A stretch of DNA of 48,468 nt from a virus: the IMG/VR virus record IMGVR_UViG_3300020477_000045, positions 1-48,468 of that record. One strand, 5' to 3'. Below are positions 1 through 48,468 of this stretch, one piece after another. The position numbers and the translations under genes were made by a program. The notes beneath the pieces were generated by a model. It saw nothing but the letters and a program-made list of their open reading frames with translations. It was not told the DNA's origin and ran no database searches. How positions within the stretch are numbered: the first letter of the stretch is position 1; every line of letters starts with the position of its first letter.

Positions 1-1439
1 GAGCTTCCACTATTCAAATGTATTCCATAAGCAGATGTTTCTGCTGTAATAGTGACCTTTTTACTTGCAACAATTTCCCCTGCAAATGTAGCGTTGCTAT
101 TAGCACCATCAAATAATAATACCGATGTATCAATAGTATTATCTTCCCCATTAGACCTTCTTAAATCAAAATTTCCCCACGCTGTGTCATCTACTCTCCA
201 TCTCCAAGCTCTAGATGCGGAATAACTTCCATTCCGAGAAAATAAAACATGATCAGTATCAATAGTTATTTTATCTCTTATTATATTCCCTGCAAATGTA
301 GCGTTTCGGGATGAATCAAATTTTAATACTGAGTTTTGAGTACCTGCTGATGCATTTCCTGCTCTATGACGAAGCTCTAAGTAGTTACCACTTGTAGACG
401 TAACACCTTTCCATATCCACGATGCTCTTGAAGAAGAGCCAACTGATTCTGTCCCACCTTTGTTTGCATAATTCCAAGCTAAATAATATTGGTCAGGATT
501 GTAATTAGTTGATGCATATATACCATCACCTGTCGTTAATTTATTTTTTTGCGACTGTGTGCCAGTACCTAAATTAATTTCACTTCCTGCAAATGTAGCT
601 GAAGATGAAGTTAATTTTAATCTTTCTACATCGCCTGTTCTAAATTGTAACGACTCAATAGCATTTAATCTTAAAAATCCATCACTTGCAGATGTGTTAT
701 ATGCAGATACATATGCCTGTATAGCATTGGAATTATCAGTATCTCTATATTGTATGGTTCTCCAGTTACTTCTTGCTTGGTCTATATATAAATCACCCTG
801 TGAGTGTATATCCCCTGCAAATGTTGCTGAGCCATCAGCTGAAAATGTTTGCTTTAAAACACCTGCTGGATAAAACTTAATATCGTGACTACCTGCTGAC
901 GATATATATAAATGCTGAGAACCGCTTCCATACAAGCCATCATAAGCTATCTGAGTCCACTTGGTAGCAGTTGAAGCATTTTTTACTTTAAAACCACCTC
1001 CGCTACTAGATGTGGAAACTTCGCCTACAAAAGTTGCTGTACCTCCAAATACAGCATTACCTGATTCTTCTAATGTTAAAGCAAGGTTTCGAATATCTCC
1101 TGAATTTGTATAAAATTTAAAAGAGCCGTGAGCTTTACCATTTGTAGCGTGTAACGGAACTTCCATTTGCGCACCAGTGTTAGTTGCGCTATGACTAGAA
1201 TGAGCAGAGCCAAACGAAAGGTTGTGAGTATACCACCCACTAAGATGTAAACCTTTTAATATTTTTACTACATCATCAGTATCTTCAGGTTCTAAAACAT
1301 TATTAGTTCTAGACCATACGATCCCAGTAGTAGCATTGTCTACATATGCTTTTGTAGCCGCATGACTATTAGCGGTAGGGTTCGATACAGTTATTGTATC
1401 GCCTGAATTAAACTGTACTAGCTTTTTCCAAGTTGCCAT
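1..1439 (-). CDS. Tail fibre/appendage protein (runs off the left edge)
   Basis: Open from an ATG at 1439 to the edge of the window with no stop. The product starts MATWKKLVQFNSGDTITV, sharing MATWKK with the fibre at 1786-2844. It is rich in Ser, Thr, Asn and Gly and carries five spaced copies of an ATFAG motif, a pattern common in trimeric beta-structured phage fibres. The probable role is host-surface recognition at the distal tail. The start overlaps the preceding small gene (1408-1575), so translation may be coupled. If the molecule is circular, the frame continues from base 48468 and stops at TAG 48456-48458, giving 483 residues. The fibre assignment rests on composition and repeats, not on a receptor-binding domain. 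Confidence 0.8.
   Translation of the reverse strand, partial: MATWKKLVQFNSGDTITVSNPTANSHAATKAYVDNATTGIVWSRTNNVLEPEDTDDVVKILKGLHLSGWYTHNLSFGSAHSSHSATNTGAQMEVPLHATNGKAHGSFKFYTNSGDIRNLALTLEESGNAVFGGTATFVGEVSTSSSGGGFKVKNASTATKWTQIAYDGLYGSGSQHLYISSAGSHDIKFYPAGVLKQTFSADGSATFAGDIHSQGDLYIDQARSNWRTIQYRDTDNSNAIQAYVSAYNTSASDGFLRLNAIESLQFRTGDVERLKLTSSSATFAGSEINLGTGTQSQKNKLTTGDGIYASTNYNPDQYYLAWNYANKGGTESVGSSSRASWIWKGVTSTSGNYLELRHRAGNASAGTQNSVLKFDSSRNATFAGNIIRDKITIDTDHVLFSRNGSYSASRAWRWRVDDTAWGNFDLRRSNGEDNTIDTSVLLFDGANSNATFAGEIVASKKVTITAETSAYGIHLNSGS
79..1037 (-). repeat. Five dispersed repeats encoding ATFAG motifs in the fibre
   Basis: The plus-strand 14-mer CCTGCAAATGTAGC, or a close variant, occurs at 79-92, 289-302, 586-599, 814-827 (one change) and 1024-1037 (degenerate). 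The intervals are 210, 297, 228 and 210 bases, all multiples of three. Each copy encodes an (N/S/T)ATF(A/V)G turn of the fibre, so the repeat is a coding repeat reflecting modular fibre structure. Confidence 0.75.
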
Positions 1440-1575
1440 CTTTTTCTACTTGCTTTTTAAATTGCTTTTTAACCTTCTCTAAGAGCTTACCAACCATTAA
1501 GGCATCTTTACCTGTAATATGACTAGCTTCTACCGCTTGTATGAGAATCATTAATTCATCCGCTGTTAATCTCAA
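1408..1575 (-). CDS. Small conserved-looking protein between fibre genes, TTG start
   Basis: A 55-residue frame: (M)RLTADELMILIQAVEAS, then ITGKDALMVGKLLEKVKKQFKKQ and a short tail. The TTG at 1575 is preferred over the internal ATG at 1551 because a GGAG lies 7 bases upstream of it and the residues between (LTADEL) fit the helical pattern. The product is two short amphipathic helices ending in a lysine-rich tail. It overlaps the 3' end of 1556-1786 and the first 32 bases of the fibre at 1-1439, as expected in this compact operon. Function unknown; probably a small tail or fibre accessory protein. Confidence 0.6.
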   Translation of the reverse strand: MRLTADELMILIQAVEASHITGKDALMVGKLLEKVKKQFKKQVEKDGNLEKASTV

Positions 1576-1786
1576 CGCCTTGCTCCATTAGTCTTTGATG
1601 AATGTCTTTTATTTTCTTTAAAACATCCGAAGCTTGCTCAACCTCTCTACCATCAATCGAAGCATCCATTAGTTTTCTTAACAAGTATTCAGTATCTGTT
1701 ATAGTAAGCTTAACGCCTTCTGGCTTAACCTCTTCTATTTCAGCTACCTCTACATCGTCTTTTACATATCTACTTTTTATTCCCAT
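1556..1786 (-). CDS. Small tail-region protein, unknown function
   Basis: 76 residues, acidic and helical, starting MGIKSRYVKDDVEVAEIEE and containing a predicted helical pair after residue 30. The ATG overlaps the stop of the fibre gene 1786-2844 (TAATG), with AAGGA 8 bases upstream. It sits between two fibres with the same N-terminus. No family recognised. Confidence 0.75.
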   Translation of the reverse strand: MGIKSRYVKDDVEVAEIEEVKPEGVKLTITDTEYLLRKLMDASIDGREVEQASDVLKKIKDIHQRLMEQGVEINSG

Positions 1787-2844
1787 TAAGCAGTCCTTAA
1801 ATATAGATCGTCACCGTTTGTATCATAATGAAATGTGCCAACCCCTGCGCTATCTCCCGATCCAGCAGAAGTGCTTTGCGTCATTACCGCTATTGGGTAG
1901 GTAGCCGCTTCGCCTTCAGGTTTTAAACCCCATCCAGTAAGAGTTGCGCCATTAGTCCATAACAAGGTTGGTTCTTGAGTGCTATTAGTTGTATTAACAT
2001 TTATACCAGACCCTGAAGCGCTAGCCGCATCTGTCGCTCCGTTGGCGAGTTCGATCACTTTATCTTCTACACTTATATTAGATGTATTAATTGTTGTGGT
2101 CGTACCATTTACAATTAAATTTCCAGTTACTGTTAATTGATCCGCTACCGTTACATCATTACCGCTTAAACTTATAGCTATATCGCCAGTAGATGATTTA
2201 ATGTCATTTCCACCAACCTTTAAATCTCCACCAATGTCTACTCCTGAGTTGCTCACAAGAGTAATATTAGCATTACCCGAAGCATTTTTTATAATTCCAC
2301 CAACGATTGTTACAAATTTATTTACAGTAGCCGACCCCTCTTTATCAACTTTAAAGATCATATCTGTATTGTTGTTGTTACTTGAATTAGGTGTACCAAC
2401 AACCCATTCCCACAAACTAGCCGTATTGTCATCTGAGTCCTGTCTCATTTGCATTTGAAGAGTATCTTCAACTGCCGCACTTCCATTCCAGTGACTTCTT
2501 TTGAATCTTAACCTACCAGAGTCTACTGACAAATCACTGCTAGTTGCATCACTAGCTTTTGTTGTTCCAAAATCCTGAGAAAACAACTTCTCTCCCGATA
2601 TTGTTTGGTTCACGTTTCTTGTTTCAACTATATCGCTAGTATACTCTATCTCTGTAGCCCCTGAGTTCATTCTTAACACTTGATATTCAGTCCCCTTATT
2701 GAGAGATGATGTTTCTCCACCATTAGTTTGAAATAATACTTCAGGGCCTTGGTTTGCGCTAAATGATAACTTATCAGCTTTTAGTGCGGTTTGAGCGATA
2801 TGACCAGCGCTGTCTTCAACTACTACTTTTTTCCATGTAGCCAT
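1786..2844 (-). CDS. Tail fibre/structural protein
   Basis: 352 residues starting MATWKKVVVEDSAGHIAQ. The middle contains LTVTGNLIVNGTTTTINT followed by SVEDKVIELANG, a signature seen in many phage fibre and tail appendage proteins. The region just before it has beta-repeat sequence (GGDLKVGGNDI). The C-terminus has a Gly/Asp turn-rich end (HYDTNGDDLYLRTA). It probably forms a trimeric beta-helical appendage. AGGAG lies 7 bases before the ATG. The shared MATWKK N-terminus with the gene at 1-1439 suggests that both dock on the same tail component. Confidence 0.85.
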   Translation of the reverse strand: MATWKKVVVEDSAGHIAQTALKADKLSFSANQGPEVLFQTNGGETSSLNKGTEYQVLRMNSGATEIEYTSDIVETRNVNQTISGEKLFSQDFGTTKASDATSSDLSVDSGRLRFKRSHWNGSAAVEDTLQMQMRQDSDDNTASLWEWVVGTPNSSNNNNTDMIFKVDKEGSATVNKFVTIVGGIIKNASGNANITLVSNSGVDIGGDLKVGGNDIKSSTGDIAISLSGNDVTVADQLTVTGNLIVNGTTTTINTSNISVEDKVIELANGATDAASASGSGINVNTTNSTQEPTLLWTNGATLTGWGLKPEGEAATYPIAVMTQSTSAGSGDSAGVGTFHYDTNGDDLYLRTA

Positions 2845-2859
2845 ATTTATCTCCTATTG

Positions 2860-3402
2860 TTATTCTGTTCCATGATACAAATCTGTACCATCACTATACA
2901 ATCCATTAGCAACCGCATTTGGAGCTGATGATTGATCTTTTAATAATACAACACCATCATGCCTTATAGCAAATGAAGATGTATTAGAATTATTTCTAAA
3001 TTCTGCCAAATTTCCACTACTTACCGTAGCTGAAGATGTAAATCTAAAGTAATCATCTGACAAATTATTAGCCGCACCACTAATAAGACTCCAAGCTGAC
3101 CCATCATAATATTTCAACCTATTTGATGATGTATCAGACCATAAGTCTCCAGATGTAACTCCTACATTTGGAGTTGAATTACCTTGAAAATGTCTATAAC
3201 TTAATTCTTCTAGAGCTGATTGGACTGTAGTTTGAGCTAAAGTTGATACTTGAGCAAACGATAACTGTGAAGCTGTTTCAGCTCCTGCAACGCCACTTGT
3301 ACCTCTTGTTACAGCTTGAGTATAATTCTTAGACTCCGTTGATATTCTAGTATCATCTTTAGATTCTGTGGATACTCTATTCTTTTGTATTACAGTAGCC
3401 AT
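2860..3402 (-). CDS. Tail appendage protein with N-terminal tandem repeat
   Basis: 180 residues. The N-terminus contains a visible tandem repeat, RVSTESKDDT then RISTESKNYT. The middle has SGDLWSDTSSNRLKYYDGSAW, a pattern typical of phage fibre adaptor sequences. The C-terminus ends SDGTDLYHGTE, like the end of the neighbouring fibre. Likely a short fibre or fibre adaptor. The start overlaps the stop of the preceding gene by one base, and GAGGA stands before it. Confidence 0.75.
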   Translation of the reverse strand: MATVIQKNRVSTESKDDTRISTESKNYTQAVTRGTSGVAGAETASQLSFAQVSTLAQTTVQSALEELSYRHFQGNSTPNVGVTSGDLWSDTSSNRLKYYDGSAWSLISGAANNLSDDYFRFTSSATVSSGNLAEFRNNSNTSSFAIRHDGVVLLKDQSSAPNAVANGLYSDGTDLYHGTE

Positions 3403-3755
3403 TAAAAGTCCTCATCTTTAGTAATTTGTGGAAAAACCTTTGCTTCACCTTGCAATAATCTTCGATGCTCACTTGTTGATGAGTCTTTAGACATTATATC
3501 CCAATAGCCATCGAAGTCATCGGCTAAAGCCTGGGTTTGATCTTTAGTTAATTTTAATTTCATTGTCTTAGCAGATGCATCGATACTACTTATCGCAAAC
3601 TCTACTCTAGTAGTAGCTGCTTTATAGTCAGATGCTAAAAATGCTTTAAATGTTTTATTAGTAAAGCTATAATCTGTATCAGCACTTAAATCTACAGTCA
3701 TCTCAAAGTCTTCACCTTGAAAAATTTCTATATTAGAATATTCAGGGTAAGCCAT
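3402..3755 (-). CDS. Ig-like/beta-sandwich fibre adaptor, probable
   Basis: 117 residues beginning MAYPEYSNIEIFQGEDFEM, then alternating beta strands, and ending HRRLLQGEAKVFPQIT. The sequence (N-terminal QGEDFEMTVDL, a residue-accounting FKAFLASDY strand, and a closing LLQGEAKVFP strand) resembles the small beta-sandwich proteins that precede fibre genes in many phages. The role is inferred to be a connector between the tail and fibres. TAATG-type overlap with 3755-4063. Confidence 0.6.
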   Translation of the reverse strand: MAYPEYSNIEIFQGEDFEMTVDLSADTDYSFTNKTFKAFLASDYKAATTRVEFAISSIDASAKTMKLKLTKDQTQALADDFDGYWDIMSKDSSTSEHRRLLQGEAKVFPQITKDEDF

Positions 3756-4063
3756 TATCCAAAGTCACTAGAGCTAAGTTGGTTAATAGCTTCTTGAGCT
3801 GTGTATTTATGTAAATTAGAATTACCACTAATCATTTCATTTAAAAGTTCTGTAACCGTCATGTCATTTAAAGCTGTTTTACCTTCAATTAAAGCCAATG
3901 CTTCTTGTGGCGTGTATACATTATACCCAGTATAGGTTACATTATTATGAGGACTATTATCAACAAGCCATTTATTTAAAGCCTCTTGAAATGTATACTT
4001 ATTTAATGGATCACCATTTATTTGATTCATCTTTTCTTGTAATGTTAATTTATTAATAGACAT
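3755..4063 (-). CDS. QEA-repeat protein in connector region, unknown function
   Basis: 102 residues consisting almost entirely of five short repeats: LTLQEKMNQI (6-15), YTFQEALNKW (23-32), YTPQEALALI (50-59), MTVTELLNEM (68-77) and YTAQEAINQL (87-96). Spacing is 17-27 residues. Each repeat looks like an amphipathic helix capped by a T-x-Q-E N-cap, so the protein is probably a small helical-repeat scaffold. It lies between connector and fibre genes. GAGG precedes the ATG. No named family recognised. Confidence 0.75.
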   Translation of the reverse strand: MSINKLTLQEKMNQINGDPLNKYTFQEALNKWLVDNSPHNNVTYTGYNVYTPQEALALIEGKTALNDMTVTELLNEMISGNSNLHKYTAQEAINQLSSSDFG

Positions 4064-4064
4064 A

Positions 4065-4538
4065 TTACCTCACAGCATAAGGTGAACTTGCAAAAGTAAA
4101 TCTAATTTTACGTTTATTACTATCGTTATCACCTATCTTTTTAAAATATTGTTTCATATAATATTCTTTTAATTCTAATTGTCCTGCTTTTTCAAAAATC
4201 ATAGCTCTTAAATAGTCTACAATAGCTAATGATAACATTTTATTAACATTAACGTGAGATGATTCAGACGGAGATGTTTCCGTTGTTAACGTTGGATTAG
4301 TTCCATTATCCTGTAATTCATTAGGATCATTATTTACAAATACATTCTTATCTTGATATGTATATTCAATTCTCAATCCATTTGTAATAGTCTCATCTGG
4401 ATATATAAGCTCCTCAGGTGACATATTAAATCTACCTTTTTGGTCTGGGAAGCTTGTGTCGTTAAATCTAACTCTATATAATTGTAGTTTTCTACCGTTA
4501 AATCTATATGCGTATGTTTGGTCTGTTCTCTTACTCAT
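4065..4538 (-). CDS. Head-tail connector/tail completion protein, probable
   Basis: 157 residues starting MSKRTDQTYAYRFNGRKLQLY, with a C-terminal helix (HVNVNKMLSLAIVDYLRAMIFEKAG) and a final ELKEYYMKQYFKKIGDND segment. The helix plus the position after two adaptor-like genes suggest a ring protein of the neck. The assignment is by position only. It overlaps the preceding gene by one base (TAATG). Confidence 0.6.
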   Translation of the reverse strand: MSKRTDQTYAYRFNGRKLQLYRVRFNDTSFPDQKGRFNMSPEELIYPDETITNGLRIEYTYQDKNVFVNNDPNELQDNGTNPTLTTETSPSESSHVNVNKMLSLAIVDYLRAMIFEKAGQLELKEYYMKQYFKKIGDNDSNKRKIRFTFASSPYAVR

Positions 4539-4819
4539 TAGCCTGGATTCGTATCTTCGGATACAGTAGTTGGGTAAGCCAATCTACGTATTCTTTTATA
4601 TTTATTATCATCTTCAGTATCTAATACAGAAATATTATCTATAGCAACTACATCAGCTGGTAAATCATATTCACGTTGATTTTTTGTTATAGTTTGTTTC
4701 TGCACTTTTAAATTTTCCTTAGTATTTGACTGCATCAAATTTACAGCATCTTTTATCCAAGCCAAAGCAAGTTTTGTATCTCTTGTACCTGCTCTTTCCA
4801 TCATTTCTAAAACTGTCAT
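4538..4819 (-). CDS. Small head-tail connector protein, probable
   Basis: 93 residues: an N-terminal helical pair (MTVLEMMERAGTRDTKLALAWIKDAV), then a beta segment (QTITKNQREYDLPADVVAI). The latter is a pattern seen in phage adaptors, where a strand reading 'REYDLPAD' follows a helical bundle. It overlaps the preceding connector gene by one base. Role in the head-tail joint inferred from order: capsid, 248-aa gene, this gene. Confidence 0.6.
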   Translation of the reverse strand: MTVLEMMERAGTRDTKLALAWIKDAVNLMQSNTKENLKVQKQTITKNQREYDLPADVVAIDNISVLDTEDDNKYKRIRRLAYPTTVSEDTNPG

Positions 4820-5565
4820 TATGTAGACCTACCTTCTTCCGCTCTTTGTGTTGCTTGCTTTTGAGGGTCAGCTGCTAAACCCCCTGTTATTGCTTGAAAC
4901 TCTTGTATACATCTTTGATAAAAATCTTGAGATTGACCTTGATATATCTGAGCTAGTTCAAAGTCTTCATCAACAGCTGATAAATCAGATTTTCTTTTAG
5001 CGTCTAATGACGCTGCGTATGTAATAGCTACATGCTCAAATTCTACTAAATTCCAAGTTTGAGTATTTGCAGTTACCGTTGGAGGAGCTGCATAAATTAT
5101 AATTCCTTTATCACCTTCATTAGATGCTACAGTAGTAGAGACTCCTTCTATATTTGTATAAGTTTTACCAGAATTAGAAGGATTGTAGTCAGGGTCTGGT
5201 TTTATATAAATTTTATCTGCTAATCTATAATAAGCTGGAAACATTTTAGTAGCTCTAGTAATACTACTTGTTTCATCGTAAGTATAAGCCATATCATCTG
5301 GGGATTCAGAAGCCATTCTTTTTTTACCACCATCAAATCTATATACAGCTATTATCTTATCATAAGCAGTCCCAGAACCTCCACCTATTTTAGAAACACC
5401 AGCACTTGTCCAACCTGTTATTTCTTCTTCTGAAGCAATACTCCAAAGATATTTTTCAGGTAAACTACCAATAAGGAATTTAGCAGCAGCATTTAAATAC
5501 TCTACTATATTCCTAGACTTGCTATCGTATCCAGTTAAATTATTTACTTTTTCCCATAATTTCAT
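4819..5565 (-). CDS. Head-tail adaptor, probable
   Basis: 248 residues. The N-terminus MKLWEKVNNLTGYDSKSRNIVEYLNAAAKFLIGSLPEKYLW is helical with the 'SLPEKYLW' turn common to adaptor proteins that sit below the portal. The C-terminal half has a long helical hairpin (VEFEHVAITYAASLDAKRKSDL to FELAQIYQGQSQDFYQRCI). It is the first gene after the capsid gene, separated from it by a structured 115-base spacer, and GAGAG precedes the ATG. Function inferred from order and helical-bundle pattern. Confidence 0.65.
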   Translation of the reverse strand: MKLWEKVNNLTGYDSKSRNIVEYLNAAAKFLIGSLPEKYLWSIASEEEITGWTSAGVSKIGGGSGTAYDKIIAVYRFDGGKKRMASESPDDMAYTYDETSSITRATKMFPAYYRLADKIYIKPDPDYNPSNSGKTYTNIEGVSTTVASNEGDKGIIIYAAPPTVTANTQTWNLVEFEHVAITYAASLDAKRKSDLSAVDEDFELAQIYQGQSQDFYQRCIQEFQAITGGLAADPQKQATQRAEEGRST

Positions 5566-5585
5566 AAAATATTTCTCTCTTTAAC

Positions 5586-5644
5586 GGATGACAGTCCACC
5601 TCGGAAAAAAGGAGGTGAAACCGAAGCGGACTTTATAGTCATCC
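5586..5644 (-). other. Structured intergenic element downstream of the capsid gene
   Basis: Plus-strand arms GGATGAC (5586-5592) and GTCATCC (5638-5644) pair perfectly. Inside, AGTCC (5593-5597) pairs with GGACT (5628-5632), and ACCTC (5598-5602) with GAGGT (5612-5616). CGG (5602-5604) could also pair with CCG (5621-5623) across that helix. No U-run follows on the transcribed strand, so it is not a simple terminator. It could be an RNA processing site or an mRNA stabiliser. Confidence 0.6.
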
Positions 5645-5680
5645 AATCCTTATATTGAGATATTACCCTCAAATTTCAGA

Positions 5681-7216
5681 TTATTTCCATACTGCATGGG
5701 CTTCAGGCATTTGCCATTCCATGCCAGCTTCTGTTTGAATCAGATCGATTCTCTTATCAATACCAGAGTTCTCTAGTGATTGTACTCCAACGTAAATCGC
5801 AGTATCACGATTCAAGCCGTTTCCAACTAAAGGTCTGTATGCACAATATCTCATGTTGATTCCCAACATTTTGATAGGTGTACCATCTAAGTGAACGTTC
5901 CTCGCTACCTTCATACTTCCGTAAGGTGTTACTATTTCAGTAAAAGCAACGCCAAATACGTTTTTAGAAGAGCCAACGCTAAAGTTTGATCTGCCATTTG
6001 ATGCGTCTGCAACATTAGCTGACCAATATCCACCTAATTTATGTAACCAATTATAAACATCAGTTGACACAAAAAATACAGTAGCATTAGAATTGTTATA
6101 ACGAGGGTCTAAGAACTGAGACATATCATCAAGAAATTCATCCTGTGACTTAGTTCCGCTTCCACCCATTTGTGAACCGTCAAATATGTTACCATAACTG
6201 GTAATATAATCAACAGCACCTTGAGTATGCTGAACTTTTGTCCCGCCAGTACCTAGAGTATATTGACTGCCGAAGAGCAAGGATGTTTCAATATCCCACT
6301 TATGCTCAATCAACTTTTCTCTCCACAATCTTGCCCATTCTGAAGCATCATACTTTAGAACAGTAGCACGAGTAGTGTTGTCCATTGCTAAAGATGTTTT
6401 CCAAATCTGGGTTAAACCGTTTGCAGTTGAGAAAGGCTGGTCTTGCCAAGTTTGAGGGTATCCACTTCCTTGAGCGTGAGCTGAACCAACAACGTAACTA
6501 CGTTTTGGCTCTAACTCAGTTGCAACCTTCATGCCTGAGATGTCCTTACCATCTAATGCGTCATTAGCAGCATAATATGATGCTAACTCAATCGCAGCGG
6601 ATGTACCTTTTACTATTTTTAGCTTAAGGTTTACACCTTTACCACTATCAATAGATGTTGGCGCTTCATCAATTTTGCCAACAAGGTAATCTTTAACAGC
6701 ACTAATTTTTCCACCAGAAAAAGTAGCGTCTGATGCTCCGTAAGGAATCTTAACCAATTGTCCTTCCATAAAGAAGCCAGGCTTTTTATTGGCATTATCA
6801 CCAACTGCGTGAGCAGATGATTGACCAATTCTGTTGCCAATATTACCAGCGCTTGAGTAATCGCAACTCATAGCTACGTAATAAATATCACCAGCGTCCA
6901 CTTTTCCAGCGGAAACTGTAGCGTCACCACCAGCTATAGATGTTTGAGCGGCATCTCCGTGATTAACAACGTAAGCATAACGTTTATGATAGGAAGGTCT
7001 TCGTTCAGTGAATTTAAACTCTGGGTCATCCGTGGCTTTCTTAGAAACTTTAGATAATAATCGGAAAAAAGGGTCTTGAGCTATCGCTAACTCAGATACT
7101 CTTGAACCGAAGTTATATTTCCGTCTAAGATCACCAGTGCTTAGCGAGGAACCGCCTCGGGGATGATCAATTTCAGATAGACCAGAAACTGAACCAATTT
7201 GTAATAAATCGCTCAT
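5681..7216 (-). CDS. Major capsid protein
   Basis: 511 residues. The N-terminal arm contains LRRKYNFGSRVSELAIAQ followed by DPFFRLLSKVSKK, a conserved-looking segment of large phage capsid proteins. The remainder is mixed alpha/beta. Near residue 325 it has a TGGTKVQHTQGAVDYI segment. The C-terminus ends in a strand-rich domain (KRIDLIQTEAGMEW). It follows the scaffold gene in the canonical portal-scaffold-capsid order and has a strong AAGGAG ribosome site, as expected for the most abundant virion protein. The HK97 fold is inferred from gene order, size and these segments, not from a search. Confidence 0.85.
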   Translation of the reverse strand: MSDLLQIGSVSGLSEIDHPRGGSSLSTGDLRRKYNFGSRVSELAIAQDPFFRLLSKVSKKATDDPEFKFTERRPSYHKRYAYVVNHGDAAQTSIAGGDATVSAGKVDAGDIYYVAMSCDYSSAGNIGNRIGQSSAHAVGDNANKKPGFFMEGQLVKIPYGASDATFSGGKISAVKDYLVGKIDEAPTSIDSGKGVNLKLKIVKGTSAAIELASYYAANDALDGKDISGMKVATELEPKRSYVVGSAHAQGSGYPQTWQDQPFSTANGLTQIWKTSLAMDNTTRATVLKYDASEWARLWREKLIEHKWDIETSLLFGSQYTLGTGGTKVQHTQGAVDYITSYGNIFDGSQMGGSGTKSQDEFLDDMSQFLDPRYNNSNATVFFVSTDVYNWLHKLGGYWSANVADASNGRSNFSVGSSKNVFGVAFTEIVTPYGSMKVARNVHLDGTPIKMLGINMRYCAYRPLVGNGLNRDTAIYVGVQSLENSGIDKRIDLIQTEAGMEWQMPEAHAVWK

Positions 7217-7256
7217 TTTCTATCTCCTTCGAGTTATTAATTAAAAAGCGTTTAGT

Positions 7257-8165
7257 CTATAAACCGAACGCTTTGTCCAACGTATCGTCAAACCCTAATA
7301 TCTCGTTAAAAACAGCATCCTCTTGTGAAACTTCTTTGTGAGGATGACTACCTGCCGTAGCTAAAGATTTTGGTCTCTCTCTAGTCTTTTTCATCTGTTG
7401 AGAAACCTGCTCATTAGCATTCTTTGCTATGTTTTGTTCTCTAGACCCACGATTTTTCAGATAATAAATATCCTCCAACTCAAGAGTCTTGTTCTTAGCG
7501 AACTGAACAAATTCGGTCCATTCATCATCGTTCATTTTAAACTTTTGCTTAAATTCAGATTCTCTAGTGAGTTTCTGATTTTCACTTTTCTGAACTGCCA
7601 AAGCATTATTTAAACGCTTTTGAACAACTCCGTCAATAGTAGCAGACAAAAGTTTTCCAGAACCAGATGAAGGATCGCTTACCGCATCGTCAGGGTCAAA
7701 CACAAAATCTTCTCCCAATTGTAACTGTTCTTTCATATTTACAGGGGCTTGACCTCCACCCTCAAAATAATTCCGCACATGCTGAATTAAATTAGGGTCT
7801 TCTCTCATAGCATCGAGGATAGGCATATAAGGTTCAAGTTCGTTAAGCTTACCGTTTAAACGTTTGGCTTCTCTACTTGAATCACTATACCTCTTTTGCA
7901 GATTCTCAACATCCGCTTCACCTTCAACAGGGCTCTCTTGAGTTACCGCTTCAGCTTTTACAGGCTGAGCTTCTACCTCTTGAGGGGTTATCTGTTCTTG
8001 TGAAGGCTGGTCGTCTAATATACCACTATTAACTTCGTTATCAAGAGCCTCGAAAAAATCACCTGAATCGAAGTTCGTACTTTCGGGGGATTCACCTGCT
8101 AAAGCTTCAAACTGAGCTGCTTCCTTAGCGTTTAAATCGTTACCTACTTGTGCATTTTCACTCAT
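7257..8165 (-). CDS. Capsid scaffolding protein
   Basis: 302 residues, strongly acidic and Glu/Gln-rich, predicted mostly helical and disordered. It has no cysteine-rich or catalytic motif. The N-terminal 80 residues are Asp/Glu-rich; a coiled coil covers roughly residues 80-110 (VENLQKRYSDSSREAKRLNGK), and another the centre (VQKRLNNALAVQKSENQKL). Position between portal and capsid genes plus composition identify it as the internal scaffold that directs procapsid assembly and then leaves. AGAGG precedes the ATG. Confidence 0.8.
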   Translation of the reverse strand: MSENAQVGNDLNAKEAAQFEALAGESPESTNFDSGDFFEALDNEVNSGILDDQPSQEQITPQEVEAQPVKAEAVTQESPVEGEADVENLQKRYSDSSREAKRLNGKLNELEPYMPILDAMREDPNLIQHVRNYFEGGGQAPVNMKEQLQLGEDFVFDPDDAVSDPSSGSGKLLSATIDGVVQKRLNNALAVQKSENQKLTRESEFKQKFKMNDDEWTEFVQFAKNKTLELEDIYYLKNRGSREQNIAKNANEQVSQQMKKTRERPKSLATAGSHPHKEVSQEDAVFNEILGFDDTLDKAFGL

Positions 8166-8195
8166 ATTTTACCTCTTTTATGTATTTCCTTTAAC

Positions 8196-10481
8196 TTACT
8201 TATTTTCTGTGTTATTTTCAAAGTCTTTTTTCTGTTTTTCTTTTTCTTCTTGAAGTGCTGACTTTACTTCGTCTCGCAGCTGTTTTCTAGCCATTTCAAA
8301 TTCATTGCGCATCATACCTTTTAAAAGTTTCTGTTCTGCGTTAGTTTGTAATACTTCTTTTCTTACTTCACTATCAGCTTGACCAATTTTCATCTTAATA
8401 CCTGCTTGGACTAACTGTCTTTCTAATGTCTCTATAGTTCCATCTTTATCTTTTAAAGATTCAGATAATTGTTGCACTTGACCTTGTAATTCAGAATACA
8501 AAGATTTACGTTCTATTAATTGTCGTTTATTTCTTATGTCTGTTTCTGCTACCATTGCTATATCATCAATTAAACCTGCTTGAAACCATTTGAAATATTC
8601 TTCTAATAGAGCCCATCTATTAACTGGTAAGGTAGCTCCAGCGACAACTCTTACATCAAATTGTGAAGTTTCATAATCTTTATATCTTCCAACGGCTTCA
8701 CCATAATCATTATAAATAGGAATATTTATTCTAGTTTCTTTTTCTTTTTCACCTCCACCAGCTTGAGGTTGAACTATTCTAAATACTTTATCTATTGTAT
8801 AATGTTTTTGAGCTGCCATCTTAAAGCATCTACCAAGATGTTCTAAAGCTGGTTCAACAACGGTAGACATCCAAGATTTTAACCTTCTAGTTCCAAACTC
8901 ATCATTAGCTAATAATCCTCTATATGTCTCTGCTTGTTCTTGTGTAAAACCCATCATAGCAGAAGGTACGCCACTAATATACTCAGCGTCAGCTTTACCT
9001 TCTTGAGTTATTGTATAAAAAGCATTATTTATAGAAGCTGGTAAAACAGGAGTTGGTGGAGCGAAGCCTGATCTGTATTTTAACAAAGCACCAGGACTTG
9101 AAGAATATTGTTCCCATTCCTCCTCATCAACTGACCCTTCTTCGTAGAGCCATCTTAGATTAGATGCTAAATTAGCATTATGAACCATTATTTGGTGCGC
9201 TTTATTTATTTCCTGTTGTTTACCTATCAATGGCATGACTGCCGATATAGGGTATGGAGTACCAGTGTAAATGTAAGGAACGGGAACTATAGGATATTCA
9301 GTGATTGGAAGTTCGTATTCATATATGAACGTATCGTCACCAACACTGCAACATAAATTTATTCTAGTTTCATAAAACTCTACAGCATCAACTATATTTT
9401 TACTAAAAGATTCATTCTTAGCTAATACATCATATTCTTTCTTTGTAAAAACTTGCTGTTCAACTTTTGCAATAGATTCTTGAGCTTGAGACATAAGTTG
9501 TTGTTTCATAGCCTCAATATTCTCACCCATAGCTTTTTCAGCTTTTTCTAATTCAAGTGATGCTCTCTCTTCTATTATTTCTCCAGATTCTAAAGATTCT
9601 TGTATAGATTGTTTTTGTTCTTCTAGTGAAACTTGAGCTTCTTCTGTGTATTCTTTTATTTGAACATCGACAGATTTCTTTAAATCTTGTAATTGTTCTT
9701 GAGTTGGTTCGATCTTTATGAAAACATTAACAAATGGAACTTTTACTTTTGAGTATCTCTCATAGTAAGCTATAATATCATCTTCTTCAGCATTTGGATC
9801 ATATGTAGAAGTAACGTCTTCTGGAAGTATTGTTGTTCCATCGTCTATATCTCTAGATGATATAGAATAGTTTGTAGCGCTATCAGATGCTTTTGCAATC
9901 TTTGAAGCATATTGTGGAAACATATTTTTCAATTGAGTTTTAGACAACATCTTCTTTACTATAATAAAACCAGCATCTCTAAATAGAAAATCTCTACTAG
10001 CTGGGTCAACAAAAACATCATAAGGATCAATCCTACTAAAAGTTACTTCCCCTTTACCATTGTCTTTATCTTGGTCAACATCAACTAGAAAATAACCTAT
10101 TCCCTTAACAAGACTGTCTAAAACAACTTGACCATATATAGATTTACCATTTGATAGATGCCAACAATAATCTGCTATATCTGAGTGAACTTGAGCGACA
10201 TCAACATCATCGCCAGTTACGCCAACAGCTTTCCATCTTGGATTATTTGATGTAACGAAATACTTCATAATCTCTACTATTGGAAGTATTCTGTTTATAG
10301 TGAAAGTGGGCATTCCAGCGTCTTCAAGAGAATCTCTTTCATTTTTAGAAAGTTGTTCGTCTAAATAAAAATCATATCCTTGTTGACTTTTTTGCATCCA
10401 CTTTGTTCTATTTGAACCATTAGCTCTATCCCAAAGCATTTTATTTATACCAGCTTTACTTGGTCTACCTCTTTTAGCCAT
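8196..10481 (-). CDS. Portal protein, P22-like family
   Basis: 761 residues, in the size range of large podovirus-type portals. Residues 50-190 have the expected crown/wing pattern (PTFTINRILPIVEIMKY, a DSLVKGIGYFLVDVD strand, then IDPYDVFVDPASRDF). Residues about 258-345 form a long glutamine/glutamate-rich coiled-coil insertion. The C-terminal 80 residues (LSESLKDKDGTIETLERQ onward) are another coiled coil, as in portals with a barrel extension. It forms the dodecameric DNA gate at one capsid vertex and docks TerL during packaging. It overlaps the upstream 66-residue gene by 8 bases. Confidence 0.85.
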   Translation of the reverse strand: MAKRGRPSKAGINKMLWDRANGSNRTKWMQKSQQGYDFYLDEQLSKNERDSLEDAGMPTFTINRILPIVEIMKYFVTSNNPRWKAVGVTGDDVDVAQVHSDIADYCWHLSNGKSIYGQVVLDSLVKGIGYFLVDVDQDKDNGKGEVTFSRIDPYDVFVDPASRDFLFRDAGFIIVKKMLSKTQLKNMFPQYASKIAKASDSATNYSISSRDIDDGTTILPEDVTSTYDPNAEEDDIIAYYERYSKVKVPFVNVFIKIEPTQEQLQDLKKSVDVQIKEYTEEAQVSLEEQKQSIQESLESGEIIEERASLELEKAEKAMGENIEAMKQQLMSQAQESIAKVEQQVFTKKEYDVLAKNESFSKNIVDAVEFYETRINLCCSVGDDTFIYEYELPITEYPIVPVPYIYTGTPYPISAVMPLIGKQQEINKAHQIMVHNANLASNLRWLYEEGSVDEEEWEQYSSSPGALLKYRSGFAPPTPVLPASINNAFYTITQEGKADAEYISGVPSAMMGFTQEQAETYRGLLANDEFGTRRLKSWMSTVVEPALEHLGRCFKMAAQKHYTIDKVFRIVQPQAGGGEKEKETRINIPIYNDYGEAVGRYKDYETSQFDVRVVAGATLPVNRWALLEEYFKWFQAGLIDDIAMVAETDIRNKRQLIERKSLYSELQGQVQQLSESLKDKDGTIETLERQLVQAGIKMKIGQADSEVRKEVLQTNAEQKLLKGMMRNEFEMARKQLRDEVKSALQEEKEKQKKDFENNTENK

Positions 10482-10674
10482 ATCTATTCCTTAAATCTTT
10501 TTTATCTTCATATAATCTTATACCAAGAATATCATATAAAGATTTTTTGAATTTGTTTTCATTGTATTTGAAAGTGCCAGGTGTATCAAGACTAGGTTTC
10601 TCACCAACGTTTGTATAGTTCTGCCAATAGTTACCACCTTTTAAAGGTTTTGATTTACTATCTTTAATATTCAT
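10474..10674 (-). CDS. Small protein between terL and portal, unknown function
   Basis: 66 basic residues beginning MNIKDSKSKPLKGGNYWQNY and ending YEDKKDLRNRYG. It starts 2 bases after the terL stop and overlaps the portal start, so it is part of the packaging operon. The C-terminal half (FKKSLYDILGIRLYEDKKDLR) looks helical. Role unknown. Confidence 0.65.
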   Translation of the reverse strand: MNIKDSKSKPLKGGNYWQNYTNVGEKPSLDTPGTFKYNENKFKKSLYDILGIRLYEDKKDLRNRYG

Positions 10675-10676
10675 AA

Positions 10677-12242
10677 TTAGGCTACTACCCAGCTTTTAGC
10701 TTTCTTTTTAGGTTTAAACCAACCCTTTTTATTCTCTTTTCTTTTCATATTAGGAGGAAAAGCGTGTAATTGTGAGTAATATAATGTCTCAATTGTATCA
10801 TCATGACTCATTTTCGGTCCAAATGTAACAATTTCGTTGATTAAATCAAACATATTTTTCCTTAAATGTACTGTTCCCATGCTTAATCTACCACTTAATC
10901 CACTATATATCCTATTTCTCTTGTTAGTTCCACCTGGTTTTTGAGGAATAACGGCAATATCAAATCTATTTAATCTTCTTCTTTCATCGTTTAAAGCTTG
11001 GAATATACTTCTATTCATAGCAACGTCTTCAACTGTAGCTGATACGCATTTGTACTTATCGTATAGCGAAATTATATAATCAACTACACCAGACTTTCCT
11101 AATATATTCCCATCAGCGTCTTTTGTTCCAATAGTAGGTATACTTCTATGTCTTTCATAGTCTACTACATATAATTCATTATTGGGATCAATAGCAATTA
11201 CCATTATAACACTAAAGTCAGAATGCTTTGTATCTATATCAGTTGCGGGGTCACAACCTATAAACGTATTAACAGGAACTTTTACTCCATCCTTTATTAA
11301 ATAATTTATACCATCTTCGTTTTCAACGTACCCGTTATAGTATCTAACGTGCTTCCTTGTCCAAACAGCATCTTCCTCACTCTGGACTTCCATCATATAT
11401 TCTTGAAAGAACTTATGAGGCTGTCCTGAATCCATATAGAATTTCTTCTTCTCTTCTAATTTAGACGTAGGAAAAAAAGATGCCCAGAGAGGAGTTCCAT
11501 CTTCTTGCGTTGCTTTATACGTAATTACCTTCCAAGCAAAATCTTTCCTACCATCCTTTTTAGCTTTTGAATGCTGAGTAAGAAGATTGTTAATAAAGGA
11601 ATCATAATGTACGGGAGTACCATTAACACGCAACCTGCCAGTATGAGGCTCAATTGCAGGATAAACAACGGCAGTGACAAGATTCGCATTCTTATCCCTG
11701 GCTTCTCTTGTGATTGTGTTAGCTTCATGTTCAAAGTCATCCAAAACGATAAGATCATATCTTTTATGTAACTTAGCTCCTCCCCTAATTCCTGCGACAT
11801 TACTTTTACTAATGAGTTTAGATCCATTTTTCAACTCTATATCTTCTTCTGTCCATTTTTTACCTCTTAACTCTCCAAAATAATACTTTATCCTGTCGTT
11901 ATATTCAAGATGATGTTTTATGTAATCCATATTCCCAACTGAAAGTTTTTGAGTAGCTGAAACCCATGCATAAAATAAAAAGTCATCTTTAGGACAAAAA
12001 ATAAAATCTTTTATAATAGATGCTTTAGTTAATATAGTTTTTCCATGACCACGTGGAACAATTATAGCTGACTGCTTTATGCTTTTATCATCTATAGCAT
12101 CAGCGACCTCATAGTGAAATGGAGGAGTCTCACTACGCATAAAATCTTCAGGTAAAAATAATTTTCCAAAAGCTATTAAATCTTTACTTGCTAAAAGAAG
12201 AGCATTCTCAGCATCGCTAACATTTTTTGTATTTATGTTCAT
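10677..12242 (-). CDS. terL: Terminase large subunit (ATPase and nuclease)
   Basis: 521 residues. Walker A is PRGHGKT (63-69) and Walker B is LIVLDDFE (164-171), forming the packaging motor ATPase. The C-terminal RNase H-like nuclease has a first acidic site in IGCDPATD (D331), a likely second in TVEDVAM (E405), and the closing SHDD at 479-482. The length is normal for the family. It pumps DNA into the procapsid through the portal and cuts the concatemer. Its start overlaps the stop of the 92-residue membrane protein gene by 4 bases. Confidence 0.95.
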   Translation of the reverse strand: MNINTKNVSDAENALLLASKDLIAFGKLFLPEDFMRSETPPFHYEVADAIDDKSIKQSAIIVPRGHGKTILTKASIIKDFIFCPKDDFLFYAWVSATQKLSVGNMDYIKHHLEYNDRIKYYFGELRGKKWTEEDIELKNGSKLISKSNVAGIRGGAKLHKRYDLIVLDDFEHEANTITREARDKNANLVTAVVYPAIEPHTGRLRVNGTPVHYDSFINNLLTQHSKAKKDGRKDFAWKVITYKATQEDGTPLWASFFPTSKLEEKKKFYMDSGQPHKFFQEYMMEVQSEEDAVWTRKHVRYYNGYVENEDGINYLIKDGVKVPVNTFIGCDPATDIDTKHSDFSVIMVIAIDPNNELYVVDYERHRSIPTIGTKDADGNILGKSGVVDYIISLYDKYKCVSATVEDVAMNRSIFQALNDERRRLNRFDIAVIPQKPGGTNKRNRIYSGLSGRLSMGTVHLRKNMFDLINEIVTFGPKMSHDDTIETLYYSQLHAFPPNMKRKENKKGWFKPKKKAKSWVVA

Positions 12243-12517
12243 TTCTTTCTTTTTAATATACTAAATGGATTAAGGTTTAATTCTTTTTCATACCATTTTA
12301 ATTGTTCTTGCAACTGTAACATCTTAGCTTCTTCCTCAGCTGTGTGTTTTGCTATAAGAGATGTTATATCTTCTTGGTGTTGCTCCATTGATGTTTCCAG
12401 TCTTAGTATTCTTTGTTCTATCATTAGATAACCATAAACTAATCCACCTGTAGCTATTACGATTTGTATTAACCATTTAATATTAATCGAAACATTTAAA
12501 TTATCATCTAACTTCAA
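12239..12517 (-). CDS. Membrane protein with coiled coil (candidate holin or inner-membrane spanin)
   Basis: 92 residues. One transmembrane helix (about 12-32, INIKWLIQIVIATGGLVYGYL) is followed by a long coiled coil (RILRLETSMEQHQEDITSLIAKH to LQEQLKWYEKEL) and a basic tail. It overlaps terL and the upstream lipoprotein gene by 4 bases each. A single N-terminal helix with a coiled coil beside a lipoprotein is the geometry of a two-gene spanin, which fuses the two membranes at lysis. A holin is the other possibility. Confidence 0.7.
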   Translation of the reverse strand: MKLDDNLNVSINIKWLIQIVIATGGLVYGYLMIEQRILRLETSMEQHQEDITSLIAKHTAEEEAKMLQLQEQLKWYEKELNLNPFSILKRKK

Positions 12518-12903
12518 TCGTACCTCACCGAAACATAAGCCATTGGGGTAGAATTAACTACTAGCTCTGGCTGAAAATTAGCTCCAACTGCTATATACTC
12601 ACCCCAAATCTTCTTACCTCCTTCAATTTTTATTGGTTGAACACCAGACCATATAACACTATCCTCTATCATGATGTAAGCATGAAAGTAAGCATCGTAC
12701 TCACCCTCTTCCATTTGATATATATAATAAGTAAAAACTGGTCGCCATGTATTTACTCCATCTTGCTCTGCTGTCGCTGTGAAATAAATTGGTACATTGT
12801 TATCTGAGTCTATGTATCTTCTTTCTATAGTTAGATATTTATCTTCACAACTTAATAACATTAATAAAAATATTAAAAAATTAAGCGTCTTCCTCTTTTT
12901 CAT
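12514..12903 (-). CDS. Lipoprotein (candidate outer-membrane spanin or surface protein)
   Basis: 129 residues. The N-terminus MKKRKTLNFLIFLLMLLSCED has a basic n-region, hydrophobic core and lipobox LLSC, with Cys19 as the predicted lipid-modified residue. Asp at +2 after the Cys is not decisive for sorting. The mature part is beta-rich (YTFDYIYQ-like strands, SVIWSGVQPIKIEGGKKIWGEYIAVG). It overlaps the 92-residue membrane gene by 4 bases. It could be an o-spanin partner, though it is longer than most, or a superinfection-exclusion lipoprotein. The lipobox suggests a lipoprotein processed by the host. Confidence 0.75.
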   Translation of the reverse strand: MKKRKTLNFLIFLLMLLSCEDKYLTIERRYIDSDNNVPIYFTATAEQDGVNTWRPVFTYYIYQMEEGEYDAYFHAYIMIEDSVIWSGVQPIKIEGGKKIWGEYIAVGANFQPELVVNSTPMAYVSVRYD

Positions 12904-13084
12904 CTTTTCTCTCCATAAATTTTATATAATCTTTATCATCCTTTTTAAATTCTACATACCCTCTAAACATATCTCCTAAAGAATCAACAATAGATTCTAA
13001 ATATGAAACTCTACTACTAAGCATTCTAATAGCTCTAATAAGATCATGCTTCGTTGTTGTATTTTTACGCTTCACCCTCATCAC
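12881..13084 (-). CDS. Small coiled-coil protein, unknown function
   Basis: 67 residues. The basic N-terminus (MMRVKRKNTTTKHDLIRAIR) is followed by a helix with heptad spacing (LSSRVSYLESIVDSLGDMF) and a Lys/Glu-rich tail. Its last 23 bases overlap the lipoprotein start, and its start overlaps the stop region of 13065-13295, which fits the operon. No function proposed. Confidence 0.65.
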   Translation of the reverse strand: MMRVKRKNTTTKHDLIRAIRMLSSRVSYLESIVDSLGDMFRGYVEFKKDDKDYIKFMERKDEKEEDA

Positions 13085-13295
13085 CTCCTATCATCTCAGG
13101 GACTTCCATCCCATCTACAACAGCTATTATATCTTTTAAAATAGATACATCTCTTGAGCTTGGTGAGACAATTGCAAAAATATTTAACTGCTCAACTAAA
13201 TACTTTAATTCCGTAACGGCATCACCTAGACTTAAATCTTTTCTAGGTTTATACCTTGGAGCCATTCTTTGTTTTATAAGTTTTACCCTATCCAT
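13065..13295 (-). CDS. Small protein in lysis/packaging operon, unknown function
   Basis: 76 residues: MDRVKLIKQRMAPRYKPRKDLSLGDAVTELKYLVEQL, then an Ile/Val-rich middle and an acidic end. The LGDAVTELKYLVEQ stretch is a likely helix. It sits in the tightly overlapped group 12239-13392. No family recognised. Confidence 0.65.
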   Translation of the reverse strand: MDRVKLIKQRMAPRYKPRKDLSLGDAVTELKYLVEQLNIFAIVSPSSRDVSILKDIIAVVDGMEVPEMIGGDEGEA

Positions 13296-13392
13296 TTATC
13301 AAGTATAATATTTTCCAAATTTCATCTAATGTCCATCCATATAATCTAATATAATAATAAACAATAAACATTAGTGCACTTATTGAAACCAT
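13288..13392 (-). CDS. Very small membrane peptide
   Basis: 34 residues, MVSISALMFIVYYYIRLYGW then TLDEIWKILYLING. One short transmembrane helix covers residues 3-15. The start directly follows the stop of the phosphoesterase gene (TAA then ATG) and the end overlaps the start of 13065-13295 by 8 bases. This complete fit in an otherwise packed operon supports it as real, although the ribosome site (GGGT, 9 bases upstream) is weak. A small holin-like role is possible but untested. Confidence 0.5.
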   Translation of the reverse strand: MVSISALMFIVYYYIRLYGWTLDEIWKILYLING

Positions 13393-14289
13393 TTAATTTA
13401 CCCAACATTCTATGCCATCTCTATCAAATTCCATAGTTACCCATCCTGTCCTAATGATAGGAAACATAGAGTATCTAGCATAATTAGCATATCTTAAAAA
13501 AGAACCTCCCCTAACATACCATCTTCTATGTAAGGTTTCCTCTCCTTCGTGAATAGATATAGAATCTATAGGCTTTGCATACAATTGATGATTATGACCT
13601 AAAAAGAAAACATCACCATCGCTATAAACCGATGACATCTTATCTAATTCTAAGTCTCCATTTTTTCCACCACCAACACCATGACCACTAACAAGATTCC
13701 ATTCTCTTCCTCCAGTCATTATCGTAGTGTATCCTGGCAATTCGTAATACGGGACACCTAAAGCATTAGCCATTCCTCTTGTAATATCAAAATCAAGAAC
13801 CTTTATACTTCTTATGTAATCATGATTTCCACCCCTAAGAAATAAACATTTATCAGCTATAGGTCTTAGAATCTTTAACGCTTCTTCATATTGATCATCA
13901 GGAGACATATTTTGACCTCTCTGAGGTATTTTGTAGTTAGGAGGGATACACTCTAGTATATCTCCATTACCAAACCATCTTGCAAACTTATCGTTCTTAA
14001 TAATTTTTACAGCATCTTTAAGTTTTTCATGATCATGTTCGTTTGCTCCAATATGAACGTCAGTAAGACCGTGAACTCTAACCTTCCCAGCATATTCATA
14101 TTTTAAAACTTTACCAGCTTCTACACTTTGATGATCATTACTCTCTCTGTCATTTATTTGGGTTTCATATGGAATAGAATGAGTTTTATTACAAGTTTTG
14201 CAAATATGTCTTTGAAACAGCTCGTTCTCGCCATTTCTTCTATAACCATGTACTTTAGTGTATGTAGATTCGCAATGAGGACATAACAT
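13393..14289 (-). CDS. Zinc-ribbon metallophosphoesterase
   Basis: 298 residues. The N-terminal zinc ribbon has C3-x2-C6 and C30-x2-C33. The phosphoesterase domain has all the expected metal-ligand motifs in order: TDVH (76-79), GNGD (107-110), GGNHD (153-157), GHG (202-204) and GHNH (231-234). The fold hydrolyses phosphate esters with a two-metal centre, and relatives include SbcD/Mre11-type DNA nucleases and other phosphatases. The substrate is unknown; a zinc ribbon suggests nucleic acid. It lies immediately after the probable terS, so a role in DNA end handling or packaging is possible (inference). Confidence 0.9.
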   Translation of the reverse strand: MLCPHCESTYTKVHGYRRNGENELFQRHICKTCNKTHSIPYETQINDRESNDHQSVEAGKVLKYEYAGKVRVHGLTDVHIGANEHDHEKLKDAVKIIKNDKFARWFGNGDILECIPPNYKIPQRGQNMSPDDQYEEALKILRPIADKCLFLRGGNHDYIRSIKVLDFDITRGMANALGVPYYELPGYTTIMTGGREWNLVSGHGVGGGKNGDLELDKMSSVYSDGDVFFLGHNHQLYAKPIDSISIHEGEETLHRRWYVRGGSFLRYANYARYSMFPIIRTGWVTMEFDRDGIECWVN

Positions 14290-14290
14290 A

Positions 14291-15076
14291 CTAGTCTCCT
14301 TTTTTAGATTCTTTTAATTCAGGTCTCTTAATAGACTCTAGTTGATCAGGCTGAAATCCTTGAAATAATCCAATAACTCCAGTCTCTTTTTGTTTTACAG
14401 TTGTATTGCCAATAGTACCAATTGCTTTTCCTAACTCCTTTACAGCGTTTAAAACAATATTATCTTCCATAGCGGTATCAGCTAGGCTTTTTAACTTAGT
14501 TATGACATACTCATGATCTACTCCCATAGATTTAGCTACGTCAACTACTGATTTTTCTACTTCTTTCATAACTCTCTCTTGTCTTAGTAATATCGCTGCT
14601 TTTTTCTCGGCTTTATACGAATCAGATTCACTAAACGCATCCATATAGCTTTTAACCGCACCCAAACCAACAGCAATATTGGTTGCAAATATCTTTTCTT
14701 TTTTTGTAGGCTTCTCACGATTATAGACTTGGCGAGTCGTATCTTTGATGTTTTTCGAGAATGTATACCTATTCGGATGCTTTGAGAAATCTGTATCCAT
14801 AAAAGTTTTAGGGAGGCATAAGAATGTACCAACAACAGTACGAACATAACTTTTAACGTATTGATAATTTCTTCTGTCATTAGGATGATTTATACTTGAT
14901 TTTTTTAATATTTGGATTATCCTACTATCATCAGACATAACCCAAGAACCTTCTTCAGCTTTTCTCCAGTCAAAAAATACATTAGGCTTATTATCTTCAT
15001 CTTTAAAGTGATCATCAAATTCGGACAAGTCGTCAAAAATATAATGCCTCACCCCTTTTATCTTCTTGTATTCCAT
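14291..15076 (-). CDS. Probable terminase small subunit
   Basis: 261 residues. Residues about 124-165 have the layout of TerS: PTKKEKIFATNIAVGLGAV, then SYMDAFSESDSYKAEKKAAILL. This is followed by an oligomerisation region with helices (MKEVEKSVVDVAKSMGV) and a terminal LKSLADTAMEDNIVLNAVKELG segment. The N-terminal 120 residues are extra and unassigned. It recognises phage DNA and loads it onto TerL. Assigned by pattern and position upstream of terL; the genes between them are unusual in number for a terS-terL pair. Confidence 0.65.
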   Translation of the reverse strand: MEYKKIKGVRHYIFDDLSEFDDHFKDEDNKPNVFFDWRKAEEGSWVMSDDSRIIQILKKSSINHPNDRRNYQYVKSYVRTVVGTFLCLPKTFMDTDFSKHPNRYTFSKNIKDTTRQVYNREKPTKKEKIFATNIAVGLGAVKSYMDAFSESDSYKAEKKAAILLRQERVMKEVEKSVVDVAKSMGVDHEYVITKLKSLADTAMEDNIVLNAVKELGKAIGTIGNTTVKQKETGVIGLFQGFQPDQLESIKRPELKESKKGD

Positions 15077-15078
15077 TA

Positions 15079-15291
15079 TTAGTTAATAACGAAATCTTCG
15101 TGCATTCCTGATAATTCTTTAATTTGCAAGGCTAGATTATCTATTAGTTTGTGAACAGGTATTGGAATTTGATATATAATGCTATCTATTTCAATCGGAG
15201 CTAAATCTGATGAACTATCAGAAACCATAGTTAAAAGTTTTTCTTGTTCTTCTTTTGTTAGCTTTTCTAGTATTTCTATTGCATTCGACAT
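15079..15291 (-). CDS. Small first gene of the late operon, unknown function
   Basis: 70 residues: MSNAIEILEKLTKEEQEKL, a serine/aspartate linker, then APIEIDSIIYQIPIPVHKLIDNLALQIKEL. The strand-plus-helix 'EIDSIIYQIP..VHKLIDNL' resembles a recurrent small phage protein, but no name is certain. It is the first gene read leftwards from the divergent control region. Confidence 0.65.
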   Translation of the reverse strand: MSNAIEILEKLTKEEQEKLLTMVSDSSSDLAPIEIDSIIYQIPIPVHKLIDNLALQIKELSGMHEDFVIN

Positions 15292-15464
15292 TACTAGATG
15301 TTAATACTTAAATGCAATGAAAATCAAGACATAAATTCTATACCCTCCTTTCCCTCCTCATACTCCACCCATACCACCCATAGTGTATATATATAATATT
15401 ACTATAAGTATTATAATATATATATAATATGCGCGCGCGTAGGATAACTATGACCAAGTGATAC

Positions 15465-15493
15465 TTGAAAAAATTATAGCATTTTGTTATATG
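15465..15493 (+). promoter_or_regulatory. Candidate sigma70-like early promoter
   Basis: TTGAAA (15465-15470) and TATATG (15488-15493) are separated by exactly 17 bases, close to the TTGACA/TATAAT consensus (5/6 and 4/6). It would drive the rightward early genes from host polymerase. AT-rich sequence makes chance matches common. Confidence 0.45.
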
Positions 15494-15511
15494 TCCTTTT
15501 TACCCTCTATA

Positions 15512-15530
15512 CCCCTTATCAGGGGATTTT
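15512..15530 (+). other. Short hairpin in early leader
   Basis: CCCCT (15512-15516) pairs with AGGGG (15521-15525) around a TATC loop and is followed by ATTTT. It lies between the promoter candidate and the first early gene. It could act as a weak attenuator or stabilise the leader. Confidence 0.4.
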
Positions 15531-15603
15531 CATAAATCATTTTTTAGTTATTTTTGATTATTTAGATAATTATAGTTATTAATAATAATGAAAGGAGTCA
15601 GAA

Positions 15604-15873
15604 ATGACAAAACCTGTAACACTTAAATGGTTCATCGCTAAGCGGGATGAATTGATGCAAGAGCACTTGGAAGCTTACTTTGCAGCACCTACTAGATCAT
15701 CGTTCAATCGTGTGACTGGTACGTATGCTCAAACGAAGTCCAACATCTCTCGCGCAACCAAAGCTAACCTTAGAGAACTCAATGCGTACTGTGAAGCTCA
15801 GACTGGTAAGACAATCTGGGAAGACGTTGACGAGAAAGAGGTAAGCGTTGGCACACCAGTAGACCCGGAGTAA
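15604..15873 (+). CDS. First early gene, small protein of unknown function
   Basis: 89 residues starting MTKPVTLKWFIAKRDELMQEH, containing helices (SNISRATKANLRELNAYCEAQ) and a charged acidic end (WEDVDEKEVSVGTPVDPE). AAAGGAG lies at an ideal distance. Its codons are visibly richer in G and C than those of the following genes, and it is followed by its own terminator. This suggests a separately expressed, possibly abundant, early host-takeover protein. Confidence 0.8.
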   Translation: MTKPVTLKWFIAKRDELMQEHLEAYFAAPTRSSFNRVTGTYAQTKSNISRATKANLRELNAYCEAQTGKTIWEDVDEKEVSVGTPVDPE

Positions 15874-15880
15874 TCCGATG

Positions 15881-15902
15881 AGGGACGCAATGTCCCTTTT
15901 TA
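15881..15902 (+). terminator. Intrinsic terminator after the first early gene
   Basis: AGGGAC (15881-15886) pairs with GTCCCT (15892-15897) around a five-base loop, followed by TTTT. This is a compact rho-independent terminator. Confidence 0.75.
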
Positions 15903-15929
15903 AACCTATTTCCCACAACAATTTCAAAT

Positions 15930-16050
15930 AAAGTAACGCATGGGACGTGCAGCACAAGAGGGAAGGCTGCTACTGAGCAAGATTGTGACCTGTGCGTATT
16001 AACATTGAATTTATGGGGGCATACAAATAAAGTCCTGTCCCCATATTTTC
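15930..16050 (+). ncRNA. Candidate structured RNA 1, ending in a terminator hairpin
   Basis: A geneless stretch with higher GC than its surroundings. ACGCA (15936-15940) pairs with TGCGT (15993-15997), enclosing GCAGC (15949-15953) with GCTGC (15966-15970). Then ATGGGGGCA (16013-16021) pairs over 9 positions (one G-U) with TGTCCCCAT (16036-16044), followed by ATTTTCTTT, a terminator-like end. It starts 28 bases after the terminator at 15881-15902, so it may be a separate small transcript. Not a tRNA: no T-loop consensus. Confidence 0.55.
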
Positions 16051-16051
16051 T

Positions 16052-16064
16052 TTGTATTATACAA
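16052..16064. promoter_or_regulatory. Perfect inverted repeat, possible operator
   Basis: TTGTAT-T-ATACAA (16052-16057 and 16059-16064) is a perfect inverted repeat just upstream of the gene at 16113. It could bind a dimeric regulator. Chance is not excluded in AT-rich DNA. Confidence 0.3.
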
Positions 16065-16112
16065 TATTTGTACTTAACTTGGTCAAAAACAGAGTGAAAG
16101 GAGTAATTGATC

Positions 16113-16343
16113 ATGACAATAGTAAAGAAATTTAGTTCAAGAGCGAAATTAGAGGAGTATTTAAACTCTAATGGACAATACCATGTACTCAATAGAATTG
16201 GTGTAGATGGTTCAATAGTGTTACTGTCAGATGATAGTGAACCTGTAAATAAAGACAGTGTAAAATCTGTTGATAGGTACATATCTGAAGAGCACTACGA
16301 AGATGTTAACCTTCACTACGAGGCTTACTATGGCGAATACTAA
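16113..16343 (+). CDS. Small acidic early protein, unknown function
   Basis: 76 residues: MTIVKKFSSRAKLEEYLNSN, then strand-rich sequence and an acidic end (HYEDVNLHYEAYYGEY). The ATG is chosen over an upstream TTG at 16107 because AAAGGAG (16097-16103) is 9 bases from it, against 3 for the TTG. Overlaps the next gene by 14 bases. Confidence 0.65.
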   Translation: MTIVKKFSSRAKLEEYLNSNGQYHVLNRIGVDGSIVLLSDDSEPVNKDSVKSVDRYISEEHYEDVNLHYEAYYGEY

Positions 16344-16584
16344 AAAGCTTAATAAAGCTGCTCAACAAAGTGATATGAATAAACCTGTTAGGTGGGAACT
16401 CGATAATCTATCTATTAAAGAGATAATTGATAAGTACCCTGACAAAGTAGTATCAGTTGAGCAAAGGAATAACGCTACATACTTACAATTAGACACTTGT
16501 ACGATTGTATTTAATAGTGTATTTCCAAGTGTATGTTCACCTGAAAGATTGAACAAACAGCTGCGTAATAATAAGTATAATTAA
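16330..16584 (+). CDS. Small early protein, unknown function
   Basis: 84 residues starting MANTKKLNKAAQQSDMNKPVRW, then LSIKEIIDKYPDKVVSVEQ. The ATG at 16330 with GAGG upstream is preferred over an in-frame ATG at 16270 that lies inside the previous gene. No family recognised. Confidence 0.6.
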   Translation: MANTKKLNKAAQQSDMNKPVRWELDNLSIKEIIDKYPDKVVSVEQRNNATYLQLDTCTIVFNSVFPSVCSPERLNKQLRNNKYN

Positions 16585-16592
16585 TACGTAGT

Positions 16593-16788
16593 TCCTCATA
16601 AGGGAGTAAACTTGGTATGTGGGCTCCCTTTGGTCTACTGGCGTAAGTAAAGTGAGGATAGTCTTACAAATCATCCGCCTTTTGTGTGCATTCGGGTGCA
16701 TTTACTCCAGCGGTTGAGTGTAGGTTTCTGGTTATTACCTTAGACTAGTTCGCAATTGCCTATTAAAACCAGTCCTCATAACTTTTTA
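16593..16788 (+). ncRNA. Candidate structured RNA 2 (multi-helix, possible switch)
   Basis: The spacer is 230 bases and has several consistent helices. GGAGTAAA (16603-16610) matches TTTACTCC (16701-16708) perfectly and would close a domain. Within it GGCG (16640-16643) pairs with CGCC (16676-16679), GTAAG (16643-16647) with CTTAC (16663-16667), and GGAT (16655-16658) could pair with ATCC (16673-16676) across that helix. Alternatives exist: AAGGGAG (16600-16606) pairs with CTCCCTT (16624-16630), and TGAGGA with TCCTCA on either side. A last hairpin is CTGGTT (16728-16733) with AACCAG (16767-16772). Mutually exclusive pairings could mean a switch. Confidence 0.5.
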
Positions 16789-16814
16789 ATGAATAACATA
16801 AAATAGGAGATAAT

Positions 16815-17153
16815 ATGTTTTTAAAATCAAACAATTATATGATTAATCTTGATAATGTCCAATACATCAGAAAAATTAGCTTAAAAGGTGATCCAGATGC
16901 TAAAGGGACATTCTTTAGAATGAATAATGGTAAGAGTATTGTAATTACATGCCCATATGAAAATGTTTATACTCAGATTAAGAATAAGCGTGGTATTAAT
17001 ACTATGAATACAGAAGTAATTGTTTTGTCTTATAAAACTGATCCCGTAAGAGAAGGTTTAAAGACTGTAGAACGTCAAAGACGCAATGGTGAAGATATTG
17101 TTGATAGATTAAGCAGATCAGAGGTTGAAGGAGAATATTATGACCCTAGATAG
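16815..17153 (+). CDS. Early protein, unknown function
   Basis: 112 residues. The N-terminal half (MFLKSNNYMINLDNVQYIRK, then GTFFRMNNGKSIVITCPYE) is a beta-barrel-like pattern of alternating strands ending in a basic middle. The C-terminal half is charged (KTVERQRRNGEDIVDRLSRSE). Good ribosome site (AGGAG). It overlaps the small membrane protein at 17140 by 14 bases. No confident family. Confidence 0.65.
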   Translation: MFLKSNNYMINLDNVQYIRKISLKGDPDAKGTFFRMNNGKSIVITCPYENVYTQIKNKRGINTMNTEVIVLSYKTDPVREGLKTVERQRRNGEDIVDRLSRSEVEGEYYDPR

Positions 17154-17310
17154 TTATGTATACTTTCTATTTGGTACTGTTTTTATAACTCTTGTATGGC
17201 TAATATTTGTTGTAGCTAAGAGTGAAAATTATAAGAATGGATACAGACAGGGATATGAAGATGGCAAAAATAGTATGCCAAATTATGTCGAAACCTATAA
17301 ATTTAAATAA
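17140..17310 (+). CDS. Small membrane protein
   Basis: 56 residues: MTLDSYVYFLFGTVFITLVWL then a soluble tail NYKNGYRQGYEDGKNS. One N-terminal transmembrane helix (about 5-27). The YxxGYxxGYxDGK tail is a repeat of small membrane proteins of unknown role. GGAG is 6 bases upstream of the ATG; an upstream start at 17125 lacks such a site. Confidence 0.7.
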   Translation: MTLDSYVYFLFGTVFITLVWLIFVVAKSENYKNGYRQGYEDGKNSMPNYVETYKFK

Positions 17311-17320
17311 AGGAGGCAAT

Positions 17321-17557
17321 ATGCCTATCAATTCAATTTATAATATATCAAATGTAAATAATCATATTTCTCTAGTCGGTCTACAAAGATTGTATAAGAC
17401 ATTATTGAAAGAAGGTAAGATAAAAGAAGGTGGAGCAGCTCATAAAAGATTGCAATTTCTAATGTTATGTGATGATGATTTTGTATTTAGAAAAGTTCGA
17501 GAAAATGAGTTTAATGAAAGGTATGATTATAGTCCAGACCTTGAAGAAATAATATAG
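17321..17557 (+). CDS. Small early protein, unknown function
   Basis: 78 residues: MPINSIYNISNVNNHISLVG, a helix (LQRLYKTLLKEGKIKEGGAAH) and an acidic end. AGGAGG stands 5 bases before the ATG at 17321. The longer version starting at 17222 overlaps the membrane gene and is rejected. Unknown role. Confidence 0.65.
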   Translation: MPINSIYNISNVNNHISLVGLQRLYKTLLKEGKIKEGGAAHKRLQFLMLCDDDFVFRKVRENEFNERYDYSPDLEEII

Positions 17558-17567
17558 GAGTTGAATT

Positions 17568-17912
17568 ATGGAAGAAGCAAAACTTATATTGAATAACGAA
17601 CAAAGCCTTGGAACTGAAATTAACAGGGATGAACCAGATAAAGATTGGTATTACTTTAATCAGTTATTACAGAATAAAGTTAATACACTAATGAATTGGT
17701 GCAAAAAGAACAAAGTTGATAGTTCTGAAGTTATTATGGCTTTAGATAATTATATGAATGGAGCTGAATTTCCTCTTGAAAGCAGAATTATAGAATGGGC
17801 GACAAAGAATAGATACCATATTAACGATATAAGAGAGGCTGTTGATTTAGCTGTTGGAGATGATGGTTTTAGAAGTAAAGAAGTAATTGAAATACTTAAA
17901 GCAGAAAAATAG
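17568..17912 (+). CDS. Early protein, unknown function
   Basis: 114 residues, acidic and helical throughout (MEEAKLILNNEQSLGTEINR, NQLLQNKVNTLMNWCKKNK). Strong AGGAG site. The following gene's AGGAGG overlaps its stop region. No family recognised. Confidence 0.7.
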   Translation: MEEAKLILNNEQSLGTEINRDEPDKDWYYFNQLLQNKVNTLMNWCKKNKVDSSEVIMALDNYMNGAEFPLESRIIEWATKNRYHINDIREAVDLAVGDDGFRSKEVIEILKAEK

Positions 17913-17919
17913 GAGGTGT

Positions 17920-18102
17920 ATGTTCCATAAAGACAAAACTGTGATAGCTCTTACAAGGATAAGAGATTATTTACGTACTCTTAAGCTAAGAGATGCATAT
18001 GTAAGGGGAACAAAAGATTCTATGGCAATGATAGATGAAGATTTAACAGAAATCATAGAGGAAATAATAAAATCAAAAGAAGAGGGGTATTATCATGACT
18101 AA
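17920..18102 (+). CDS. Small early protein, unknown function
   Basis: 60 residues: MFHKDKTVIALTRIRDYLRT then LKLRDAYVRGTKDSM and an acidic helical end with EEIIKSKEEGYYHD. The ATG at 17920 follows AGGAGG at 4 bases; the earlier start at 17887 lacks a site and lies in the previous gene. Possibly a short helical hairpin. Confidence 0.65.
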   Translation: MFHKDKTVIALTRIRDYLRTLKLRDAYVRGTKDSMAMIDEDLTEIIEEIIKSKEEGYYHD

Positions 18103-18409
18103 CAAAAAGAAACCAGTTGTTTTTAATGAAGAAAAAGTAATTGAATTAATAGTAGATATATTTGGATTAGCTGCTATGTTGGGTAGTAAGGCTCATAAAG
18201 ATGATCCTGAAAGAAGAGATCAATTAGGTCATTTATTAACTATTATGTCATCACTGTTGATGCAACAATTAAAGATAGACCCAAAGGAACTAGCAAGAGT
18301 TACAAGAGGAAGACAGCAGATGCTAACTGAATTATTCGCAATGGTTCACGATTCACCAGAGAACGATGAAGATTTTAAAAACTTTATAAAGAAAAACCCA
18401 TTAAACTAA
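18095..18409 (+). CDS. Early protein, unknown function
   Basis: 104 residues, mostly helical: EEKVIELIVDIFGLAAMLGSK, then LTIMSSLLMQQLKIDPKELAR and VTRGRQQMLTELFAMV. Overlaps the previous gene by 8 bases, with GAGGGG upstream. Function not recognised. Confidence 0.65.
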   Translation: MTNKKKPVVFNEEKVIELIVDIFGLAAMLGSKAHKDDPERRDQLGHLLTIMSSLLMQQLKIDPKELARVTRGRQQMLTELFAMVHDSPENDEDFKNFIKKNPLN

Positions 18410-18419
18410 GGAGTAAAAA

Positions 18420-18827
18420 ATGTATTTATTAAATGATAAAAATATTGTATTGGCTTCCTTTCTTCTTTTAGCATCCACTTCTGTAGTAATGAAAAACTGT
18501 TTCGATGAACCATTACATGAAGAGGGGGAGCCTTTCCATTTAACCGATGAGTATCCGTATTATGAAGAATATGAAGAGTATAGTGATATTGATTGGTATT
18601 TGGAAGATACTGTTGTAACAGATAAAGACACTATTGTGATAGGTAGAGTTGTTGAAAGCTTTAATAGTCTTGGTATGTTAATCGTACCTTATGAGAAGTG
18701 TGATAACTTTGATTGTGCTTATTCATATGCTAGATGCAGACTTGGAGATAAAGAAACAACTGGTGAAATGCAGTATTTCATATGGAGAGGTGGAATGTTT
18801 CATACTGAGATGAAGGAGGAAATCTAA
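18420..18827 (+). CDS. Membrane-anchored or secreted acidic protein
   Basis: 135 residues. The N-terminus (MYLLNDKNIVLASFLLLAST) is hydrophobic and could be a signal or anchor; Cys27 lacks a convincing lipobox. The mature part has a run of Glu and Tyr residues (EEYEEYSDIDWYLED) and a C-terminal beta domain with several Cys residues. Good AAGGAG site. It may be a surface-directed phage protein, but no family is recognised. Confidence 0.6.
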   Translation: MYLLNDKNIVLASFLLLASTSVVMKNCFDEPLHEEGEPFHLTDEYPYYEEYEEYSDIDWYLEDTVVTDKDTIVIGRVVESFNSLGMLIVPYEKCDNFDCAYSYARCRLGDKETTGEMQYFIWRGGMFHTEMKEEI

Positions 18828-19021
18828 TGTATATAGATGGATGGGATAAATCAAAAAGATACTTGCATAAAGATGGTAAAGAAATATCATTTAAATGTGG
18901 TAGTTGTGATAAAATATGTCAATCAGGAGAATCGTCAAATGTAATATTATGTGGATATAGAGTATGTAAGATATGTTTTAAAGCATTTGGTGAAGATATA
19001 TTAATGATTGGAGATTTCTAA
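18827..19021 (+). CDS. Small zinc-binding protein
   Basis: 64 residues with C24-x2-C27-x3-C31 followed by C42, C47 and C50, an arrangement for one or two zinc sites. The ATG overlaps the previous stop (TAATG). Small zinc proteins in phage early regions often modulate host enzymes; no specific partner is visible. Confidence 0.65.
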   Translation: MYIDGWDKSKRYLHKDGKEISFKCGSCDKICQSGESSNVILCGYRVCKICFKAFGEDILMIGDF

Positions 19022-19305
19022 TGCCTACACCATATCATTGTCATGAATGTGATTCCCCAACTATGAACCCTAGAGGTATATGTAATTCTTGTATGGATGA
19101 TATGTGGGAACCGACAACAGCAGATGAGTTTAACCAGGCACACAAATCTAGTGTTCCTGACAAACTATCTAGGACTGTATATCTTACAAACATATCAAAG
19201 TATTTTAATAAGAAGTACTTAAGAATGATTAAAGATATGTCAGATTTAGATTTGTATAAATTAGATAATATATTAAATAAAAGGAGACAAATAAATGATG
19301 ATTAA
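19021..19305 (+). CDS. Zinc-ribbon protein
   Basis: 94 residues. The N-terminal ribbon is C7-x2-C10 with C21-x2-C24 (HCHECDSPT, GICNSCMDD); the rest is helical and ends LDNILNKRRQINDD. The stop/start overlap with the previous gene fits a coupled operon. Confidence 0.7.
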   Translation: MPTPYHCHECDSPTMNPRGICNSCMDDMWEPTTADEFNQAHKSSVPDKLSRTVYLTNISKYFNKKYLRMIKDMSDLDLYKLDNILNKRRQINDD

Positions 19306-19546
19306 TTTTGATGATATTACAGAAGATCAATTTAGAGCTGTAGATGCAGTTTTAAGGTATGGTAACTTTACTAAATATTCTAATGAAGCAGTAGTTGCTA
19401 GTGGATTAAAGAAAGAAGTTTATAATTCTGTTGTATATAATTATGACAGGCTAAAGGATAGATGGGAACATAAGGTTGATGATTGGAGAGAGAATGATAA
19501 ATATAAACTTAATTTAATGATTAAACGATTAAATAGCAGATATTAA
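19295..19546 (+). CDS. Small early protein, unknown function
   Basis: 83 residues, charged and helical (MMINFDDITEDQFRAVDAVL to NSVVYNYDRLKDRWEHKVDD). AAAAGGAG precedes it. The Trp- and Asp-rich centre may bind a partner, but no family is recognised. Confidence 0.65.
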   Translation: MMINFDDITEDQFRAVDAVLRYGNFTKYSNEAVVASGLKKEVYNSVVYNYDRLKDRWEHKVDDWRENDKYKLNLMIKRLNSRY

Positions 19547-19557
19547 AGGAGTTAATA

Positions 19558-20208
19558 ATGGGATTTGATTTATATGGAAGAAAACCTGGTGGTGAAGACA
19601 GACCAGATGATCCTAATTGGGATGATAAAGAGCAAGTTGATGCTTATTTAGCGTGGCAAGATAACACTGATGGAGCATATTTTAGAAATAGTGTTTGGAG
19701 CTGGCATCCATTGTTTGATTTTGTCTATAAACACTGTAAGGATATATTTGAAAAAGCAATTGAAGATGAGTTAATTGATTTTAAAGATATTGACTCATTT
19801 TATACTTCTTGTCATCATAATGATGGAGTTATGATCCCTGAGGAATTAGCTAACAAAATATCTGAAAGATTGGATTATATCGATACTAAAGGGAAGCTTG
19901 AACAGTGGGAGGTAGAAGAAGATATAATTAGAGAAAGACGACCTAAAGAAGAATGTGATATATGTAATGGAACAGGTACTAGAAAAGGATGGGAAGGATG
20001 GCACAATAAAGATACATGGATAAAGCTTCATGGTGATCTTAAAGTTGGACCTGTTAGTTTTAAATGGGCTAGTGAGATGAGAGGTTGTAATGGTTGTCAA
20101 GGTTCTGGAAAGAAAGAATCATTTAAGAACAACTATAAATTCACAGCAGAGAATGCTAGGGAATTTTCAAGATTTGCCAAACTTAGTGGTGGGTTTAAGA
20201 TTTGGTAG
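19558..20208 (+). CDS. Conserved phage zinc-finger protein (CxxCxGTG type)
   Basis: 216 residues beginning MGFDLYGRKPGGEDR. A tryptophan-rich middle (YFRNSVWSWHPLFDF) is followed by two DnaJ-like half-fingers: C133-x2-C136 in CDICNGTG and C177-x2-C180 in CNGCQGSG. The C-terminus ends FAKLSGGFKIW. This 'GFDLYG ... CxxCxGTG' pattern recurs in marine phages with no known function. Zinc binding is likely. AAAGGAG precedes the ATG, and a structured element follows. Confidence 0.75.
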   Translation: MGFDLYGRKPGGEDRPDDPNWDDKEQVDAYLAWQDNTDGAYFRNSVWSWHPLFDFVYKHCKDIFEKAIEDELIDFKDIDSFYTSCHHNDGVMIPEELANKISERLDYIDTKGKLEQWEVEEDIIRERRPKEECDICNGTGTRKGWEGWHNKDTWIKLHGDLKVGPVSFKWASEMRGCNGCQGSGKKESFKNNYKFTAENAREFSRFAKLSGGFKIW

Positions 20209-20222
20209 ATTTAGAGGTGGCA

Positions 20223-20390
20223 GGGGGTTATCATTGACCCGCTCCTATTCCTATGAATCCCACAGGTTCTACCCTCTTCCTCGGTTGGAATACCTGTCAC
20301 CTAGAATGATTAATAAGGCTAGGTATTGCCGGTTACAGGCTACAGATACTAGTATTGGTAGATGTAATGACATGATGGCTCTAGCCTTAA
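20223..20390 (+). ncRNA. Candidate structured RNA 3 (multi-helix, after the zinc-finger gene)
   Basis: GGGTTA (20225-20230) pairs with TGACCC (20235-20240) on a 4-base loop. ACAGGT (20262-20267) pairs with ACCTGT (20292-20297), and ACCTAG (20299-20304) with CTAGGT (20319-20324). TTACA and CTAC (20333-20343) pair with GTAG and TGTAA (20358-20367). GGCTAG (20317-20322) also matches CTAGCC (20381-20386), competing with the ACCTAG helix. The stretch is GC-richer than its neighbours. Confidence 0.5.
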
Positions 20391-20416
20391 ATTTAATGTA
20401 AAAAAAAGGAAAGAAA

Positions 20417-20788
20417 ATGAAAACATACCAACAAGGAGACGTAATCCTTAAAGAAGTACATAAAAATCAAGTTGAAGATATTATAGGTCTTAATTCATCA
20501 AAAGAATACAAAATGGAGCATCCTACTGATAAAGTTGTATTAGCACTTGGAGAAGCTACTGGTCATCATCATAGGTTTGAAGCTGAGAAATTAGACCCTC
20601 ATACTGATGTTATTGGATACAGTGGTGCATATCAAGAAATGCCTAATGTAATAGAAATATTGGGTGGTGAAGCTACCTTATATCACGAAGAGCATAATCC
20701 TCTAACAATCCCAGAGGGATCATATGCTATAAGTATAGTTAGGGAATTAGATCATATTTCTGGCAACACTAGACTTGTTGTTGATTAA
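20417..20788 (+). CDS. Conserved phage beta-barrel protein with TGHHH motif
   Basis: 123 residues: MKTYQQGDVILKEV, then a strand ending ALGEATGHHHRF (His50-His52), and after that a YHEEHNPLTIPEGSY segment (His90, His93). The GD-V-L / GE-x-TGH-x-H / HEEH-P order matches a family of small phage proteins, probably cupin-like. Function unknown; metal binding by the histidines is an inference. Its upstream spacer includes the structured element at 20223-20390. Confidence 0.7.
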   Translation: MKTYQQGDVILKEVHKNQVEDIIGLNSSKEYKMEHPTDKVVLALGEATGHHHRFEAEKLDPHTDVIGYSGAYQEMPNVIEILGGEATLYHEEHNPLTIPEGSYAISIVRELDHISGNTRLVVD

Positions 20789-20790
20789 TT

Positions 20791-20880
20791 ACAGTGTAGA
20801 TGTGGTGCCTCACTGTGAGTGTAGAGAGGGTTAGGTAAAACAGCGCCCCGTACCTGACCAGGCTGCGGGTTCTAACCCTT
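20791..20880 (+). ncRNA. Candidate structured RNA 4 (hairpin plus pseudoknot-capable domain)
   Basis: ACAGTG (20791-20796) pairs with CACTGT (20811-20816). Then GGGTTAG (20828-20834) pairs with CTAACCC (20872-20878), with flanking pairs around it. Inside, AGGTA (20833-20837) could pair with TACCT (20851-20855) and then CAGC (20841-20844) with GCTG (20862-20865) and CCCG (20847-20850) with CGGG (20866-20869). These cross, as in a pseudoknot. It is GC-rich compared with flanks. Confidence 0.5.
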
Positions 20881-20899
20881 CTTTACTTAAATAATAATT

Positions 20900-20982
20900 A
20901 AGGCTTATCTTATATTCAAGCGTAAATAGTTAATTAAATAACAATAATGTTTTTGATTAAATAGTATATATGGGTAAGCCTT
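20900..20982 (+). other. Long-range inverted repeat before the 317-residue gene
   Basis: AAGGCTTA (20900-20907) and TAAGCCTT (20975-20982) are perfect 8-base complements, with further partial pairing outside. The loop is AT-rich with no obvious inner helices. It lies just upstream of AAAGGAG before 21005, so it could gate translation of that gene. Confidence 0.4.
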
Positions 20983-21004
20983 ATAAATTAAAGGAGTTAA
21001 AATA

Positions 21005-21958
21005 ATGAAAAGATTTTTTGAAAAGTCACAAAAGAATGGTTCTGTAGGTAATGTTCATTATAAGAGTATTAACACTAGAAATCTTCTGGTTTTTATAAAG
21101 ATTAATAGTAATAAAGTAAATGTTCATTTTTCTTCTTATAATACTATTAATGAAAAGCCAACATTAATCTTAAGAAGGAATTATTGTGAATTACCTCATA
21201 ACTTAAATCATTGGGATATGCAATTTATTATAAGAGAAGTTTTTACCTCAGATATAAAACTTAACTGGGTAAGAGGTCAATGGATTTATACTTTTTCTGA
21301 TGGTACTAAAATTGTGCCTTATAAAGGTATGAAGTTTAGTTATGATGGAGAATCATGGGGTAAACATCCAAAGAGGTATATAAAACAAACTGAAGATGCA
21401 TTAGAACAAGCTAGATTAAGAAGAAATGCTATGACTAGAAGTAGGTATCATAATAATAAAGCTGAAGAAAGACTGGATAGATCAAAAGTATTTTATAAAA
21501 GAGATGTTACGACAGAAGAAGTTCAACAAGGTTATGATATTGAACATAGAATAGATATGACTTATGCTCTTGATTCTGTTCCTATGACTGATGTGTTTAA
21601 ATTGTGGAATGTATCTCAAAGAAGATTGCTGATTGATCATTATGGAATGGATAATATTATATCTTCTTTAGATCATAAAGTTGTTGATAAACAAACTATT
21701 GATGGAAATCCATATGAACTGGTTATTGTTAAGATACCTGATGGAGGTTCTGTTGATGGTTTTAGAAATGGTACATATCTAAAGATGATAAATCCTTCTA
21801 CTGGAGAAGATCATTTTGAAGGAGTCCCAAATGCTGTTAATAAAAATATGGATAGATGGCAAAGAAGAAATTCTATAAAGAAAAATACTGTAGATTGTGC
21901 ATTAGCATGGAGAAATAATGACAATGGAAAATACATTGTTCCTGAGAAGATAACATGA
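21005..21958 (+). CDS. Large early protein of unknown function (DUF6745-like C-terminus)
   Basis: 317 residues, the longest early gene without an assigned role. The N-terminal 100 residues are basic with beta character. The C-terminal third (LKMINPSTGEDHFEGVP, then NTVDCALAWRNNDNGKYIVPEKIT) resembles the DUF6745-type ending in which a 'NPSTG...EGVP' segment precedes 'ALAWRN'. AAAGGAG precedes it. A host-takeover or nucleic-acid role is possible but not shown. Confidence 0.6.
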   Translation: MKRFFEKSQKNGSVGNVHYKSINTRNLLVFIKINSNKVNVHFSSYNTINEKPTLILRRNYCELPHNLNHWDMQFIIREVFTSDIKLNWVRGQWIYTFSDGTKIVPYKGMKFSYDGESWGKHPKRYIKQTEDALEQARLRRNAMTRSRYHNNKAEERLDRSKVFYKRDVTTEEVQQGYDIEHRIDMTYALDSVPMTDVFKLWNVSQRRLLIDHYGMDNIISSLDHKVVDKQTIDGNPYELVIVKIPDGGSVDGFRNGTYLKMINPSTGEDHFEGVPNAVNKNMDRWQRRNSIKKNTVDCALAWRNNDNGKYIVPEKIT

Positions 21959-22119
21959 GTGGGGTTATTGAAGTAGGATTTGGTGAAAAATGTCCGTATT
22001 GTGATTTAATAGTTAATGAGAATATTGACTTTTATGATCACATAACTTCTCAACATCAAGATGAATTACTTGCTAACTTATTTCCAAAAAGGAGTAAAGA
22101 AAATGGAAAAAACAAGTGA
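21955..22119 (+). CDS. Small C2H2 zinc-finger protein
   Basis: 54 residues with a classical-looking finger: C13-x2-C16, a 12-residue spacer, H29 and H34 (CPYCDLIVNEN, DHITSQH). Its ATG overlaps the stop of the 317-residue gene (ATGA). Too short for many gene finders, but frame, overlap and motif support it. It probably binds DNA or RNA. Confidence 0.65.
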   Translation: MSGVIEVGFGEKCPYCDLIVNENIDFYDHITSQHQDELLANLFPKRSKENGKNK

Positions 22120-22393
22120 AATGAAAATAAAGGGTAAACGATTAATTAAATCTGAAGAAGCTGCTGAGTTTTCTAATAGTGTACGTGGTCAATATATAAT
22201 ATCACAAGCGTTGACAATGGCTATAAGAACTCTAAAGAAATATGAAGAGAAAAATGATAAAATTAATAGTGAACCAAGTAACAGAAACGATATGGAGTTT
22301 TTACTAAATGCGTTTCCGCTATATAAAATACATGAAGAAACTACTTGGTATATGAACAGAGAATATGGTGAGGAAGGAGCAGACAATGGTTGA
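22103..22393 (+). CDS. Small early protein, unknown function
   Basis: 96 residues: MEKTSEMKIKGKRLIKSEEA then a helical region (QALTMAIRTLKKYEEKN) and an acidic end. The ATG at 22103 with GGAG upstream is chosen over an upstream ATG at 22061 inside the zinc-finger gene. Overlaps both neighbours slightly. Confidence 0.6.
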   Translation: MEKTSEMKIKGKRLIKSEEAAEFSNSVRGQYIISQALTMAIRTLKKYEEKNDKINSEPSNRNDMEFLLNAFPLYKIHEETTWYMNREYGEEGADNG

Positions 22394-22508
22394 AGCATTA
22401 ATAAAGATAGCTGGCAGTTTGTTTGTAGGCGGAATTGGACTTGCATTAATAGTAGCTGCAACTCTTATAGCATTTGTATTATTAAAAGAACTTGTGGATA
22501 GGAGTTAA
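22386..22508 (+). CDS. Very small membrane protein
   Basis: 40 residues: MVEALIKIAGSLFVGGIGLA, then LIVAATLIAFVLLKELVDRS. One long or two short transmembrane helices with glycine zippers. GGAG upstream and overlap with 22103-22393 by 8 bases. Unlisted by size cutoffs; a holin-like or membrane-modifying role is possible. Confidence 0.6.
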   Translation: MVEALIKIAGSLFVGGIGLALIVAATLIAFVLLKELVDRS

Positions 22509-22509
22509 A

Positions 22510-22692
22510 ATGGAAAGTAAAGATATTGAATCAGATTTAAAAACTTTAATTGGTAAAGTTATGGATATTGAACAAGCTATGGTTAATATGCATACCTCTA
22601 GCAAGTTTAAAGAAAATGAAATTTGGTTAGCAATTGAGAGTATTCAATCTGAAATAAAACAACTAAAAGAAGGAAAAAATAATGAAAAATAA
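22510..22692 (+). CDS. Small coiled-coil protein
   Basis: 60 residues, acidic helical sequence (MESKDIESDLKTLIGKVMDI then EIWLAIESIQSEIKQLKE). GGAG is 5 bases before the ATG at 22510; the longer ATG at 22492 lies in the previous gene. Overlaps 22682-22939. Function not recognised. Confidence 0.6.
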   Translation: MESKDIESDLKTLIGKVMDIEQAMVNMHTSSKFKENEIWLAIESIQSEIKQLKEGKNNEK

Positions 22693-22939
22693 AAAAGGTA
22701 TTTATTATATAATTAATGAAGTTCTTGATAGATATAAATCTGGATATAATCTTGGCTCTAAGGAATTTAGAAATAAGCTAAGTGATGAACTATCAACTGT
22801 ATTATTAGATAGATTGAATAGTAATGATGACTTAGAATTTCATGATGAACACAAGAAAGAATATGTTGATTCACTCGTTAAGGAATACGCAGGGTATATG
22901 GATGGATGTATGAGTATGGTTCAAAAATCTTTAGAATAA
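22682..22939 (+). CDS. Small early protein, unknown function
   Basis: 85 residues: MKNKKGIYYIINEVLDRYKS, then a charged helical section with a cysteine near the end (GYMDGCMSMVQKSLE). GAAGGA precedes the start. It overlaps the previous gene by 11 bases. Confidence 0.6.
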   Translation: MKNKKGIYYIINEVLDRYKSGYNLGSKEFRNKLSDELSTVLLDRLNSNDDLEFHDEHKKEYVDSLVKEYAGYMDGCMSMVQKSLE

Positions 22940-23015
22940 ATAAATAAATTAACACTTTATCAAAAATAAGTGGTAAATTCACGTACTAAATAACTTAGCT
23001 AAAAAAGGAGTTCAA

Positions 23016-23306
23016 ATGGCTAAATATAATCAAATCGGCAAAGGAGCCGCATTCACTAGAGAAAAGACAAATCAGAAGCAACCAGACTTTGGTGGCACTG
23101 TAAACATTATGGATAAAGAGTTTCAAATCTCTTTATGGAAGTCTAGAACTAAGAAAGGCGATCCTTACCTAAGCATACAATTCTCTGAAAGAATTGAAGA
23201 AGAAGGTGATAGTGCTATGTCAGGTCCTTGGGACAATGAAGGTTCTAAAGGCTCTCAAAGAGATGTCTTTGACCAACAACAGGCAGCACGTAAAGATCAC
23301 CAGTAA
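23016..23306 (+). CDS. DUF736-like small protein, possible OB-fold or DNA-binding
   Basis: 96 residues. The core GTVNIMDKEFQISLWKSRTKKGDPYLSIQ, in which a strand precedes W-K-x-x-x-K-K-G-x-P-Y-L-S, resembles the small DUF736-type proteins found in plasmids and phages. The N-terminal MAKYNQIGKGAAFTREK is basic and the C-terminus is charged. AAAGGAG precedes the ATG. It immediately precedes the recombination nuclease with a one-base overlap and may bind single-stranded DNA with it; this is inference. Confidence 0.6.
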   Translation: MAKYNQIGKGAAFTREKTNQKQPDFGGTVNIMDKEFQISLWKSRTKKGDPYLSIQFSERIEEEGDSAMSGPWDNEGSKGSQRDVFDQQQAARKDHQ

Positions 23307-24085
23307 TGCTTGACATAGAGCGTATCTACAGCTCTTTTATAGATCAAAAGCAAGAAGAAAGAAATGAAAACTATAAAGATTTTGAAGGATGGTTTGGAGC
23401 TTCTTCTGCTGGTCATTGTCATAAAAAACAATACTATAAACTAACCAATACGGAGGCAGAAAAGACTACAGAGAGAGTCTCGCGCCTCCTGAGGTTGGGA
23501 ACTATTGTTCATAAAGATATTGAACAATCTATATTAGCTTGGAATAAATCGAATAAAACTAAAATTCAAACTGAGAAAAGGGTAACAATTCCAGAGTTAA
23601 AAGTTGTGGGTCATGTTGACATTCTTGAAGAAGAAGACAATGTTAACAGAATCTATGATTTTAAAACTGTCGCTTCTTATAAATGGAAAAAGAAATTTGG
23701 ACGTTTTAAGAATAGAGATAAAAATGCTGATATTAATTACAAATTACAGTTAGGTACATATGGTTTAGCTGCTGGTAAAAGTCCTGAAGATACAGAATTA
23801 TATTTAATTTGGTATAATAAGGATAACAGTAGTATGAAAAAACCATTACCTATTGACAGTAGATGGATGAATATAGCTAAAGAATATTGGGAAAAACTGA
23901 AACATAATATTGATATGTGGACAGGCGCTGCTTCTTTAGAACCTGATGAATTAAAAGAAGATGGGATAACGATTCCTTTAAAAGAAAACACAGAATGGGA
24001 ATGTAACCTTTGTCAGTATTATTATAGGTGTGGTAGTAAATACAACACTAAACAACAAAAAACGCAAACAGCCTTAACATGGTAA
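23306..24085 (+). CDS. PD-(D/E)XK nuclease, Cas4/RecB-like
   Basis: 259 residues. Catalytic motifs are GTIVHKDIEQ (His69), VVGHVDI (Asp105), YDFKT (Asp118, Lys120) and Gln148 in LQLGTY. Cys38 in GHCHKKQ plus a C-terminal C233-x2-C236-x5-C242 fits an iron-sulfur cluster as in Cas4 and AddB. Such phage enzymes resect DNA ends for annealing by ERF or Red-beta proteins. It overlaps the DUF736-like gene by one base (TAATG). No CRISPR array is present, so the recombination exonuclease role is preferred. Confidence 0.85.
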   Translation: MLDIERIYSSFIDQKQEERNENYKDFEGWFGASSAGHCHKKQYYKLTNTEAEKTTERVSRLLRLGTIVHKDIEQSILAWNKSNKTKIQTEKRVTIPELKVVGHVDILEEEDNVNRIYDFKTVASYKWKKKFGRFKNRDKNADINYKLQLGTYGLAAGKSPEDTELYLIWYNKDNSSMKKPLPIDSRWMNIAKEYWEKLKHNIDMWTGAASLEPDELKEDGITIPLKENTEWECNLCQYYYRCGSKYNTKQQKTQTALTW

Positions 24086-24097
24086 AAGGAGAAGTAA

Positions 24098-24550
24098 ATG
24101 AAAACTTTTGATTACTCATCTCAATTACAGTCAGATTCTATTAAGAATTTGGCAGCAGCTCAACTAGCTGTTCAAAAAGAGATAAAAGACATCTCTAAAG
24201 ACAGTAAGGGATATGGATACAACTATACTTCATTTGATAAGCTTGTACAGTATCTAAGACCTTTACTTGGTAAACATGGTCTATCATTTGTTCAAATGCC
24301 AACTGGTGATGATTCATCTGTTGGTGTTAAAACAATGTATATGCACGCTGAATCTGGTGAATGGATTAGTTGTGAAATTAAATCACCAATTGCAGAGTCT
24401 AAAGGTATGAACACTTATCAATCTATTGGTAGTGCAATAACATACTTTAGAAGATACAGTCTTTCATCGTTTGTAGGAATTGCAAGTGAGGAAGATATAG
24501 ATGCTACATCGAAACCAAAAATAAATGAAGGAGATCAAGAGCCATGGTAG
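24098..24550 (+). CDS. ERF-family single-strand annealing protein
   Basis: 150 residues with the ERF pattern: a helical lead-in (LAAAQLAVQKEIKDI), YGYNYTSFDKLVQYLRPLL, KHGLSFVQM, HAESGEWISCEI and YQSIGSAITYFRRYSL, ending GIASEEDIDA. ERF proteins anneal complementary strands in phage recombination. It follows the nuclease gene and overlaps the start of 24544-24828 by 7 bases. AAAGGAG precedes the ATG. Confidence 0.9.
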   Translation: MKTFDYSSQLQSDSIKNLAAAQLAVQKEIKDISKDSKGYGYNYTSFDKLVQYLRPLLGKHGLSFVQMPTGDDSSVGVKTMYMHAESGEWISCEIKSPIAESKGMNTYQSIGSAITYFRRYSLSSFVGIASEEDIDATSKPKINEGDQEPW

Positions 24551-24828
24551 ATTCTTGGAGTTACAACCAATTAAATCTTGAAAAGGATGCTAATTACAGT
24601 ATCGGTTTTAATGACGGTAGCCAATTTAATAAGGTTACTTTTGTTGGAACAAAATTAATGAATGGTAAGTCAATGTTATGTTTTGTAACAGAAGATTTAC
24701 ATGACCTTTCTGTTAATCCTAGCTATGTATCATTTATAGCTGGTAACGGAATTAACCCTAACTATGAATTTGAACAAATAGTTAAAGAAAAAGAGGAGAT
24801 TGAAAATGGGCAAACTAACAGCGAATGA
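24544..24828 (+). CDS. Early protein beside the recombination genes, unknown function
   Basis: 94 residues beginning MVDSWSYNQLNLEKDANYSI, with strands (FNKVTFVGTKLMNGKSMLCFV) and an acidic tail. The start overlaps the ERF stop. A beta-rich small domain, possibly OB-like, but not recognisable from sequence alone. Confidence 0.65.
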   Translation: MVDSWSYNQLNLEKDANYSIGFNDGSQFNKVTFVGTKLMNGKSMLCFVTEDLHDLSVNPSYVSFIAGNGINPNYEFEQIVKEKEEIENGQTNSE

Positions 24829-25102
24829 TCTTGAAACCTTACAAAATGCAGGGATAGTTGATGCTAAAACTGCTAAAGGTATCAAAGAAAAAGGTCTAGC
24901 TTCTGAGCGCCGTCACAGTACTAGAAAATATATGAAAACCAAAGATGGTAAGTGGGTAACGCCTACTTTATATTGGAGAGGCGGAGGCAACACTACTTCT
25001 TCTAAGAAGATGCAAGAGTTTAAAACTAAGTTTAATAAACTTGTAGATGAATATGCTGGTACAGCAACTGATAAAAAAGGAACTGCTCACAAAGCTAAAT
25101 AA
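24806..25102 (+). CDS. Small basic early protein, unknown function
   Basis: 98 residues: MGKLTANDLETLQNAGIVDA then a basic segment (GLASERRHSTRKYMKTKDGK) and TPTLYWRGGGNTTSSK. The ATG at 24806 with GGAG 7 bases upstream is preferred over a TTG at 24800. The opening resembles a short helix-turn pattern. It could be DNA-binding. Confidence 0.6.
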   Translation: MGKLTANDLETLQNAGIVDAKTAKGIKEKGLASERRHSTRKYMKTKDGKWVTPTLYWRGGGNTTSSKKMQEFKTKFNKLVDEYAGTATDKKGTAHKAK

Positions 25103-25116
25103 GTGTGTTGTGTAAT

Positions 25117-25195
25117 AGAGTAAAGAGCAAAAGTGGTATTATAGGCTTAAGTGTCTATGGTTGGCTAGGAGGTGCCTGCCTTGCTCTTTTACTCT
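25117..25195 (+). ncRNA. Candidate structured RNA 5 (three-way junction)
   Basis: A 14-bp closing helix is formed by 25117-25130 with 25181-25195 (one bulge): AGAGTAAA/TTTACTCT and GAGCAA/TTGCTC. Inside are ATAG (25141-25144) with CTAT (25155-25158), and GGC (25163-25165) with GCC (25178-25180) stacked on AGG (25167-25169) with CCT (25175-25177). Both strands of the closing helix and the two inner hairpins fit together without conflict, making this the cleanest element. Confidence 0.65.
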
Positions 25196-25214
25196 TAAAT
25201 TAAGGGCGTTGACA

Positions 25215-25544
25215 ATGAAAAATAAAAACAATGATTTATATACTATTGAAGATGACATTAAGAATCTCGACAATTTATTAAATGGATGGTGGTGGTACAC
25301 TAATCAGCGTGAGTATGCTTTCCCAAAAGGAACTAGAACAATAGCAAATGATAAAGAAAAGTCTAATCCTAAAATATGTCCTAAATGTAATTATGTTTGG
25401 GCAAGAGAAAATATATCAAGAACAATTAATTCAAGATTCTTAGTAGATTTTCCTAGATACGGATTGAAAAAAGCAGTATGTTACTTTTGTGTACCTTATG
25501 AAAAACAAAGAATTAATAAAAATGCAGAGTCAACATCAGAATAA
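25215..25544 (+). CDS. Small zinc-binding protein
   Basis: 109 residues. C55-x2-C58 (ICPKCNYVW) and C89-x2-C92 (AVCYFCVP) form a ribbon; the N-terminus is acidic with a WWW run. The start at ATG 25215 is chosen because the longer frame from 25161 would run through structured RNA 5. GGG is the only weak site upstream. Confidence 0.6.
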   Translation: MKNKNNDLYTIEDDIKNLDNLLNGWWWYTNQREYAFPKGTRTIANDKEKSNPKICPKCNYVWARENISRTINSRFLVDFPRYGLKKAVCYFCVPYEKQRINKNAESTSE

Positions 25545-25606
25545 TAATAATAATGGATTCTACATACCAAATATCAACAAATAGATATATTGTAAGGAGT
25601 AAATAG

Positions 25607-25849
25607 ATGTACGAAATAGAAGGAACTGTTACCTTAAAATTATCAAGGAAGGAACTGGAACTTATAGTAAACTGCTTGAACATTGCAGTACCCACAATTC
25701 AATCAACTTTATTAAACAATGAAATAACTTTCGATAAAAATGTTTTTGGTTTGTATGACAAACTGTTAAAGGATTTAAACAATGTCAAAGAAGAATGGAC
25801 AGAAAAAGAAAAAGAATACTACAAAAATAACAGAACTGAAAAACCTTGA
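25607..25849 (+). CDS. Small early protein, unknown function
   Basis: 80 residues: MYEIEGTVTLKLSRKELELI, a helical section, and a charged end (EEWTEKEKEYYKNNRTEKP). AAGGAG stands before the ATG. It overlaps the next gene by 68 bases, more than the other pairs, but both starts look usable. Confidence 0.6.
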   Translation: MYEIEGTVTLKLSRKELELIVNCLNIAVPTIQSTLLNNEITFDKNVFGLYDKLLKDLNNVKEEWTEKEKEYYKNNRTEKP

Positions 25850-26102
25850 GCCTGGAGATAAGTTTTCTTCTCCATGCTTTAAGGATCATAAAGGTGTTCT
25901 TTTAGAAGTTACAAGCGGGTCAGCAAGTGTTTATTGGTATAGCATACCTGATCACTGGTTTAAAAAACATTACGATGATGAAACAGATTTAGATGAAGAT
26001 GGTAGGTATTATGAGGGATTAGATGTATACTTCTTTAAGAAAAAAACTTACATCGGTCCTAATACAGGTGTGATAAAAATAGGAGAGGTAAATGCCAAAT
26101 AG
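25782..26102 (+). CDS. Small early protein, unknown function
   Basis: 106 residues. The Lys-rich N-terminus (MSKKNGQKKKKNTTK) is followed by LEPGDKFSSPCFKDHKGVLLEV and beta strands ending in VIKIGEVNAK. The GDKF...GVLLEV layout resembles small SH3-like barrels. The ribosome site (GGAT) is modest. Overlaps genes on both sides. Confidence 0.55.
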   Translation: MSKKNGQKKKKNTTKITELKNLEPGDKFSSPCFKDHKGVLLEVTSGSASVYWYSIPDHWFKKHYDDETDLDEDGRYYEGLDVYFFKKKTYIGPNTGVIKIGEVNAK

Positions 26103-26229
26103 AAAAGCAAAGGATAGAAAATTCAAAAAAAGAAAATTAAATGATTGGCTTAAAGTCAATGGAAGAACTTCAAAACAAATAAAAAAAAGGAGAAAGAAAA
26201 ATGAGCGAAAAAAGTCTATGTTACTCTGA
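26092..26229 (+). CDS. Very small basic protein
   Basis: 45 residues, nearly half Lys or Arg: MPNRKAKDRKFKKRKLNDWL, KVNGRTSKQIKKRRKKN. GAGAGG precedes the ATG. It overlaps the DUF932 gene by 29 bases. The LNDWLKVNGRT core recurs in small phage proteins. Likely binds nucleic acid by charge; no proven role. Confidence 0.6.
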   Translation: MPNRKAKDRKFKKRKLNDWLKVNGRTSKQIKKRRKKNERKKSMLL

Positions 26230-26989
26230 TTCAACATTTGCAGTAACTGAAACGCCAGTTCTAATAGAAGGAACTGTAAACTCTGATGATTACAAAATGA
26301 TTATCAGGAATGATACTTGTGAAGTATTAAGTTGTATGTCTAAAGACTATAAACTTGTTACAAATGAAGAAGTATTAGATAAATCCCTTCCACATATTAA
26401 AGAAAAAGGTGGAGAATTAACTGAGCAAAGAGTATTTGGAAATGGTGCTAGAACATCATGGACGTTTCAGTTTAAACGACATCCAGTAACAATTGGTGGT
26501 GAAAAGCTTTACCCTCAATTAAACATCAAAAACAGTTACGATGGCAGTAGTACAGTGTCTGTTTTAGGTGGAGTATTTCGACTATTATGCTCTAACGGAG
26601 CTATTATTGGTCAAATATTTGATCAGCACTCAGAAAGACATTCTGTGTATAATACTACATTAAATAATGGTCATATTGGTAAAATGGTAGAGAATACTAT
26701 TGACAGTATGGGAAAAGTATTTTCAACAGAATTTCCAGTGCTGTTTGAAACCCAAATAAAAGATCACAAAGATGTAGTAAGAGCCATTGAGAAGCTACCT
26801 TCAAAATATAATGAAGATGCTGTTAACTATTTGTTAACTCATAAGCCTAAAACATACTGGGACTTATTCAATCTGTTAACTTGGGTTCTTACCCATAGAG
26901 CTAACAGAGATCACGAGACTACGCACAGACTAGAGTCTGAAGTGTACCATTTCATCCGCAAAATGGTTCCTGGTATAGCAAGAGCTTAG
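26201..26989 (+). CDS. DUF932 phage/plasmid protein
   Basis: 262 residues. The middle has LNIKNSYDGSSTVSVLGGVF then RLLCSNGAIIGQ, the signature of DUF932 proteins, and the following region has FQFKRHPVTIGG-like strands upstream. The family is common beside phage and plasmid replication or recombination genes; its biochemical role is not settled. AAAGGAG upstream. Next gene starts 2 bases after the stop. Confidence 0.75.
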   Translation: MSEKSLCYSDSTFAVTETPVLIEGTVNSDDYKMIIRNDTCEVLSCMSKDYKLVTNEEVLDKSLPHIKEKGGELTEQRVFGNGARTSWTFQFKRHPVTIGGEKLYPQLNIKNSYDGSSTVSVLGGVFRLLCSNGAIIGQIFDQHSERHSVYNTTLNNGHIGKMVENTIDSMGKVFSTEFPVLFETQIKDHKDVVRAIEKLPSKYNEDAVNYLLTHKPKTYWDLFNLLTWVLTHRANRDHETTHRLESEVYHFIRKMVPGIARA

Positions 26990-26990
26990 T

Positions 26991-27827
26991 ATGGCACATA
27001 TAGGTTTCGCAAGATGTCCTGTAATAATACCTTACTACGGTGGGAAGTGGGAACTTTCTAAACAGTTAGTTCCCATGATCCCACATCATGAAAGGTATGT
27101 AGAAATGTTTGCTGGTGGTCTTAGTATGTATTTTAGAAAACCAAAATGTTCCTTTAATGTAGTTAATGATCTTGATAATGATATTGTAAATTTGTATATT
27201 TCAGTATTAGAAAAGTTTGAAGAATTTAGTAAATATGTAGTTCTTCTTCCAAGATCAAGAAAACTATTTATTGACTTCAGAAAGGAAATCTTGACAACTA
27301 AAAACGAAGTACAGATACCTGATGCACGTAGAGCTGCTATATATTACTATGTCATAAAAAACTCTTTTAATAGAAATCCATATAATCCTTTTTCAAAATC
27401 AGAAAAGAAATTATGGTCATCTGATTTAATAGATGAAATAGCATGGTCTAAAAAGCAATTAGACGGAGTCGTAATTGAGAATTTAGATTATAGAATGCTA
27501 GTTGAAAAATACGAACCAAAAGAAGGTGATTTTTGGTACATGGACCCGCCATATGTAGTAGCGGGTGAAAGAAAAGACTACTATTTCCATGACTTCACTA
27601 TGGATATGCATAACGAACTTGTTAATCTTTGTAATAAAATTAATACAAATGGTGGACAGTTCATGGTCAGTTATGACGACAGAGAAGAGGTCAGAAGCTT
27701 GTTCAAAGATTATAAAATTAATGAAATTAAATGCGTGTATGCAGGATCAAGTGATAAAAAACAAAGAACAGAATTGGTTATAACTAATTATGAGCCCCCA
27801 AAATCAGAGCAAACAAACTTATTCTAA
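26991..27827 (+). CDS. DNA adenine methylase (D12 class)
   Basis: 278 residues. PYYGGKW (14-20) and FAGG (40-43) form the AdoMet-binding site and DPPY (185-188) is the catalytic motif, in the D12/Dam order. The enzyme transfers a methyl group to N6 of adenine. Its target (GATC or other) is not visible. It may protect phage DNA from host restriction or mark replicated DNA. Its start at ATG 26991 is 2 bases after the DUF932 stop. Its last 38 bases overlap the helicase frame. Confidence 0.9.
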   Translation: MAHIGFARCPVIIPYYGGKWELSKQLVPMIPHHERYVEMFAGGLSMYFRKPKCSFNVVNDLDNDIVNLYISVLEKFEEFSKYVVLLPRSRKLFIDFRKEILTTKNEVQIPDARRAAIYYYVIKNSFNRNPYNPFSKSEKKLWSSDLIDEIAWSKKQLDGVVIENLDYRMLVEKYEPKEGDFWYMDPPYVVAGERKDYYFHDFTMDMHNELVNLCNKINTNGGQFMVSYDDREEVRSLFKDYKINEIKCVYAGSSDKKQRTELVITNYEPPKSEQTNLF

Positions 27828-29175
27828 AAATAATAATGGTGATTATATGGTTTTAAATAAAGATGGAATTGCACCTAATAATACAGAAGCTGAAAAAGCA
27901 GTTTTAGGAGCTGTTCTAAAAGGCGGTGCTAATACTTATGAAGTAGCAAGCACATGGATAAAAGAAAATAGAGCTTTTTATAATCAAGATAATCAAAAAA
28001 TATGGAAGTCTATGGCATCTTTACATAAAAGACATGAAATCATAGATACAGTAACTGTCTCAGATGAAGTAAGGAAGCACTTAAAAGAAGCAGATACTGG
28101 AATGGCTTACTATATATCAGGTTTATTTGAAGCTTGCCCTTCCGAACATTCTGTTGAAGATTATTGTAAAATAGTTTGGGAAAGGTATATAAAAAGAGAA
28201 GCAATAAAATCAGCTAGGATTTTAGCTAAAACAGCTGAAGATAATAATCTTACAATAGCAGATGTTCTAACGAGACATGAAAGATATTCTGAAGAATTAA
28301 GAAACTTGGAGCCTACATCTAGACAAACAATATCCAATGTTGTTGACAGTACTTTAGAACATATAGAGCGTCAAGATAATGTAATACCATTTGGTTTAGA
28401 ATTTATGGATAGAGCTGCAGGAGGAATGACTAGACAAGAAATAACAGTAATTGGCGGTAGACCGGGTCATGGGAAATCTACATTAATGATAAATATTGTT
28501 AGCTCTTTAATTCAAGGTGGATATAAAGTAATGTTATTTAACAGAGAGATGTCAAATACAGAAATGATGAAGAAATTATTATGTATGGAATGTGAAAAGC
28601 TTGATTATGATAAAGTTAGAAGACATGAGTTAACTAAGAAAGAAAAACAAAAATTAATTGATGCGACTGAAGAAGTTAAAAAGAAGTATGAAAACTTTTT
28701 AATGTATGACAATATAAGAACATTAGGTGAAAGTCTAAGGGAAGTAAATAGGCACAAACCAGATGTTGTTATTGATGATTACATACAGCTTATAGATATG
28801 GAAGGAACAGCAGACCAAAGAAGATTGGAAGTTGAAAAGATAATGCATGAATATAAATGGTTATGTAAAAAGATAGATTGTAGCGCAATTCTTATAAGTC
28901 AATTAAATAGAGAAATTGAGAAAAGAGATGATCCAGTTCCTCAAATGGCAGACTTTGCTGAATCAGGTGCAATTGAACAAACAGCTGAAATGGCTGCTTT
29001 TGTATACTATCCATTTAATACTGATCCTGAAACTAACGACAGATTTGAATCAAGAATAATAATAGCTAAATCTAGATATGGTAATATTGGGAGATTTACA
29101 GTAGGATATGATGGTAATATTTGTAAATTCTTTGAAACTATTGAAGAAGCTAGGAAAGGTAAAAGTGATTGGTAA
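27790..29175 (+). CDS. dnaB: Replicative DNA helicase, DnaB type
   Basis: 461 residues. An N-terminal helical domain (AEKAVLGAVL) leads to the RecA-like motor: Walker A GRPGHGKS (223-230) and Walker B VVIDDYIQL (326-334), followed by the LISQLNREIEKRDD-type segment typical of DnaB. It unwinds DNA at the fork as a hexamer. An in-frame ATG at 27847 gives a 442-residue product and would avoid the overlap with the methylase, so the true start is uncertain. No separate primase or loader is recognisable nearby. Confidence 0.9.
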   Translation: MSPQNQSKQTYSKNNNGDYMVLNKDGIAPNNTEAEKAVLGAVLKGGANTYEVASTWIKENRAFYNQDNQKIWKSMASLHKRHEIIDTVTVSDEVRKHLKEADTGMAYYISGLFEACPSEHSVEDYCKIVWERYIKREAIKSARILAKTAEDNNLTIADVLTRHERYSEELRNLEPTSRQTISNVVDSTLEHIERQDNVIPFGLEFMDRAAGGMTRQEITVIGGRPGHGKSTLMINIVSSLIQGGYKVMLFNREMSNTEMMKKLLCMECEKLDYDKVRRHELTKKEKQKLIDATEEVKKKYENFLMYDNIRTLGESLREVNRHKPDVVIDDYIQLIDMEGTADQRRLEVEKIMHEYKWLCKKIDCSAILISQLNREIEKRDDPVPQMADFAESGAIEQTAEMAAFVYYPFNTDPETNDRFESRIIIAKSRYGNIGRFTVGYDGNICKFFETIEEARKGKSDW

Positions 29176-29336
29176 TGATAACAAATAGCAATATAAGATT
29201 AATATCAGAAGAAGAATCGAGAAATAAAACTATAAGATTCGGAAGAAAAATGTGGAACAAGGGACTGTTATCTGGAAGCGCTTTAGGTCTTGTTACTGGA
29301 TTAATAATTGGATTTTTTATTGGACTTATTTATTGA
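29175..29336 (+). CDS. Very small membrane protein after the helicase
   Basis: 53 residues: a charged N-terminus (MITNSNIRLISEEESRNKTI) and one transmembrane helix (GLLSGSALGLVTGLIIGFFIGLIY) with glycine zippers. Its start overlaps the helicase stop (TAATG) and its end overlaps the next gene by 4 bases. Confidence 0.6.
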   Translation: MITNSNIRLISEEESRNKTIRFGRKMWNKGLLSGSALGLVTGLIIGFFIGLIY

Positions 29337-29572
29337 GACCAACTGTAATATTGAAGACAAACAATAGAATCACGCAAGAATGTAGGATGTGCGGTAAGGA
29401 TATACTTTATAAAAAACAATATAATTATGTAAGTCCTTACACGGAGGTTAAATTAACTGTATGTAGAGATTGTGGAGTTAGAGAATATTACGGAACAAGA
29501 GGTAAATCTACTAAAACATATAAAAGACACATGAGAGATAATTTATTATTTGGATTGGAGGAAAATGTATAA
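29333..29572 (+). CDS. Small zinc-ribbon protein, TTG start inferred
   Basis: 79 residues from TTG at 29333. C17-x2-C20 (ECRMCGK) and C44-x2-C47 (VCRDCGV) form a zinc ribbon. An upstream ATG at 29252 exists but runs through the membrane gene. The TTGA overlap (start within the previous stop) is typical of coupled genes. It ends just inside the resolvase gene. No partner is known. Confidence 0.5.
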   Translation: MRPTVILKTNNRITQECRMCGKDILYKKQYNYVSPYTEVKLTVCRDCGVREYYGTRGKSTKTYKRHMRDNLLFGLEENV

Positions 29573-30029
29573 ATCTATAATAGGAATAGACCCTGGTAAA
29601 TCAGGTGGCATATGTATGTATAATGGTGGAGATTTTGTAATGGCTTTACCATGTCCTAACGATGAAAACGGAATGGCTGAAGCTATGAGAAATATTGTTA
29701 ATGGTTTAGAGATTGAAGGAATACCTGCAAGCAAAATATTAGTTGCTATAGAAAATGTTCATGCATTCCCAACAGATACTAGATCAAGTGCTTTTAAGTT
29801 TGGAGCAAACTATGGAGCATGGTTAGGTATATGTGCATCCAACAATCTTAAAATAGAAAAAATACATCCTAGGGTATGGATGAAAAAATATGGTGAACTA
29901 CCAAAAAACAAAACCGAAAGAAAAAGATTTTTAAGAGAAATAGCAAAGAAATGTTTTCCAGATGCTAGAGTTACTCTTAAGACAACAGATGCAATACTAA
30001 TTGCTAAGTATAAATTCGAGGAGGCGTGA
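29565..30029 (+). CDS. RuvC-like Holliday-junction resolvase
   Basis: 154 residues. The RNase H-like active site is Asp9 in IGIDPGKSG, Glu63 in AIENVHAFP and Asp142 in TTDAIL, the normal RuvC order. The enzyme resolves branched DNA from recombination and replication before packaging. The ATG at 29565 has GGAGG just 3-4 bases upstream; the alternative TTG at 29550 has none. Its stop falls inside the stem of the structured element at 30018-30089. Confidence 0.85.
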   Translation: MYKSIIGIDPGKSGGICMYNGGDFVMALPCPNDENGMAEAMRNIVNGLEIEGIPASKILVAIENVHAFPTDTRSSAFKFGANYGAWLGICASNNLKIEKIHPRVWMKKYGELPKNKTERKRFLREIAKKCFPDARVTLKTTDAILIAKYKFEEA

Positions 30030-30089
30030 GGGTTTTATAGTGATGAGAGTTATCCTTTCGCTTATCATGAGGTTTTCCTCGCCCTCCTC
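30018..30089 (+). ncRNA. Candidate structured RNA 6 at the resolvase stop
   Basis: GAGGAGG (30018-30024) pairs with CCTCCTC (30083-30089), and GAGG (30028-30031) with CCTC (30077-30080). Inside, GTGATGAG (30040-30047) pairs with CTTATCAT (30061-30068). The outer stem contains the resolvase stop codon (30027-30029). It could be an RNase-processing or stability element. Confidence 0.55.
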
Positions 30090-30111
30090 ATAATTAAAAA
30101 AGGAGATTATA

Positions 30112-30300
30112 ATGAAAGATAAAGAAATTATTGATATGATAGAAGAAGTTCTGGAAGCAAATTTACAAGTATGTAAAATGATAAGAAATGAAAATTTAAA
30201 AAGTCAGAAAGAAGCTACTATGCTTATAGTAAGAAGTTTAAAAAAGATGGCTGACAATATAATAGAAGATGATAAAGCTATGTATAAGGTTAGGATTTAG
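30112..30300 (+). CDS. Last early gene, small helical protein
   Basis: 62 residues, acidic-basic helix (MKDKEIIDMIEEVLEANLQV, then LIVRSLKKMADNIIED). AAAAGGAG precedes it. Its stop overlaps the convergent 916-residue gene by 11 bases, leaving no space for a shared terminator. Confidence 0.65.
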   Translation: MKDKEIIDMIEEVLEANLQVCKMIRNENLKSQKEATMLIVRSLKKMADNIIEDDKAMYKVRI

Positions 30301-33040
30301 AAAGCATTGCTAAAGCTTCTTCCATTTCTGGGGTTAAAACAGATGCTAGAGCTTTCTTCGCTTCTCGCTGTTTCTTCCTTGCTTCAGCTGTCGGATATAA
30401 ACCAAGTTCTGACTGAGCTGCCCATCCAATACGACCTTCTAATATTTGGGGTATGTGCCTTTCGGTCATTCTTCCCAAAAAGGTGTTCAAAATACGAATC
30501 TTTTTAGATATTTCTGTTGATTGTCTACTTGGATCATAATTCTCTAATCCTGTAATAAGAGTTAATAAACCATCTTCATCAAGCTCTATTAAGTCTAATT
30601 GCATACCTATATCAATTAAATCAGATGTTAATGGACCTCCAAACGTACTAATAAGAGGACCCTTTCCATAAAACGCTTCAGCTATTTCATCGTCATCACC
30701 TGTTAATAATGTTGCAAACTGACCGATTCTTTGAGCTGTGTCATGTTCAACAAGGTTTCCAAAATTAACACCAGATAATGCAGATGCAACAGCTGGAGCT
30801 GCGAAATATAATAGAGCCATCCTAGATGCTTTAGCAACACCTTGAGCATCATCGCCTGGTAATAACTTACCTGCCATAATATCGTGTTTTGCTTCTCTTG
30901 CTATCTGTATGTTTCTTTCTAAAAATTCAAATGAGTAATGCTGAAACTGACCTAATACTCTACCATATTTATTACGAAGAAGTCTTGATTTTGCATAATC
31001 ACCATAATCAAAGTGATTCATTACAACCATGTTAATAGCGTAATTCTCAGCCTTCTTTCTAATCTTAGCATCTATTTCAGCAGGAGTTATAGCGTCTCTA
31101 CCCTTTTTAATTCTTTCCTTACCCCTTTCACTATTTTCAGCTTCAGCTTTTAAAATGTTTCTATAATTAGGATTATCTAACCATTTATGCAATTGAGCAA
31201 ATGCTATTTTAAAAGTATGCTTTCTATTAGAGTTCTCAGCTTTTCTATGTAATATAGATGACTTAGCAGCTATTGCTGACATTGCATCCGCAACTTTCTC
31301 AAGTCTTGGTTTTCTAGTTGCTTCAAATTTACCTGTTTGATTATTATACTGAACAGTTTTAAACATAGATGCTGGCGTTTGTAATGCGCTTTCTTGTATT
31401 TCAGGTACAGCTTCTTGATATAGCAAACCAGTTCTTTTTAAAACACTTTCAATAAATGAATCTGTTTCACCTGGTGTCTCAATAGTTTTTAAATAATCTT
31501 TAGCATTCCTAACCATTACAGGACCCCAATTAACGTAGTCTAATAGCCTCTGGAAAGCGTTTCTAGCAGCACCTCTAGGGTTAATACCAAGTTTTGATAT
31601 AAACTCAAATGACAACAATGATCTCATAACATTTCTAGTTGTAGGGCTCATTTCAAGATTACCATTAGCAGCCATATGTAAATCAGTTATGTAATTAGTA
31701 ATATTCTCAGCGTAACCCTTAGCATTTTTATCAGCTTTATATATTTTCTCTATTGCTGTTAAACCTTCTATCATATGAGCATCCATAAATGATATATAAT
31801 TAAATCTATTAACATCAAATACATAGTTATTTAAAACGCTAAACAAGTTCCTATTATAGTCATATTCTGTTCCACCCTGCTTTCTTCCTTTAGCATGATT
31901 TGTTATATGTGTATTAATAGAACCTATTATATCATCAATACTCCTAGAACCTTTTTTATATTTATTAGCTGTATTTTGCATATCTTGAAAATCAGCCATT
32001 AAACCATCCATAAAAGGTATATGCATATCTCTAGAATAATGTGGGAAATAACCATCTTCATATCTAGGCATTAATTCAGCAGTTAGTTTTTTCTTTAACT
32101 CTTGCAATTCAGCAGCTGACCTCTTATCGCCATCCCTTGAAATTTTATTAGCAATTGAATCAACTCTTTTTGAAATACCTCTTCTTAAAACAGCGTATAA
32201 ATCATTGGTGAGGTTCATATAGTGAGTCATAGCTTTATACATATTATCTGATATTGGTTCACCATTAGACATCTTTAACTTGGCTAAATCATCTTTTGTT
32301 AACTTAACTCTCTTCCTACCTTCATCTACATCTTTTTTCCACTTTTTATTAACAGACTTTTTCTTATAAACTTCTTTTAATATTGCAGGTATTCCAGTGT
32401 CAACATTTTCAATCATATTTAACATATCAGCATGCACTTCATAAAACGTCTCTTTTACAAGATCATCCATCTTTTGTCTAACCTCTGAAAGCTTATTATC
32501 GGCACCTTTTACATTATTCTGCCAATCTGCTATAGCTTTTCTCCATTGGTAATCCAATTCCTCCATCTGTTTTCTAGCATTTCTTATACCAAGTTTAGAT
32601 TTTAACCCTCTGTCAGTAGCTTCTGCTTCAACAGACTTCATCATGGCGTTGATAAGATTGCCATGTCTTAAAACACCTTCTTGTTGATAAAATGTACTTC
32701 TAGACATATTTCTTAAAACAGAACCTATTACAGGGTCTTTCTTTCCCATATGTGACGATTGCCAAAATACTTGAGAAAACTTATTTCCTAACTGACCTCT
32801 TTCAACTTGGTTGTTTAACTCATTTAATCTTGATTTATAACTACTTACTTGACCCTTAGTCATGTCTCTATTATGCACCATATCTTCTAATGGAGCCCCA
32901 AACTCAGACTCTACAAGCCTAAGAGCTGCTTCATAAGGGTCTTTAAAGAAAAACTTAGTTTTGTTTTTACCAGCCCATTCTTCAATGCCATCAATTAGGC
33001 TTTCTACATTTTTATTTACAAATTGACAAAAATCTGCCAC
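30290..33040 (-). CDS. Large internal virion (ejection) protein, GTG start
   Basis: 916 residues, starting with GTG at 33040 after GGGAGG. Long helical stretches (ELNNQVERGQLGNKFSQVF, AELQELKKKLTAELMPR) and an amphipathic middle dominate. A tract near residues 735-760 (SRMALLYFAAPAVASALSGVN) is hydrophobic enough for membrane contact. A GYFPHYSRD-type turn lies near residue 338. It is the final gene of the late operon beside the giant protein, so it probably belongs to the ejected internal complex. No catalytic motif is visible. Confidence 0.7.
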   Translation of the reverse strand: MADFCQFVNKNVESLIDGIEEWAGKNKTKFFFKDPYEAALRLVESEFGAPLEDMVHNRDMTKGQVSSYKSRLNELNNQVERGQLGNKFSQVFWQSSHMGKKDPVIGSVLRNMSRSTFYQQEGVLRHGNLINAMMKSVEAEATDRGLKSKLGIRNARKQMEELDYQWRKAIADWQNNVKGADNKLSEVRQKMDDLVKETFYEVHADMLNMIENVDTGIPAILKEVYKKKSVNKKWKKDVDEGRKRVKLTKDDLAKLKMSNGEPISDNMYKAMTHYMNLTNDLYAVLRRGISKRVDSIANKISRDGDKRSAAELQELKKKLTAELMPRYEDGYFPHYSRDMHIPFMDGLMADFQDMQNTANKYKKGSRSIDDIIGSINTHITNHAKGRKQGGTEYDYNRNLFSVLNNYVFDVNRFNYISFMDAHMIEGLTAIEKIYKADKNAKGYAENITNYITDLHMAANGNLEMSPTTRNVMRSLLSFEFISKLGINPRGAARNAFQRLLDYVNWGPVMVRNAKDYLKTIETPGETDSFIESVLKRTGLLYQEAVPEIQESALQTPASMFKTVQYNNQTGKFEATRKPRLEKVADAMSAIAAKSSILHRKAENSNRKHTFKIAFAQLHKWLDNPNYRNILKAEAENSERGKERIKKGRDAITPAEIDAKIRKKAENYAINMVVMNHFDYGDYAKSRLLRNKYGRVLGQFQHYSFEFLERNIQIAREAKHDIMAGKLLPGDDAQGVAKASRMALLYFAAPAVASALSGVNFGNLVEHDTAQRIGQFATLLTGDDDEIAEAFYGKGPLISTFGGPLTSDLIDIGMQLDLIELDEDGLLTLITGLENYDPSRQSTEISKKIRILNTFLGRMTERHIPQILEGRIGWAAQSELGLYPTAEARKKQREAKKALASVLTPEMEEALAMLSKS

Positions 33041-33041
33041 T

Positions 33042-36000
33042 TTACCTCCCTGGAAAACATTGTTTTAGTTTCTCTATCTTTTCTCTAGCATTTGTAGATT
33101 TAATGTTTAATTTATGATCGTACATTTCTAATGTATCTTGCATCTGTCTAAGAGATTTTAATCTTTCTGGTGAAAATCTAGCTGACTTCTCAAAAGATAA
33201 TCCTTTAAAATAATTTGATCCACCTATAAGAGCATATACTGGGTTATTCTTTATTCTTTGAATAGTTAAATTATCGTTCTCACCCATAAGAGCTTCATTT
33301 GTTAATACTCTTCTAGCTACATCAATCATATCTTTATCCATTAAACTTCTCTTGGCAATATAATCCATAGGGTCGATAACTTCATTCTTCATCATCATTG
33401 CAGATAAATCACTCATACTATTTAAATATGACTGCCATTCTTTTTCTTTCCCAGCTGCTTTCATAATGTCAGCATAGAAGTCAAGTAAATAATCATTTGT
33501 TAACTCCATTCCATTAGTTTTACGCTGAGTATCTCTAGACCATTTTATATCTCTAAAAGATGTAAATGTTTTTCTATAACTCTTATTAAAGGATGGTAAT
33601 CTAACATCTGTCATTTCTAGTGTAGATAATAAATCATAGTTAGCATCAAGTTCAAACCCTTTGCTTTTAAACTGCTGTTTCATATCATATCTAACATCTC
33701 TCATAGCATTTTCTTTATTAAAATACTCACTAAATCTTTTCTCAATCAACTGATGCATTCTTAATGTTGATTTAACAGTATTATTAAAAGGGTTCATATA
33801 AGCACCTACTTCACCATTTAAAACATCTATACCTTGAGCTGTCTCACTTAAAAACTGAAGACCTCTAGAATATCTAGTAGTAGGTCCATATGGAACAGGT
33901 ATTGGCGATCCTTCAAAAACTCCAACAGCATACTTATTTTCAACTGGACTCATAAATGCATATATAAATTGTTGCCCATATTTTTGCAATCCTTTAGTCA
34001 GTAAATCTGTTTCTATCTTATAATACTCAGTTAAATCTGGATAATGCTTTAATAGCTCCCTTATTTCAGGTGTGTATAGTGTCTTATCACCATATTTCTT
34101 TATATCTTTTAAACTATCCCTATTGCTATAAAACAATCCTCTTATCATCTTTATATGCTTTAAAAGTTTTTGAGCTTCTGCCCCTAATCCCCATGTAGGA
34201 CTATCACCTATAAATGGCATAGTTTTTCTAAATTGTCTCATAGTTGCAAACTGTATAGCGCCTTCTATAGCTTCTTTATTATTTAATGCTTGAAATTCTA
34301 TAGTTTTTAAATCCTTGCTTTTCTTAGATTTTTTATATTTATCAGGCAACCAATCCCATATAATCTGTTCAGCATCTTTAATATCTTTATTCATCTTATC
34401 TTGGATTGCTTTTCTTGATTTATAAGGAATGTTAGTATTTCTACCGACAGCTGCCCATTTCCTTTTCATATCTTGTATATATTTAACCCTCTTATTAACA
34501 CTGTTTTTCGTACTCTGAACTTCTCGTAATATATCTTTAGCAGCTGCTTCGGAATTTAAAGCATCGCCAGCAATCATGCTTTTATACCATGTATCCATAT
34601 ATCCAACAATATCACCAGTTAGAGAGCTTACCTTTCTATCACCAAACACATCTTCTGCGTGAATCCTCATTAGTATTCTTTCTAAAGGAGCTCCTCTGTC
34701 ACCTTTTGCAAACGCAACACCTCTACCTTTAACAGTTGTGTCAAAAGGTTGTATAGTTGATTTACTATAATCAATCTTCTTTCCTTCTCTATTTTTAAAA
34801 GTAGCATCTCGAACACCAAATAGATTAATAAAATCATCATCACGTTTCCATTTCTTAGAACTTGGATCACCAGGCACTGAATTTCTATTCTTTAATCTGT
34901 CAAACACTGACTTATTTATATCAGAAACAAAATCTGCAAATTCCCCACTAGCTGTAAACATATCATCGTAATTAATGCTTTTCTTAGAACCAGATTTTTC
35001 CCACATCTTCTTACCTGATGCATTAAGTAATTTTCCATACTCACTTAATAATTCTTTTATAACAGCCATCTCTGCATTATTTAAATCGACCTCACGATAT
35101 TCACCCGTTTTTCTATCAAACTCTACTTTCCTAAATATCCTAACCCTCTTACCGTTGCTGTGTCCTTCTCTTCTAACATTATTAACAAACCCTATTTGAT
35201 TGTTAGATTGTTCCCCAGGGTGTATAGATTCTGATTTAGTTGGGAATAAAAACCTATTTGACCAGCTTGACATATCTTTAGCTATGTTATGATTTAATTC
35301 AGTACCATCTATAATAAATTGAGTTTCTAAAGCAGCTCTTGTAAAAAAGTCTAAATTGCTATAATCAAACATTATTTTTGCATCACCACTACTAAATAAA
35401 ATCTTAGGATTTACCTTATTACCATTTCTATCAACTCTTGAAATGTGTTTAGAATATCCATCTTCTAAATCTGTATATGCAAGCTTCTCTATAAATCCAA
35501 GTTTTCTAGGAATCTTTTGAACAGCTCCAATCGATCTTTTAAACAAATCAGAACTAGCTGCCATCTCGCCAATCTTTGCATTTACACTTGATATATCACC
35601 TCCAAAATTAAAAGATGAATCCTTGCGAAATTTCGATGGGTCGATACCTTGAACAAAGAACTTGGAAGACCTTTCAACATGGTCATACATTCCCCTTCTT
35701 GATGACATAAAGTAATCTATCTTATCAGCATCATAATCACCTTCAAATACGTTTACAACGTCTAAACTTCCTAAAGTAGCTGAATTACCATAAGCCTTTT
35801 CAAGAAACCCTTTTAAACCAACAATAGTCATATCATTAGGTCTTGTTCTAGGTTTTCTATTAACTATAATACCAATTTGAGTATCCTTTGGAATATCTCC
35901 CAGCTTAATGTGAGTTTCAAGCATCTCATGTAAAGTACCTAAATTCCCATAATCAACGTATTCTTTCCATAATTCACGAGCTTTATCAACATCACCTTTA

Positions 36001-39000
36001 GTAAAACCTTTAAAAACATCTTCTGGTTTTAGAATTTCACCATTTCTTACAAACCTAATAGTTCTACCGTTAGATGTTAGATCCCGTAAAGACATCTCTG
36101 CTTCATGAGCTGGTAACATGACTTCTCCCCTAACTATCATCTCACCATTGTTCCTAACTAGACTAGACTTTAATCTATGATAAGCTGTAGGTATTTGAAC
36201 AAGAACTGACTGCCCACCATATCTAACTGATTCTCCTTGTTCAGGTATTGCATTATCATATTGAACATCTTTTGATCTCATGTTGTTAATTACATTATTA
36301 AGATAATGATCAAAAAGTTGATTCTTAACTTTTCTAGGACTGTGACTCATAGGGTTTGCATCTCTAGAAAGACCTGCCCAATAAATTAAACTACTAAACT
36401 GAGCAGCTGATACATTTGCAACAGGATCAGACATTAAGTTAGAACCTTCAACTGTGTCCATAACCCATTTTCTTATTCCTATAGGATTCTCAAGAACCAT
36501 ACTCATTCTTCTTAATCCTTCTTCTATTGGATTTCTATAATCAGCCTCATAAACCCTACCAGATTCAGCATTTGTCATAAAATTATAATCACTCTGAGAC
36601 CTTGGAGCATTAGAAATTGGAGCATCTTTACTAGGTAATATTCCTAAAGAATCTAAACTTATCTTTCTATTTACCTCACTAGAAAACCCTCTACTTTCAC
36701 CTGTTAACGCTTCGTAAGGAGCATTAATAATAGTAGGATCAAGCTGTCCAGGTTTTACAGTTTCATTGTATAGTTTTGCTCCTGTCTTTGTTAGTAGAAT
36801 ATCAGTGCTTGGATTCTTCTTAAAAAAGTTCTCTAACTCAGGTGTATATATAAATAATGTTTTACCATATAATAAAGGAGAATTGCCGGCCGATGATATT
36901 ATAGGTTTAAACGGGTTTAAAGAGTTTGGATTATGACCTACACTTGTATGACCATATCTCATAACATCTTTACTTACAAAAGCTATACTATCGAAAGCAG
37001 ATGTATCTAAATGCCCATCTCCTATTACATCAAAATTCCAATTCTCTATTTTATTATCTTTTAAAAACTTCTCTACTTGGTCTCTTATCTTTGCGAACTC
37101 AGCATCATTCCATATTGCAACACCAAATCCTTTTTTATTAGCAAACTTTCTGAAAACTCTATAAGTCTCCTTGTCCCCAATTTTTTCATATGCCCGGGCT
37201 ACATCTATAGCAAATGGAACATCGTTCCTTACAAATCTTTTAGTGTTGTAAAGCTTTACTCTACCTAATGTTTTATGCATATCAAGATTGGGATCAGAGT
37301 TTAATACCTCTAAAAACTTCTTACCTCCACCACCGACACCTTTAGAATTGCTATGCAACATATCTCTAAGAGTTAAAAGTCTTAAAGCAAATTCATACTC
37401 AGCAGGTGTTGAAGGTATATCACTTTCAAATGATTCTCTTATTTGAGTTATATTTCTTTTAACATTAGCAGACACAGCATCGCTAGTTTCAAACAGTTTA
37501 GCAAACTCAAGAAATGGTTTCTCTACATTTTTAAAATGTCTCATCTCTACAGCTATAGCATTCATCTCAGGAAACAATCTGAAAGCATGAACACCTATCT
37601 CATTATTCTCACCTTTTATATTCTCTCCAAATAGCTCTGTTCTACTATTTAATGTATTATTTAACTCATTCTTATATCCTCTTATGGATTTTCTTTGCTC
37701 GGGGGTTAGATTTTTATTTTCTCCAAAAGCATCTACGTAAACAAGTCTTGTATATCTACCACCATCGGCAAGTTCATAAAAAGAAGCTGTTGAATCAACT
37801 ATTCTAAATGGAACTTTTAGATTATCATTTAGGAAATTACTCAACCTACTTACTTGTTGAGTTTCTTCACTTTTTATTACTCTTCCATTCTGAAATTTTA
37901 TAACACCTACTTTTACCTGAGCTCTTTGAGTTGCAAATAAACCTATAAGATCACCAGTAATCTCAGGCATCCTATTTTTCTGTTCTTTCTTGGGAAGCTG
38001 TTTAAAAGGTATAAACTTACCATCTTTCTCTACATGAACTTCTTTTAAAACATGATCTAATATATTATCATGTAATAGCTTCCTATCTTTAGATTCATAT
38101 ACAAGTTTGTCCCAAGTATCAAGTCTTTCTTCAGATGTATATTCTGATACATCTTCTCCTCTAATACGATATTTCTTAAAAAAGTCTTGTAATGTAATAT
38201 GTTTTTTATAACCAACTTCGTCTAAGTCTCTATACATAGCATCTCTAGCCTGCTTTTCCCATCTCTGGTACTCAGCTTCTGCATATATTCTACTTACACC
38301 ATATCTTTCTATCTTTTCAAGAACATCTTTATTTAAGGCTTCGTTAAACTTCTCTACAGATATAGTATAATTAGATTTTTTCTTAGAATCAAACTGTATA
38401 ACTCCAGCTTGTTGCAACCACGTTGTAAGCCTTTCAGTTCCTCCTTCTGCCATAAATAAATTCATTCTACGCTTTGTTTCTTCCCATCTAGGTGATAATA
38501 CATTCATAAATTCTACTAATGTAGCTCTAGCTGAAACGCTTGCTTGCCCTGTTTGCTTTAAAGCTTCTTTAGCTCTTATTGCCATACCTTCATCGAATAC
38601 TTGAATTTTCCTAGTATCTTCTATAACTAAACCTTTACCATCATCTATCAGCTTTTTAACTTGATTATTATACTCTCTAGCTAATTTAATATTCTGTCTA
38701 GGGACAGCTGCTTCATCCATATACATAACTGTAAACCCAGCTGTTTTACCTTTAACCGCTAAGCCAATTTGTGCAAACCCCATTTCAGATAAGCTCATTA
38801 ACCCATCTACTTGCCATAGTTGTAGTTCAGTTCCCTTTATTCTCTCTTTCATCATATAGTCAGCTATAGCTTCATGGACAAAATCTTTCATAAATTTTAC
38901 ATCATATCCTCTTTCAGCCATAAACTCTTTTAGAGCATTTACTCTATTTATATCAACCTTAATAGTTTCAGTGCTTGCAGTTCTAATTTTTTTATATGTA

Positions 39001-41555
39001 CCTGACAAACTTGAAAGAGTTAACACTCTATTTAAAAATCTCTTAGCTTCAGATGCTTGATCAGTTCCTTCTTTAGCACCTGTTATTTCTATATTCTTAG
39101 TGCTATTTATTAATCTACCATCTACTCTTCCAAAAGGTTGGTCAACTAGACCAGCTTCTCTCATAAGACCTGACATCTTATCGTATTCAGCAAAATCTTT
39201 ACTAAACATTCTATTTATTAAATCAGCTGAGTTTAATATAGAATTTCTAATAGCTACATCTACATAGTCACTAGCTGAGTCTCTATATGAGAATCTGTCA
39301 GCCATGAAAGATTTATCTGGAAACATAGACATGACATTGCTCTCACTTGCCTTAACTATTTCATATGCACTTCTTAATAGCTCTTCAGACTCAATAACTT
39401 TAACTTTTTTATCAGGGGCTGTCTTACCTTTATTTATAAAAGGCATAACATCTGAGACTGTAACAAGACCTTCTATAGCATGAATTAAATCTGTCTCAGG
39501 GTTTTTACTATCTTTAATCCAATCAAGTTCTCCGTTTCTAGCTTTCTGAAGTAAAGCCTCGGATATTTCTATATTAAAAGGAAGTCTATTGTTTTTAGGG
39601 TTTGCAGGGTCAATATGGATACCAAGTTCACCATTTACATCAGAGTTTCTAACGTCTTCTACTAAATCTGTAAGGATACTTTCAAAATCTTTAGCTTTTT
39701 CTTTGTATGCTTTATCGAATATTTCAGATAGCTCTCCTTTTGGCTCTATCCTTCTAAATTCTCTAACAATAGCTTCTGCTTCTTTAACTGATATTGAATC
39801 TAAATCTTTTGAAACTTTACCAAATGATATTAACCATCTATATATAGCATTAAAATCGTTATTTGGCTTTTGTTTTACACTTATCTCTCCAGGTGGTAAT
39901 CTATGTTCAATATCCTCAGCTCTATCAGCTATAAGAGGGCTATCCATATTCTTAGCAAAATCTACAAGAGGTTGAAACTTATCAGCACTTAGAGGATTTG
40001 TTAATCTATTTTCTGTGTACCTAAATGATGGTATTTCTCTTAACTGTTCAGGGTTATACCCTAAAAGCATTAGATTTTCTCTAACTTGATTTATTTTATT
40101 ACTCTTTAACCTAATATCCCACTTAGCTGGGTTAGCGTGTCTTTGAACGTAAGCACCTATAAGGAAATGTGGAAGTATATCAGCTACATCTGCTTCAAAA
40201 TCATGAGCATACATATCATAAAAAGTATGAGCGTTAAACAGTATACCACCAGCTGTCATTCTAAACCAATTCTCTTGCATATTGGCTAATGACTCCCCAG
40301 TTGACCATTTCATCATCTCTCTACCCCAGTATCTTCTATCTTGCTCAAGAGCTTTTAATAAAATCTTTTTACCATCAAAGCCAAGACTTTCTATTTTTTT
40401 ATCAAGATGTTTACTGTTAAAGTTTATAGTGACGTCTTTACCTTTCCAATTAACAGTTCTTTTTGTGGAAGCTCCGTGATTCTTAGCTGACTCACCTAGG
40501 AACCTGGCTGAACTAATTAAATATTCTAAAGGTTTGTCTTTATATACATCCTTTTGAAACGCAGCTCTAACACCGTGTTTGAAATCTCTAAACCAAGATG
40601 CTCCCTTTCCTTTAGGGTTTAACCACGACAACTGACCGAACATAGCGCCAGTACCAACACCCCAAATAGGAGCTGTCCAATCATAGTGATTATCTTCATA
40701 CATACTAACACCTTCAAAAATACCATCAATCATTCCAAACATTAAAGCATCGTTAATTGAATGCCCTAAAACTCTAGCTAATCTTGGATTATCTTTTAAT
40801 ATTCCCCTAGCTTGTATTAATCCTATAAAATCTTGTAAAGGTCTTGTATTGTAATTATCACCAAAAGCTTTAATTATAGCTTGTTTATGAGCATCTGTCA
40901 AATCCCCTCTTGCAACAGCATTATCTACAAACCTATTCAACCAAGTCTCCGAAGCCTCTTTAAAAGCCTTACCTTGCATAGCAGGGTCTTTTTGAGCACC
41001 TCTAACTAAACTTGTATATCCCTTAGTTAAGTCTTTTCTCCATTTTTTATCTATACCAGCTTTTACTAAGTTTTTCTTTATACCCCTAACCATGGTATCA
41101 GCTGATTCTTTACCAGCTCTAGTAATAAAAGGTTTGGCAATTTGAGCTACAGCTTTAGCCCCAACCTTCATAGGAGCACCAGTTACAAACCCTGCAAATC
41201 CACCAACGGCTCCAAATGTTTTTGCCCAAGGGTCTTGGAAGTCTATAAACTCTTCTTCTTTAGTAAGAGCTCCTGGTACTCCGAATGCAAACGTATCCGC
41301 AAACGACCATAAAGTAGCCCCTAAAGCATTTAAAGCGGTATTACCAGTAGTAGATGAGGGAATATTAGAAACAGACGGACCACCGGGTAAGGAAGGACCT
41401 CCCTGTAGTGCTCTTAAAGCTTGTAACTGAGGTGTATTGTCTTGCTGTGTGTTTACCCCATTCTGTTGGAGTATTCTAGCAATATCGTCTTGAGAGACGA
41501 TTTTACCTCTTTTACGTAGCTCTTCTTGTACTCTTAAAGTAAGATTGTCTGGCAT
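33042..41555 (-). CDS. Giant virion protein with putative two-barrel RNA polymerase core
   Basis: 2837 residues, 8.5 kb and about 18% of the window. The N-terminus has an amphipathic helix (LTLRVQEELRKRGKIV) and a Gly/Ala-rich membrane-seeking tract near 74-125. Residues 1938-1947 read EGDYDADKID, a DxDxD metal site with Asp1940, Asp1942 and Asp1944, preceded by NRKPRTRPND (1899-1908). About 350 residues earlier there are lysine-bearing strands: FKP (1549-1551), GK (1564-1565) and TGAK (Lys1594). This order fits two-barrel RNA polymerases (QDE-1, YonO, crAss virion polymerase). An ejected RNA polymerase is inferred; an enzymatically inactive internal protein remains possible. Confidence 0.75.
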   Translation of the reverse strand: MPDNLTLRVQEELRKRGKIVSQDDIARILQQNGVNTQQDNTPQLQALRALQGGPSLPGGPSVSNIPSSTTGNTALNALGATLWSFADTFAFGVPGALTKEEEFIDFQDPWAKTFGAVGGFAGFVTGAPMKVGAKAVAQIAKPFITRAGKESADTMVRGIKKNLVKAGIDKKWRKDLTKGYTSLVRGAQKDPAMQGKAFKEASETWLNRFVDNAVARGDLTDAHKQAIIKAFGDNYNTRPLQDFIGLIQARGILKDNPRLARVLGHSINDALMFGMIDGIFEGVSMYEDNHYDWTAPIWGVGTGAMFGQLSWLNPKGKGASWFRDFKHGVRAAFQKDVYKDKPLEYLISSARFLGESAKNHGASTKRTVNWKGKDVTINFNSKHLDKKIESLGFDGKKILLKALEQDRRYWGREMMKWSTGESLANMQENWFRMTAGGILFNAHTFYDMYAHDFEADVADILPHFLIGAYVQRHANPAKWDIRLKSNKINQVRENLMLLGYNPEQLREIPSFRYTENRLTNPLSADKFQPLVDFAKNMDSPLIADRAEDIEHRLPPGEISVKQKPNNDFNAIYRWLISFGKVSKDLDSISVKEAEAIVREFRRIEPKGELSEIFDKAYKEKAKDFESILTDLVEDVRNSDVNGELGIHIDPANPKNNRLPFNIEISEALLQKARNGELDWIKDSKNPETDLIHAIEGLVTVSDVMPFINKGKTAPDKKVKVIESEELLRSAYEIVKASESNVMSMFPDKSFMADRFSYRDSASDYVDVAIRNSILNSADLINRMFSKDFAEYDKMSGLMREAGLVDQPFGRVDGRLINSTKNIEITGAKEGTDQASEAKRFLNRVLTLSSLSGTYKKIRTASTETIKVDINRVNALKEFMAERGYDVKFMKDFVHEAIADYMMKERIKGTELQLWQVDGLMSLSEMGFAQIGLAVKGKTAGFTVMYMDEAAVPRQNIKLAREYNNQVKKLIDDGKGLVIEDTRKIQVFDEGMAIRAKEALKQTGQASVSARATLVEFMNVLSPRWEETKRRMNLFMAEGGTERLTTWLQQAGVIQFDSKKKSNYTISVEKFNEALNKDVLEKIERYGVSRIYAEAEYQRWEKQARDAMYRDLDEVGYKKHITLQDFFKKYRIRGEDVSEYTSEERLDTWDKLVYESKDRKLLHDNILDHVLKEVHVEKDGKFIPFKQLPKKEQKNRMPEITGDLIGLFATQRAQVKVGVIKFQNGRVIKSEETQQVSRLSNFLNDNLKVPFRIVDSTASFYELADGGRYTRLVYVDAFGENKNLTPEQRKSIRGYKNELNNTLNSRTELFGENIKGENNEIGVHAFRLFPEMNAIAVEMRHFKNVEKPFLEFAKLFETSDAVSANVKRNITQIRESFESDIPSTPAEYEFALRLLTLRDMLHSNSKGVGGGGKKFLEVLNSDPNLDMHKTLGRVKLYNTKRFVRNDVPFAIDVARAYEKIGDKETYRVFRKFANKKGFGVAIWNDAEFAKIRDQVEKFLKDNKIENWNFDVIGDGHLDTSAFDSIAFVSKDVMRYGHTSVGHNPNSLNPFKPIISSAGNSPLLYGKTLFIYTPELENFFKKNPSTDILLTKTGAKLYNETVKPGQLDPTIINAPYEALTGESRGFSSEVNRKISLDSLGILPSKDAPISNAPRSQSDYNFMTNAESGRVYEADYRNPIEEGLRRMSMVLENPIGIRKWVMDTVEGSNLMSDPVANVSAAQFSSLIYWAGLSRDANPMSHSPRKVKNQLFDHYLNNVINNMRSKDVQYDNAIPEQGESVRYGGQSVLVQIPTAYHRLKSSLVRNNGEMIVRGEVMLPAHEAEMSLRDLTSNGRTIRFVRNGEILKPEDVFKGFTKGDVDKARELWKEYVDYGNLGTLHEMLETHIKLGDIPKDTQIGIIVNRKPRTRPNDMTIVGLKGFLEKAYGNSATLGSLDVVNVFEGDYDADKIDYFMSSRRGMYDHVERSSKFFVQGIDPSKFRKDSSFNFGGDISSVNAKIGEMAASSDLFKRSIGAVQKIPRKLGFIEKLAYTDLEDGYSKHISRVDRNGNKVNPKILFSSGDAKIMFDYSNLDFFTRAALETQFIIDGTELNHNIAKDMSSWSNRFLFPTKSESIHPGEQSNNQIGFVNNVRREGHSNGKRVRIFRKVEFDRKTGEYREVDLNNAEMAVIKELLSEYGKLLNASGKKMWEKSGSKKSINYDDMFTASGEFADFVSDINKSVFDRLKNRNSVPGDPSSKKWKRDDDFINLFGVRDATFKNREGKKIDYSKSTIQPFDTTVKGRGVAFAKGDRGAPLERILMRIHAEDVFGDRKVSSLTGDIVGYMDTWYKSMIAGDALNSEAAAKDILREVQSTKNSVNKRVKYIQDMKRKWAAVGRNTNIPYKSRKAIQDKMNKDIKDAEQIIWDWLPDKYKKSKKSKDLKTIEFQALNNKEAIEGAIQFATMRQFRKTMPFIGDSPTWGLGAEAQKLLKHIKMIRGLFYSNRDSLKDIKKYGDKTLYTPEIRELLKHYPDLTEYYKIETDLLTKGLQKYGQQFIYAFMSPVENKYAVGVFEGSPIPVPYGPTTRYSRGLQFLSETAQGIDVLNGEVGAYMNPFNNTVKSTLRMHQLIEKRFSEYFNKENAMRDVRYDMKQQFKSKGFELDANYDLLSTLEMTDVRLPSFNKSYRKTFTSFRDIKWSRDTQRKTNGMELTNDYLLDFYADIMKAAGKEKEWQSYLNSMSDLSAMMMKNEVIDPMDYIAKRSLMDKDMIDVARRVLTNEALMGENDNLTIQRIKNNPVYALIGGSNYFKGLSFEKSARFSPERLKSLRQMQDTLEMYDHKLNIKSTNAREKIEKLKQCFPGR

Positions 41556-41567
41556 TAAAGTCTTTCA

Positions 41568-42842
41568 CTAATCACCAAGTTTTGCCCTATCACGTTTTAA
41601 TTTTTCTATCTGAACAATTATAGGGTTCATTTCTGCGGCTATAGTACCTTGGCTATACATACCACCTGGAACTGATCTTGTTTCCATGGTAGATTGATCA
41701 ATTAACTCATTAAGTCTATCCATTTCAGCTTTTATCGATTGAGCTCTATCACCTTTAATACCTTCTCTAGACTTCCAATATTTCCATCGATCCTTAAGCG
41801 GAGCTAATTGTTCTTTGTATTCTTTTCTTTGATTAAACATTTCCTCTCTAGCATCTCTCATTGGGATTAATAGTTGCTCTTTTTCTTTTATTTCCTTACT
41901 AAGTTGATCTACCTGAGATTGTATAAGCTTTTTATCTTCTTCACCTAAATAATCTATAGACTGCATAACATCTTGACCTGTTGCATACTTAGATGTCTGA
42001 ACCGTTAGAGGTTTTTTATCTCCCTCAATCTCGATAAGACTACCATCATCACCTAATTTAAATTGACCTTCAATAAGGTCTGCTAAATTACCTGCGTCTT
42101 GATTATTTAAAGCTTCATCCATCAATCTTTTAGCTTCTTCTGTATTATAACCTTGCTTTAAAGGCTCTATTCTAATATCTCTACCAGCTTCTATATTATA
42201 ATCACCTTCCATCATCTCTGAGAACTCAGCTGCTATATTATTTAACACTTCATAACCTTGATAAACACCTCTAAAAGGTTCTAAGCTCATCTTCTCTTTG
42301 CTCTCATCTCCAAGATTTATCATACCAGATGATATAAAAGGTAATAAATTAACAGGTATATTATTTCCTTCTTTGTCATAAGGTCTAAGAACCTCATTAT
42401 AATAATCGTATTCTGAGTATGCTTGTCTTGCTAGTTTAGATGCTAATAAGGCTCCTTCTTTTTTAGTAGCTGGTTTTTGATATAATACCATCATAGTATG
42501 TATATCGTTAATCTGGGCATCTGAAAAACCTAAACCTTTTTCTCCCATTTTCTTCGCATCTATTTCAACTTCACCATCTTCTTTAATTTCTATATAAGGC
42601 AATCTTAAAAACTTGGTATATATTTGACTTTGATAGTCACCAATTTGTTCTTGTGTAGCTGTTCTGCTTGTTTGCAAACCTCTCCACATATCTTCTCTAC
42701 GTCTAGATTCTTTTCTAAAATCCATCTGAGCTTGGCTTTCAAGCATTTGTAAAGCCATATTCATATCAGCTGTCTTAGATTGTCTATCAATCCTTAAAGA
42801 CTCTAAATAAGCTGATAATACATCGTTTGCTAATCCCGGCAT
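41568..42842 (-). CDS. Internal virion/tail protein, coiled-coil rich
   Basis: 424 residues. The N-terminus (MPGLANDVLSAYLESLRIDR) is followed by a long helical region. A strong heptad coiled coil occurs near 300-360 (LIQSQVDQLSKEIKEKEQLL onward), and a second helical segment ends the protein. It lies upstream of the giant gene in the same operon. The probable role is part of the ejection complex or a chaperone-like partner for the giant protein. No enzymatic motif is seen. Confidence 0.7.
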   Translation of the reverse strand: MPGLANDVLSAYLESLRIDRQSKTADMNMALQMLESQAQMDFRKESRRREDMWRGLQTSRTATQEQIGDYQSQIYTKFLRLPYIEIKEDGEVEIDAKKMGEKGLGFSDAQINDIHTMMVLYQKPATKKEGALLASKLARQAYSEYDYYNEVLRPYDKEGNNIPVNLLPFISSGMINLGDESKEKMSLEPFRGVYQGYEVLNNIAAEFSEMMEGDYNIEAGRDIRIEPLKQGYNTEEAKRLMDEALNNQDAGNLADLIEGQFKLGDDGSLIEIEGDKKPLTVQTSKYATGQDVMQSIDYLGEEDKKLIQSQVDQLSKEIKEKEQLLIPMRDAREEMFNQRKEYKEQLAPLKDRWKYWKSREGIKGDRAQSIKAEMDRLNELIDQSTMETRSVPGGMYSQGTIAAEMNPIIVQIEKLKRDRAKLGD

Positions 42843-42851
42843 AATAATCTC

Positions 42852-43460
42852 CTAACTGAACATGCTCCTAAAAGCTCCGCCCCAACCTGTTTTCTTCTTT
42901 TGCTCTCTCCTTGCATCTTGAAGTTGGCGTATTTGCATATCTACTTCTGCTACCCCTTTAGAATGTTGATCTTCTAATCTTTCGATCTCTTGACCATATT
43001 TATCAACCATACCTTCATATGAAACATCATGAGCCCTTCTTATCTTAGATTCAACTCTATCTTCCCCTGTGTATCCGGGACCGACTGTAGCGAACCCAGT
43101 TTTAGCTTTAACATTTTCAACTCCTCTAAAAGCATCATACAAAGAACTTCCAGTTCCATATGCTAAATTTGTAACTGAGGTATCATATCTATCTTCAGCT
43201 ATATCGAGGTTCTGTTGGTGTAAATTTACTAAATCTTGCTTTGAAGCTTGAGCATCAGATATTTGATTGTCTATAATTCCAATTTGCTCCCAAGCCTGTT
43301 TTGCCGACCCTATTGCTTGAATCCCACCAGTTAATAAGCCAAGACCCATAGTAACAGGACCTCCTGCTAAACCTCCAAGACCAGCAAGCTGACTAATACC
43401 TGAATTTCCAGCTGCCTGCATTAAGCTATCCATTTTATTTACACTACTTATTAAGCTCAT
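42852..43460 (-). CDS. Internal virion protein with glycine zipper, probable
   Basis: 202 residues. The first 60 residues contain a glycine-rich hydrophobic stretch (ISQLAGLGGLAGGPVTMGLG, LLTGGIQAIGSA), as in ejected proteins that insert in membranes. The rest is helical and charged (RIRRAHDVSYEGMVDKYGQE-like). Located between two virion genes, so a role in the DNA-ejection channel is inferred. Confidence 0.7.
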   Translation of the reverse strand: MSLISSVNKMDSLMQAAGNSGISQLAGLGGLAGGPVTMGLGLLTGGIQAIGSAKQAWEQIGIIDNQISDAQASKQDLVNLHQQNLDIAEDRYDTSVTNLAYGTGSSLYDAFRGVENVKAKTGFATVGPGYTGEDRVESKIRRAHDVSYEGMVDKYGQEIERLEDQHSKGVAEVDMQIRQLQDARREQKKKTGWGGAFRSMFS

Positions 43461-43468
43461 AACTTCTC

Positions 43469-45262
43469 CTATGGAATATAATTTTGACTTCCACCTTTGT
43501 AAGCAGGTTTCTTATGGGGATCAAAAGATGGATCATCAAGACCTTCAAATAGTTGAGGATTTTCTGAAACATAGTCTGCTTGAGACACTAATAAATTTCC
43601 ACCCATAAATGATTCGGCAACACCTTCTTGACTCTCCATAGGTTTATAACTGTAACCTTTTGATGTCATCTTGTCTTTTTGAAAACCTAAAAACATTTTA
43701 GCTACTTGTCTAACTAGGTTTGGTTTATCATAAAAATCTGCATAATCACCATGAGATTTAATAACGTTATCAACAATCTTGCTTTGCTTACTGTCTAAAT
43801 TATCTAACATCTTAGTTAATCTTCCCCTACCCATCTTTCCACTTTCAGCAGCTGTTACAATATCTAAAACACCTTTTCTTCCTTGTTGCCAAGCTAGATA
43901 CCTAGTCGCTTTTTCATCTAATCCATGACTATCCATCATTTGAAATACATTAATTTTTCCATCCTTCTTACCTACAAATTGATAATCACTTTCAAGCTCG
44001 TAACTTCCAAAATCAGATGTGAGTTCAGATGTTTTCTTTAAGTAAAAGTCTGAGACTTGTTTCATATCTGATATATCAACACCAGCTGCTTCAGCTTCTG
44101 TCTTCATAGCCTTTATTTGAAGTGGGTTATCTTTAGCGTCTTTATCTGTTCCCCAACTGGATTCCATTCCCATAGCTAGAGATACTTCACCAGCAACTTT
44201 AGGATCAGGGTATAATGAATGTATTTGTTTCTTAACATCGTCAACACTTGCAGTTTCTAAAGAAAAAGTATCAGGTTCAGACAAAGCATCAACTATAGAA
44301 CCTTCAGGGTCACCAGCTGCTTCAGGACCTAGAGGGTCTTCCTCAAGTATTCCCATTTGTTTTTTAGCTAATTTAGTAGCGGCACTATCAACTTCCATAG
44401 CTTTTGAATCTTCTAAGAGTTGTTCCTTCGTTAATCCCATTTCTTCAGCTGCTTCACCAAGGTCATCAGTTATATTTTGATCTCTCTGTTCTGAAAAATC
44501 ACTTAAAGATTCTTCTGTGATACTCATATCTGGTTCATCAAAATTAGTTAACGATTCTTCAATTACTTCATTATCTACTTTTTCAGCTTCAGGTTTAAAA
44601 GCATCAGATGGGTCATCATATTGACCAGCGTACTCTGATTCTTGAACTGGATCAGGACCTGGTAAATCGTCTTCTACTTTAGGAGCTTCATCTGGTTTAG
44701 ATAGACCAGCTTTAGATAAGACACCACTTAGTTTTTCACCAACAATATCTTTTAAATCTCCCATTCTTTCTTTAAAAGATTCATCGCCTTGTATTCTACC
44801 TTCATATTCTTTAAACGAATCATGAACAAAAGAGCCTTCAGGAGCCTTATCATATCTAGTTTCCATGCCCATCATTGTTTTCTTTCCTAGAGCATGCATA
44901 ACTGAATCAGTTAATTGAACACCTGATTCTTTATCAAAATAAGTCTTTCTAACTTTAGGGTCTAAACCTAAAACAGCTCCCACACTTCCTAAAGGTTGAT
45001 ACTCTTCAGATTTAGTTGCTATACCTTCTAGGTTTCCAGCTGCATCTTTAAATGCTTCAAATTCTGAAGCTTTCTTCTTTTCTTTTAAAATATTACCAAC
45101 ATCCATAACAGCTTTAGACACGCCAGACCATAAATCTTGTCTTTCAGAATAATCTTGAGCAGATTGTTGTCTATCTAAATCTCCGTATTGAATGCTTTGT
45201 TGGTTGCCTAAAAATGATTTTCTAGTTTCCGCTCTAGCTTTATATTTGCCTATGTCTGCCAT
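43469..45262 (-). CDS. Virion protein with transglycosylase-like C-terminus
   Basis: 597 residues. The N-terminal 340 residues are charged, acidic and probably disordered. Residues about 350-520 look like a lysozyme-fold (SLT) domain: catalytic-type Glu367-Ser368 in AMGMESSWGTD, NPLQI at 379-383, and YLAWQQG at 455-461 in place of AYNxG. It would cut peptidoglycan locally during ejection. The missing Asn in AYNxG makes activity less certain. It is the only murein-cutting candidate in the window. Confidence 0.7.
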   Translation of the reverse strand: MADIGKYKARAETRKSFLGNQQSIQYGDLDRQQSAQDYSERQDLWSGVSKAVMDVGNILKEKKKASEFEAFKDAAGNLEGIATKSEEYQPLGSVGAVLGLDPKVRKTYFDKESGVQLTDSVMHALGKKTMMGMETRYDKAPEGSFVHDSFKEYEGRIQGDESFKERMGDLKDIVGEKLSGVLSKAGLSKPDEAPKVEDDLPGPDPVQESEYAGQYDDPSDAFKPEAEKVDNEVIEESLTNFDEPDMSITEESLSDFSEQRDQNITDDLGEAAEEMGLTKEQLLEDSKAMEVDSAATKLAKKQMGILEEDPLGPEAAGDPEGSIVDALSEPDTFSLETASVDDVKKQIHSLYPDPKVAGEVSLAMGMESSWGTDKDAKDNPLQIKAMKTEAEAAGVDISDMKQVSDFYLKKTSELTSDFGSYELESDYQFVGKKDGKINVFQMMDSHGLDEKATRYLAWQQGRKGVLDIVTAAESGKMGRGRLTKMLDNLDSKQSKIVDNVIKSHGDYADFYDKPNLVRQVAKMFLGFQKDKMTSKGYSYKPMESQEGVAESFMGGNLLVSQADYVSENPQLFEGLDDPSFDPHKKPAYKGGSQNYIP

Positions 45263-45307
45263 TTTTTATCTCAATTTACTAAATGTTCACGAATATATCT
45301 ACTAATT

Positions 45308-45493
45308 TTATGTTACTTTTGTATAAACTTTCTTATAGATTGTTCTGTTATGCAATAAGTACTCAACTAATCCTTCTTTTGTCAACCTGTATTCAGGGAC
45401 ACCATCGGTTAAATCATTAAATGTAGGCTCACCCTTTTGAACTCCGCTTCTAGGCGACTTCTTATGTGTTAAATTTCTTACTTCTCTATCCAC
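45308..45493 (-). CDS. Small tail protein
   Basis: 61 residues: a basic N-terminus (MDREVRNLTHKKSPRSGVQK) then PTFNDLTDGVPEYRLTKEGL and a final VEYLLHNRTIYKKVY. The 'LxDGVPEYRxxxxGLVxYLxxNxxIYKK' layout matches a small tail protein seen near tail genes of podovirus-like phages. It starts on the stop of the 828-residue gene. Confidence 0.65.
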   Translation of the reverse strand: MDREVRNLTHKKSPRSGVQKGEPTFNDLTDGVPEYRLTKEGLVEYLLHNRTIYKKVYTKVT

Positions 45494-47979
45494 TATTTAA
45501 CTGGCTTTCCTCTATATACTATAGAAATATCATTTATCTCAAAAGCTGAATCAATAGACCCTGCTATTTTTAACCTAATAGAATAACAATCGTTTGCATC
45601 TTTATCCAACTTAAATTCACCTCTAGTCCAATCTGATTTACCTGTTTCAAATGATCCATCTACTACAGCTGTTGATACAGATGTACTTCCATTTATACCA
45701 TATGTTAATGAAGGAACGTTAGAACCTCCAGATTTGTAAGTAACATATATTTTATATATTCTCTTACGCTGAGCTGGTTGTCCAAAATCCATGTCTGGAG
45801 TTATATATTTAAATACTGTTGAAGCAAAACTACTATCACTCCATTTAGATATTGTCCCAGTTGTTCCATGAGCTATTACTAAATCTCCATTCCAATCATT
45901 TATAAAATTACTCTTAACTGTACTATCTGGAAACTTTGAGTCACCTAATACCCATGATTTAGTTATTATATCATAAACATAGACATCCCCCACAGCGTTG
46001 TTTAAACAGGTCTTTAAGACGATTATTTGACGTTTCTTAGGTAAGTATCCAATAATACTATCATCTGTTATAAAAGACTGCCATTCGCTTTCTTTTATAA
46101 CTCTCAATGCTCCTCTTTCTAAAAGGTTTGAAACTGATCTGCCATCATATAAAAAGCATCCATTTTCATTTACCCAAGCTATACCCATATCTGTTTTACA
46201 AGAAGCTGCTGGGTGTTTTATTCCTTTAAAATCATAAGTACCTTCCATAAACTCAACATTCTGAGATATATTAATTATATGCAATTTATCTTTTTTAAAC
46301 TGCAATATTCTATCTGCGTATTCTTCTAGCTTAACTATTACATCCCCATCTCTAACTGAGCATTCTATTAAATTTGTAGATGGAAACACATCGAATTGAT
46401 TGGGAGGTGATTTTAGCATAGCATCAGCCATGTTTTCTTTTGTTCCATCACTTCTCCACACCTGTAAGTTTGCTATATATGCTTTTCTATTAGCAACAAC
46501 ACCTGTTTTAAACTTAGCTGAAGTAAACTCAACTTTATCGCTATAACCATTGTGAACCTCAAAAGAATCTATAAGATTTGGTGATGATGTATTGTCTTCA
46601 TCTATTAAAACATAATACTCATCTATTTGAGCTATGTATTTTATATCAAACTCATTACCACCGTGAGTCATTTTAGCTTTGCCTTTTGCAAAGTCTACTT
46701 CTATCTGTCTATACCAGCTTTTATCAGTAACTTTTTTACCAGATTTCCTTGTGTAAAAATTTATACCAGTAACTCTTTTATTCCATTCATCTGAATATTT
46801 CCAAAGTATCTTTATAGAAGGCGATTTATCACTTGCAAAATTTGAATAAGTATTGTTATCAGTCGTATTTCTCATAACTTGAACAGCACTTTCTTGAATC
46901 TCATCATAAACAAAGCTTACACCAAAGTTCCAACCATTATTATCCCATAAATCAGCGCTTGTATTTGATTTTTCTTCTATTTCACATATTACATTCATAT
47001 CTTTAGCAGCTGCGTGAGTTGAACCTGCCCATGAGCCTGATTGGAATTTTGCTTGATTCAATCCAAAATGCGCACCTGAAGCTTTATTACCATTTTTAGA
47101 AGTGTTTTCTAATTTTACTAACATTCCCTGAGAGTTTGTATTAGTAGATATATCTATTTCATCATCTCCGCTAGACGGGAATGTAAATGTATATTCTTTT
47201 ATTATCTCTTGATCCCATCCTTGAACCTCTTCATGAATATCAATGGTATGATTAGTTCCGTTAAAATTATTACTTGTACCAGCGCCTACTCTAAGAGTTC
47301 CTTTAAAAACTACATGGGGAGCCTGATTATCACCTGAGCTAGAACCTGTAGGTTGAGCTGGTGTTTTATACTTTACTTTAATAACTGAATTAACAACATT
47401 GTTTGAAGTTAAAGTGTTATTAAGATCATCATTATTATAAAACTGGCTTTTAGTAGTATCGCCTGAAATATTATATGTTTTTGTCTGGCTAATAGTGAGA
47501 GCTGTTGATGTTACAGTAGTTGTATACTCACTATCTACAGGTTTTTTTAAGTTTTGTTGCTCATTTATCCATCTATTAATATTGTATGATTTACCAGAAT
47601 TGCCAAATAAAGTTCTATCTACATATCCATACCATTGGTTATCATTTGAACCTCCAAAATTTGAATCACTTATTCTAACAGAACCATCAACAGAATAAAA
47701 GGCTGGTTTATAATTATTAGACTGTCCTATACTTAAAAATCTATCTCCCCAAGTGTCTTCACTTTTACTGTATAAATATCCACTAGGGTTGTCAGTAGCA
47801 TCATCAGATAATATTAAATAATCATCGCCAGTTTGAGCGCAATTCTCAGATATATGTAATTCATCAACATCAAAAGTTACATCACTACCACCAATAACGT
47901 TTCCCTTAACATTAAGATTTGTATCTGTAGTTTTATAACCACTACCTCTTTTAGTTATTGCTATATTTACTTCTGACAT
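45493..47979 (-). CDS. Tail-hub/stabilisation protein, C-terminal part
   Basis: 828 residues of repetitive beta sequence. The C-terminal third has the propeller-like blades of phage stabilisation proteins (GIAWVNENGCFLYDGRSVSN, DVYVYDIITKSWVLGDSKFP). The N-terminus (RGSGYKTTDTNLNVKGN, GGSDVTFDVDELHI) continues, in the same frame, the end of the upstream 121-residue gene; only TAA, TAT, GGA, TAG and ATC separate the two. Relatives appear to be single proteins, so this looks like a split hub gene. The ATG has only a weak ribosome site (GGAT). Confidence 0.7.
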   Translation of the reverse strand: MSEVNIAITKRGSGYKTTDTNLNVKGNVIGGSDVTFDVDELHISENCAQTGDDYLILSDDATDNPSGYLYSKSEDTWGDRFLSIGQSNNYKPAFYSVDGSVRISDSNFGGSNDNQWYGYVDRTLFGNSGKSYNINRWINEQQNLKKPVDSEYTTTVTSTALTISQTKTYNISGDTTKSQFYNNDDLNNTLTSNNVVNSVIKVKYKTPAQPTGSSSGDNQAPHVVFKGTLRVGAGTSNNFNGTNHTIDIHEEVQGWDQEIIKEYTFTFPSSGDDEIDISTNTNSQGMLVKLENTSKNGNKASGAHFGLNQAKFQSGSWAGSTHAAAKDMNVICEIEEKSNTSADLWDNNGWNFGVSFVYDEIQESAVQVMRNTTDNNTYSNFASDKSPSIKILWKYSDEWNKRVTGINFYTRKSGKKVTDKSWYRQIEVDFAKGKAKMTHGGNEFDIKYIAQIDEYYVLIDEDNTSSPNLIDSFEVHNGYSDKVEFTSAKFKTGVVANRKAYIANLQVWRSDGTKENMADAMLKSPPNQFDVFPSTNLIECSVRDGDVIVKLEEYADRILQFKKDKLHIINISQNVEFMEGTYDFKGIKHPAASCKTDMGIAWVNENGCFLYDGRSVSNLLERGALRVIKESEWQSFITDDSIIGYLPKKRQIIVLKTCLNNAVGDVYVYDIITKSWVLGDSKFPDSTVKSNFINDWNGDLVIAHGTTGTISKWSDSSFASTVFKYITPDMDFGQPAQRKRIYKIYVTYKSGGSNVPSLTYGINGSTSVSTAVVDGSFETGKSDWTRGEFKLDKDANDCYSIRLKIAGSIDSAFEINDISIVYRGKPVK

Positions 47980-47991
47980 GATCTATCCATA

Positions 47992-48357
47992 TTAACTAGA
48001 AACTATCGTTACATCAGCCTCAGCCCCTGTACCACTTCCACCATTTATAGGTACATTATAAAAGAAGCCTAGAGTATTGTTCCCTGGGTCAGATATATTT
48101 TTAACAGATTTTAATCCACCACCAGCAGCTCCAACTCTATCATGTGAAAAATAAAATAACCCATAACCACCCTGTATAGTCGATGACCTTGCGGGAGCAT
48201 CATGAGCTATGATACTCCCCATAGGTCTTAGTTTTCCAACTTGATCAACCATAACATCCATACATTCAGACATTTCTCCATCTGATAAGTCACGTGGATC
48301 ACTGTTGGTATTTAATCCATTATGAAATGCAACAATCTTGTATATCTGTTTAGGCAT
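47992..48357 (-). CDS. Tail-hub/stabilisation protein, N-terminal part
   Basis: 121 residues. The opening has FHNGLNTNSDPRDLSDGEMS and ECMDVMVDQVGKLRPMGSI, the usual N-terminus of podovirus-type stabilisation or hub proteins, followed by GYGLFYFSHDR. It ends GSGTGAEADVTIVSS at TAA in the middle of what reads as a continuous beta domain carried on by the 828-residue gene. It starts on the stop of the 32-residue gene. Could be a free N-terminal subunit or an interrupted gene. Confidence 0.7.
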   Translation of the reverse strand: MPKQIYKIVAFHNGLNTNSDPRDLSDGEMSECMDVMVDQVGKLRPMGSIIAHDAPARSSTIQGGYGLFYFSHDRVGAAGGGLKSVKNISDPGNNTLGFFYNVPINGGSGTGAEADVTIVSS

Positions 48358-48455
48358 TATTTACTATTCTTTGATTTATTAGCTTTTTTCTTGGATTTGC
48401 CTTTCTTTTTAGGTCTTCCACGTTTTTTTCCATATGTTCCTACTCCGCTTGGCAT
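48357..48455 (-). CDS. Very small basic protein at the right edge
   Basis: 32 residues: MPSGVGTYGKKRGRPKKKGK then SKKKANKSKNSK. Very basic, with an AT-hook-like GRPKKK core. GAGGG stands 7 bases before the ATG, and its stop overlaps the 121-residue gene start (TAATG). Such small basic proteins are common upstream of the hub gene in related phages. A TAG directly precedes the ATG, which would end the fibre gene if the molecule is circular. Confidence 0.65.
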   Translation of the reverse strand: MPSGVGTYGKKRGRPKKKGKSKKKANKSKNSK

Positions 48456-48468
48456 CTACTTACCCTCA

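Follow-up and report, generated by a model that had tools for sequence, protein, structure and literature searches.

The viral DNA analysed here (the window; 48,468 nucleotides, IMG/VR record IMGVR_UViG_3300020477_000045) encodes a minus-strand protein of 2837 residues. An initial annotation had proposed a two-barrel RNA polymerase carried in the virion. The open reading frame and the motifs quoted in its support were all confirmed in the translated product: GDYDADK at 1939–1945, whose D1940, D1942 and D1944 form the sole DxDxD of the protein, NRKPRTRPND at 1899–1908, FKP at 1549, GK at 1564 and TGAK at 1591–1594. However, DxDxD is uninformative by itself, because about one is expected by chance in a shuffled protein of such size (mean 0.93 per shuffle); the case for a polymerase must therefore rest on context, conservation and fold.

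The protein has no meaningful match in Pfam, PHROGs, NCBIfam or, by phmmer, among PDB sequences. Searching 50,697 phage records by tblastn gave no meaningful match with the 2837-residue protein and none with distant family members as queries; no cultured phage yielded a relative. When viral sequences were first scanned with this one protein as query, no relatives were returned. A scan of bacterial and archaeal genomes for the host of the phage found none. The route into the family was provided by terminase and portal scans of IMG/VR, which yielded a large group of relatives, including two long contigs with giant homologues 38% identical over their full length. Alignment-based scans with homologues returned 25 loci first and 74 in a wider scan, with complete reading frames of 2824–2980 residues. 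A caspase-7 hit of a three-member profile against PDB sequences (E 0.19) was dismissed as chance. We also observed a lineage-specific insert of ~111–116 residues near the counterpart of residues 1857–1888 (loci L183, L185/L258, L251 and L257), immediately ahead of the strand that runs into the RxPxTRPND motif; the one member scanned whole had no Pfam match.

The motifs singled out initially, namely the DxDxD, the lysines and the R-x-P segment, are conserved across the family. All 66 related proteins compared retain D1940, D1942 and D1944 together with the lysine-barrel invariants K1550 (codon 36906–36908), K1565 and K1594, and the same holds for P1902, T1904, P1906, D1908, G1939, Y1941, R2017, Q2079, D2083 and R2137; R1900 is kept in 65/66 and R1905 in 63/66, with K in the remainder. 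Residues 1901–1950 form the best-conserved 50-residue block (26-sequence alignment; mean top-residue share 0.77), followed by 1551–1600 and 1501–1550, and most other blocks lie at 0.4–0.6. These numbers bear on whether the protein could be a degenerate polymerase whose sole remaining role is structural, as an ejection (internal core) protein. Just part of the giant chain is polymerase-like, and channel or cell-wall functions are common among giant internal virion proteins; however, the triad and the lysines are invariant while whole proteins are ~28–40% identical, and distant homologues also keep DxDxD, so that we consider such degeneration highly improbable.

The fold was predicted with AlphaFold2 for residues 1200–2350 from 22 sequences (model 1; pLDDT 75.5, pTM 0.72) and for residues 1400–2260 from 66 sequences (model 2; pLDDT 78.9, pTM 0.82). 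In Foldseek searches of the PDB, both models retrieved first 6VR4, the virion RNA polymerase (vRNAP) of the crAss-like phage phi14:2 (E 2.6e-8 and 2.3e-8, respectively; probability 1.00). Ranks 1–50 of model 1 comprise DNA-dependent RNA polymerases only. Model 2 gave 47 matches, with QDE-1 at ranks 2 and 3 (E 1.3e-4 and 5.5e-4), followed by subunits of the AR9 and PhiKZ nvRNAPs at E just above 1e-3. Global TM-scores to 6VR4 are low (0.31–0.33), with long gapped alignments. The best matches in BFVD are viral proteins without a name (E 4.5e-44), then crAss-like phage proteins. QDE-1 and crAss gp66, the two references against which the initial annotation had suggested looking for two barrels, were thus both retrieved, and its order of a lysine barrel followed by a DxDxD barrel is upheld by these fold matches together with the modelled strands. 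It had placed the barrels around 1520–1600 and 1890–1950; model 2 has lysine-barrel strands at 1551–1554, 1562–1569 and 1586–1596, and aspartate-barrel strands at 1780–1785, 1806–1814, 1892–1899, 1909–1917, 1925–1928 and 1946–1949.

In both models the DxDxD barrel is followed by a 38-residue helix in the position of a bridge helix, as judged by position without residue superposition. The helix and loop beyond it contain the invariant Q2079, D2083 and R2137, and model confidence is partly low there; the loop with the first aspartates is also of low confidence (pLDDT <50 at 1932–1943 in model 1 and at 1936–1940 in model 2). The same models address the possibility that the protein is not an RNA polymerase but a PolD-like two-barrel DNA polymerase or some other protein with a DPBB. 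Both barrels are common to PolD (PMC10770324), and expansins and other small barrels were matched by model 2 at E >1. Nevertheless, the 47 matches of model 2 include no PolD chain, the significant ones are all RNA polymerases, and the bridge-helix-like helix further speaks against PolD; we find this possibility scarcely tenable. Identity as a two-barrel RNA polymerase is very likely, in the absence of enzymology.

Profile comparison with the crAss polymerases points the same way. Using the phi14:2 gp66 sequence from the phage's own record, gp66 RIPNQGQSSNDPLQIVGILPEAMGD...GSDFDIDKMY parallels NRKPRTRPNDMTIVGLKGFLEKAYGN...EGDYDADK of the window protein (NRKPRTRPNDMTIVGLKGFLEKAYGN...EGDYDADKIDYF). 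Aligned by hhalign to ~72 crAss RNA polymerases, the window family scored 48.8–49.2 (P ~1e-4, with a probability of only 56–60%), against 18–21 for reversed profiles and a mean of 23.2 for 60 block-shuffles (sd 3.7, maximum 37.1). The alignment pairs DYDAD with DFDID, and NPFKP...GK...TGAK with QPLKG...YLKYSQ...DGVKVG of gp66. As far as sequence profiles can tell, the match to the crAss RNA polymerase family is clearly above shuffled controls. The two proteins have in common a single chain with the lysine barrel before the DxDxD barrel, a place within a giant structural protein, and the extended motifs KP/KG...K...K and RxP...ND...GxL...DxDxDK. They differ in that aligned identity is ~14%, the phage groups are distinct, the window genome is about half the size, and the window core lies deep in its chain, with ~1400 residues before and ~580 after it.

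The neighbourhood of the gene suggests when the protein is made. The late operon runs on the minus strand from TerS, an exonuclease-like gene, TerL, a P22-type portal and an SU10-type major capsid protein (MCP) through further structural-type genes; it ends, across the contig ends if the genome is circularly permuted, with proteins of 121, 828, 597, 202 and 424 residues, the polymerase and a 916-residue protein. In podoviruses, ejected proteins are commonly encoded at such a late-end position. The 597-, 202- and 424-residue proteins are possibly the rest of an ejection module, and that of 202 residues has a Gly-rich hydrophobic stretch. The 916-residue neighbour matches NF032893 (PLxRFG tail domain of phage proteins) at E 2.5e-6, far below the model's cutoff. 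A membrane-seeking N-terminus had also been claimed for the giant protein; a Gly-rich, mildly hydrophobic stretch does exist at ~106–148, but no segment reaches the usual transmembrane threshold, which leaves this claim weakly supported. The early block (plus strand, 15.6–30.0 kb) carries Cas4-like and Erf recombination genes, DUF932, Dam, DnaB and a Holliday junction resolvase.

Two packaged systems provide precedent. In P23-45, a two-barrel polymerase fused to the tape measure is packaged and transcribes the pre-early genes (PMC10770324), and in phiCrAss001, polymerase-associated proteins were found in virions, and their ejection was modelled to precede that of the DNA (PMC10172136). Like the window protein as inferred here, P23-45 gp96 is a giant virion protein that encloses a two-barrel vRNAP and is carried into the cell, but its clamp-less core lies at the N-terminus, in fusion with the tape measure of a long-tailed phage (PMC10770324); its structure (8h2n) matches model 2 only non-significantly (E 3.3). 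QDE-1 (PDB 7Y7S/7Y7P) shares the single-chain two-barrel fold, whereas it is a cellular RNA-interference enzyme that is not packaged. The giant virion RNA polymerase of N4 (Schitoviridae) is likewise packaged by a podovirus, but is a T7-type single-subunit enzyme of unrelated fold. TerL of the window matches, at ~24–25% identity, terminases that include those of Erwinia MIF8 and Stenotrophomonas Pokken, which we take to be N4-like phages.

A two-barrel RNA polymerase need not be a virion component, however: it could be made and used during infection, like P23-45 gp64 or the nvRNAPs of AR9 and PhiKZ. The fold matches do include the latter two, and virion data are absent. Against this, the gene lies where the late structural operon ends, outside the early plus-strand block, and a giant chain surrounds the polymerase core, as it does in the packaged gp66 (2180 residues) and gp96 (5002 residues), whereas the nvRNAP gp64 is compact (616 residues). 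We therefore regard a non-virion role as unlikely. Packaging and injection of the giant polymerase appear likely, an inference that relies only on late-operon position and precedent, without virion data; by analogy with phiCrAss001 and P23-45, it is most likely packaged and used to transcribe early genes.

Our preferred reading, which we hold with considerable confidence, is that of a single-chain two-barrel DNA-dependent RNA polymerase within a giant virion protein, packaged, ejected and transcribing early genes. Its computed basis consists of conserved catalytic motifs, the predicted fold, the phi14:2 vRNAP as closest fold, late-operon position and dozens of family members, while packaging, ejection, activity, template and promoter are inferred. 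We envision that the core (~1400–2260) would be made late, embedded in the giant virion protein, then packaged and ejected into the cell, either together with the DNA or before it. There, the DxDxD-bound metal and the barrel lysines (which of them is catalytic is not assigned) would serve RNA synthesis, and the early plus-strand genes could be transcribed before, or without, the host polymerase. The features are listed below.

Table 1. Features of the window, with the basis of each assignment.
Feature	Position	Strand	Basis
Giant protein, putatively a two-barrel RNA polymerase packaged in the virion	33042..41555	minus	ORF and translation, 2837 aa
Lysine barrel (DPBB-B) core, residues 1535–1600	36756..36953	minus	66/66 conservation, model strands, hhalign pairing with gp66
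Aspartate barrel (DPBB-A), residues 1775–1955, RYGGQ to GDYDADKIDYF	35691..36233	minus	Model strands and conservation
RxPRTRPND motif, R1900–D1908	35832..35858	minus	Conservation; counterpart of gp66 RIPNQGQSSND
D1940-x-D1942-x-D1944, predicted catalytic metal-binding triad	35724..35738	minus	66/66; aligned to gp66 D1361/D1363/D1365
Candidate bridge helix, residues 1988–2025, 38-residue helix	35481..35594	minus	Both models; invariant I2009, G2010, R2017
Candidate trigger-loop region, residues 2068–2140, helix and loop after bridge helix	35136..35354	minus	Position only
916-aa downstream neighbour of polymerase	30290..33040	minus	Gene-by-gene comparison; weak PLxRFG tail domain match
424-, 202- and 597-aa proteins upstream of polymerase	41568..45262	minus	Position; family matches weak or chance-level
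Late-operon head genes: SU10-type MCP, P22-type portal, TerL	5681..12242	minus	Pfam/PHROGs
Conserved non-coding element before early operon	15443..15600	plus	Alignment of 36 distinct sequences; occurs once in the window

Packaged two-barrel RNA polymerases were already known from crAss-like phages and P23-45. What is new is a polymerase family unrecognised by Pfam, PHROGs and NCBIfam, in small non-crAss phages (~48 kb here). Because the portal, TerL and MCP families (phrog_156, phrog_38 and phrog_1328 (SU10_MCP)) differ from those of phi14:2 (phrog_6547, phrog_6681 and phrog_11589), the window phage is not crAss-like and, on these gene assignments, is outside Crassvirales. A separate and apparently common phage group is thereby added, whose genomes are roughly half as large as those of crAss-like phages. 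Since dozens of related phages carry the polymerase core, crAss-like phages are not alone in opening infection in this unusual manner, with packaging inferred. The family also supplies expressible cores for enzymology and helps to show where QDE-1-like enzymes belong among the polymerases of phages.

Two reading frames near the start of the window (1786–2844 and 2860–3402, minus strand) weakly match PHROGs of large virion structural and tail-fibre proteins, down to 4e-8, and are a possible receptor-binding region; neither has a counterpart in the five relatives compared below. Regarding genome ends, no relative spanning the window's end junction was found. In a related contig of 47,095 bases (G028; loci L261 and L347), the polymerase reading frame is split over both ends, but a direct join is out of frame; it was therefore rejected as proof of a closed circle, and a circularly permuted genome of ~47 kb is only suggestive. 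When the ends of the window are joined, open reading frame 3–1439 stops after 4 more codons, which is compatible with circular permutation and not proof of it.

Gene-by-gene comparison of the window with five relatives (G002, G003, G004, G018 and G020) reveals how unevenly the genome diverges. TerL is 80–84% identical, the portal 62–66% (85% over a 169-residue fragment at the contig end of G002) and MCP 54–59%. Polymerase identity is 37% in G003, 36% in G018 and 26% in G020, and by tblastn the window polymerase was not found in G002 (TerL 84%) or G004 (TerL 80%). The 916-residue neighbour follows, at 49, 46 and 30% in G003, G018 and G020 and 23 and 24% in G002 and G004. The same place is occupied in G002 by a giant of 2943 residues with DHDGD and in G004 by one of 2980 residues with DFDVD, and the more distant G029 (TerL 34%) has a giant of 3771 residues with DYDFD. 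The G004 giant keeps VKP...LLKT...ALK as counterparts of K1550, K1565 and K1594; that of G002 is almost unalignable to the window protein, yet DxDxD is still present, as is LGK...AK (K1565 and K1594). The polymerase and its 916-residue neighbour thus vary together, and far more than TerL, portal and MCP do, which suggests that the two form a linked cassette. Their joint divergence implies either much faster evolution than that of the head genes or exchange, and the two are not separated. We lean slightly towards the broader proposition that widespread podovirus-like phages of ~45–50 kb package a crAss/QDE-1-type RNA polymerase which, with its 916-residue partner, makes up a cassette that is exchangeable or diverges fast. 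If true, the cassette would suggest that the first enzyme entering the cell is repeatedly replaced or is under arms-race selection. With polymerases that differ so much, these close relatives also form a natural series for studying promoter choice.

In the early region, ~230 nucleotides without an open reading frame lie between early genes (16584–16815, plus strand) and look RNA-like by eye; as a structured RNA this stretch was rejected, since its folding does not surpass that of shuffled copies (z -0.77) and Rfam gave no match. A search of the region for a vRNAP promoter identified none, and the single conserved element there is not specific to polymerase type. This strongly conserved element, ~150 bp long, lies in front of the early operon in dozens of relatives. 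It is a candidate early promoter (vRNAP or host-type) or origin, without promoter data; we do not call it a vRNAP promoter because its conservation does not track polymerase type, being common to the window and G002 (locus L011) despite their greatly different polymerases. Its consensus, with an A-rich/TTTTGATAT core, centres around AAAAAATTGTAGGATTTTGATAT, followed by CCTTTTT, a C-rich/G-rich hairpin (C4-5/G4-5) and TTTAGTTA..TTTCATTT.
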